Part shown: piece after piece, positions 1 through 64,000 of the stretch
How the letters are laid out: every line of letters begins with the position of its first letter
Numbering within the stretch: position 1 is the first letter of the stretch
Source: Ricordea florida
Lineage: Eukaryota > Cnidaria > Anthozoa > Corallimorpharia > Ricordeidae
Length of the DNA stretch: 64,000 nt
Direction of reading: 5' to 3'
Assembly: GCA_949710005.1 (NCBI GenBank)
Contig: OX453275.1
Location: 4,233,473-4,297,472 of the forward strand
The notes under the pieces: generated by a model
What the model saw: the letters and a program-made list of their open reading frames with translations, nothing else
What the model was told of the DNA's origin: nothing
Database searches by the model: none
Position numbers and translations under genes: made by a program

Positions 1-675
1 TATTCTAGTTGGAGTATTATTCAAAGTTTTCAAAATAGCTGGTAATCGTTTCACCCATACTCTAGATCGATCATCACTAAGCATTTCTTGTGCATATTGA
101 TGACTGAATAATCGTTCGCTTAATGTTCTATTTGCTCTTTCAACAAAGGCTTGGGCTCTATGGTTTCCAGCTTCACTTCTCTGGATTTTTACATTATGGT
201 AATTCATAAGTTTTGTAACCTCCCCCATAAATTCTCTTCCTGGATCAATAATTAATGTTTTAGGATATTTCATTCTTCTAGAATATATTTTTTCAAAAGC
301 TTTAGATATCTCACGACTTTCTTTTGAGGTTAATGGTTCAGCATCTTTATATCTTGAGGATACATCAACCACAACCAATGCATATTTATATGTTTTTCTC
401 CCAACTCTATCATGTGGTAAAAATAATAAATCTGCTTGGTGAATCTGATTAGGTTTATCTATAGTCCAATGTGGTCTTGGAATATATTTTGGAGCTGGAA
501 TATATATTTGCCATATTGCTTGTTTTTGTAACCATTGTTTAGCTACATCTTCACTTACTTTTGCTTTTTCAGCTAATTTAGGAATTGCAGAATATCCTTT
601 CCAATAACCCTCAGTTGAATAATATATCCTACTAAAATTTTTTGATAACCTTTGGGATATGTTTTCGTTACTCAT
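1..675 (-). CDS. Polinton-type DDE integrase, C-terminus outside window
   Basis: Retrovirus-like (RVE family) integrase expected to insert the element into host DNA. The start ATG is at 675-673 and the frame runs open to the window edge, about 225 residues. It matches the complete integrase of element 2 closely, including the QAD segment (first catalytic Asp), the DPG segment (second Asp) and the FVE segment (Glu). Its N-terminus is about ten residues longer than in element 2 and begins MSNENISQ. It is divergently transcribed from the capsid gene, with only 33 bp between the two start codons, so the promoters must overlap. The C-terminal DNA-binding region is not visible here. Confidence 0.93.
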   Translation of the reverse strand, partial: MSNENISQRLSKNFSRIYYSTEGYWKGYSAIPKLAEKAKVSEDVAKQWLQKQAIWQIYIPAPKYIPRPHWTIDKPNQIHQADLLFLPHDRVGRKTYKYALVVVDVSSRYKDAEPLTSKESREISKAFEKIYSRRMKYPKTLIIDPGREFMGEVTKLMNYHNVKIQRSEAGNHRAQAFVERANRTLSERLFSHQYAQEMLSDDRSRVWVKRLPAILKTLNNTPTRI

Positions 676-708
676 TTAAAGATTAACCAAAGTATCTTAT
701 AAATAAAT
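675..708 (+). promoter_or_regulatory. Compact divergent promoter, integrase/capsid
   Basis: Only 33 bp separate the integrase ATG (minus) and the capsid ATG (709). The stretch contains TTTAAAGATT at 675-684, 34 bp upstream of the capsid start. This is the motif found at nearly the same distance before most virion genes of both elements. Confidence 0.55.
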
Positions 709-1950
709 ATGACAAGCGTATCTGAAAAAATTAATCCAAACAGGATTCCAAGAGATCCACTCGGTTTGAAAGCGGAATCAACATTGAATAGAATTACACT
801 AAATCCATCATCAGCTAATCCTGGAGAAACATTGTATATAAATATTCCTAAACTTTCTGAAAATTTAGTGATTGTGCCAGGGAGTGTATTTCTAGTATTT
901 AACTTGACTGTTGAGGGGCATGAAGATAACACCCTAGTGAATAATGTAGGTAGTAACCTTGTATCCAGACTCAGGGTTCTTTTTGGAGGTGAAACACTAC
1001 AGGATACACAAAGATACGATCTATTTCAAACATACCATGACTTATTCTTAACAGATGAAGAACGAGAGGATAGATTAAGACAGGGTATTTCTTCTGAAAA
1101 CATGAGAAAGCTCCGGACAAATGCAGGTGATAAGGTAGACACAGACGCTAAGGAAGTAGCTCTTGAAGAAGTACACAATACCAAGTATCATATCCTACTA
1201 AATCATCCTATTCTCAACGATCATGGAGTTTTCTACCCAAAGGCGTTAGATCATCAACTAATCTTTGAGATTACACTAGCTCCAGTTAACGATATTGTTG
1301 TTTATTCTGACGATACTAAGGCTCCAACTTATAAAATCACAAACCTTGAGTTGGAATATTCTTGTATATTAAGTGAATACTTGGCTCGTGAGGCACAGGC
1401 AGCTTATCAGGTTGGTAAAGGATTCTATTATGAAAATGTCACCCTACACAAAACTTTCACCATATCCAGAACTACAGACAGTGTTATAAACCAGCATATT
1501 AATCTACCTAGAAGGTCAATTACAGGGATATTATGTTTGTTTACATTACCATATGGTAAGGGAGCACGAGATTCCGAAAATTTTTTCAATCCAGGTATTA
1601 CCTCAATAAATATTGATGTTAACGGCGTACCAAACCGTTTCTACTCTAAGGGAATGGTACCTTCAGACCTATGGGAGTCGGTAAAGAAACGTTTCAGTGG
1701 TTCATCCCGTTGGTCGGTGAATGAAAAGGATTTTTATAGTAAAAAGTTTGCTTTGTGGATAGATTTGAGAACTCACTCAGATAATGAGATTCATGGAGGG
1801 GGTCTACCCTTAAACAATGCACAAGATGGTATAAAAATAGAAATGAAAAGAAAAGTTAGTGGATCTGGTATTATGACTTGTTACATGTTTATTGTAGCTG
1901 ATGCATTAATGGAGGTAATGAATTCAAACTTAAGATCAATCATGTATTAG
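709..1950 (+). CDS. Putative double jelly-roll major capsid protein
   Basis: A 413-residue protein and the best candidate for the major capsid protein. It lies directly before the packaging ATPase, as capsid genes often do in Polintons, and is rich in beta-strand-like segments (PGETLYINIP, NLVIVPGS, LRVLFGGETL). The C-terminal half has the SGILLLF/DSENFFNPGI and HGGGLPLNNAQDG type blocks also present in element 2. There is no signal peptide or membrane segment. It is shorter than many Polinton hexons, so the jelly-roll assignment rests on gene position and strand pattern rather than on a diagnostic motif. The element 2 homologue (21421-22665) is full length and clearly homologous. The start is fixed by the promoter motif 34 bp upstream. 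Confidence 0.7.
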   Translation: MTSVSEKINPNRIPRDPLGLKAESTLNRITLNPSSANPGETLYINIPKLSENLVIVPGSVFLVFNLTVEGHEDNTLVNNVGSNLVSRLRVLFGGETLQDTQRYDLFQTYHDLFLTDEEREDRLRQGISSENMRKLRTNAGDKVDTDAKEVALEEVHNTKYHILLNHPILNDHGVFYPKALDHQLIFEITLAPVNDIVVYSDDTKAPTYKITNLELEYSCILSEYLAREAQAAYQVGKGFYYENVTLHKTFTISRTTDSVINQHINLPRRSITGILCLFTLPYGKGARDSENFFNPGITSINIDVNGVPNRFYSKGMVPSDLWESVKKRFSGSSRWSVNEKDFYSKKFALWIDLRTHSDNEIHGGGLPLNNAQDGIKIEMKRKVSGSGIMTCYMFIVADALMEVMNSNLRSIMY

Positions 1951-1962
1951 TTAAAAGAAAAT

Positions 1963-2601
1963 ATGGAAGAATTACGAGATAAAATTCCTTTTCACTGTAT
2001 TATAACTGGTCCGACAAATTGTGGAAAGACAAAGTACATAATTGATCAACTCCGAGGACCATTCCGAAAATTGTTTGAATTCATTGTTTTAATATGTCCA
2101 ACTTATTCTAAAAATAAAACATATCATAATTTTGCTAGAGGAGATAAACGTTTCTTTGTATTATCACCAGATGCTAGTAACATTGATGAGATTAATGAAT
2201 TGTTAGCTGATTGTCAAAATTTATTCTCTGGGACAAATACACTAATAATTTTAGACGATTGTGCTGTTTCGAGTGATCTGAAAAAACGATCAAACAAGTT
2301 TATAGATTTAGCGTTCTCTGGAAGGCATCATGGATTATCAATGTGGGTTCTCACTCAGCAATTAACATCTATAGCAAAACCATTCCGTGAAAATGTAGCT
2401 TGTGTGGTCTCATTCCATAATCCATCACAAAAGGGGATGAAGATGTTTTTCGAAGATTATGGTGGTGATTTAGACTCTGAAACTAGTAAAAAATTTGTAG
2501 AACTACTGAAAAAAGAAAAATATTCTAGACTCTGTTTATCTTTACGTTATCCATTTCAATGTTATTTGGAGATTCCTGAAGTTATAAATTTAAAGGACTA
2601 A
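1963..2601 (+). CDS. Genome-packaging ATPase (A32/FtsK-HerA type)
   Basis: A 212-residue P-loop ATPase expected to pump DNA into the capsid. The Walker A motif GPTNCGKT is at residues 16-23 and Walker B LIILDD at about 94-99. A downstream block SGRHHGLSMWVLTQQ (about 120-135) has the glutamine-rich strand typical of viral packaging ATPases. It starts 12 bp after the capsid gene. About nine in ten residues agree by eye with the element 2 copy; the C-terminus here is four residues longer. No break is seen. Confidence 0.9.
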   Translation: MEELRDKIPFHCIITGPTNCGKTKYIIDQLRGPFRKLFEFIVLICPTYSKNKTYHNFARGDKRFFVLSPDASNIDEINELLADCQNLFSGTNTLIILDDCAVSSDLKKRSNKFIDLAFSGRHHGLSMWVLTQQLTSIAKPFRENVACVVSFHNPSQKGMKMFFEDYGGDLDSETSKKFVELLKKEKYSRLCLSLRYPFQCYLEIPEVINLKD

Positions 2602-2623
2602 CTGTAGGTAAGAAAATTAAAAT

Positions 2624-3157
2624 ATGGCAGAAGTTGAAGATTATATTAGTGATGTAAAAGATGAGGTAAAAAATTATAATTATACCGAACGAAGAGAGGA
2701 GCATGAACTTGAAATAAAACAGGAATCACTAGCTATTCTCGCAGCTCTTGGAACAACAAAGGAATATTTAGGGGTTGATATGAGTCTTGGTGATATAAAA
2801 AAATTATCTGAAAAAGACATTGAAAAATATTTTAATAGATATCAAGCAGTATTGGGTAAGAAAATTAATGGTGGATTAGTAGATTCATCCCTTCAATTAA
2901 TTTCTAGAGTTATTTCTTACATGGTTCCCGTGGATGATATAGAAGCTCTTTGTAAGGATTTGAAGAATGATGATTTGGTTAATCGAGAACTGACAAACAT
3001 TGTAGGCCTCTTAGCATTGAAAGCAGGAAGATTGGCAGCACTTGCTAGTGGGTTATTTCAGGTTGCTAAACACGTAAAATTCAACAAAATTCAACAAATT
3101 ACAAGTAAAAATATAGATGATTCTAACACAACTGAGCATGTAAATGATCAGAACTGA
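2624..3157 (+). CDS. Conserved element protein, 177 aa, unknown function
   Basis: Not recognised. An acidic N-terminus (about 35 residues) precedes a highly conserved helical core: LAALGTTKEYLGV, then KYFNRYQAVLGKKINGG, then a C-terminal LLALKAGRLAALASGLF segment that could be amphipathic or membrane-associated. The homologue in element 2 (20233-20763) keeps the core while the two tails diverge. Its constant place immediately after the packaging ATPase suggests a virion role, perhaps capsid-associated, but that is inference only. Confidence 0.75.
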   Translation: MAEVEDYISDVKDEVKNYNYTERREEHELEIKQESLAILAALGTTKEYLGVDMSLGDIKKLSEKDIEKYFNRYQAVLGKKINGGLVDSSLQLISRVISYMVPVDDIEALCKDLKNDDLVNRELTNIVGLLALKAGRLAALASGLFQVAKHVKFNKIQQITSKNIDDSNTTEHVNDQN

Positions 3158-3174
3158 TTTAAAGATTCTTTACT
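3158..3174 (+). promoter_or_regulatory. Late-type promoter motif before 59-aa gene
   Basis: TTTAAAGATTCTTTACT, 35 bp upstream of the ATG at 3193; matches the element-wide motif. Confidence 0.5.
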
Positions 3175-3192
3175 TTGTGAAATAAAATAATA

Positions 3193-3372
3193 ATGTATGA
3201 AAAAGTTGTTAAAATAAATCAAGAAATTATAAAGAAATCTATTAAAGTTATTGAAGATGCTTTAATTATAATAGAGCATAAAGACAAAAAAATTAAAGAA
3301 ATTGAAAAAGAAGTTTATATGCTAAAAGAAAAAATACGGAATAATTATAACACAGCTCGTAGGGCACCCTGA
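3193..3372 (+). CDS. Small coiled-coil protein, 59 aa
   Basis: A 59-residue frame with a proper promoter motif 35 bp upstream and a stop at 3370-3372. The product is Lys/Glu/Ile-rich with heptad-like spacing (KINQEIIKKSIKVIEDA, then KIKEIEKEVYMLKEKI), so a short coiled coil is likely. Element 2 has no counterpart at this place: only 37 bp separate the flanking genes there. It is therefore an element-1-specific gene gain, or a loss from element 2. Function unknown. Confidence 0.55.
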   Translation: MYEKVVKINQEIIKKSIKVIEDALIIIEHKDKKIKEIEKEVYMLKEKIRNNYNTARRAP

Positions 3373-3387
3373 GCACAACTGAAGCGA

Positions 3388-3407
3388 TTTAAAGATTTCT
3401 TAATGAT
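3388..3407 (+). promoter_or_regulatory. Late-type promoter motif before 137-aa gene
   Basis: TTTAAAGATTTCTTAATGAT, 31 bp upstream of the ATG at 3419; differs from the fullest consensus at one base. Confidence 0.55.
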
Positions 3408-3418
3408 ATGTAAAAATT

Positions 3419-3832
3419 ATGTCTGAAGAAGTTGTTGAGCAAATTACAGCGGATCCGGTTGTTAAAGATAAAGAACCTAAAAAGAGAGAAAAAGACCCTA
3501 AAAAGGTTGCTGCTGGTAAAAAATTAGCCGAATATAACAAAAAAGCGAAAGAAGCATTGGCTAGGGAGATGAAACGTGAAAAGGAACAAGAGGATATTAA
3601 AAATGGAGATAGTGAAACTAAAGCAGAAAATGGAAAAGCATGGCTTCCAGAACTATCTTTTACTACTGTTTTATCTATCGTTGGAATAGGGTTTACAGCA
3701 TTTGACATGTTTATGAGATATTACAAAAGTAGAATATCTGATTTATCCCAAGTTCCTACTAAAGTTCCACAATCAAATATTACTACCCAACTCCCTAATC
3801 CACCACAACCACCAAGAATAGGAATGATATGA
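3419..3832 (+). CDS. Basic single-pass membrane protein, 137 aa
   Basis: Residues about 15-60 are strongly basic and helical (KKREKDPKKVAAGKKLAEYN, then KEALAREMKRE). One hydrophobic segment follows at about 80-100 (FTTVLSIVGIGFTAFDMF), then a proline-rich tail. This layout fits an inner-membrane or core-linking virion protein whose basic side could touch DNA; that is inference. The element 2 homologue (19773-20195) keeps the basic stretch and membrane segment, while the linker and tail diverge. Both copies sit between the 177-aa family gene and the 72-aa membrane gene. Confidence 0.7.
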   Translation: MSEEVVEQITADPVVKDKEPKKREKDPKKVAAGKKLAEYNKKAKEALAREMKREKEQEDIKNGDSETKAENGKAWLPELSFTTVLSIVGIGFTAFDMFMRYYKSRISDLSQVPTKVPQSNITTQLPNPPQPPRIGMI

Positions 3833-3841
3833 GGAAAGTAG

Positions 3842-3861
3842 TTTAAAGGTTTCTTACTGAT
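3842..3861 (+). promoter_or_regulatory. Late-type promoter motif before 72-aa gene
   Basis: TTTAAAGGTTTCTTACTGAT, 31 bp upstream of the ATG at 3873; the element 2 counterpart at 19741-19760 is nearly identical in reverse complement. Confidence 0.55.
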
Positions 3862-3872
3862 ACAGTAAAAAT

Positions 3873-4091
3873 ATGTCAACCGAAAACAAACTTGTGAAAA
3901 CTGTTACTGATTCTGCAGTCCTTATTGGATTAGCAGCTGGAGTTGGATATGTAGCTAAAAAAGCAATGAGAGAATCATTTATGAACGACCCATCCTCAAG
4001 TATTACAAATTATGCAAAATGGGTAGCTGTATTGTCTGGTAGTATGTATCTAAAAACATATTTAGAGGATCAAAATATTTTACCAAAATAA
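3873..4091 (+). CDS. Small membrane protein, 72 aa
   Basis: A 72-residue protein with two hydrophobic stretches: SAVLIGLAAGVGYVA (about 13-28), and a second around the WVAVLSGSMYL block (about 50-61). It is almost unchanged in element 2 (19512-19730), among the best conserved small genes, which argues for purifying selection. It is followed by the next gene after only 2 bp, so the two are probably co-transcribed. Likely a virion membrane protein; exact role unknown. Confidence 0.72.
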   Translation: MSTENKLVKTVTDSAVLIGLAAGVGYVAKKAMRESFMNDPSSSITNYAKWVAVLSGSMYLKTYLEDQNILPK

Positions 4092-4093
4092 TT

Positions 4094-4486
4094 ATGGCAA
4101 CAATAGCAATGATGTTAGGTGGAGCTGTACTAAATGCAACTGCCTTTGTTGGTGGATCATATCTTGCAAAATATCTATCTGGGGATAAAACAGATACAGA
4201 AAAAATACGACACGATAAGGCACTAGAAAATTATCAAAAAGATTATGCTGAATATCAAGAAAATAGACAGAAACTAATTGATTGGAAATTAAAACAAAAA
4301 GATGATAAATATCAGGCATCAAAAAATCTTTCAAAAACGGATGAAGCTTTAGAATTTTATTCTCAAATGCACGAACCAAAATTCTCTGATTATTATAGAC
4401 CAAGTAACAATCAAAAGATGGGTGAAATGGTATATGTAGGTGGTGGAATGTTGGCATTAGGTTATACAGCAAGCAAGTTTTTTTAA
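4094..4486 (+). CDS. Virion-type membrane protein, 130 aa
   Basis: An N-terminal hydrophobic segment (IAMMLGGAVLNATAFVGGS, residues about 3-21) is followed by a charged helical middle (DKALENYQKDYAEYQENRQK) and a glycine-rich C-terminal hydrophobic segment (MVYVGGGMLALGYTASKFF) ending the protein. The same layout and most residues are kept in element 2 (19113-19505). It ends 13 bp before a hairpin shared with the convergent SSB-like gene. Probably a two-pass structural membrane protein; no enzymatic motif is visible. Confidence 0.7.
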   Translation: MATIAMMLGGAVLNATAFVGGSYLAKYLSGDKTDTEKIRHDKALENYQKDYAEYQENRQKLIDWKLKQKDDKYQASKNLSKTDEALEFYSQMHEPKFSDYYRPSNNQKMGEMVYVGGGMLALGYTASKFF

Positions 4487-4499
4487 AAAATTATTTTTT

Positions 4500-4529
4500 G
4501 TTATGTAACCAGTAATTAGGTTATATAAC
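4500..4529. terminator. Convergent-gene hairpin (element 1, SSB side)
   Basis: GTTATGTAACC (4500-4510), 8-nt loop, GGTTATATAAC (4519-4529). It lies between the ends of two convergent genes. The same hairpin recurs at four other gene ends in this pair of elements. Confidence 0.55.
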
Positions 4530-4552
4530 ATAATTTTATTTCTTATTTAAGT

Positions 4553-5374
4553 TTACATAAGGCTTCCAGTATCTGAATCTTCGTCATTTTCCATAAAATT
4601 AGCAGCTGATTCGCTGTTAGAAATAATTAATTCTGTTTTACATTTACTTGGAATTAATCTTTTCATTTCAATTTTTGGTTCTACATTCGCTTCATAAAGT
4701 TTTACCTGAAGTGAAATACAAGACCCAATAAATATTGATTCAATTTTGATTCCGCATTCGGCGTGACATCCTTTATTCATTAAATCTTTAGGTTCTATTT
4801 CTTTATCATCTTTCATATTAAAAAATTTAGTGAGAAATTTATCTTTATAACAAATTAATTTTGCATATAGCGTTGGTCCTCGGTCAGGAACTCTACTCAT
4901 AGAACTTTTACCATTTTCATCTGTTACTTTTTCCATTTTCCAATAAAGTGGATTTAAACCACCCTTGGTTTTAGTAAGATCTTTTCTTTCCAAGTCAAAT
5001 TTGTCAATTTTTTCTTTATTATCTAACAAATGATCAATACAACAATTTACTATTTCATCAAAAGTATCAATCCATTTTTTCTCTTCAGGTGTTGGTTTAT
5101 CTCCACTCCATAAACATAAAGGAAAGGTATATCCTGTAATTTTTTTTGTTTCTTGACTTAGATTTTCAGAAACTCCAAATGAATACAAACGTCCAGTTGG
5201 AATAACAAGTTCTCCTTCAGTTCCGTCTTCATTTTTTGTAAAAATTTTAATTCTTTTAAATTCAATCTTTGGTTTGCTACTGGGGATTTGCCCTGAAATT
5301 GGTTTAGAAAAAATCATACGTTCTTTAGGAATATAATTGTTAATATTTATTAATTGTGTGTTTTCATTAGTCAT
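4553..5374 (-). CDS. Putative single-stranded DNA-binding protein (NCLDV/T7-like)
   Basis: A 273-residue protein without enzymatic motifs. Two features point to an SSB: an OB-fold-like series of strands (GELVIPTGRLYSFGV, YTFPLCLWSG, GPTLYAKLI, IESIFIGSCISLQVKLYEA) and an acidic C-terminal tail (MENDEDSDTGSLM), the arrangement seen in T7 gp2.5-like and NCLDV SSBs. The element 2 homologue (18261-19052) has a diverged linker but again ends in an acidic tail closed by hydrophobic residues. It is transcribed against the surrounding virion genes, as a separate replication-class unit would be. The assignment is inferred from architecture and needs a profile search. Confidence 0.5.
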   Translation of the reverse strand: MTNENTQLININNYIPKERMIFSKPISGQIPSSKPKIEFKRIKIFTKNEDGTEGELVIPTGRLYSFGVSENLSQETKKITGYTFPLCLWSGDKPTPEEKKWIDTFDEIVNCCIDHLLDNKEKIDKFDLERKDLTKTKGGLNPLYWKMEKVTDENGKSSMSRVPDRGPTLYAKLICYKDKFLTKFFNMKDDKEIEPKDLMNKGCHAECGIKIESIFIGSCISLQVKLYEANVEPKIEMKRLIPSKCKTELIISNSESAANFMENDEDSDTGSLM

Positions 5375-5436
5375 TTTATTTTATTTAGTTTTTTTATTTT
5401 TTTAAAATCAATTTTATAATTTCAAAAAACTTTAGA

Positions 5437-5456
5437 TCTAAAGATTTCTTACTGAT
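5437..5456 (+). promoter_or_regulatory. Late-type promoter motif before coiled-coil membrane gene
   Basis: TCTAAAGATTTCTTACTGAT, 34 bp upstream of the ATG at 5471; 19 of 20 bases agree with the fullest consensus. Confidence 0.6.
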
Positions 5457-5470
5457 GAGTAAAAAAAATC

Positions 5471-6713
5471 ATGGCAGAATCAGAAAAAACTCCACTATTG
5501 AGTCAAGATTTTAATGATTATGATAATGATGATGATAATGTCAATATTGAAATGAATCCAATATCATCAACAACTAGGGTAATTAACCCTGATGATGAAA
5601 GGGAAAGACCCATCCCAACACCCAGAACCCGTATAGAAGAAACATCGTTTGGTGGTAGGGATTATGAGAGTGAGGGGGCAAGACCTAAATCACCAAAAAC
5701 TATTTTTAGTGAGCTTGAAAAGAATCAAGATGAATCTGGAGATGCGATTAAATCATATTTTCCTGATGCAGACACATCACAGTTTTTACATTGGTATGAT
5801 GAGTATGGAGAATTAAAAGTAAAATTGAATAGGAAAGGAGCAAAAACTTACTCATTATTCAAAGGGGGTAAATTGAATGATGAACTTCCTGATACAATAA
5901 TAAAAGCTCTAGGGGTTGATTATGAAAGCATGCTTAGAAAAAATGATAATATTTCATCACAACTTGAGGAATATATTAAAATAAAAAGTAATTTAGAAAA
6001 TGAAATATCTGAATTAAAATCAGATTTAGAAAAAAGTAAAAATGTGATTAAACAAGATTTTACAGTCGAAACAGAAGAGTTGGAATCTATTATTGAAAGG
6101 CATAAAACCATAGTTTCTAAACTTGAAGGTTATTTAGAGGCAACTGATAAACATAATATGTTAGATAAATCTCAGATTGATGAACTTAGAAGTAAATTAA
6201 ATCAATACAAAGATGAACTTGAAAAATATAAGAAAGGCCAGTCAAATTTACCAATGTTAGAACTTAGTAATGAAAGATTACAAGCTGAAGTTAATAAATT
6301 TCTAGAACAAACAAGAAATAGTATTATTTACAACCAAGAACAAATGGCTGAGATTGAGAGACAAAATGAAGAAATACTTAGAAATCTACCATTACGAGAA
6401 CGTTTGAAGGCTATCTTCAAAAAGTATGGTTTTACAGTATTTTCATTCAGTTGTGAGTGCTGTTGGTGTTGTTATTGGGGTTATAGTTTCTAATCTTTCT
6501 AGAGGCTTATCCACATTAGGAAAAGGTGTTGGAAATGGTTTGAAAGCTCTTGGTAAGAAACTCGGTGAAATATTACCAGGTATGGTTGGAGCGATTGTAA
6601 GCTTTTTATTCAAAACAGCTTGTGAGGTTATTGGATTTTTAGGTAAGAATGCTTGGTTGTTGATAATGGCTGTGGTTCTATATTTTGTGGAAAGTCTAAA
6701 GAAGAGAAAGTAA
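5471..6713 (+). pseudogene. Coiled-coil membrane protein gene, frameshifted
   Basis: Homologue of the intact gene at 16955-18172. The first part (5471 to about 6440) encodes an acidic N-terminus, a central region and a long coiled coil rich in Glu, Leu and Lys. The C-terminal part, with a glycine-rich amphipathic/hydrophobic region and a final membrane segment (AWLLIMAVVLYFVE), continues in another frame to 6713. The break coincides with a 4-bp tandem duplication, TTCATTCA at 6442-6449, right where the membrane region begins. After the shift the original frame stops at 6491-6493. The break would remove the membrane anchor unless a downstream start is used. It suggests element 1 is inactive or that this copy carries a recent lesion. 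Confidence 0.8.
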
Positions 6714-6717
6714 CAAA

Positions 6718-6740
6718 TTTAAAGATATCATGTTGATCAG
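6718..6740 (+). promoter_or_regulatory. Late-type promoter motif before glycine-rich membrane gene
   Basis: TTTAAAGATATCATGTTGAT at 6718-6737, 34 bp upstream of the ATG at 6752; element 2 has the matching motif at 16944-16950 (minus strand). Confidence 0.5.
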
Positions 6741-6751
6741 TAAAATACAAT

Positions 6752-7366
6752 ATGGATGACTACAAGGGAATTTATCCGCAATTACCTATGAATGGCGATC
6801 CAAATAATTTCAGACTACAAAAGTCATGTGAAGTATTACATAATCTTCAAAAGGAAATTAAACATTACGAAGATGTTAGGAAAAAGTATAATCGAGCGAG
6901 AGGAATATTTACAAAAATAAGTGTTTGTAGTGGGATATTTTCAGTTATCCTATCTGCAAGTGGACTTGGGACTTCCCTTACTGGTTTTGGTGCTATTGTT
7001 GGTATACCATTAGGAACTGTGGGTGGCATTTGTGGGGTAATATCAGTTGTTTTTGGTTCGTCTTCTAAACGACTTTCTCATAAAGTTAGTAAACATGAAC
7101 AGACAGTCTCTCTGGCAAAAGCAAAAGTAAATACCATTCACGACTTGGTTTCAAAGGCACTAAAAGATAACGCTATATCTGACCAAGAATTTTCTCTAAT
7201 TTTATCAGAGGTGGATAAGTTTGAAAAGCTAAAACAAGAAATCCGTCAAAAAAACAGGAAAGATACAGAAAAAAACTTAAATATGAATCAGATAAGAACA
7301 GAGGTTCGGGCGGAAATATTAAAGGAACTGATAGAAGTGAGGGAAAGAACCGATCCCACACATTAA
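6752..7366 (+). CDS. Glycine-rich membrane protein, 204 aa, with probable -1 frameshift extension
   Basis: Zero-frame product of 204 residues. The N-terminus reads MDDYKGIYPQLP, a helical region follows, then a long Gly/Ser/Val hydrophobic region (about residues 55-110, LSASGLGTSLTGFGAIVGIP and following), then a charged helical C-terminus. The element 2 homologue is 16320-16916. Near the end, GAA AAA AAC contains the canonical slippery heptamer A AAA AAC (7270-7276) in the correct phase. The -1 frame is open from there to the stop at 7432-7434 and encodes an extension conserved in element 2. Two products are therefore likely: 204 aa, and about 227 aa by frameshifting. Probably a virion or membrane-remodelling protein; function unknown. 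Confidence 0.8.
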   Translation: MDDYKGIYPQLPMNGDPNNFRLQKSCEVLHNLQKEIKHYEDVRKKYNRARGIFTKISVCSGIFSVILSASGLGTSLTGFGAIVGIPLGTVGGICGVISVVFGSSSKRLSHKVSKHEQTVSLAKAKVNTIHDLVSKALKDNAISDQEFSLILSEVDKFEKLKQEIRQKNRKDTEKNLNMNQIRTEVRAEILKELIEVRERTDPTH

Positions 7367-7434
7367 AAATTTCATATGAAAGAACTGATGTGGGTTTTAA
7401 TTGTTTTGCTGGTATTAGAAAAGAAATGTTTTAA
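7270..7434 (+). other. Predicted -1 programmed frameshift site and conserved trans-frame extension
   Basis: Slippery A AAA AAC at 7270-7276, then a -1 frame with no stop for 52 codons. The last ~22 codons lie beyond the zero-frame stop and match element 2: of seven differing codons in the first 21, five are third-position synonymous changes in this frame, and the stop falls at the same codon. The end overlaps the promoter motif of the next gene. Confidence 0.6.
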
Positions 7435-7450
7435 AGACTTTACATCTTAT
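7430..7450 (+). promoter_or_regulatory. Late-type promoter motif before 525-aa gene
   Basis: TTTAAAGACTTTACATCTTA, 40 bp upstream of the ATG at 7470, overlapping the -1 frame stop of the preceding gene. Confidence 0.45.
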
Positions 7451-7469
7451 TCTAAACACGAGGAATAAA

Positions 7470-9047
7470 ATGTCATTATTCAATGATTTCAAAAATAGGT
7501 ACCCAAGTGCTAACCTTGATAAATTTACATTTGTTAATGATTCGTATGGCGGCTACATTAGGTGGAAATATAATGGTATAACTGTAATGTCAAATGATGA
7601 TCCTACTGGAAAAACATGGTCTGATAGTCTATCAACTAATTTGAAAAGATTGTTATGGAAAGATTTAGGTATTACCTCTGATGAATTGAGTTCATTCCCA
7701 AAGAGTTTAACCATTACTAACCAAAGCTATCCTATACCAGCTATTACCTTTGACGATTTTACAAGCGATATAACAAAAATGTTAACTTTATTAGATATAT
7801 ACGTTTCAAATACGAAGAAATTCACAGCAAAAATGCGTAATGTTTTTACCAATCAAGTTGTAACATTCAAATCTGGAAAACAAAGTAGAAAATGGTTGAA
7901 TTCTCAAGATATGAATTATTGGCCTCAGCAACTTAACTTTGCAGTTTGGTGTTCTACATCTGGTTGTGGGATAAGTCCTTTTGAAAGCCTAAATTATCCT
8001 AAAGTAGTAAATAGCTTCATTAAGTTTCATATATATTTCACAATAAGGAGAATATTATATGAATTAAGTCTTCCCCTACCTGATGAGCAACCTTTTGTGA
8101 TAAATAATAATCCATATAGTAAAGTAGCATATCAACGATTGTGCGCTGAATTTGGAATTGCTAATAATTCCGATTTTAGATGGAAAGGTGGAAGAAATGG
8201 AGGATTAGGAGATATATTCCTTGATTATGGTTCTGGATATCATGGAAGAGGTGGAGGATATCAAAATGTACATATTGTAAGGAATTATGATGTTGATGCG
8301 GATAAATATCCTAGTGAAGGTGGTAAATTCGCTGATGAAGGCGGAAAGAAAGAAAAGGGTAATCTAATCTCATTTATACGTAATGATGACTTTGCTGATT
8401 TCAAATATTCTTGGTTTATCCCAACAAGTGTACATGGTCTCACTAAAGCTGGACTTGGTAGATTGAATCGATCCGCTGAAGCTTTTGTTTACTGTATATT
8501 GGGCGCGCAAGTTAACACTAGAAATTCAATTTATGGTAATGGCGGTGGAGCGATTGAGACACAACAAGAATTCTTAGCTTTATTTGAAAGTAGTGTGATC
8601 GAGAATGACATTTCTAGTTCTATCCAAAGGTATCAATTATCTGTACAGGAAGCAAAATTAAGGCTTGATTTAGCTATTGCTCCTGGTGTGTGGTTGATGC
8701 CGAGTAATATGATAATCAATACTGAAAGCGTGACAGGTTTTAACAACAAACTTATGAAAGCTAGTAATGATATGAATTTTGGTTTGAATAATTCCCTAAA
8801 CACTGAAGCAAAACAAGTTGGAATAAGTCATAATTTAGGATCTTCAAAGTTAAAGTTACCTCATATTCTCCTGGAAGGAAAAACTGAAACTAAGGCACCA
8901 AAACCCTCAACAAAAACAGACTCGATGAAACAGGAAAATAATATCAGCTCTGCTGCCCCCGGGGATATTGACACAACGCAACATGAAAATAATATATTAG
9001 CATTTATAATTGTTGCTGGCGGATTAGCGTGGTATCTATTTCGGTAG
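7470..9047 (+). CDS. Large conserved C-terminally anchored protein, 525 aa
   Basis: The second largest product of the element, with no recognised enzymatic motif. Highly conserved blocks with element 2 (14617-16203) include WPQQLN.AVWC.TSGCG, FHIYFTIRRILYELS.PLP, DFRWKGG and LGAQVNTRNSI.GNGG. A variable Ser/Thr/Lys-rich linker leads to a single C-terminal hydrophobic segment (ILAFIIVAGGLAWYLF), so it is probably tail-anchored, with most of the mass on one side of a membrane. Position between the glycine-rich membrane gene and the penton-like gene suggests a structural or entry-associated virion protein, but this is inference. The paired Cys and aromatic-rich blocks suggest a folded globular domain. 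Confidence 0.75.
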   Translation: MSLFNDFKNRYPSANLDKFTFVNDSYGGYIRWKYNGITVMSNDDPTGKTWSDSLSTNLKRLLWKDLGITSDELSSFPKSLTITNQSYPIPAITFDDFTSDITKMLTLLDIYVSNTKKFTAKMRNVFTNQVVTFKSGKQSRKWLNSQDMNYWPQQLNFAVWCSTSGCGISPFESLNYPKVVNSFIKFHIYFTIRRILYELSLPLPDEQPFVINNNPYSKVAYQRLCAEFGIANNSDFRWKGGRNGGLGDIFLDYGSGYHGRGGGYQNVHIVRNYDVDADKYPSEGGKFADEGGKKEKGNLISFIRNDDFADFKYSWFIPTSVHGLTKAGLGRLNRSAEAFVYCILGAQVNTRNSIYGNGGGAIETQQEFLALFESSVIENDISSSIQRYQLSVQEAKLRLDLAIAPGVWLMPSNMIINTESVTGFNNKLMKASNDMNFGLNNSLNTEAKQVGISHNLGSSKLKLPHILLEGKTETKAPKPSTKTDSMKQENNISSAAPGDIDTTQHENNILAFIIVAGGLAWYLFR

Positions 9048-9272
9048 TTCATGAGTATTTCACGTGATTATTATTGTTTACAAATTAGTGTTCACGTGTA
9101 GAACAATAGATTGCATACTTTTACGACATAGCAACAAGCAAAATGAAAAGTGGTTTTAAAGTTTGAAAGTAGATTTTATGTTTACTTTTAAAAGGTCGGT
9201 TTCTAACGTCGCTCAGGAATGTGATTACGTCAATGCAAATTTAAAGATGAATATAAAGTAACCAAACAAAAA
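9048..9272. other. Expanded intergenic spacer in element 1
   Basis: 225 bp between the 525-aa gene and the penton-like gene; the same junction in element 2 is only 34 bp. It holds two CACGTG boxes (TTTCACGTGATT and GTTCACGTGTAG), a near copy of the promoter motif (GTTTTAAAGTTTG) and the real motif at 9240. No gene is seen. Confidence 0.5.
9240..9260 (+). promoter_or_regulatory. Late-type promoter motif before penton-like gene
   Basis: TTTAAAGATGAATATAAAGT, 33 bp upstream of the ATG at 9273. Confidence 0.5.
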
Positions 9273-9908
9273 ATGTTGAGCATTACCATGTATGAGTCTG
9301 AAACAAGGATTTATTTAGATCCTCCGCTTAAAAATATTCTTGAGATGCAGCTACTTGATTGTAATATACAAACGAAAAGATTGATTAATTTCAAGGATCA
9401 ACAGATATTATTAAATGATATGAATCTAGGCTTCATAATAATTGAACCTGGTACATATTCTCTTCGTAATATTCAATCGATATTTTTTAATGATCCAGAT
9501 AGGGAAAAGATAACAATAATTGAGACTGATACTATTGACTATCTATATTCAAATAAGAAATTCAACATTAAACTTACTAGAGCGTTGTCGATTGGTTTGG
9601 GGGTGCCCGAAATCATAAATCCTGGTAAATTATACCCCATAAATATACAGATTAAGGAACCTCTGAGACTTATGTGTAGTATAGTTGATAATAAGTCTTC
9701 ATATATGAATAAAACAAAATATGGAGAACCTGTGAAACTCTCACCATCAAATTTACTTGCAAACATACCTTCAAAAGATTATCCAACAATTCCAGTTCGA
9801 AAATATGATAGCGTTATAAACCACTTTGATTTAACCCTCTTAGACAGCGAATGGAAAAAACTTGCTCTTAAGGGGTCGCCTATAACTTTTAGTTTAAGAT
9901 TTAGATAA
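9273..9908 (+). CDS. Putative minor capsid (penton-like) protein, 211 aa
   Basis: A protein of single jelly-roll size with alternating short strands. It opens with MYESETRIYLDPPLK and has a conserved LQLLDCNI.TKRLI block. It ends in a conserved block (LANIPSKDYPTIPVRKYD, then a FDLTLLDSEWKKL segment) closing with a TFSLRF strand, the kind of terminal strand seen in Polinton, adenovirus and NCLDV vertex proteins. The element 2 homologue is 13962-14582. Its size and the capsid-gene neighbourhood make a penton the best guess; a viral receptor-binding or other beta protein is the alternative. It ends 24 bp before a shared hairpin. Confidence 0.5.
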   Translation: MLSITMYESETRIYLDPPLKNILEMQLLDCNIQTKRLINFKDQQILLNDMNLGFIIIEPGTYSLRNIQSIFFNDPDREKITIIETDTIDYLYSNKKFNIKLTRALSIGLGVPEIINPGKLYPINIQIKEPLRLMCSIVDNKSSYMNKTKYGEPVKLSPSNLLANIPSKDYPTIPVRKYDSVINHFDLTLLDSEWKKLALKGSPITFSLRFR

Positions 9909-9931
9909 ATTTCAGTCTTTTATTATGTTAT

Positions 9932-9961
9932 GTTATGTAACCCTCACTTGAGTTATATAAC
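9932..9961. terminator. Convergent-gene hairpin (element 1, right side)
   Basis: GTTATGTAACC (9932-9942), short loop, GTTATATAAC (9952-9961), between the penton-like gene and the oppositely oriented 174-aa gene. It touches the stop codon of the latter. Confidence 0.55.
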
Positions 9962-9962
9962 A

Positions 9963-10487
9963 TTAATTATCTTTCTTTTCATTACAAAATCCTTTCCATA
10001 AAAAATGTTCTTTATAATTATCGTGTCTGTTAAATTTATGATGACATTTGGAACATACCCAGAGACTTTTTAATACTTCGATATCCTTGATGAAGAAGAA
10101 GTGGTCGTTATAATAACCCATATTCACAATTGGTAATTCATTTTCGTTCTCTTCTTTACCATGCGTCAATACCCATTCATCTTTATCATTTAGTTCAAAT
10201 ACCCTAAAGTTAACACAATACATTTTTGATACCTTATCAATTTCAATAAAACTTGTTTTTCCTACCTCCCTAACTTTCAGTTTTGGATTGTCATAAAAAA
10301 AACGGGCTAGTCTTAATGATTTTCTAGTAATATCTTTTGCGGGTCTTGATTCTTTATTCTTATTACCGCAATAAATTTGAAGACATCTCCAAAAACTTAA
10401 ATTATCATAATACCCATCGACCGAGTAAATACATTTCTTATTTTTCAACCAGGCTGGTAATTTTTTACAAACAATTAAATTCTCCAT
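9963..10487 (-). CDS. Stand-alone protein resembling the N-terminal module of Polinton PolB, 174 aa
   Basis: The order of blocks parallels residues about 320-460 of the element 2 polymerase: a D-x-L/E-[SC]-F-W/K block (here NLSFWRCLQ), a VNFRVFEL strand, then HFFFIKDI (in PolB HYCWIKNM), then a C2HC-type finger (WVCSKCHHKF with a later H and C). Motifs for exonuclease or polymerase activity are absent, so this is either a separate regulatory/processing protein or a relic. The Cys of the first block in PolB is Ser here. It occupies the terminal position that the 190-aa and zinc-repeat genes hold in element 2. Homology is by eye and modest. Confidence 0.5.
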   Translation of the reverse strand: MENLIVCKKLPAWLKNKKCIYSVDGYYDNLSFWRCLQIYCGNKNKESRPAKDITRKSLRLARFFYDNPKLKVREVGKTSFIEIDKVSKMYCVNFRVFELNDKDEWVLTHGKEENENELPIVNMGYYNDHFFFIKDIEVLKSLWVCSKCHHKFNRHDNYKEHFLWKGFCNEKKDN

Positions 10488-10605
10488 TTATATAATTTAG
10501 GCTTATTCTTTTAAATGGGTTTTATTAATTTTTGTAAAAAATCATTTTTATAAAATCGGTGTATTTTTAAAAAGGGGAAATAAAAATTGGTCCAATAAAA
10601 AATCG

Positions 10606-10626
10606 GAACATTTTTGAAAAATGTTC
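10606..10626. repeat. Perfect short inverted repeat
   Basis: GAACATTTTT, one G, AAAAATGTTC: a perfect 10-bp-arm palindrome in the terminal noncoding part of element 1; could be a protein-binding site or terminator. No gene lies between 10488 and 10676. Confidence 0.5.
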
Positions 10627-10676
10627 AATAAAATGACTGAAAAAAATAACTCAAAAAATGACGTACAATTAACTCC

Positions 10677-10855
10677 GGGGGCTTGACCGGGGGCTTGACA
10701 GGGGGCTTGACAGGGGGGCTTGACAGGGGGGTTGACAGGGGGCTTGACAGGGGGGTTGACAGGGGGCTTGACAGGGGGCTTGACAGGGGCTTGACAGGGG
10801 GCTTGACAGGGGGCTTTACAGGGGCTTGACAGGGTGCTTGACAGGGGGCTTGACA
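10677..10855 (+). repeat. G-rich tandem array, unit GGGGGCTTGACA
   Basis: About fifteen units of 11-14 bp built on GCTTGACAGGGG, varying mainly in the length of the G run (about 3-6). The + strand carries many G4-G6 runs at regular spacing, so G-quadruplex formation is plausible. The array lies just inside the inferred right end of element 1 and may be part of its terminal repeat. Confidence 0.9.
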
Positions 10856-10927
10856 TAAAGACTGAAAAATGTGGAAAAACTGAAAAAATATAAGAAAAAG
10901 GGACAATATCTACTGTAACCTACTACT

Positions 10928-11483
10928 CGTTTATTTGTGTTGCTTGACACAATATTCGTGAGTTCCAGGAGCCTTTTCTCCAATTCGGCTAGTTTTACAT
11001 TGTCGTTGTTTACAATGTTGAGACGCCGATTGCGACTCAAAACGACTCTGCCTATTTACATTTTGCAATTGTTCTCGTTGGTGTTACGAGTTAATGGTCT
11101 GGGTTGCGATGGTGGAAGTGAATCCTCGGTGGTATCATTTAGTTTGTCCTCTGACATGTTTTCTTCGGTGTCCGAAAGCGGACACTACGAAGGTGTTTTT
11201 GGTACTGTATAACAGACATCCTCGTCACCAGGTGTATTTGGTCCGAGGTATTGAAGTAATTCGTTGTCTGTAATCATAGTTGCTTCAGCAGGACCGCTCC
11301 GTTTCGATTCTTTACGAATCGGACTGTTGAGCTCGATGTCGTTTGCCGTTCTTCAATTGTCCATCCTTCGTTTCTCAACTTTTCAAAATCTAAACGGATT
11401 CTTGCTTTCGAACCATAACCTCGGGCTTCGTGAGCCTTTTCCAATGCTTTTTTCCTGCTTATAGACATTTTCGTTTTGGGCAT
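10928..11483 (-). pseudogene. Unrecognised host or transposon reading frame, interrupted
   Basis: Minus-strand coding-like sequence begins with an ATG at 11483 (MPKTKMSISRKKALEKAHEA). It needs a frame change near 11340 to continue (...NELLQYLGPNTPGDED). After a gap it resumes with an acidic/Ser-Pro stretch and a leucine-rich LAELEKRLLELTNI block, and is cut at about 10927 where element 1 appears to begin. The family is not recognised; a host gene fragment or a retroelement N-terminus are both possible. Its interruption supports the inferred boundary of element 1. Confidence 0.35.
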
Positions 11484-12079
11484 TGCGGAATCTTCGTAAT
11501 ATACGTTCTCCTCCTTTGCAAAACACTTTTTGTCGCTACATGGGGTTTCGGGCTGTCAACACTGAAATTGGAGGTGCTGTTGCTATGGTGAGGTGTTAAT
11601 GTTTACTATCCCTGCATCTGATTGGTTTCGCGGGAAAAATAGGGGCACGCAAAGGGCGTAAAAGGCCAAATATGGGGCTCTATTTTGCGTTTTACCGCTG
11701 CAAACGATTATTAAAGACTCAGGCAAGATGGCTGCCATCGAATACAGCACAGTATTTGGTCTCCTAATCGATTTTTCTTCAATTTGCGGATAATTTTTGG
11801 ACGTAAATGGCCTACAAATTTTGAGGAGAGCCTTACCAGTTGTAACTTCTTTGTGTGGTTTTGGCAGAAAGACTTGAAACTTGGAGGATATGAAATAAAC
11901 ATATATACGAATATTTCCTTGGCAGCGCGTCAGTTCTTCTCAGATATATGAATGGTGGTGGCTCCACGAAATTCACGGACAAGAGATATCAGATTATACG
12001 CCTTAAAATATTCTGGTTTTTCTTAATTTTGACGCACTGACAAAGCAATGTAGAGAATATTTATGTGCATCGTTTGGCC
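11484..12079. other. Noncoding spacer between the two elements
   Basis: About 600 bp with no convincing gene. A 63-codon minus frame (11711-11902) has no supporting features. Confidence 0.5.
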
Positions 12080-12374
12080 AAAGGTCAGGGGCACCCAACG
12101 AATGATTTCGGTAAAATATCTGTTCGACTGTAAGGTCGCCTAAATTTTTCGGAAAATTTCTCCTCTAGGGAAAGAACATGTTGTCTTGATTTTCGGAAAA
12201 AAAAATTGCCCTAGAATTTTCGTAATTTAGGTGGTCGAGGAAAAGTTGTCCTAGACTTTTCGTAAATAGATAGTCAACAGAAAGTGACCCTAGAATTTTC
12301 GTTCGAGTTACAACTCGCAATTTTCGGACGTCGTCCGCAAGTTAGAAATGTATATAGCATGTGATTTCTTCCCC

Positions 12375-12992
12375 AGTAGGTGAAAAAGGCGGGTACCAAG
12401 ACAATTTAGCTTGTGAGCTAATTTTGATAGAGATTTTGATGGTAATATCAAGCCTATGTGAAATTGATGAGGATTTGAAACATTTTATTATATAATAAAA
12501 GATTTAACAAAGTACATGTCGGTTGTTTGGGTGGGTGGGCGGGCACTTTCTGTGATATTGTTAAGTTTATGATAATCAATGAATAGTGTGGGCAGGTTGC
12601 CGCCAAGCCGACACCAAGTTGATATCAAGCCTATGTGAAATTGAAACCGAGCTGGCGATGCGGGCTTCCAGGACAATTTAGGTTGTAAGCTAATTTTGAC
12701 AAAGATTTTGTTAGTGATTTCATCAACGAGCGTAATTTGTGTTTATACTAATTTTGATAAAGATTTTTATATAAAAATGATTTCGGGTTCCAAGACAATT
12801 TAGGTTTAGCCTAATTTTATCAGAGATTTTATTAAAAAAAATTGAATTCTAAAATAGATTTAAAGGACTAAAATGATTTGATAAAGATGGAACAGAAAAA
12901 CGTGAAAGAACTTAAACTTCTCGCTAAAGAGCGCGGGATACCGAGATATTATTGGTTGCGTAGAGAACAACTTATTGAATCTTTAGAAAATG
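12375..12992 (+). repeat. Left terminal inverted repeat of element 2
   Basis: 618 bp pairing with 27675-28292. Identity is essentially complete in the parts compared, except the innermost ~45 bp, which show about five differences. Inside are three degenerate copies of a CAAGACAATTTAG...CTAATTTT...AGATTTT unit (12395-12440, 12668-12710, 12790-12832) and two copies of ATATCAAGCCTATGTGAAAT. The repeat also holds the promoter box and the start of the zinc-repeat gene. Confidence 0.9.
12861..12873 (+). promoter_or_regulatory. Early-type promoter box in left terminal repeat
   Basis: TAAAGGACTAAAA, 26 bp upstream of the ATG at 12887. Similar boxes precede the SSB-like gene (18230-18242) and the 190-aa gene (13311-13323). 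Confidence 0.4.
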
Positions 12993-13240
12993 CCGCAATC
13001 GAATATATAAAACAACCGAAAACTAATAAGTGTATTCATGGTAAAATAAAATATTACTGTATGCCATGTGAAGGATCACAAATATGTGAACACAAAAAAC
13101 AGAAATCGCGTTGTATTGAATGTGATGGTGGTAGTATTTGTGAGCATAAACGGAGGAGGTATCAATGTAAAGAATGCGATGGGAGAGGAATATGTATTCA
13201 TGGAAAACAAAGATGGTTTTGTGAAGTGTGCGAAAAATAA
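12887..13240 (+). CDS. SAP-like domain plus Cys/His zinc-repeat protein, 117 aa
   Basis: The start is taken at the first in-frame ATG (12887); the ATG twelve bases upstream is followed by a stop. Residues 1-35 (KNVKELKLLAKERGIPRYY) look like a SAP/Rho-N-type helix-extended-loop DNA-binding motif and are shared with the N-terminus of PolB, because both lie in the terminal repeat. The rest consists of four Cys-x-His...Cys-x2-Cys repeats (CIHG, ICEH, ICEH, ICIH, each followed by Cx2C), a pattern seen in algal and giant-virus proteins. It probably binds nucleic acid; early expression is suggested by the promoter box. It ends just before a hairpin. Confidence 0.75.
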   Translation: MEQKNVKELKLLAKERGIPRYYWLRREQLIESLENAAIEYIKQPKTNKCIHGKIKYYCMPCEGSQICEHKKQKSRCIECDGGSICEHKRRRYQCKECDGRGICIHGKQRWFCEVCEK

Positions 13241-13260
13241 GATGAATAATAAAAAATTAT

Positions 13261-13290
13261 GTTATATAACGCAAATAAGTGTTACATAAC
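13261..13290. terminator. Gene-end hairpin after zinc-repeat gene
   Basis: GTTATATAAC (13261-13270), 10-nt loop, GTTACATAAC (13281-13290), 20 bp past the stop. Here the downstream gene is in the same direction, so the hairpin marks a gene end rather than convergence only. Confidence 0.55.
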
Positions 13291-13310
13291 AATATAAAAT
13301 TAATTTATGA

Positions 13311-13323
13311 TTAAGGATTAGAA
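13311..13323 (+). promoter_or_regulatory. Early-type promoter box before 190-aa gene
   Basis: TTAAGGATTAGAA, 28 bp upstream of the ATG at 13339. Confidence 0.35.
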
Positions 13324-13338
13324 AAGATTGCAAATAAA

Positions 13339-13911
13339 ATGGAAGACGGCGAACTTTATTTAAAGTTTTTTAATGAAAAAGGTTTTCTTATTCGTGAATT
13401 TATAGATTCAATAAATAAAGATTTGTTAAAAAATATATCAAAATATCGCGGTTTTATTGATGAAATAAATAGATATATTTATTTTGAAATTTATTATGAT
13501 GATAATGATGGTGATGATGATGAATATAATGTTTATCATTCTATTATTTTTGAACCCGATATAAATTTTGGTGTTAATGGTATATATGTTGATAAGTTTT
13601 TAAAAGATTTATTAAATTGCGCTAATGAAAATTATGAAGAATTGTTAGAATATTTTGGTGAGGATAATATATTTTTTGGTTATTATGATAAGGAATGTAA
13701 TATTAATAATTTTGATAATAAGTTTATCGTTAAAAAAATAGATGTTGTTATATATGTAAATGAAGATAAAATAAATCATAAAAATAAATTCTATAAAAAC
13801 TTGTATGATGAATTAATGGCTGTAGCATGGCATCCATCTAGATATTTAGATTGGTGCACTGATGTTGAAGAGTTAAGATATTTGAAAAAACTATGGGGTG
13901 AAGAAGATTAA
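13339..13911 (+). CDS. Acidic 190-aa protein, unknown function
   Basis: A very AT-rich gene coding for an Asn/Asp/Tyr-rich acidic protein. The only notable block is the C-terminus, LYDELMAVAWHPSRYLDWC followed by an acidic EEL segment. An AWHP-x-R...W tail of this type is, from memory, seen in several giant-virus proteins; that is recollection rather than a computed match. The gene is absent from element 1, where the PolB-N-like gene occupies the equivalent place. Base composition is even more AT-rich than its neighbours, consistent with separate acquisition. Confidence 0.65.
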   Translation: MEDGELYLKFFNEKGFLIREFIDSINKDLLKNISKYRGFIDEINRYIYFEIYYDDNDGDDDEYNVYHSIIFEPDINFGVNGIYVDKFLKDLLNCANENYEELLEYFGEDNIFFGYYDKECNINNFDNKFIVKKIDVVIYVNEDKINHKNKFYKNLYDELMAVAWHPSRYLDWCTDVEELRYLKKLWGEED

Positions 13912-13925
13912 TATTATATAATTAT

Positions 13926-13955
13926 GTTATATAACTCAATAAATGGTTACATAAC
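13926..13955. terminator. Convergent-gene hairpin between 190-aa and penton-like genes
   Basis: GTTATATAAC (13926-13935), 10-nt loop, GTTACATAAC (13946-13955), filling the 50-bp gap between two convergent stop codons. Confidence 0.6.
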
Positions 13956-13961
13956 AAAAAT

Positions 13962-14582
13962 TTATGTGAATCTTAAACTAAAAGTTATAGATTGCCCTTT
14001 TAGATCAAATTTTTTCCAATCAGAGTCTAAAATGGTTAAATCAAAGTGATTAATAAAGTTATCATATTTTCGAACAGGAATTGTTGGATAATCTTTTGAC
14101 GGAATGTTTGCTAGTAATTGGGATGGCCGTATTTTTACATTTTTACCTTTATTCGTGTATGACATTCTATTATCAACTATACTGCATAAAAGTCTCAAAT
14201 GTTCTTTTATAGTTATATCTATTTGACTTATTTTAAATAAAACCTCTGACACCCCCAAAGAATTTTGCAAACCCTGGGTAAATTTAATGTTAATTGTTTT
14301 ATTGTTGATTATGTAAGCAAAATTATCACCGATAATCATTGCTATATTTTTACCCTTTTCGCTGAGCTCAATTAATATTTTTATATCATTTATGGAATAT
14401 GTTCCTGGATTAAATATTACTAAAGGCTTATCTTGTTCATCGGTTATTTTTTCTTGATTCTTTAAAGTTATTAGTCTTTTTGTTTTAATATTACAATCTA
14501 AAAGTTGTAATTCACTAACGTATTTCATTGGGGGGTCTAAATAAACCCGCGTTTCAGAATCATACATTGTAATGCTAAACAT
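13962..14582 (-). CDS. Putative minor capsid (penton-like) protein, 206 aa
   Basis: Homologue of the element 1 gene at 9273-9908. The start (MYDSETRVYLDPPMK), the LQLLDCNIKTKRLI block and the end block (LANIPSKDYPTIPVRKYD, then a TFSLRF strand) are the most conserved; the middle is diverged with small gaps. The beta-rich single-domain size suits a vertex protein. A weak promoter-like TCTAAAC box lies 27 bp upstream. No signal or membrane segment. Confidence 0.5.
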   Translation of the reverse strand: MFSITMYDSETRVYLDPPMKYVSELQLLDCNIKTKRLITLKNQEKITDEQDKPLVIFNPGTYSINDIKILIELSEKGKNIAMIIGDNFAYIINNKTINIKFTQGLQNSLGVSEVLFKISQIDITIKEHLRLLCSIVDNRMSYTNKGKNVKIRPSQLLANIPSKDYPTIPVRKYDNFINHFDLTILDSDWKKFDLKGQSITFSLRFT

Positions 14583-14616
14583 TTTTCATTTTGAAGGTAT
14601 ATGTTTAGATTAATTT

Positions 14617-16203
14617 TTATCGAAATAAAAACCAAGATAATAATCCTCCGGCAAATATTAAAACAATAAGATTATTTTGATGAGAAGATGTTTCTATATT
14701 ACTAACTTCATCTGTTTTTTCTGATTCGTCGCTATTTGTTATTTTTGGTTTCCTTGGTTGAAGATTGGTATTTAATAAAACTTTTGATGTTCCTAAACTA
14801 TGAGTTATTCCAACATTTTTTGTTCCAACATTTATTGAATTATTTACCCCAAATTTCATATCTTCTGTTGCTATTTTCAGATTATTATTATATCCAATAA
14901 CGCTTTCTGTATTTATAATTAAATTGCTTGGCATCAACAAAACATTAGGGGCTATAGCTAAATCAAGCCGTACTTTTGATTCTTGAACTGCCATTTGATA
15001 TCTTTGATTTGAATTTGCGATATCATTTTCAATCACAGAGCTTTCAAATAAATCTATAAATTCTTGCTGAGTTTCAAATGCTCTTCCCCCATTACCAATA
15101 ATTGAATTCCTAGTATTAACTTGGGCCCCCAAAACGCAATAAACAAAAGCTTCAACCGATCTATTTATTCTCCCTAATCCAGCATTTGTTAATCCATATC
15201 CAGATTCTGGTATAAACCATGCATATTGAAAATCAACAAAATAATCATTTCGAAGCATAGATATTAAATTCCCATCTATTTTTTTACCGCCATCATCGGA
15301 AAATCTATTTGCGCTGCTTGGCCATATATTAGCTTCTGTATCATAACCTCTTACAATTCTGACATCTTGATTTCCACCACCTATCGCCTGACCACTAGCG
15401 CTTCCAGGAACACTTCCTGGTGGTACATATCCTTTTCCATAATCAATGAATACATCTCCAACCCCATGGTTTGCACCCCCCTTCCATCTAAAATCGGCCA
15501 AAGGCTTATTTAATCCCTTATAATCTTGATTATTACTTAAACCAAATTCTGCGCATAAACGATTATAAGCATTTTTGTTGTATGGATTATTTTTTAAAGA
15601 AAAAGTTTGTTCGCCGGGTAATGGTACAGATAATTCATATAATATTCTTCTTATTGTAAAGTATATGTGAAATATAAAAAAACTTCTAATAACTTTTGGG
15701 TAATTTAAACTATCATTTAAACTTACACCGCATCCAGATGTTGCGCACCAAACCGCCATGTTTAATTGCTGAGGCCAGTGATTAATATTTGGTTTATTCA
15801 ACCAAGATCTAGCTTCTTTACCACTAGTAAGTCCTACAGTCTGATTTTTAAATACATTTTTCATGGGAGAAGTGAAGCTGTCTTTATCTGAAACATATAT
15901 ATTTAAAATAGTTAACATTTTTGTTACATTTTTTGCAGATTCATCGAATTTAATACCGGGTATTGGGTATGTGTTTTTTGTAGATGATAAACTTTCTGGA
16001 AACGACCCTAAATCTTTCCATAATAATGTTTTCAAATTAGTGGGAAGATCATCGGTCCATGTTTTTCCAGAAGGATCATCATCAGACATAACTGTTACCC
16101 CATTAACTTTCCATTTAATATAACCACCAAATGAATCATTAATAAATGTAAATTTATCAAGGTTAACATTTGGATAACGATTTTTGAAATCATTTAAAAG
16201 CAT
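14617..16203 (-). CDS. Large conserved C-terminally anchored protein, 528 aa
   Basis: Homologue of 7470-9047. It differs by an inserted Gly/Ser/Pro-rich loop near residue 250 (GYVPPGSVPGSASGQ) and by the low-complexity linker before the single C-terminal membrane segment (NLIVLIFAGGLLSWFLF). Conserved aromatic and Cys-containing blocks (HWPQQLNMAVWCATSGCG, then FTIRRILYELS) imply a structured ectodomain or lumenal domain. The start is supported by a promoter motif 23-29 bp upstream. Likely a virion structural protein; not otherwise recognised. Confidence 0.75.
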   Translation of the reverse strand: MLLNDFKNRYPNVNLDKFTFINDSFGGYIKWKVNGVTVMSDDDPSGKTWTDDLPTNLKTLLWKDLGSFPESLSSTKNTYPIPGIKFDESAKNVTKMLTILNIYVSDKDSFTSPMKNVFKNQTVGLTSGKEARSWLNKPNINHWPQQLNMAVWCATSGCGVSLNDSLNYPKVIRSFFIFHIYFTIRRILYELSVPLPGEQTFSLKNNPYNKNAYNRLCAEFGLSNNQDYKGLNKPLADFRWKGGANHGVGDVFIDYGKGYVPPGSVPGSASGQAIGGGNQDVRIVRGYDTEANIWPSSANRFSDDGGKKIDGNLISMLRNDYFVDFQYAWFIPESGYGLTNAGLGRINRSVEAFVYCVLGAQVNTRNSIIGNGGRAFETQQEFIDLFESSVIENDIANSNQRYQMAVQESKVRLDLAIAPNVLLMPSNLIINTESVIGYNNNLKIATEDMKFGVNNSINVGTKNVGITHSLGTSKVLLNTNLQPRKPKITNSDESEKTDEVSNIETSSHQNNLIVLIFAGGLLSWFLFR

Positions 16204-16225
16204 TTTATTCTTATGTTTAATTGAT

Positions 16226-16232
16226 CTTTAGA
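16226..16232 (-). promoter_or_regulatory. Late-type promoter core before 528-aa gene
   Basis: TCTAAAG inside the palindrome GATCTAAAGATC (reverse strand), 29 bp upstream of the ATG at 16203. Confidence 0.45.
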
Positions 16233-16251
16233 TCGAGAATAAAATGTTAAT

Positions 16252-16400
16252 TTAATTAACCTCTCTTCTAATTCCCGCAAAACAATTACAACCAACATCA
16301 GTTCTCTCATATGAAATTTTTAATGATCTGGATTTGTTAGTTCTTTTAATAGATTTTCGCGCACTTCTCTCCTTATCACAGACATATCCAAGTTTTTTTC
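16252..16400 (-). other. Predicted -1 programmed frameshift site and conserved trans-frame extension (element 2)
   Basis: GAA AAA AAC at 16400-16392 contains slippery A AAA AAC in phase with the 198-aa frame. The -1 frame is open for 46 codons to a stop at 16254-16252, giving a predicted 221-aa product. The part beyond the zero-frame stop (KISYERTDVG, then NCFAGIR) matches the element 1 extension. Confidence 0.6.
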
Positions 16401-16916
16401 TGAGTTTTTTCTAAATTTTTGTCGTATTTCAAGTTTTAGTTTTTGAAACTTTTCCAATTCCGCTAAAATTATAGAAAATTCTTGATCGGATATAACATTA
16501 TCTTTCAAAGCCTTTGAAACCAAGTCATTTATAGTGTTTAATTTTGATTTTGCAATTGCGGCGGTTTGTTCGTGTTTACTAACTTTACCAGAAAGTTTTT
16601 TAGAAGCAAAACCAAATCCAACAGATAATCCCCCAAAAACTCCACCCACAACCCCTAAAGGAATCCCAACAATAGCTCCAAAACCAGTAAGAGATGTACT
16701 CAATCCACTCGCTGATAGAATAACTGAAATCAAACCGCCAGAAACACTAATTTTTGTGCATATGGTTCTAGCCCTATTATATTTTTTCCTTACTTCTTCG
16801 TAATGTTTAATTTCTTTCTCAAGATTTTGTAATACTTCGCTTGATTTTTGCAGTCTGAAATTAATAGGATCTGGATTATTAGGTAATTGAGGATAAATTT
16901 TATTGTAGTCATCCAT
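16320..16916 (-). CDS. Glycine-rich membrane protein, 198 aa, with probable -1 frameshift extension
   Basis: Homologue of 6752-7366. It has an N-terminal YPQLP motif, a charged helix (EIKHYEEVRKKYNRAR), a long Gly/Ser/Val hydrophobic span (about 55-115) that could form two membrane passes, and a charged helical tail. The zero-frame C-terminus is six residues shorter than in element 1, showing relaxed constraint on that tail, while the overlapping -1 frame extension is well conserved. A promoter motif lies 34 bp upstream. Likely a virion membrane protein made in two C-terminal forms. Confidence 0.8.
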   Translation of the reverse strand: MDDYNKIYPQLPNNPDPINFRLQKSSEVLQNLEKEIKHYEEVRKKYNRARTICTKISVSGGLISVILSASGLSTSLTGFGAIVGIPLGVVGGVFGGLSVGFGFASKKLSGKVSKHEQTAAIAKSKLNTINDLVSKALKDNVISDQEFSIILAELEKFQKLKLEIRQKFRKNSEKNLDMSVIRREVRENLLKELTNPDH

Positions 16917-16943
16917 ATTGTATTTTACTGATCAGTGTGATAT

Positions 16944-16950
16944 CTTTAGA
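16944..16950 (-). promoter_or_regulatory. Late-type promoter core before 198-aa gene
   Basis: TCTAAAG (reverse strand), followed by ATATCACACTGATCAG; 34 bp upstream of the ATG at 16916. Confidence 0.5.
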
Positions 16951-16954
16951 TCTG

Positions 16955-18172
16955 TTACTTTCTTTTCTTTATGTTTTCTACAAAATATAGAACTACAGCC
17001 ATTATCAAAAGCCAAGCATTCTTTCCTAAAAACCCAATTACTTCTCCAGCTGTTTTGAATAAAAAGCTAACTATTGCACCAACCATTCCTGGCAATATTT
17101 CACCTAATTTTTTACCAAGAGTTTTTAAACCATTACCAACACCCCTACCCAAAGTAGATAAACCTTTAGAAAGATTAGAAACTATAACCCCAATAATGAC
17201 ACCTACTGCACTTATAACAGCAAAAACTGTAAAACCATACTTTTTGAATATATACTTTATCCGCTCTCGCAATGGCAAATTTTTAAGTATTTCATCTTTT
17301 CGCCCATCTATAACTGATAATTGTTCTTCAATTGAAATTGTTTTATTTCTAAGTTGTTCTTTTAATTTATCATTCTCAGCTTTTAATCTTTCTTTGCTTT
17401 GTTCTAACTTTGTTAAATTTGATTTTCCCTTCTTATTTTTTTCTATTTCCTCTTTGCATAATTTTAGTTCTTCAAAAAGTCTCTCTGCTTGTATTTTTAA
17501 TTCTATATTCTGTTCAGCGGTTTGATCAAAAAGACTTTTATTTTCTGCTTTTTCCAACTGTTGTTTCTCAATGAATTTCTTAAGTTCTTTTTCTCTTTCG
17601 GCATATCCATTAATCTCCTCCGTTCTTGTCGCTAAAAGTGAATCTATTCCTTGTACTGCAGAAAGTAATTCATTATGTTTTGCTTTTTCTTCATTAAATT
17701 GTGATATGGCATCATTATATTTATCTAACATTGTTTCATAATCGGCACCTAGAGCTTTTCTCATTGTTTTTGGTAAATCTTCAAGCATAAGAACTTTATC
17801 TTTAGTAAGTATAACATGTGGTGCAGAACCCTTTCTATTACTAAATTCTGCTAATATACTACCATCTTCTCCATATGTTACATTAAATGTCGCATCATTA
17901 GGATTGAAAGTTGGTAAATAGCGTTTGAGTTCCTGACCCGCTTCTCGCCTTCTGTCATATTTCTCATCTCTTTCTTCAATATTTGGTGTTTTTTTCTCTT
18001 CATCTTTTATTTCCCATTGAAGTCGTTTTCTTTCTTCCATATATTCAGAGTAACCAAGATATCCTTGATCAATAGATGTAGATGTGTTTGGGGATAAATA
18101 AACTGTTTCATCATTGTTCTCGCCATCATCAGTTCCTTTTGGCAAATCTTCTAATGGTATATCCTCTTCCAT
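16955..18172 (-). CDS. Coiled-coil membrane protein, about 405 aa
   Basis: Intact homologue of the broken gene at 5471-6713. It has an acidic N-terminus (MEEDIPLEDLPKG), a globular stretch with conserved [KR]ALG[AV]DYE[ST]ML, a long coiled coil (about residues 175-285, Glu/Lys/Leu-rich), a conserved NLPLRER..YIFKKYGFT block, then hydrophobic and Gly-rich segments ending in a membrane segment and KKRK. A further ATG 15 bp upstream is in frame only because of one base fewer in an A run. In element 1 that ATG is out of frame, so 18172 is preferred. Probably a membrane-anchored fibre-like or scaffold virion protein; inference. Confidence 0.75.
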   Translation of the reverse strand: MEEDIPLEDLPKGTDDGENNDETVYLSPNTSTSIDQGYLGYSEYMEERKRLQWEIKDEEKKTPNIEERDEKYDRRREAGQELKRYLPTFNPNDATFNVTYGEDGSILAEFSNRKGSAPHVILTKDKVLMLEDLPKTMRKALGADYETMLDKYNDAISQFNEEKAKHNELLSAVQGIDSLLATRTEEINGYAEREKELKKFIEKQQLEKAENKSLFDQTAEQNIELKIQAERLFEELKLCKEEIEKNKKGKSNLTKLEQSKERLKAENDKLKEQLRNKTISIEEQLSVIDGRKDEILKNLPLRERIKYIFKKYGFTVFAVISAVGVIIGVIVSNLSKGLSTLGRGVGNGLKTLGKKLGEILPGMVGAIVSFLFKTAGEVIGFLGKNAWLLIMAVVLYFVENIKKRK

Positions 18173-18198
18173 GATTTTTTTACTCATCAGTAAGAAAT

Positions 18199-18205
18199 CT
18201 TTAGA
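18199..18205 (-). promoter_or_regulatory. Late-type promoter core before coiled-coil membrane gene
   Basis: Reverse strand TCTAAAGATTTCTTACTGAT (18205 downward), 33 bp upstream of 18172 and identical to the element 1 copy over 20 bases. Confidence 0.6.
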
Positions 18206-18229
18206 TTGAAAAACTAAATTAAAATTTGA

Positions 18230-18242
18230 TAAAGGATTAAAA
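18230..18242 (+). promoter_or_regulatory. Early-type promoter box before SSB-like gene
   Basis: TAAAGGATTAAAA, 31 bp upstream of 18261 and near-identical to the box in the terminal repeats. Confidence 0.4.
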
Positions 18243-18260
18243 AAAATATAAAAAAATAAA

Positions 18261-19052
18261 ATGATGAACGAAACTACACAATTAATAGATATTAATATTT
18301 ATAAACCTAAAGTAAGCATGGTTTTTTCTAAACCAATTGTTGGTGAAATTCCTGGAAGTAAACCAAAGGTTGAATTTAAAAGAATTAAAATTTTTACAAA
18401 AAATGATGATGGAACAGAAGGGGAACTTGTTATTCCAACCGGTAATTTATATTCTTTTGGTGTTTCTACAAACACAAACCAAACGGGTGTAATTACAGAA
18501 TATACATTTCCCTTATGTTTATGGAGTGGAAGTAAACCAACACCTGAAGAGGAAAAATGGATTGATTTATTCAATGATATAGTCGACAATTGCATCGATC
18601 ATTTGTTTATTAATAGAGTAAAAATTGGTAAATTTGAGTTGGAAAGAAATGAGCTTGAAAAACAAAAAGGAGGTTTAAATCCTCTATATTGGAAGTTGGA
18701 GCAATCTTCAATGGATAGAGTTCCAGATAGAGGTCCAACTTTATATGCAAAATTAATTTGGGATAAAAAACAAGACCAAATTTTAACCAAGTTTTATAAC
18801 TCTAAAAATGATAAGTTAATTGATCCATTAAAATTATTAAATAAAGGTTGCCGCGTTGAAGAAGGTGTAATAAAAATTGAATCAATATTTATTGGGGCTC
18901 GTATTTCTCTCCAAGTAAAACTTTATGAAGCAGTTATAGAACCAAACAGAGAAATGAAAAGATTAACAAAATTTAGAGGTTTAACTATTTCAGATAGTAA
19001 ATCTGCAGCTGAAGAAATGGATGAAGATTCTGATGATGGGAGTATTTTGTAA
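18261..19052 (+). CDS. Putative single-stranded DNA-binding protein (NCLDV/T7-like)
   Basis: Homologue of 4553-5374, 263 residues (262 if the second of two adjacent ATGs is used). Strand-like conserved blocks are GELVIPTG.LYSFGVS, YTFPLCLWSG, VPDRGPTLYAKLI and IFIGARISLQVKLYEA. It ends in an acidic tail (MDEDSDDGSIL), the hallmark of SSBs that recruit replication proteins. It faces its neighbours head-to-head and tail-to-tail, forming an isolated replication-class transcription unit with its own promoter box and terminator hairpin. Confidence 0.52.
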   Translation: MMNETTQLIDINIYKPKVSMVFSKPIVGEIPGSKPKVEFKRIKIFTKNDDGTEGELVIPTGNLYSFGVSTNTNQTGVITEYTFPLCLWSGSKPTPEEEKWIDLFNDIVDNCIDHLFINRVKIGKFELERNELEKQKGGLNPLYWKLEQSSMDRVPDRGPTLYAKLIWDKKQDQILTKFYNSKNDKLIDPLKLLNKGCRVEEGVIKIESIFIGARISLQVKLYEAVIEPNREMKRLTKFRGLTISDSKSAAEEMDEDSDDGSIL

Positions 19053-19072
19053 ACAATAATAAATATACTTAT

Positions 19073-19102
19073 GTTATATAACCAAATTACTGGTTACATA
19101 AC
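19073..19102. terminator. Convergent-gene hairpin (element 2, SSB side)
   Basis: GTTATATAACC (19073-19083), 8-nt loop, GGTTACATAAC (19092-19102); the positional equivalent of the hairpin at 4500-4529 in element 1. Confidence 0.6.
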
Positions 19103-19112
19103 AAATAATAAT

Positions 19113-19505
19113 TCATAAGAATTTACTAACTGCATAACCTAAACCTAACATTCCAGCTCCAACATATACCATTTCTCCCGTTTTTTGTTCATCGCTTGGT
19201 TTGTAATAATCAGAGAATTTGGGTTCGGTCATTTGCCCATACAATTCAAAAGCTTGGTTTGTAGTCGAAATATTTTTTGATGCTTGATATTTTTCATCTT
19301 TTTTCTTCATTTTCCAATCAATCATTTTTTGCCTTTTTTCCTGATATTCTGCGTAATCTCTTTGGTATTTTTCTAATGCTTTATCGTGTCGTATTTTTTC
19401 TGTATCCACATTATGCCCAGAAAGACTTTTTGCAAGCGCATTACCGCCAACAAATGCTGTTGCATTCAATATTGCTCCACCAATCATCATCGCTATTGCT
19501 GCCAT
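19113..19505 (-). CDS. Virion-type membrane protein, 130 aa
   Basis: Same length and layout as 4094-4486: N-terminal hydrophobic segment (IAMMIGGAILNATAFVGG), a charged helical middle beginning TEKIRHDKALEKYQ, and a Gly-rich C-terminal hydrophobic segment ending AVSKFL. Conservation is highest at both ends and in the charged core. It starts 6 bp after the upstream 72-aa gene ends, so a shared transcript is likely. Confidence 0.72.
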   Translation of the reverse strand: MAAIAMMIGGAILNATAFVGGNALAKSLSGHNVDTEKIRHDKALEKYQRDYAEYQEKRQKMIDWKMKKKDEKYQASKNISTTNQAFELYGQMTEPKFSDYYKPSDEQKTGEMVYVGAGMLGLGYAVSKFL

Positions 19506-19511
19506 ATTTAA

Positions 19512-19730
19512 TTATTTTGGTAAAATCTTTTGATCCTCTAAATATGTTTTAAGATACATACTTCCGGATAATACGGCCACCCATTTTGCATAATTTGTAA
19601 TACTTGAGGATGGGTCGCTCAAAAATGATTCTTTCATTATCTTTTTAGCCACATACCCAACTCCAGCTCCCAATCCAATAAGTGTCGCCGAATCAGTTAC
19701 AGTTTTCACAAGTTTATTTTCGCTTGACAT
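19512..19730 (-). CDS. Small membrane protein, 72 aa
   Basis: Nearly unchanged from 3873-4091, including DPSSSITNYAKWVAVLSGSM and the C-terminus YLEDQKILPK. Hydrophobic segments lie at about 13-28 and 48-61. The near-identity of such a small protein indicates strong constraint. Confidence 0.74.
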   Translation of the reverse strand: MSSENKLVKTVTDSATLIGLGAGVGYVAKKIMKESFLSDPSSSITNYAKWVAVLSGSMYLKTYLEDQKILPK

Positions 19731-19753
19731 TTTTTACTACATCATTAAGAAAC

Positions 19754-19760
19754 CTTTAGA
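19754..19760 (-). promoter_or_regulatory. Late-type promoter core before 72-aa gene
   Basis: Reverse strand TCTAAAGGTTTCTTAATGAT, 30 bp upstream of the ATG at 19730. Confidence 0.5.
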
Positions 19761-19772
19761 TGACTTTAGTAA

Positions 19773-20195
19773 TTATTCCATTCCTAAAGATTTTGGGGTT
19801 AAATGCAATGGAATTTTTGAGGGTTGGGGTATTTGCGGAACTTGCGATAAATCAGGTATCCTATTAGAATATTCAACCCTAGCTTTTTCCTTATATCTCA
19901 TAAAAAGATCAAATGCTGTAAACCCCAATCCAACAACGGATAAAACAGTAGTAAAAGATAACTCTGGAAGCCACGATTTCGCTTCGCAATGATTTGATTC
20001 ATCATTTTGCTCTGTAGCCCGCAGGGTCTCTTCACGTTTCATTTCCCTAGCTAATGCTTCTTTTGCTTTTTTATTATATTCTGCCAATTTTTTGCCGGCC
20101 GCTACTTTTTTAGGATCTTTCTCCCTCTTTTTAGTATCTTTATTTTCAGTTGTGGGATCTGCCGTAATTTGCTCAACTTCAGATTGTTCAGACAT
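19773..20195 (-). CDS. Basic single-pass membrane protein, 140 aa
   Basis: Homologue of 3419-3832. A basic helical stretch (KKREKDPKKVAAGKKLAEYN and following) precedes one hydrophobic segment (FTTVLSVVGLGFTAFDLF), then a proline-rich tail that is not conserved. A Cys appears in the linker. Likely a virion protein linking membrane and DNA core (inference). Confidence 0.7.
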   Translation of the reverse strand: MSEQSEVEQITADPTTENKDTKKREKDPKKVAAGKKLAEYNKKAKEALAREMKREETLRATEQNDESNHCEAKSWLPELSFTTVLSVVGLGFTAFDLFMRYKEKARVEYSNRIPDLSQVPQIPQPSKIPLHLTPKSLGME

Positions 20196-20217
20196 TATTA
20201 TTTAGATGCTACAAATA

Positions 20218-20229
20218 AGTTTTTAGATC
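20218..20229 (-). promoter_or_regulatory. Diverged late-type promoter core before 140-aa gene
   Basis: Reverse strand GATCTAAAAACTT, 34 bp upstream of the ATG at 20195; one base away from TCTAAAG. Confidence 0.35.
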
Positions 20230-20232
20230 TGT

Positions 20233-20763
20233 TTAATATACTGTATCAATACCTTCAGTAGATTGCTTAGTTTCCTGATCAGTTGTGTTAGAATTTGCTG
20301 ATTCTTGTTGATTTTTGTTGAATTTTATGTGCTTAGCAACTTGAAATAACCCGCTAGCAAGTGCAGCCAATCTCCCCGCCTTCAATGCTAATAGCCCAAC
20401 AATGTTTGTTAGTTCACGATTAACCAAATCATCATTCTTCAAATCATCGCAAAGAGCATCAATATCATCAACTGGAACTAAATATGAAATAAGTTTGGAA
20501 ACTAATTGAAGTGATGAATCTACCAATCCGCCGTTAATTTTCTTACCCATTACCGCCTGATACCGGTTAAAATATTTTTCTACATCGCGTTCCGATAATT
20601 TTTTTATATCACCCAAACTCATTTCAACCCCCAAATATTCCTTTGTTGTTCCGAGCGCCGCGAGAATTGCGAGAGATTCTTGTTTTATTTCAAGTTCATC
20701 ATTATCATTTACCCCGGTCTTTACTTCAGTTTTTTCTTCAATGTAATCTTCAACGTTTGTCAT
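20233..20763 (-). CDS. Conserved element protein, 176 aa, unknown function
   Basis: Homologue of 2624-3157. The start at 20763 (MTNVEDYIEE) is chosen over an upstream ATG because it aligns with the element 1 start and avoids overlap with the ATPase gene. The core from LEIKQESLAILAALGTT to AKHIKFNK is almost identical, the tails vary. Not recognised; virion role inferred from position. Confidence 0.75.
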   Translation of the reverse strand: MTNVEDYIEEKTEVKTGVNDNDELEIKQESLAILAALGTTKEYLGVEMSLGDIKKLSERDVEKYFNRYQAVMGKKINGGLVDSSLQLVSKLISYLVPVDDIDALCDDLKNDDLVNRELTNIVGLLALKAGRLAALASGLFQVAKHIKFNKNQQESANSNTTDQETKQSTEGIDTVY

Positions 20764-20768
20764 CTTTG

Positions 20769-21395
20769 TTAAATCACTTCGGGTATCTCTAAATAACAAT
20801 TAAATGGATAACGCAAACTCAAACATAGTCTAGAATATTTTTCAGTTTTCAGGAGTTGTACAAACTTTTTACCCAATTCATAATCCAAATCACCGCCATA
20901 ATCTTCGAAAAACATTTTCATACCTTTCTGCGATGGATTATGAAAAGTAACAACGCAAGCCACATTTTCCCGAAATGGTTTTGCTATTGATGTCAATTGT
21001 TGGGTTAAAACCCACATTGATAAACCATGATGTCTTCCCGAGAATGCTAAATCTATAAATTTATTAGATCTTTTCTTCAGATCAGTGGATACGGCGCAAT
21101 CATCTAAAATTATTAATGTATTTGTACCGGAGAATAAAGTTTGGCAATCATTTAACAATTCATTAATCTCATCGAGATTACTTGCATCTGGTGATAATAT
21201 AAAGAATCTCTTGTCCCCACGAGCGAAATTATGATATGTTTTATTTTTAGAATAAGTTGGACAAATTAAAACAATATATTCAAAAACTTTTCGGAATGGG
21301 CCGCGGAGCTGTTCAATTAGGTACTTTGTTTTTCCACAATTTGTTGGTCCAGTTATTATACAATGAAAAGGAATTTTATCTCGTAAATCTTCCAT
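20769..21395 (-). CDS. Genome-packaging ATPase (A32/FtsK-HerA type)
   Basis: 208 residues. Walker A GPTNCGKT at 16-23 and Walker B LIILDD at about 94-99; the HHGLSMWVLTQQ segment follows. About 90 percent identical by eye to 1963-2601, with changes mostly conservative, indicating purifying selection before or after integration. It lies between the capsid gene and the 176-aa gene as in element 1. Confidence 0.92.
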   Translation of the reverse strand: MEDLRDKIPFHCIITGPTNCGKTKYLIEQLRGPFRKVFEYIVLICPTYSKNKTYHNFARGDKRFFILSPDASNLDEINELLNDCQTLFSGTNTLIILDDCAVSTDLKKRSNKFIDLAFSGRHHGLSMWVLTQQLTSIAKPFRENVACVVTFHNPSQKGMKMFFEDYGGDLDYELGKKFVQLLKTEKYSRLCLSLRYPFNCYLEIPEVI

Positions 21396-21420
21396 ATTTT
21401 TGTGTCATAACATTATGTTT

Positions 21421-22665
21421 TTAGTACTTAATTGATCTCAAACTTGAATTCATTATTTCCATCATTGCATCGGCTACAACAAACATATGACAAGTTATTA
21501 CTACTGAGCTTGATGATCCACTTTTTTTCCTTTTAATTTCTATTTTTACTCCATCATGTGTATTATTTAGAGCTAGTCCCCCACCATGAATATTATTATC
21601 TGGGTGAGTTCTAGTATCAAGCCAAAGAGCAAACTTATTTGTATAAAAATCCCCTTCTTTTACATTATACTTTACTATTTTTGGGGATCGTTTTTTAACA
21701 GATTCCCAAAGATCTGATATAATCATACCTTTAGAGTATATTCTATTTGGTACACCATCAACATCAATATTAACAGAAGTTATTCCAGGATAGAAAAAAT
21801 TTTCTGAATCTCTTGCACCACCGGCATATGGGGCAATAAACAAAAATAATATTCCGCTCATTGATCTTCTAGGTAAATTAACATGTTGATTAATAACTTC
21901 ATCAGCTCCAGTTAAAAATGTAAAAGTTTTGTGTAAAGTAACATTTTCATAAAAGAATCCTTTGCCAATTTGATAAGTTGATTTAGCTTCTTTAGCTAAA
22001 TATTCACTTGAAATTGATGAATATTCTAACTCTAAATTTTTGAGCGAATATGATGGTGTTTTAGTTGTATCAGAATAAACAACAATATCAGAAACAGGGG
22101 CTAATGTAATCTCAAATATTAAATGATTTTCTAATGCTTTTGGATAAAAAACCCCATGATCTTTTAAAATAGGATGATTTATTGGTATTCTATACTTTGT
22201 ATTATGTACTACCGCAAGGGCTACTTCTTTTGCATCAGAATCATCCTTATCACCCGCATTTGTTCTAAGTTTTCTAATATTTTCATCAGAAATACCTTGT
22301 TTTAATCTATCTTTACGCTCTTCTTTAGTTAAAAATAAATCATGATATGTTTGAAATAGATCATATCTTTGGGTATCTTGTAATGTTTCACCTCCAAAAA
22401 GAACTTTTAATCTGTAAACAAGATTAGCCCCTAAATTATTAACAAATCTATTATTTGCATGACCCTCAACATCTAAATCAAATAGAAGAGATACGCTTCC
22501 AGGTACAATCACTAAATTCTCAGAAAGTTTTGGAATATTTATATATAATGTTTCGCCGGGGCTGGCCGATGATGGGTTTAGAGTAATTCTATTTAATGTT
22601 GATTCTGCCTTCAAACCAAAGGGTTCTCGTGGAATTCTGTTTGGATTAATTTTTTCTGACGTCAT
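21421..22665 (-). CDS. Putative double jelly-roll major capsid protein
   Basis: 414 residues, homologous to 709-1950 throughout. Conserved blocks include INPNRIPR, TLNRITLNPSSA, IPKLSENLVIVPGS, RLKVLFGGETLQDTQRYDLF, HGVFYPKAL and DSENFFYPGITS. The promoter motif (reverse TTTAAAGGTTAGAC) starts 34 bp upstream. Strand-rich composition, lack of membrane segments and adjacency to the packaging ATPase support the capsid assignment; a structure prediction would settle whether it is a double jelly-roll. Confidence 0.72.
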   Translation of the reverse strand: MTSEKINPNRIPREPFGLKAESTLNRITLNPSSASPGETLYINIPKLSENLVIVPGSVSLLFDLDVEGHANNRFVNNLGANLVYRLKVLFGGETLQDTQRYDLFQTYHDLFLTKEERKDRLKQGISDENIRKLRTNAGDKDDSDAKEVALAVVHNTKYRIPINHPILKDHGVFYPKALENHLIFEITLAPVSDIVVYSDTTKTPSYSLKNLELEYSSISSEYLAKEAKSTYQIGKGFFYENVTLHKTFTFLTGADEVINQHVNLPRRSMSGILFLFIAPYAGGARDSENFFYPGITSVNIDVDGVPNRIYSKGMIISDLWESVKKRSPKIVKYNVKEGDFYTNKFALWLDTRTHPDNNIHGGGLALNNTHDGVKIEIKRKKSGSSSSVVITCHMFVVADAMMEIMNSSLRSIKY

Positions 22666-22687
22666 TGTAATTTATAAGATACTTTGT

Positions 22688-22879
22688 CTAACCTTTAAAC
22701 CCCTTCACACTATTATTCTTTAATTTTTCGATATGTTTTAATAAACATTCTCTCGCATCAGGAATTAAAATCATAATATTAAAAATTTTATCGCCATCTT
22801 CCATATGTAGAATTTTTTTTCTAATAATTTTTTTCATAAGATTAATTTGATATTCGCTAAAATTTTTTTCCTCCACCAT
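22688..22879 (-). CDS. Small basic protein, 63 aa, element-2 specific
   Basis: Lies between the integrase and capsid genes, where element 1 has only 33 bp. The sequence is Lys/Ile-rich (MKKIIRKKILHMEDGDK) with no known motif. Its C-terminal codons overlap the capsid promoter motif (22693-22699), so it may be a genuine small gene or a fortuitous frame. It starts 33 bp from the divergent integrase start, keeping the compact divergent layout. Confidence 0.45.
   Translation of the reverse strand: MVEEKNFSEYQINLMKKIIRKKILHMEDGDKIFNIMILIPDARECLLKHIEKLKNNSVKGFKG
22693..22699 (-). promoter_or_regulatory. Late-type promoter core before capsid gene
   Basis: Reverse strand TTTAAAG followed by GTTAGACAAAGTATCTTATA. 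The second part matches CAAAGTATCTTATAAAT upstream of the element 1 capsid gene, so conservation spans the whole promoter. Confidence 0.55.
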
Positions 22880-22912
22880 TTTTAATTTATAAAATACTTT
22901 GTTAATTTTTAA

Positions 22913-23890
22913 ATGATGTCAAAAATATATTATTCGGCTGGGGGGTATTGGAAAGGATATTCCGCAATTTCTAAATTAGCCGAGAAGGCGAAAGTAAGTA
23001 AAAATGAGGCAAAACAATGGTTGCAGAAACAGGCAATATGGCAAATCTATCTTCCAGCCCCAAAATATATACCTAGACCGCATTGGATGGTGGATAAACC
23101 AAATCAGATTCACCAAGCAGATTTATTATTTTTACCGCATGATAGAGTTGGAAGAAAAACATATAAATATGCGTTAGTTGTGGTTGATATCACCTCGAGA
23201 TATAAAGATGCAGAGCCATTAACCTCAAAAGAAAGTCGAGAGATATCAGAAGCTTTTAAGAAAATATATTCTAGAAGATTGAAATATCCTAAAACATTAA
23301 TGGTTGATCCAGGAAAAGAATTTATGGGCAAAGTTGGTAAACTCATGAATTACCATAATGTAAGAATACAAAGAAGTGAAGCTGGTAATCACAGAGCCCA
23401 AGCATTTGTGGAAAACGCAAACAGAATATTAGGAGAAAGATTATTTAGTCATCAATATGCGCAAGAAATGATTAGTGATACCAGATCTAGAGTATGGGTG
23501 AAAAGATTACCAGCTATTCTAAAAACTTTAAATAATACAAAAACTAGAATAACCGGTAAAGAGCCTGATGAGGCTATAAAAATGAAAGAACTCGATTTTG
23601 AACCTAAAAATTATCAGCGAGAGGTAGGGCTTGACGAGGCTAGATTGCCTCCTAGTGTTAAAGTTAGATATTTATTATCTCCGGGTGAACTTGAGGGCGG
23701 AGAAAAAATAAGGGCAACAGATCCTATTTGGAGTCCCAAAATTTATTATATTTCCAGAGGCGTGGTTTCGCCCAATCAGCCAGTTTTATATTATTTAATT
23801 GACGGGCCTAGTAGGGGATTTGTAAGGGAAGAATTACAGATTATTCCTTATGATACAGAACTTCCGCCAGATTCTGTTTTGAAACGATAA
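22913..23890 (+). CDS. Polinton-type DDE integrase, 325 aa
   Basis: RVE-family integrase. An N-terminal helical region (about 15-45) precedes the catalytic core with D70 (HQAD), D132 (MVDPG) and E167 (AFVE); the second and third acidic residues are 35 apart, the classic DD35E spacing. The C-terminal part (about 245-320) has short strands (KVRYLLSPG, PVLYYLIDG) resembling the SH3-like or chromo-type DNA-binding tail of Polinton integrases. It is divergent from the capsid side. Its last 43 bp overlap the 3' end of the oppositely oriented polymerase gene. Intact. Confidence 0.95.
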   Translation: MMSKIYYSAGGYWKGYSAISKLAEKAKVSKNEAKQWLQKQAIWQIYLPAPKYIPRPHWMVDKPNQIHQADLLFLPHDRVGRKTYKYALVVVDITSRYKDAEPLTSKESREISEAFKKIYSRRLKYPKTLMVDPGKEFMGKVGKLMNYHNVRIQRSEAGNHRAQAFVENANRILGERLFSHQYAQEMISDTRSRVWVKRLPAILKTLNNTKTRITGKEPDEAIKMKELDFEPKNYQREVGLDEARLPPSVKVRYLLSPGELEGGEKIRATDPIWSPKIYYISRGVVSPNQPVLYYLIDGPSRGFVREELQIIPYDTELPPDSVLKR

Positions 23891-26800
23891 TGCCCATATG
23901 CAAAAGTATTTATTCCATCCTCACAAATTATTCTCTTATCATCATCGGCAGATAGTGCAACTTTATTAACCGTTTCAGAATAAATATCATGTAAACGGCT
24001 TCTTATTACATTCATCTTTCTCATCTGGGGTTCTTTATTAAATAGACATCTCTTATAATCATCAAAGTTTATGGTCTTTTTTACTACTGATGTCTTTACC
24101 CCTTTATCCTTTTTTATCTCTTCTTCATTATCCATCCTATATGAGTATAGCTTTGCTCGTAGACCGACAAATTCGATTATCTGTTCGCCCCCGGCTTCAT
24201 CCTTAAACATATTTATTACTTTCTTATTCACATCAGTCTTAATACCTGATGGATGATTTTTTGTAAAGTTGCTTGTGTCAAACTTATACTTTACATCTGG
24301 GCTTATATCTTTATAGAAATCATCTGTTTCTATATCATAAACAAGACTGTCTGTGTCTGTAAACAACAATTTTGCTTTTTCCTCATATTTTGGTTTTATA
24401 TAATTATAATGAAAATCATACATTGTTGTTTTACTTAGATCTAGAATACACATGCCTAAATAAACAGGTTTATTGAATACTAACTTTTTTTTCTTCATAT
24501 GGATGGCTACAAGATTTTCACAAAAGATAGTGCGATGTTGATAGTTAGGTTTTGTTATTAATTTTTTCGCATCTTTTTTATTTGTAACTAATTTAATGTC
24601 AACCCTATTTCTAATGTTTTCCATTGTTTTACCAAATACTGAGTTATTCATTAACTTAAAGAAATCTTTCTCAAAATCATTCTTTGCTTCAGCCCTGAGT
24701 TCGGTATTCAAATCGATGTAAGGTTTTAACCAAGCCGATTCTTCAAATGTAATTCCTCTATGAATCTTTGTTATTTTTAATCCCAAACTTTCGTAAAGTT
24801 TTAGTGTTTCATGATGAACAACATAATTTACCTTATTGTTTAGGTTTGGGATTAATTTCTCCACTTTATTAACTACAAGCCTTTCGGGGGCTAGAGGATA
24901 ATCATTATGTAAATCATGCAGGTTATTTGAGTATTCTAAATCAACCTCTAATATACATGGTATATTTTCCCAGTCTGAAAAATCTTTATCAGTCATCCAT
25001 CTAAAACCGTGAGTAGGTAGCGGGTTACTCATTCCACCGCCATATAAATTATTTGCGTCGAGATATATAATATAACTTATTATTTTGTTAATATCAAAGT
25101 TTTTCATGAATGGGTTGTTTGCTTTCCCATATCTAGTAGAAATCATAGATACGCCGCCCCGAATACCTCTCTCAATCATAAGCAGCATATCTATGTCAGT
25201 TAACAACTCTAAATTTACTTTTGTTATCTTTAATGCGGCATCCCAAGCTAGCCCGGGCGCGGTATAATAATGTGCAGGATCTAATCCATAGTTTTTACTA
25301 CAAACATCTCTAAAATTCTCGAATACATCGGCTAAAAGTAATACATCTGACATAAGATATAAGTTATGATATTCCCTCATAGTTTTCATATTAAAAGTTT
25401 TCCAAACATTTTGCGCATGTTTATAATCATTATCTGATATATTTTCATCGTTTAGTATTGAATAGAATGCATCCTTTGGCGGAAGTTGGTTTGTACTTAG
25501 TTTATCTAATCCATCAAACCAATCATATGGAAATACGCCCTTTCTCAGCAATAAATTTAATTCTTCACCTTTACAGAAAATATTTAAGTTTTTGAAAGAT
25601 TCTTTTGGTAAATTATTTACTAATTTATCTAGACTTGACGCCATAAATTTAAATGAATCTATGAATCTAATATCACGCTTCACCTCAATCTGCTTACCTT
25701 CTTTATTTATAAATTCATCAACCACAATCTGCTTTGTGAAAGAAATATACTTTTCCTCATTATTTGGTATGCAGTTTATTTTACCTTCTGTTACACCGAG
25801 ATTCTTGATAAAAATATGCGCATCATATCCAGATAGATTATGAAATATTACTGGGATGAATTTTGGTATCTTATAATTTAAGTTACATTCATTATGGGCT
25901 GCTCCTCTATACTTTCCTGTAAGGTGGCAGTGATCTAATACCTTATCTTCTCCTAATTTTTCTTCACATATATGGCAGTAAATGGCATTTTCATATTCTT
26001 TTTTATCCATTTCTGACATATCCTCCGCCTTCTTATGATATTTTGTCTTATTATAAATTTCCTTAATATCTTTCTCCAAATTTTCTATAAATATCTGCGG
26101 TATATCATCATCTGGGGATTTAGCGGTATATCTTACAAGCTTGGGTGGAAATATTTTATCATCAAAAGACTTTATTAGATAGCTGAATCCTGATGCTTTA
26201 TGTTTCTGATATTGATTAGTATAACTTTCTCTTTCATTTGGTGAGCAGGTATGTATTTTCTCTGGATAACACTCAAAGTCCGCGTATACAACAAATGGCA
26301 CTCGCATTTTTCTATTATAATTATTAAATTTAATATACTTTGGATTGCCATCTTCATCTTTTGGCATTTCAATCTTAACTTCTTTATTTGCGCCGCAATA
26401 TTCTAGATGTTTTTCCAACGATTTTTCTGACTGAAATGCGTTTAAACATCTAGGGCAAAAATGCATCTTAGATTTATGTTTACTAACTTTTGCGGCTAAC
26501 AATCTACTCATATTCTTTATCCAACAATAGTGGTTATTTTCATCTTCTGATATTAAAAGTAGGTTGATTAGATAACCTTTTTGTTTTTTACTTATTCTTA
26601 GTGGGTATACATCATCATTATCATATCCATAGACATTAATCGTGTAATATGGATTTTGCTTTTCAAACCTATCAATCTGTTTTAATGAAGTGGGGAATTC
26701 TATTCCTGTCCAGTCGAAATTCTTCGAATTTTCAACCATTTCCTTGTTTTTTCTCTCTGGGTGAGTTTTTTTTATGTAAACAGCAGATGTAACGGCCCAC

Positions 26801-27780
26801 TTAAAACACTCATGATCATTCTCATTCCTAACATTAATAATCGCATTTTTTACCGCTAATTTTTGTGGTAATTCAATATATGAACTTCCAACAAAGGGTT
26901 CGAAAGGATCGATGTTTATATCAAAATATTCAACTTGATAAAATTGCCAACCAGAACCTTCATTTTGAAACTTTTCAACCTTTTCAAGTTGATGATTTGT
27001 CATAGTATTAAATAATTCAGATAAATCAGTTGATGAAGTAATCGTTTCTACTGTTGAATGAAAGTATCCATAGTTTTCGTCGGTCTGTCTTGTGGCGGGA
27101 TTCTTTTTTATAAACTTACATGTAAATAAAAATTTTATCTTTATCGGTTTCTTTTGCTTGTTAATTAGTTCAATAACTTTTGGTTTGATTTTATTAATAA
27201 ATGTTTTAGGACCATACCCTTTTTTCCCATCTATCCTGTGGGTTTTTAGATATCCCCTCAATGCTGTTTGTTGTTCTTTTGGTTCAAATCGGTTAACCTT
27301 TTCATTCAATTCATCTCTAGCACTATCAGATATATTTACCTTTCTTTTGGATTTTTGTGATTTATTATTAGTAAGTTCAGAAATATTTTTATTTATTAGA
27401 TCTGTAAGTACTTCCTCATTCTTTGTCTTGAATAATCGGTTAACCTTTTTCTTCAAACCATCAACTCGTTTATTTACAGTCTTTTTGATTGGTTTTGGGA
27501 TATAAGATAGTATCCAATCCGTGAACTTTTTAATCTCTTTATTTATAGGATTGGAAACTTTACTTGCTAATTTTTTAAGTGAAATAGGCCGAAATGTTGG
27601 TTGAGAAGGTTTGAGAACAGGAATATTAATCTCTGGTACCGGCTCATCAAAAATAGGCCCTTGCGGGGTTAAAACATTTTCTAAAGCTTCAATAAGTTGC
27701 GCTCTTCGCAACCTATAATATCTCGGTATCCCGCGCTCTTTAGCGAGAAGTTTAAGTTCTTTCACGTTTTTCTGTTCCAT
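23848..27780 (-). CDS. Protein-primed-type family B DNA polymerase, about 1310 aa
   Basis: Polinton PolB. The start is at ATG 27780; the frame is open upstream only to a TTG. In order: SAP-like N-terminus (KELKLLAKERGIPRYY) inside the terminal repeat; Lys-rich linker; a module with ECFKWAV (about 325) and HYCWIK (about 415); a C2HC finger (about 443); Exo I YADFEC (about 500); an HNH/endonuclease VII-like insertion (CHIC at about 602, DHCHLTGKYRGAAHN at about 615-630); Exo II FHNLSGYD (about 647); Exo III YLMSD (about 810); Pol A YLDANNLYG (about 907); Pol B KLMNNSVFG (about 1047); Pol C DTDS (about 1143). All catalytic motifs are present, so the enzyme may be active. Confidence 0.95.
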   Translation of the reverse strand: MEQKNVKELKLLAKERGIPRYYRLRRAQLIEALENVLTPQGPIFDEPVPEINIPVLKPSQPTFRPISLKKLASKVSNPINKEIKKFTDWILSYIPKPIKKTVNKRVDGLKKKVNRLFKTKNEEVLTDLINKNISELTNNKSQKSKRKVNISDSARDELNEKVNRFEPKEQQTALRGYLKTHRIDGKKGYGPKTFINKIKPKVIELINKQKKPIKIKFLFTCKFIKKNPATRQTDENYGYFHSTVETITSSTDLSELFNTMTNHQLEKVEKFQNEGSGWQFYQVEYFDINIDPFEPFVGSSYIELPQKLAVKNAIINVRNENDHECFKWAVTSAVYIKKTHPERKNKEMVENSKNFDWTGIEFPTSLKQIDRFEKQNPYYTINVYGYDNDDVYPLRISKKQKGYLINLLLISEDENNHYCWIKNMSRLLAAKVSKHKSKMHFCPRCLNAFQSEKSLEKHLEYCGANKEVKIEMPKDEDGNPKYIKFNNYNRKMRVPFVVYADFECYPEKIHTCSPNERESYTNQYQKHKASGFSYLIKSFDDKIFPPKLVRYTAKSPDDDIPQIFIENLEKDIKEIYNKTKYHKKAEDMSEMDKKEYENAIYCHICEEKLGEDKVLDHCHLTGKYRGAAHNECNLNYKIPKFIPVIFHNLSGYDAHIFIKNLGVTEGKINCIPNNEEKYISFTKQIVVDEFINKEGKQIEVKRDIRFIDSFKFMASSLDKLVNNLPKESFKNLNIFCKGEELNLLLRKGVFPYDWFDGLDKLSTNQLPPKDAFYSILNDENISDNDYKHAQNVWKTFNMKTMREYHNLYLMSDVLLLADVFENFRDVCSKNYGLDPAHYYTAPGLAWDAALKITKVNLELLTDIDMLLMIERGIRGGVSMISTRYGKANNPFMKNFDINKIISYIIYLDANNLYGGGMSNPLPTHGFRWMTDKDFSDWENIPCILEVDLEYSNNLHDLHNDYPLAPERLVVNKVEKLIPNLNNKVNYVVHHETLKLYESLGLKITKIHRGITFEESAWLKPYIDLNTELRAEAKNDFEKDFFKLMNNSVFGKTMENIRNRVDIKLVTNKKDAKKLITKPNYQHRTIFCENLVAIHMKKKKLVFNKPVYLGMCILDLSKTTMYDFHYNYIKPKYEEKAKLLFTDTDSLVYDIETDDFYKDISPDVKYKFDTSNFTKNHPSGIKTDVNKKVINMFKDEAGGEQIIEFVGLRAKLYSYRMDNEEEIKKDKGVKTSVVKKTINFDDYKRCLFNKEPQMRKMNVIRSRLHDIYSETVNKVALSADDDKRIICEDGINTFAYGHYRFKTESGGSSVS

Positions 27781-28292
27781 CTTTATCAAATCATTTTAGT
27801 CCTTTAAATCTATTTTAGAATTCAATTTTTTTTAATAAAATCTCTGATAAAATTAGGCTAAACCTAAATTGTCTTGGAACCCGAAATCATTTTTATATAA
27901 AAATCTTTATCAAAATTAGTATAAACACAAATTACGCTCGTTGATGAAATCACTAACAAAATCTTTGTCAAAATTAGCTTACAACCTAAATTGTCCTGGA
28001 AGCCCGCATCGCCAGCTCGGTTTCAATTTCACATAGGCTTGATATCAACTTGGTGTCGGCTTGGCGGCAACCTGCCCACACTATTCATTGATTATCATAA
28101 ACTTAACAATATCACAGAAAGTGCCCGCCCACCCACCCAAACAACCGACATGTACTTTGTTAAATCTTTTATTATATAATAAAATGTTTCAAATCCTCAT
28201 CAATTTCACATAGGCTTGATATTACCATCAAAATCTCTATCAAAATTAGCTCACAAGCTAAATTGTCTTGGTACCCGCCTTTTTCACCTACT
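27675..28292 (-). repeat. Right terminal inverted repeat of element 2
   Basis: Inverted partner of 12375-12992, equal in length (618 bp). It carries the polymerase promoter box and the first ~35 codons of PolB. The innermost ~45 bp differ at about five positions from the left copy, all inside coding sequence. Confidence 0.9.
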
Positions 28293-28990
28293 TCCCCTGA
28301 TACTTTCGAATAAAAAAGTTACTCCCCTGCAATCTTCGGATGCGCGTTACGGTTTGCCTAAAATTTTCGGAATCTTTTTATAGACGCAAGCTTTTACAAA
28401 AAAGGTCTCCTAAAAATTTCTAACGACAGCATTGCTAGCACGAGTCCTTCATTTTTCGAACAGACCTATAAAGGTAGCTAAAACTTTCGGATGAGCCAAA
28501 AAGGCCGCCTAGGATTTTCGAGACGAATACAGTTCCCCTAAGAAATCCGAACAGATAGATAGTTTTTAGGGCAGCTCCAAATTAATGAAACAGGCTTCTA
28601 AAGCATAGAAAAATCCATTTAAGGCACTTCTGAGGTATTTGGAAAAATTTGGTCGTTGGGTGCCCCTGAAAGGTTATGCCCAATGGATAAATTTTACTCA
28701 AGATTTTTAAGAAAGTGTGATGTGACATGGTTTCGACCACGCCCACGTATACGTCAAATTCCAGAAATACTTTACATTCTTTCCAAGAAAAAACAATTTT
28801 GTCTGAAGGTACTTGAAATGATTATTCAATGGTGTCAATATGGCAGACTTAGCGTAAATATATCTTAGAAAATCCCTACAAATGATATCAAACAAAAATG
28901 CCGAAAATAGCCTCCAGGAATACCTTAACATTATTGTTAGAGCCGTAACTCCTGATGGTAACATAGGAGAGCTTGCAATTGAGTTAAGCT

Positions 28991-29336
28991 AAGGGTTTTC
29001 AGGAAGCTTTTGAAACGCTCAAACATGCTCTGATCTCTGCACCAATTCTTGCTTATCCAGATTTTACTCAGCCTTTTCATCTGTATGTTGATGCTAGCCA
29101 AACGGGCATCGGAATAACGCTAGGTCAAACCATAGGTAAAAGGGAAACTGTAGTAGCTTATGCAGGTAGAGATTTCAATGCGGCAGAGCGCAACTACAGT
29201 GCAACGGAAAGAGAGGCTCTCGCAGTTATTGATGGCATAAAACGTTTTCAATCCTATTTATATGGACGAAAATTCTATGTACATACAGATCCTAACGCTC
29301 TCAAATGGCTTATGTCAGTGCCAGACCCCACGGGCA
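28991..29336 (+). pseudogene. Ty3/Gypsy RNase H fragment
   Basis: About 115 codons read through without a stop. Recognisable RT-RNase H junction and RNase H blocks: PILAYPDF, LYVDASQTGIG, RNYSATEREALAVI, FYVHTDPNALKWL. No start, integrase or LTR is found; the frame collapses after DPTG where a LINE fragment begins. A decayed insertion. The 28675-28990 stretch before it holds no gene. Confidence 0.85.
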
Positions 29337-29501
29337 GTATTGCAGGTCACTTATAAAACAGGCGAGTACATTACTGAGGCTCACAATGTTCTCATTTGTG
29401 GTCATGATGACATCAGTGAGGGATTTAGTGGTACCAGTGATTCCGCTTGTAGGTTTCTTAACCAGCTGGTTTAAGTTGAACGTTGAGATTAAGTCCCGCA
29501 A
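29310..29501 (-). pseudogene. Non-LTR retrotransposon endonuclease fragment
   Basis: Minus-strand frame with the pattern FNLNQLVKKPTSGITGTTKS, then LTDVIMTTN, typical of the APE-type endonuclease of L2/CR1-like LINEs (F.L.QLV..PTR.T...LID...TN). It is a short fragment joined directly to the Gypsy fragment. Confidence 0.6.
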
Positions 29502-30843
29502 TGATTTAGTCTCAAGGTTAGAGGCCAGCAGTTTGCAATTTAGGTTTCAAAGTATAATAATATTCAAGTACAGGAGTAATGCATCAACGAAGCTTTTGCT
29601 GAGCAAGAGTTCGAAGCAGCTGGTTGGTGTATCTGGAAGCTGGCTCAGTATATATGGGAGAATATAGAGCAAAAACAATTTGAAAGTGGAAAAGAAAAAC
29701 AGAGAACTTGTTCAGTAGCAAAATTATAGAAAACGAACATCTTCAGAAGAGCAGAGGGCAACTGAAAAATTAATGTTTATTTAAGAAGTACTTTTTGAGG
29801 TCATGGAGCATCTAGGGCTTCAGCAGACGAAACAGAAAGATCTAGTGCTTACATAAGGCATTATAGAGTATCCAAAGCTTTGCCAGAAGAAAGAGCAAAA
29901 GCTGCTGCTTACATGAAAAGTTACAGAGCAAACAAAAATGATATTTTTAAGCTTAAAAACGTCGAAATCATGTTCGCTCAGGCTTTTACTTTTTCAATTT
30001 GTTTTTCTTTTATACTTTTTGAATTTTTTTTTTCATGTTTTCGTTTTTACTTTTCCAGTTTTCGTTTTGATTTAATTTTCTCGTTATTTATAATTAAATT
30101 TTGTTTTCAAGGTTTTAAAATTGAAGCCGCGCAGAGCGGGTTTGTTGGCGATGTCATATGAACTGTTTTTATGAACTGCGTTTTACAAAGAAATGTATGA
30201 AATTTTATCTCGCGAGTAATTCGGCTAGGCGAGATATCCCTTCGTTCCGGGATACCTTTATCCATACAAACGGGGCCTAACATAGGCGAGGCGAGACGTC
30301 CCTTCCACCCGAGCCAACTCTCTCCATGTAAACAGTTTGTCCCTTCGTCGCGGGACACGGGTCATAATTGAGCATGCTCAGCACTTTCCCGCGCATTATT
30401 CACTCGCCCCAGTCCATGTAAGGACTTGTAAACGAACGCCAAAAGTATCCCACAGCCCGCAGTGATCGTACCGGCAGGTCTAGTATCCGTTTATCTTGGA
30501 TCACGTGATGAAAGAAAGATTTCACTGTGTCACAAAGTCAGGAGTGCATTCCGCTGTACACGATAATTATTCAGGGATATTTTTTCTCTGTAAAAGTTCC
30601 ATTATAGTGTTTTAATCAAAATAAAATTAACCCTAAATAAGTTCCGCTGTGTTATTCAACTGCCACGGAGTTTTAGACGCATCAAAATGATGATTTCTCT
30701 GATTGGAATAGACGGGAGACACTTAAAATTCCTTTAAAACGAGAGTGTATTTGGTGTCTTGTCCAAACAGGAAAGGCTTTTTAGAGTATTTTGTCCGAAA
30801 CAGGTTCGATTCAGTAATTCAAATACTCGAAAGCACCCCTATA
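29502..30843. other. Repeat-rich noncoding stretch
   Basis: No gene is supported. A short frame near 29830-29940 has Ala/Arg/Tyr repeats (AYIRHYR, then AAAYMKSYR) like those in some cnidarian transposon proteins, too weak to name. At 30200-30420 lies a GC-richer repeat with two CGAGACG/CGAGATA...CCCTTCG boxes, probably a MITE relic. Confidence 0.35.
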
Positions 30844-31078
30844 AGAGGGTCTCAATGGGGTTAACCGTTAGCCGTAAAACGGGCAAAAATTTAGCCGTTA
30901 GGCGTAAATATTAGAAAAATTTTAGCCGTTAGCCGTAAAAAATGTTAACCGTTAGCCGTAAAACAGCCAAAAATATTAACTGTTATCTGTAAAACAGTAA
31001 AAAATATTAACCGTTCGCCGTAAAACAGCCAAAAATATTAACCGTTAGCTGTAAAAGTCATCATCCAATTGAGACCCT
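30844..31078. mobile_element. 235-bp MITE with internal minisatellite
   Basis: Terminal AGAGGGTCTCAAT is mirrored by ATTGAGACCCT, and CCTATA flanks both sides (30838-30843 and 31079-31084). Inside are about six degenerate units of AACCGTTAGCCGTAAAA with a spacer. No coding capacity. Confidence 0.7.
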
Positions 31079-31084
31079 CCTATA

Positions 31085-32027
31085 ACCAAACAGGGGTCAG
31101 GCACCCCCCCCCACCCCATCCGGGGGTTACCGTGATACCGTAAAACCGCACAGACAAAAGTGGAAACACCGCAATCACGCTGTAAAACTGCACTTTAAGG
31201 CGACTTAAAATTTGAAAAAACACAAACCTGTCAATATCTTCACAGGCAAAATTCAATATCATTGCAAATCCCAATAAATCTAATTTTCTGCGTGAATGAT
31301 AATAATGCTGTAATGCCACAAGCCCTTACGTCTCACCAAGAGAACTTGGTCCCACCAGGAGCCCATTACCGGCTCCTGGTCCCACTCAATAACCAGTTTC
31401 TTACAAACGACTTATCGACGCTATCAGAAGAACAGAATTGATGAACGAATAAGTAGATCGACAAAAAGCAACTGACCAATAATCATTTAATCCTTCCTGT
31501 CAATCACATTAAGGCTTTACCAATCAACAGCCAGTAACATCGCGGCCTATACACAGCCAATTACAAAATGAATATAATATAACCAGCTGTTGATTATATT
31601 TTCTATGAAGTAAGTCTCCTAGTACCATGTTGTAGATAAGTCAATAAACAGCAATGACAGCACCCAATAACAGTTCTTTTTAAAAGAACTTGCATGCGCT
31701 ATCGTAAAACCCCGTTAAATTGTCACATAGCTTTGGCTTTAAATGGAATTAAAGATCTTTCTTTTCTTGCACTGGCGAAAGTGACCACTAAAACTTCTGG
31801 GATACCAGTTGGTCGCGTTTAGTGCAAGTATAGCAAATTTGGCACTCTTAAGACGACGCTCAAGTCGGCATTATGACGGAAATATATTTTTTCCCAACGA
31901 GCCGTCGTCATAAAGCAGGTTGTGTCATCTCAAAATGGAATTTGGTTTATACAATTAGCGTTCCTCTCCCCTAGTACCTCTTGGATCGGGCGTTATAACA
32001 GTCCTAGTAATTTTAAGGAATGCGATA
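31085..32027. other. Noncoding stretch
   Basis: Contains a C-run (CACCCCCCCCCCACCCC near 31099) and a 13-bp hairpin-like GAGAACTTGGTCCCACCAGG region near 31340. No gene seen. Confidence 0.4.
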
Positions 32028-32300
32028 GCCGTGTGGCAAGCGTTCCCGTGTGGTTTCGGCCGGAGCAAACAAAGACCGTGCCACAATGAGGCGAGTAAAA
32101 GAGGGGGGAAGGGGAGGGGAAGATCGACAGGAAACGCGTTTCTTTCTCTCCTCTCCCCCTCCCCACTCTTTCATATTTTGTTGGCTCTCGCTCCATTTTT
32201 CGCGCGGCCAAAACAGAAAACGTGTTCCTCTTTCCTAGATCTTTCTTTCTTCCGAAACCGCACGGAAACACTTACACTTGCTACGCAGGCTAGGAATTAA
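32028..32300. repeat. Long imperfect inverted repeat (foldback element)
   Basis: The left arm (GCAAGCGTTCCCGTGTGGTTTCGG, then a purine-rich GGGGAAGGGGAGGGG tract) is mirrored by a right arm (CTCCCCCTCCCC, then CCGAAACCGCACGG). Short frames on the two strands therefore share the peptide FPCGFGR by symmetry. Probably a MITE; no coding function. Confidence 0.65.
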
Positions 32301-32837
32301 TGCGATGTCCTCGCCACTTCGCCTCACAACAGCTTCCATAGTTTTGTGATACTGCTTCAAATTCAAGTTGCAAAAGATTGGTCAAATTGAGGTGGCTTTG
32401 TTACAAGCAGATGTTTTGATAACCAACCCACCTCTATAAAGATCGCCAACTGGCCTTGCAGTATGCGACGACCTGCGCGATCAGGCTGAAAGGCGTTATG
32501 GGATTGTAAACTGATCATACTACAGTATGCCCTTAGCGCTTACTTGCCAGGTATATTGCTTTTGCAAACATGTGTGAACCTTGGAAAAAGCACCATAATT
32601 GCGCTGCAAAGGCTTTTCTTAAAAAAAAAAACCAGCCTGTCAAACGCCCGATCAAGAACATAAAGGAGGAAAACGGCGACAGGCCACTGGTTTCTAAAAC
32701 CGCCAAGAGACTGAGTTCTACTATCAAGCCCATGCCTTTTTCTTCCGAAAGCAAACCTCGATATCAAAGCACGAGGCGCAGTGTTCCTCCATATTGGATC
32801 AGTGGAAGTGAAAACGTTTTTAGTGTAGCAATTTACT

Positions 32838-53158
<20,321 letters not shown>

Positions 53159-53995
53159 ACAGTACGCACAATGTACATTCACAGTCGTGGCACCCATGTC
53201 TGTTTAATGTATTGTAAAATGGCGAGAACAACTTGAAACAAACATTACTGAAGTTGCATTTACGTTCTTACCGGTTTGTCTTTACATACCTAAAAACCCG
53301 GTTAGAATAACTGCAATCCAACAGACTGCACACATGTAGTGTAATAGTTCCTTTTGAATCCACAGAGCGATGCTTTCGCGCGGTGCCAACGTTTGTTGCG
53401 AATTTGATACCTTTGGCACCTGTTAAAAAGTGTAAGTTTTCCTTCAGTAGGTTTTTATTGAATCTGTTCACATTTGTTTTGACAGTTTTTTTGCTCATTT
53501 TGTTTTCTCGCTTTGACGACTGTTTGTTAGGCCGTGTTTCGTTCACTTGTTAATTTGATCTTTTAGCGGCGCGTACGAACGCAAGTACAAAAATGCATTT
53601 ACAGATACCGAAGTTGCTAGTGGGAACAGGAATTGTAAAACTGATTTAGTCGACTCGCTGGGGCTCAAGTTCTTTTCAGAATGCAGCCATTAAGAGTTAA
53701 AAAGCGACGAAACGTGACTTCGCCGTTCGCGAGATCTTCTATGTCCGGTACAAAACCCGGAGTCAAGCTAATTCTTTAATTAACAATTATTCGCCGATGG
53801 CGAAGTGATTATCGGTGAATATTCATCGATAACTGAGCATGATGCGAATAATTGTTTTAGTATAAATACACAGGTGATTATTTCAAAAAAAAAAATAGGA
53901 AAGAAAAAGCATTGTACCACACGAAAAAATTTTATTTCATCAAAAGTGCGCGATCGACTGGCAGCCATTTTGTTCGTCGTGGTGATTATCGGCTG
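53159..53995 (+). other. 3' flank of U2AF2
   Basis: Presumed 3' UTR and downstream sequence. No canonical AATAAA is found close after the stop, so the polyadenylation site cannot be placed. No gene is supported. Confidence 0.4.
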
Positions 53996-54350
53996 ATAAG
54001 TAATGGTAATAGGACTGAGTGGAGTCCAATTCGGTCTGTAATCATACGAGTGATTAAAATCGGACGGCCGCGTAGCGGGAGTCCGATTTGTTTAATCACG
54101 AGTATGATTGACGACCGAATTGGACGACACAAAGTCTTATTACTAATTAATTATAACTTTAACAAAATTTGTGATATGCAGTGAAAAAAAAGCCATTTAA
54201 GCGCGTGCGTGATGGCGCTTACTGTCCAATTACTCGGGCATGACGCGTAGTGTCCTTTTAAGGCTGAAATCAGGGCAGTTGATAACCAATCAGATTTGAA
54301 AATTTTGTTATATTTATGATTATCCGAGATAGCGAACCAATCAGAGCACG
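53996..54350 (-). repeat. Interspersed palindromic repeat, copy 2
   Basis: Inverse of 47484-47890, from TAATGGTAATAGGACTGAGTGG through CGTAGCGGGAGTCCGAT to CCAATCAGATTTGAAAATTTTG. Confidence 0.7.
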
Positions 54351-57139
54351 CGATTTTGTATAATCACCTGAGTGTTTATACTAACAGGCTTTATGCGAAG
54401 TTAACACCAAGCCTCCCAGTCAATTCAACATTTTGTACCTAACGAGAAGGAAGAGTCTGTAAGAAGAAGAGAGGCTAGTGTAGACGTGAAGATATTTTAT
54501 CAGTTTGTAAGTTGAAACTCAAAATAAAATAACCGCAACTACTGAGAAGCAAAGCTTTATGGTGGCGTCAAAGTGAACTGTATTGTTTGCGCTGTTTCTA
54601 TCTGAAACTCAGCAGTTTAATGCTGCGTTCACACCGGAGCTTAAACATGTTTAAAAGCTGTTTAGTTGAACATGGTTTGGAATCACTTTGAAAACGGCTC
54701 CGTGCAAAGCAGCTTCGCGTAAATTCTCTCTGACTTCAAAGTTATTTCTAATGACTCACTCAGAGACTCTCCTTCTCGCTATGTGTAAAGATTAGACTTT
54801 GAATCGTTTGGGAGACTGTTGTGAAAATTTCAAAACCTAGTATAACTAAACAAGTTTAGTTGGTGTGAACGCAGCACAACAAGACTCACTAATTAACGCA
54901 AAAGTGTTGTGCTAGTGCTTTATGCTAATTACATAGGTCCTGGTGCGAAGGTGTTACATAGTGTAACAGCTGTATAAAGGAGTTATTTTCAAAAGAAACT
55001 TTTGTTCCGCCGGTGGGAAATTGAAACCTACAAGAAATGGGTTTATCAAATAAGTTGATAATGTATAAAGATGTATTACCGTTACATTAAAAGGGAACTA
55101 ATATTTCGACCATTAGCCCTTCGTCACAGCGAAGCAAAATCCTCTCTTCGTCTTTTTTTGCTACGCAGACTCGTGAGGTATTTTAACGCTCGAGGAGAAA
55201 TATCGTACTTCCGTGCAGCCATGAAACAACCGCCATAAATAAAGATAACGGATGGAATCGACTTCTTCCACGGGAATTAAGTATGAAACTTAACGGGAAA
55301 TATTTGTAAGAACTGACCAGTTAAAAAGGACGTTTGTGATAATGACAGCAAAGTGTTTTACGCGAAAGCAAGCAATGTGAGAGTTATACATGGGCGCGTG
55401 GAGATATGAGGTTACTCTTCAGTGTTCAATTCGATATCCATTTCAACACGGGAAGGGAAATTCTATATGTTCACGCGCCTCATGTATTATTCCATTTATT
55501 ATTATATATACCAGCACCAGGTATTTACATGAAACAATTTTATTGCAAGGTTCAAGAAAGACTTCACGAAATTGATCAATCGAATGAAACTAAAAAGCTG
55601 TAAAGTAGTTGTTTTTCAATGTCAATATAACCGATTAACAATCTGAAACGTGATGTAACCAAATGCTGGACTGCCACTCGGACTACAGTCACTGTCGAAG
55701 ACACGAATCTTACGAAACTGCGTAAAATTATCGTGTTCACACTCGCAATGAAATAGCCATATTTTTATTTGTGTTTAGATGCGATACTTCTCATGGGCAG
55801 AAATTCCTGTAACACTAGTTTCTGTAGGAAAGTGGTTTCAGTTCACACGCACGGTAACTGAGTTCCGTCATGTGCTCGGACGACGAAAACCAATTTGCAA
55901 AAAGTGTCGTGAAGTATTTGATGAGGAACATGTGAGGTATAATAAGTTGAAAAAATTAAAACTTGTAGCATGGACAATGAACAAATTGTGCAACACGAAA
56001 GCGTACAAAGTTCGTTTTCGTTACAAACCTTGGCAACCAAGGTAACTTGCAAGATTTGATTTTGTCTTTGGGCGCATGAGTAGAACCCGGAACATTTTCT
56101 TGATCTGGCTGGTTCAGTGGCTGGTTCTTTCTCGCCTTATTTTTAGGGAGCTGGGAACCTCTGCATGAATTGCTGGGTTTTATTTATGGGGAACAGAGAA
56201 AAGACGGCAAAGAACACGGGAACATGCACGTACTTACACCGACACCAGGGCGGGACTCAATAGGGGGTTGTTTCTTGCTTAGACAGATGACTAATGCAAA
56301 ATGACAAATAATTTTCGCGAGGAAAAAGTGTTATTCTGCTAGCTTTTTCACGATACAGTATGACTATGAATACATCAAATATCTCTTGTCGATTCAAATC
56401 CCGTTGACTTGTCGAACCTTACAAGAAACAAAGGCTTTTTTGCTTATCTAAATTGTGTTTTGAAAGCTAGGTTGTTACTAAGTCACCTAAGGATTTATAC
56501 ATGCATATTATTGTTAGTAATTTGTTTATATAACATTGGCCTTCGCTAATACTTTCTCTCAATGGTTTTGATCATTGGGACTGAGAAAACTTGACTTCTG
56601 TTTTTCGCTTTCAGTAGTCTTTGAATTACCTTTGAAATGACATGTTAAAACAAGTTCTTTATTTGATCTTATCGATAGGATACTTCAGGGAGCTCCGAAA
56701 TCTGTGCGTCTGTATTTTTCCTAATAAGACTTTGGGATGGTCCCATAAATTACGTAATAATTCTCGAGCCCAACGCAATGGTTTGAGATGATACAGAAAC
56801 TAGTTCTTGACGCATTGCCAGAAAGATATAAGGGCTTTTTTGCGTACGTGCTTACGACGCAACAATTTTGACTGGCAAATGCCTGAAAGAATGAGAATGA
56901 AACTAGAAATAATTAAAATAATCTATGCCTGCTTCCATGGTTAGTTTGGTGGCTCGAAGGTGATCTGTCGCTCTCGGCGCTTAATTGGTAAATAGGTCTA
57001 AGCTGTCAATCAAGACCTGTTTTATCCAATCAGCGTTAGGTTAAAGAAGCAATATTTTTGCTAGTTCGTTATTCTTTTTCTCATTCCTGTTAAACTTTGT
57101 GCCTAAGAAGTTTATCCAAAGTTTGCCAGTGAAAGCGCC
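54351..57139. other. Noncoding stretch
   Basis: Two short + frames (55406-55603 and 55779-56045, the latter with a CKKC pair) have no recognisable domain or context. A near-palindromic GCTGCGTTCACACC...GGTGTGAACGCAGC pair at 54622 and 54861 marks a ~250-bp inverted-repeat element. Nothing else seen. Confidence 0.4.
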
Positions 57140-57283
57140 ATGTTCCACATGAAGACAATTTCTGTGGTGACAGGACTACTTGCTTTTCTGTTTTTGGATA
57201 TCAGGTTGGTTTTCGGCTGTTATGAGACATTTTTATCCCTTAACTCCCATGTGCCACTCATTCCAAAGAAAAAAGCATTCTAA
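57140..57283 (+). CDS. Orphan signal-peptide reading frame or first exon
   Basis: 47 codons beginning MFHMKTISVVTGLLAFLFLD, a good signal peptide shape, with a possible 5' splice site (CAG/GTTGGT) at about 57204. No following exon is recognised before the LINE fragment. It could be exon 1 of a secreted-protein gene disrupted or continued outside, or chance. Confidence 0.25.
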   Translation: MFHMKTISVVTGLLAFLFLDIRLVFGCYETFLSLNSHVPLIPKKKAF

Positions 57284-57890
57284 CTTTGAACGGTTGAATC
57301 TTTTAACTTTCAGACAGTTTTCCTGCAATCTTTCGGAAGCGCCCGAGTAGAGTTTGCATCAGTTGGAATGTTCAAATATTATCTGGACATTTTTTCGACG
57401 TTATTTTGGCGAAATAAGATAACAGCAAAATGAATGAATAGAGAAACGGGATCAAAACATAGAAGAGGGTCTCTGAGTTCAAAATTACCTGTTATAAATG
57501 CTGGAGAGTAATGACTGGTTTCGATCGTCACTCTCTTGTGATCACGGCGACTGCGATCGCTGAAAAATTTACGCGTAGCCCTACGTTAAATTTAAGAGAA
57601 AGGAGTCTTAAGATAAATATCAAACTGTACGAGTTAAGGTTCTCTTGAGAGGTTGCGTTCTCGTAACTCGAACGCAGTGACTTTGGGTAAGATGAGGCAA
57701 ATCCTAAGTTCTGATTGGCTCCGCCATGATAAGAATTCTAGGACGAATTTGAAAACAAAATAGATTTGACTTCATGGCCTACAACTCTCATAGAGCATTT
57801 TAATCTGCCTTTCAAAACCGGAGTTCCGCCGATGGGGAAAAACGGACAAAACGCGGCTCATTCCCAAGTTCTTCAGCAAGCGAGGACGGT

Positions 57891-58450
57891 ATGGAATTTG
57901 GTGTTGACGGTGACCGTTTCCAGGAGTTAAAAGACTCGATAGATGTTCTGAAGAAACTTTCTACCGAAGGACTTGCCGAGATTAACAGCGACCTAGATAA
58001 GCTTCGCCGCGAATTTAAAACAGAGATAGACGAAGTAAAGTCTTTCTTCAAAAACCTAGAACACAGCTTGAACTTCACTCAAGGCGAAGTTGACACCCGT
58101 TAAAGGGAACAATCCAAAGTACAAGCGCTTGACTTAGAGTTACTGAACGTAAAAAGATGCTTCTTTAGAAGAAAAGCTGAAGAACGAAGTTGAACGGACC
58201 ATCAGCCTCGAGCAATACACAAGACGGGAAAACATAAGATTTAACAACATCAAGGAGTCTCTGGATGAGCACTGCAAATCTCTGGTGTATGATATCATGT
58301 CGAAAGACCTCGGTATCGACACGGCCGGAATGAGTCTATGCAGTACGCAGAATTGGAGAGGAAAACCAAGGTCGGTGTAGAGCCATAATTGCGAGATTTG
58401 TTTGTAGGGAAGACAGAGACCTTGTGTGGTCTACAAGAGGTAAGTTGAAA
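57891..58450 (+). pseudogene. LINE ORF1 remnant (coiled coil plus RRM-like)
   Basis: The first frame has a coiled coil (IDVLKKLSTEGLAEINSDLD, then LRREFKTEIDEVKSFF). After frame changes, LEQYTRRENIRFNNI, a GID block and a final IIARFVCREDRDLVW segment follow, the order of an L1/L2-type ORF1 RNA-binding protein. At least two frame breaks and a stop; no ORF2 follows. Confidence 0.65.
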
Positions 58451-58689
58451 AATTCTTGTGGCTACCGTTGTCACATCCGGCTTTTCCGGTTGTAGTCACG
58501 TGACGATTCCCCTGAGTATTCGCACATGGAACGTTTGGGAAGACAGCGCGAGTTTGAGTTTTTTTAGTTTATTGTATCAAACAGTTCTTTTACGTGCTTT
58601 GCACGTTTTTTTTTTTGTTTATTAAAAGACCAGCTTACGGAAGTTACAGTAAAAGAACTGTTTGGATCTCAGGAGACAGCTATTTGGTT

Positions 58690-59105
58690 CTTAGGGGAGA
58701 ACTTTACTTCGTGTTTGGATCGACTTGTGCGATTATTTGACTGTTCCGTTCTCAAGGGAGAACTGTGCTTCGTGTTTGGATCGACTTGTGCGATTATTTG
58801 ACTGTTCCGTTCTCAAGGGAGAACTTTACTTCGTGTTTGGATCGACTTGTGCGATTATTGAACTGTTCCGTTCTCAAGGGAGAACTTTACTTCGTGTTTG
58901 GATCGACTTGTGCGATTATTGGACTGTTCCGTTCTCAAGGGAGAACTGTGCTTCGTGTTTGGATCGACTTGTGCGATTATTGAACTGTTCCGTTCTCAAG
59001 GGAGAACTGTGCTTCGTGTTTGGATCGACTTGTGCGATTATTGAACTGTTCCGTTCTCAAGGGAGAACTGTGCTTCGTGTTTGGATCGATTTGCGCGATT
59101 ATTGA
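58690..59105 (+). repeat. 61-bp tandem array in BEL leader
   Basis: About seven units, exact 61-bp period (CTTCG at 58707, 58768, 58829, 58890, 58951, 59012, 59073), core GGGAGAACTGTGCTTCGTG. Open frames in it are artefacts. Confidence 0.93.
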
Positions 59106-59520
59106 TAATTATTTGGTTCTCGGTGGAGAACATTGCCTCGTGTTTGCATTGGATTTCGTCTGATCATTATTGACAATTATTTGGTTCTCGGGGGAGAACA
59201 TTGCTTCGTGTTTGCATTGGATTTTGTCTCATTATTATTGACAATTATTTGGTTCTCGGTGGAGAACATTGCTTCGTGTTTGCATTGGATTTTGTCTGAT
59301 CATTATTGATAATTATTTGGTTCTCGGGGGAGAACATTGCTTCGTGTTTGCATTGGATTTTGTCTCATTATTATTGACAATTATTTGGTTCTCGGTGGAG
59401 AACATTGCTTCGTGTTTGCATTGGATTTTGTCTGATCATTATTGATAATTATTTGGTTCTCGGGGGAGAACATTGCTTCGTGTTTGCATTGGATTTGTCT
59501 GATTATTGTTTGTGTTTGAC
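59106..59520 (+). repeat. 68-bp tandem array in BEL leader
   Basis: Six units with an exact 68-bp period (59136 to 59476), two alternating subtypes (GGTGGAGAAC and GGGGGAGAAC). It shares the GAGAAC..TGCTTCGTGTTTG core with the 61-bp array, so both derive from one ancestor unit. Confidence 0.93.
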
Positions 59521-59553
59521 ATTATTTGTACATTGCTGCATGTTTAAATAGAA

Positions 59554-62500
59554 ATGTCGGTTCAATCGCTGCCTGTCGGCCGCAAATTTGAACAAGGTGC
59601 CCGGGGGGCATCTTCGGAAGCTGAAGTTGGAACTCATTTGAGAAGAAGTTCCCGCATTAAAGTACCTTCTAATATTAATTTTGAAAGCAGAATGGCAGAA
59701 AGGGGAAACACACAAAAAAATTCCCGTTCAGGTTACATCGCAACCTTTACCAGACTTAGAGGAAACATTAAAGAAATAATAGACAACTGTGGAAATTTGG
59801 AGGATCTAAAATTAATTCAGGATTCATATGAAGATGCTTGGCGGAAGTTTGTTAAAGCCCATGAAGGGTACATTGAATGTCTTGATGTTCTTGGCCGTTA
59901 TGAAGAACTTGAAAGAGCCAATGATAGCTACAAGGAACAGATGGCGCAGAAGGCAGCGCTTGACATTGTAATTAAGTCTTGGAAGTCCAAAGCTATGTCC
60001 ACTAAAGGGCGAGATGATGACATAAAATCCTTTACAAGAAAGTTTAGCAAGAGTTCGAAAGGTGGGTCCTCTGGCTCAAGTTCAGCTTCTATGATACTAG
60101 CAAAGAAGAAAGAACAACTTGCCCTTGCTCAGTTGAAAACCAAACAGCTTCTGCGTGAACAACAGTTGCAGCGTAAGATGAATGAAATTCATTATGAAAG
60201 GGACTTAATGGAGGCCGAGATGGAGGAGGAGCGGGCTATGGCAAGCGTTAATGTTTATAAAGAGCTTGAAGACCAGTGCAGGGATAGTCAGTACGAGGAA
60301 CCTTTACACCCCATTGAGCAGCAGACAAAGGAGGCAGCTGAGTCTCAGTTAAAGCAGCCACATGAGCAATCAGTGCAGCATTTGGAACCTTCACACCCCA
60401 CTCAGCATCAGACGAGGATGAAAACTCAGTTAAATCCACTTGAGCAACCAGTGCTAAGGTCTGAACCTTTGGATGAAGTTCCTAAATTTAGAGACAATGA
60501 CAGAATTAGGATCTCAGGTGTTAAGGCCTGCGAAGCAGTCCGTACTTCAGTACCCAATCCAGTGTTTTCTGCAACTGGACGTACACTTAATGTTGATGAG
60601 GCTGGTACATGTAAATATGCAGACCAACCGTACAATTTAAAGGACACTAAGACATTAAGAACACCACCTGTCAATCCACCAGTGTTAAGAAATGAATTAC
60701 AACAAGTGCAGGTGCCATTAATGCCACAGCTTAAACCTGAAGAGATAGCACGGCGGCCAACCCAGGTACCATGGTCCCAGACTCCAGGTGCATATCCAGG
60801 TGAATGTCAAATGCAGGAACCAGCATCATTTACATCTGATAGCAGATTAGAAATGGTACAAGCATTGGGTCAAGTTGTCTCCACTCCGAAAGTTGAGTAC
60901 ATGCGTTTCGATGGAGACCCGATGAAGTATGTCTCGTTTATGCATAACTTTGAGACTTGCTTAGAGAAAGATAATCCTGACAACTCCAGAAGGTTGCAAC
61001 TGTTAATTCAGCACTGCTATGGAAAAGCAAGAGATGCAATTAAAAGCTGTGTGAACTTGCCTGTAGATGAAGGTTATCATGCTGCCAAGAGTACATTACG
61101 TGAGAATTTTGGACTCCCTCACATCGTAGCCAAAGCACACATCAGGAAATTGGAGAGCCTACCCCCCCTGAAACAAGCAGATGGAGCAAGTTTACTTGCA
61201 TTTGCCCGCCATTTAGATGTAGCCAATAGGACACTGTCAGGCATGGGGCCTGAATATGTCAGTGATTTGAATCACACAAATACATTGAGGGAACTTAATA
61301 AGAAGCTCCCACTGTTCATGAGAGTTAAGTGGACAGAATGCGCAGGAAGAATTATTTCACATGGATCAAGACCAAAGTTTGCAAATTTCTTGCAGTACTT
61401 AAAGGAAAGAGCTGCACTTGTTAACAATGAGTTTGGAGAAGATTTAACTCCCAGTCCTTCAAGGGAAAGGGACGTTGCAAAACGGAAGGATCCACAAGGT
61501 CGAGGTGCTCAGAAATGGACTACACTATTTGGAGGTGTCCAAGGTCAGAAAGGGCCTGGCAAACAGAGCCAGAAACTGCCAGCTTGTAGTGTGTGTTGCG
61601 GTCAACACAGACTGTGGAAGTGTGACAAATTTAAGAATCAGCCTCATCAAGACAAATGGAAGGTGGTGCGGGACCAAAACCTTTGTATCAAGTGTCTACA
61701 TAGTGGACACTTTGCAAGAGACTGCCCCAAAACTCAGTTCAAATGCCGAGTGGATGGATGCAACCAGAGTCACAACACACTACTGCATCCGCCTGCAGAA
61801 AATCCGAGCCCTCCAAGCGCTGATGATGGCCAGTCAAGGGAAAGAGTGACAGGAACTAATACCAGCTGTGACACCAGAGGAGTGACTAGTGAGAGTAGTG
61901 CTGTGACTGCTACAACTGGGGCCGGCGAGCGGGTCTGTCTTAGTGTTGTTCCAGTTAAGGTTCTGGCTAAAGATGGTAATTCAATACCCGTTGAAACATA
62001 TGCCTTGTTGGACAGTGGCTCAGAAATTACTCTTTGCCATGAAAGCTTGAAAGAGAGCCTAGGTGTAAGCGGCACCAAGTTGGACTTCACTTTGTCCGGG
62101 ATAACAGGCTCAACCAGGGTAGAGAGTCAACAAGTAGACCTGATAGTGATGTCAATGGAGGAATCAGTTATAGTGGAGCTCCCAAAGGTTAGGACAGTTA
62201 AGCATATGCCAATTACTGAAAGCTGTATAGCCAAGAAGGAAGACCTTGAACATTGGCCACATTTGCATGATGTTGATTTACGACAATTGGACATTGAAAG
62301 TGTCATGTTAGTTGTTGGGCTCAAAGACAATCCAAGTTTGTTCTTGCCATTGGAGTGCCGTACTGGTAGAGAAGGTGAACCAGTAGCAGTGAGGTACAGT
62401 CTGGGGTGGACTGTGATAGGTCCTGTTGAAGGAGGAAGCTGCATTTCTGAACGCTTAGTCAACTTCTTGCGTGAGGGAGAGAGCTCTGTTGTCTGCACCA

Positions 62501-63870
62501 GGGTGTTGGAATCTGAAGATCCTGTTCTCTGCGATGGTTCCAAAGACAGTGTTGTGTTTTCTGAAATGTTAGATAATGGAGATGTTGTCAAGGTGCATAC
62601 TGCAGACGAAGGATGTGGCCTAGAACTAGGACCTGATTGCAGTGAAAACGAGAATCAGTTACAAACAGATGAAACTGAACGTCAAGCTCAAAATGAGGAG
62701 CTGAACCAACAGTTGGAGAGACTCTGGAAAACAGACTTTGAAAGCTCTGAAGTTGAGACACGAGTGTGTGCATCATTGGAAGACAAGAGGGCCTTAGAAA
62801 TTATGGAGAAAACGCTTAAGATGGTCGATGGGCACTTTCAGGTTGCCCTGCCATGGCGACATGATCCACCCTTCTTACCTAACAACAGGATAGTAGCAGA
62901 AAAAAGAGGATTTCTTCTTAAGAAACGACTTCTAAAAGATGAAGCTTTGTGCGAGAAGTACAAGATAACAATGACTGATTACATTGAAAACGGCCACGCC
63001 CAAAAGGTCCCTAAAGAAGAGCTGGAAGTAAAGGACAGACCAGTGTGGTACCTACCCCATCATCCTGTTACACATCCTTTAAAGCCCGACAAAGTGAGAG
63101 TGGTTTATGATCGTGCAGCAAAGTTCGGACAGACATCTTTAAATCACCAGCTGCTGCAGGGCCCAGATCAAACGAATCAACTTGTGGGTGTCTTAAGTCG
63201 GTTTAGACTAGAAACTGTTGGAATGGTCGCTGACATAGAAGCAATGTTTCATGAGGTTTTGGTAGACCCAAAGGATTGTGACACTCTAAAATTTTTATGG
63301 TGGCCAAATGGAGACTTGACAAAGGAGATGGAAGAGTATCGAATGGTGAAACATTTGTTTGGAGCAACGTCTTCACCGAGTGTTGCTAATTTCTGCTTAA
63401 GGAAGACAGCCCAGTGGCATCAGGAGGAGTTCGATGCAGAAGTGGTGGAGACAGTGAAGTGCAACATGTATGTAGACGACATGATGAAGTCGACAGGCAC
63501 CACAGAGAAGGCTGTCGGTTTAGCCAGTCAGTTGCGCAAGTTGCTAGAGAAAGGTGGATTCCGTTTGACGAAGTGGTACAGTAATGACAGAGAGTTGCTC
63601 GCGACGATTCCAGAGTCTGAAAGAGCCAAATCAGTGGTTAATTTAGAGATTGAAAAACTTCCTACAGAGAGTGCACTTGGCCTCAAGTGGAATATAGAGG
63701 AGGACAAGTTTGTGTGGGAGGTCTTGGAGAAGATATTGCATTCAGTAAACCAGAAACTAATGACACGCAGAGGTATAGTGTCAGCTGTTTATTCCCTCTT
63801 TGATCCGTTGGGATTCATCGCTCCATATGTCATGGAGGCAAAGTTGCTCTTGCAGACACTAAGAGGCTAG
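59554..63870 (+). CDS. BEL/Pao gag-pol polyprotein, C-terminus lost by frameshift
   Basis: 1438 codons. N-terminal basic and coiled-coil region (about 1-240), Gln/Pro-rich linker with a duplicated EQ/LEP unit (about 250-310), DUF1759-type gag (FDGDPMKYVSFMHNFE onward, about 450-620), zinc knuckles CSVCC/CIKCLHSGHFARDC (about 677-725), aspartic protease LLDSGSEI (about 820), and reverse transcriptase with VADIEAMFHEV and catalytic YVDD (residue 1306). The frame stops at 63868-63870 after a LLLQTL block, where related elements continue into RNase H and integrase. The continuation lies in another frame from about 63862. Likely one small indel. Confidence 0.9.
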   Translation: MSVQSLPVGRKFEQGARGASSEAEVGTHLRRSSRIKVPSNINFESRMAERGNTQKNSRSGYIATFTRLRGNIKEIIDNCGNLEDLKLIQDSYEDAWRKFVKAHEGYIECLDVLGRYEELERANDSYKEQMAQKAALDIVIKSWKSKAMSTKGRDDDIKSFTRKFSKSSKGGSSGSSSASMILAKKKEQLALAQLKTKQLLREQQLQRKMNEIHYERDLMEAEMEEERAMASVNVYKELEDQCRDSQYEEPLHPIEQQTKEAAESQLKQPHEQSVQHLEPSHPTQHQTRMKTQLNPLEQPVLRSEPLDEVPKFRDNDRIRISGVKACEAVRTSVPNPVFSATGRTLNVDEAGTCKYADQPYNLKDTKTLRTPPVNPPVLRNELQQVQVPLMPQLKPEEIARRPTQVPWSQTPGAYPGECQMQEPASFTSDSRLEMVQALGQVVSTPKVEYMRFDGDPMKYVSFMHNFETCLEKDNPDNSRRLQLLIQHCYGKARDAIKSCVNLPVDEGYHAAKSTLRENFGLPHIVAKAHIRKLESLPPLKQADGASLLAFARHLDVANRTLSGMGPEYVSDLNHTNTLRELNKKLPLFMRVKWTECAGRIISHGSRPKFANFLQYLKERAALVNNEFGEDLTPSPSRERDVAKRKDPQGRGAQKWTTLFGGVQGQKGPGKQSQKLPACSVCCGQHRLWKCDKFKNQPHQDKWKVVRDQNLCIKCLHSGHFARDCPKTQFKCRVDGCNQSHNTLLHPPAENPSPPSADDGQSRERVTGTNTSCDTRGVTSESSAVTATTGAGERVCLSVVPVKVLAKDGNSIPVETYALLDSGSEITLCHESLKESLGVSGTKLDFTLSGITGSTRVESQQVDLIVMSMEESVIVELPKVRTVKHMPITESCIAKKEDLEHWPHLHDVDLRQLDIESVMLVVGLKDNPSLFLPLECRTGREGEPVAVRYSLGWTVIGPVEGGSCISERLVNFLREGESSVVCTRVLESEDPVLCDGSKDSVVFSEMLDNGDVVKVHTADEGCGLELGPDCSENENQLQTDETERQAQNEELNQQLERLWKTDFESSEVETRVCASLEDKRALEIMEKTLKMVDGHFQVALPWRHDPPFLPNNRIVAEKRGFLLKKRLLKDEALCEKYKITMTDYIENGHAQKVPKEELEVKDRPVWYLPHHPVTHPLKPDKVRVVYDRAAKFGQTSLNHQLLQGPDQTNQLVGVLSRFRLETVGMVADIEAMFHEVLVDPKDCDTLKFLWWPNGDLTKEMEEYRMVKHLFGATSSPSVANFCLRKTAQWHQEEFDAEVVETVKCNMYVDDMMKSTGTTEKAVGLASQLRKLLEKGGFRLTKWYSNDRELLATIPESERAKSVVNLEIEKLPTESALGLKWNIEEDKFVWEVLEKILHSVNQKLMTRRGIVSAVYSLFDPLGFIAPYVMEAKLLLQTLRG

Positions 63871-64000
63871 GCTGGGATGATCCTCTGGATGAAACAGACA
63901 AAGGACAGTGGAAGCGCTGGGTAGACGATCTCCCCAAACTGCAAGAAATACAAGTAGATCGTTGTTTCAAGCCAAGGGAATTCGGCGAAGTTAAAGAAGT
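63862..64000 (+). pseudogene. BEL/Pao pol continuation after frameshift, truncated by window
   Basis: A different frame reads LGWDDPLDET, then KRWVDDLPKLQEI and CFKPREFGEVKE, the region between RT and RNase H in Pao-type pol. It shows the break upstream is a lesion and not the end of the gene. Confidence 0.8.

Follow-up and report, generated by a model that had tools for sequence, protein, structure and literature searches.

The heptamer A AAA AAC is the slippery site of -1 programmed ribosomal frameshifting of the retroviral gag/pro type. A downstream stimulatory structure is usual, though not obligatory, in -1 programmed ribosomal frameshifting. A different route is taken in potyviruses, where P3N-PIPO is made by transcriptional slippage. 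This slippage is mentioned in PMC8310308. Closer to the elements described here, adintovirus Penton genes have been suggested to carry a slippery site close to their 3' ends; this comes from a KnotInFrame prediction, which the authors call hypothetical (PMC11071296). In the Polinton, Maverick and adintovirus literature that was searched, namely the accessible text outside subscription journals and supplements, no report was found of recoding in Polintons or of a switch in the gene described below.

The locus lies in a stretch of 64,000 nucleotides of Ricordea florida DNA, the whole of which is called the window here. It resembles the retroviral gag/pro type in its heptamer and phase, its overlapping -1 frame and its C-terminally extended product, but it differs in that no conserved stem-loop or pseudoknot was found, in being carried by a double-stranded DNA element and in having a short basic tail instead of an enzyme. 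With P3N-PIPO it shares a G followed by an A-run and a tail in the -1 frame; however, a viral RNA polymerase acts there whereas host transcription is presumed here. The adintovirus Penton case (PMC11071296) is alike in concerning Polinton-related viruses, a slippery site near the 3' end and an alternate C-terminus, whereas here another gene is involved and selection is shown on many copies.

Two Polinton-type elements were observed in the window. An rve integrase, a packaging ATPase and long terminal inverted repeats are present, and the likeness to Polinton/Maverick elements extends to a capsid-like protein and a presumed polymerase. In element 2, rve and Pox_A32 (an A32-like ATPase) scored above the Pfam cut-off and Capsid_N, in the capsid-like protein, just under it. 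Its inverted repeats are equal at 613 of 618 positions and it is flanked by the 5-base duplication TCCCC. The 1310-aa protein, a putative polymerase B by sequence motifs only, gave Pfam matches to Rho_N and Endonuclease_7 and to no polymerase model at E 0.01. The gene for this protein starts inside the right inverted repeat, and about its first 36 codons are also present in the left one (12887-12994). Element 1 begins outside the window, before its first base, and is at least partly decayed because its counterpart to element 2's 410-aa gene is broken into frames of 340 aa and 95 aa (5471-6713).

Several features outside the gene of interest were noticed in passing. An unlisted small gene (3833-4093), coding for about 71 aa, sits between those of 137 and 130 aa, where the two elements are 87% identical. 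Between the convergent genes of 130 and 273 aa lies a spacer (4487-4552 and 19053-19112) in which 60 aligned bases show 92% identity from one element to the other. By eye it contains an imperfect inverted repeat, and it is possibly a two-way terminator. The motif TYTAAAGAT occurs upstream of several genes in both elements, at 675, 3158, 3388, 5437, 6718 and 9240 (+) and at 12979, 16224, 16942 and 18197 (-), and the window has 13 matches, of which 10 fall within the elements, against 4.3 expected. It may be a promoter-like signal and is possibly akin to the late motif TCTA of mavirus. In addition, a tandem repeat with a unit of about 61 bases (58687-59507) adjoins the long frame 59554-63870, which we take to resemble a BEL/Pao retrotransposon.

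Table 1. Coordinates in the window of element 2 and of the two-frame gene in both elements.
Feature	Position	Strand	Description
Element 2, whole	12375..28292	-	complete; inverted repeats, flanking duplication, rve integrase, A32-like ATPase, presumed polymerase
Element 1 zero-frame gene, 204 aa	6752..7366	+	hydrophobic middle; without Pfam family above cut-off
Element 1 slippery heptamer A AAA AAC	7270..7276	+	in phase, codons E173 K174 N175
Element 1 -1 frame extension	7276..7434	+	52 codons and stop, last 22 past the zero-frame stop
Element 1 zero-frame stop	7364..7366	+	TAA/TGA in other copies, synonymous Leu TTA/TTG in the -1 frame
Element 1 second in-phase A AAA AAC	7249..7255	+	upstream of the main heptamer, not conserved
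Element 2 zero-frame gene, 198 aa	16320..16916	-	74% identity to the element 1 protein
Element 2 slippery heptamer A AAA AAC	16392..16398	-	in phase
Element 2 -1 frame extension	16252..16392	-	46 codons and stop

On hydrophobicity alone we infer that the product of this gene is a membrane protein; in the 204-aa form the hydrophobic stretch covers 19-residue windows from 51 to about 103. Pfam gave nothing above the cut-off for either zero-frame protein and no match for the two -1 pieces at the thresholds used, and an AlphaFold model (mean pLDDT 55.3) was too poor for use. The original prediction, that both elements carry an in-phase A AAA AAC at one and the same codon, was confirmed, the slip sequence being GAA AAA AAC at codons 173-175 in each. 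Measured from the ATG, the zero-frame stop lies at 612 nt in element 1 and 594 nt in element 2 and the -1 stop at 680 and 662, and both tails end 68 nt beyond the zero-frame stop. The common end predicted for the open -1 frame is thus present, and the predicted isoform lengths of 204 and 227 aa in element 1 and 198 and 221 aa in element 2 hold. Element 2 also has a second in-phase heptamer upstream, at 16410, at a codon different from that of the one at 7249 in element 1. Such a second upstream site was present in 8 of 62 rows of copies and, because it is not conserved, the one in element 1 is probably not the programmed site. A count over 10 gene pairs of the two elements and the one complete polymerase gene, with the cut integrase left out, showed no other gene whose two copies share an in-phase A AAA AAC at one codon.

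Copies of the gene were collected from the genome to which the window belongs (538 Mb, 48 contigs). Searches with the two zero-frame proteins gave 4995 and 4997 first-look candidates, of which 150 were scored each time; the two -1 pieces gave 3334 (element 1) and 3308 (element 2), again with 150 scored for each. The candidates include unconfirmed copies. A total of 160 short stretches were fetched. L012-L031 are ranks 2-21 of the first zero-frame-protein search (150/4995), which also gave L052-L071, many of them with odd open-frame lengths, whereas L032-L051 and L072-L091 were picked from the second (150/4997). L092-L111 are 20 of the 25 element 1 -1 piece matches with a stop within the query, and L112-L131 and L132-L151 are mostly low-identity matches of the element 1 and element 2 pieces respectively. 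A search with the database protein P0112 supplied L152-L162, which are 11 of its 12 matches reaching residue 210, and shorter matches as L163-L171. The two main families form 142 rows, made up of 140 fetched stretches and the two window copies, and represent 141 loci since L092 is the same locus as L052. All copies thus come from one genome, are related and were mostly chosen by similarity.

In 142/142 rows of the two main families (62/62, 20/20, 40/40 and 20/20) the slip codon carries the heptamer A AAA AAC, and an open -1 frame and the tail follow it. From the heptamer onward the -1 frame stays open beyond the zero-frame stop in 122/122 and 20/20 of these rows and in 9/9 further split copies from the P0112 search. 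Seven of these nine carry A AAA AAC and two, L170 and L171 of another family, carry A AAA AAA within GAA AAA AAA TTG and have the same two kinds of C-terminus; here the codon is altered while the slipperiness, as read from the heptamer, is kept. The heptamer expected in homologues was therefore seen in phase in all 151 rows with the split architecture (149 A AAA AAC and 2 A AAA AAA). On the tree of 138 copies it shows 0 changes, while the first base of the codon in which it begins, two bases upstream, shows 3 (E/Q). As evidence this conservation alone is modest, because 32 of 91 other invariant degenerate codons likewise show no third-position change and, over the 140 codons that precede the slip, 212/539 Asn codons are AAC (138 copies). 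Among 62 copies, Asn is written as AAC in 105/651 cases elsewhere, and the slip-site Asn is AAC.

The position of stop codons shows where the two frames would have to meet. A -1 stop lies at most 17 codons upstream of the heptamer in 120/122 rows, most commonly 48, 33 or 15 bases before it, and the interval from the heptamer to the zero-frame stop is free of -1 stops in all 122. Because of this distribution, the join must lie at or after the heptamer. In the search with the element 1 -1 piece 25/150 matches had a stop inside, against 0/150 for the element 2 piece, and in 20/20 of the 20 such copies fetched it was upstream of the heptamer. Over the interval from the heptamer to the -1 stop, the +1 frame averages 8.7 stops per copy (122 rows). 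Scoring AUG starts, we found an ATG in the -1 frame before the zero-frame stop in 0/122 rows. Other in-phase X XXY YYZ sites at or after the heptamer common to copies were sought in 82 copies and none was found apart from rare single cases. The overlap is always in phase and 21 to 29 codons long. The zero frame, judged by 14/15/55 changes by codon position in its first 17 codons after the heptamer, is still constrained there, which led us to reject a simple frame error at the heptamer. Its stop was observed as TGA in 68 rows, TAA in 52 and TAG in 2.

The tail beyond the zero-frame stop has 22 codons in 93/122 rows. In the early tail of the two window elements five of the seven differing codons were said to be synonymous third-position changes in the -1 frame; the recount agrees, and this pattern (about 0.045 binomial for one chosen frame, before allowing for frame choice) is weak evidence by itself. 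With a tree based solely on the upstream gene, the tails of 138 copies show 26/66/214 parsimony changes by -1 codon position (P 6e-5) and 90 amino-acid changes, compared with a mean of 222.6 and a minimum of 164 in 200 column shuffles. Before this tree was built L066 and L126 (whose in-frame inserts before the tail move it from the first zero-frame stop), L092 (the L052 locus) and L117 (identical in its stretch to L116 but at another locus) were dropped. A tree of 61 copies, with L066 left out, gave 15/22/88 changes over 17 tail codons (P 0.00015) and 30 amino-acid changes, compared with a mean of 87.8 and a minimum of 61 in 300 column shuffles.

The codon-based selection asked of the -1 frame was also borne out in these 61 copies, where tail pN and pS are 0.059 and 0.387 (ratio 0.15). 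In the zero frame they are 0.123 and 0.076 and in the +1 frame 0.136 and 0.122, both ratios being above 1. For the gene body, read in the zero frame, they are 0.076 and 0.382 (ratio 0.20), so that the tail is about as strongly constrained as the gene. The codon patterns in the two frames show protein-level selection on both C-termini. Constraint on the -1 frame was sought inside the overlap and none was clear, zero-frame third positions having 4.5 changes per column there and 5.0 upstream. The -1 C-terminus is basic, with a mean net charge of +6.3 against -0.3 for the zero-frame end (82 copies). Two other readings of the block after the stop were rejected. TYTAAAGAT-like motifs lie downstream of the block and its codon-position pattern points to coding, not to a promoter, and a zero-frame peptide beyond the stop would meet a further zero-frame stop in 44/122 copies.

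Several copies were observed to have a different end after the conserved FAG of the tail. In L020, L056, L064, L065, L102, L108 and L131 a different sequence common to these copies, with a peptide like RTESSPAKL, follows directly after the FAG codons, as if a repeat had been inserted at, or recombined into, one point. The tail end was not seen in all copies; in L123, for example, the -1 frame may extend past the fetched stretch.

A downstream stem-loop was also looked for and, contrary to expectation, was not found. Single sequences gave z-scores of -1.4 to 1.2 for downstream RNA structure and 32 copies a mean z of 0.23. Consensus folds were no stronger than -0.56 kcal/mol, and their z-scores went no lower than -1.6. 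No stem common to both families and no conserved stem or pseudoknot arm was found downstream.

The tail was also found in frame in some copies and proteins. In the P0112 search 12 of 150 scored matches reach residue 210 or beyond in frame, and the 20 stretches fetched from it comprise 7 A AAA AAC splits, 2 A AAA AAA splits and 11 copies with the tail in frame, which were picked for being fused. Eight of the 11 are fused through a longer slip-site run (seven A8 then C, one A9 then T), two through an extra A in an upstream run and one through another indel near the stop. These copies show that the A-run also slips in DNA and that copies encoding the long form only exist. At the protein level, a two-row alignment used as query found 174 relatives and C-termini were taken from 120 of them; the last search found 182, of which 120 were listed. 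Most of the 120 shown have a C-terminus of the zero-frame kind. Among the matches listed, the tail is in frame in P0044, P0057, P0071, P0107, P0112 and P0123, being short by some nine residues in P0057, P0107 and P0123, and P0125 has the tail start only. Because it is in frame in database proteins, the tail stretch is read as protein somewhere.

P0112 has 58% identity to element 1 over 82% of its length, and its tail shows weaker likeness but equal length to the end. The only named relative among the matches listed is from Nematostella (P0077). In a protein-level alignment of 142 rows, the two window proteins plus 140 from the database, the residues at the slip are EKN in 60, EKK in 34, EKR in 8, EKS in 6, QKN in 4, QKR in 3 and EKW in 1, with 26 other or gapped. 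No relatives were found in IMG/VR (protein and DNA patterns), GTDB genome contigs or phages, and L001, the one checked among the DNA matches L001 to L003, proved unrelated.

Recoding into the -1 frame is well supported by these comparisons, and the plainest explanation would be tandem tRNA slippage on A AAA AAC. Transcriptional slippage at A7, in which the polymerase adds an A in some transcripts that are then translated normally into the longer protein, fits nearly as well, although we regard it as the less probable of the two and, on balance, unlikely. It agrees with the run itself (A7 in the 142 rows, A8 in L170 and L171), with the lack of a stimulatory RNA structure and with the slipping of the same A-run in DNA. 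The C behind the run is unchanged in 138 copies though run length needs no such base, which speaks against it; that C may however be kept by the Leu of the -1 frame, and it is T in L170 and L171. Furthermore, transcription is presumably by the host RNA polymerase II, for which A7 is a short run for slippage. The ribosomal route is likelier from these sequence patterns but unproven.

Three further explanations were weighed. The 11 of 11 long P0112 matches fetched that proved to be fused, together with the fused and truncated relatives in the protein database, would suit a switch in the DNA itself, where the genomic run gains or loses an A and each element makes the short or the long form only, without recoding. 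However, the split was seen in 142/142 copies not picked for fusion and the tail is selected in these same copies; since it would decay in A7 copies if it were not expressed from them, we consider such a switch very improbable. A short intron joining the two frames is more improbable still. In the alignment of 61 copies one GT/AG pair, at columns 509 and 590, is kept in at least 95% of them and has the right phase by arithmetic, but it would take out conserved coding sequence including the heptamer, its acceptor side is purine-rich and no AG is kept in 95% of copies between column 590 and the tail. No convincing intron was found. Finally, long A-runs are error-prone in some long-read methods, and a systematic miscount could have split what is truly one long frame. 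Selection on the zero frame beyond the run, the keeping of its stop with three different stop codons and the database proteins from other sources that end at this stop (four of them labelled lgn) leave an assembly artefact with hardly any credibility.

The frameshift first proposed from two elements is thus supported, with a conserved heptamer, a selected tail and no -1 stop from the heptamer to the zero-frame stop in the split homologues of this genome. The 11 copies with the frames joined in DNA and the missing stem-loop qualify this support. We consider it probable that one start gives two proteins by a slip of the ribosome on A AAA AAC. Most ribosomes would stay in the zero frame and stop after its conserved C-terminal segment (204 or 198 aa). 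A minority would slip back one base, with the tRNAs on AAA and AAC re-pairing, and read on in the -1 frame past the zero-frame stop, so that the protein gains a basic tail (46-52 residues) closing in the conserved stretch of about 22 residues (227 or 221 aa). The longer form would then be the minor isoform of a virion or assembly protein that is associated with membranes; the slip on the ribosome, its efficiency and this role are all inferred. Points that weigh against this scheme are the lack of a conserved downstream structure, the lack of clear constraint on the -1 frame in the overlap, the 11 copies in frame in DNA and some relatives elsewhere whose slip-site residues are K-R, K-S or K-W.

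More tentatively, Polintons of this lineage might possess an old, structure-free switch, in which slippage at the A-run during gene expression sets the ratio of the two C-termini on a protein associated with membranes. One A gained by the run in the DNA would fix the long form, so that recoded and hard-wired elements occur side by side in a single genome. For Polintons the gene would provide a clear comparative case of recoding, where many natural copies serve as an evolutionary assay. It reveals an unannotated C-terminal domain and gives a concrete minor isoform to seek. For animal cells it may become a test case for slippage that proceeds without a stimulatory structure.
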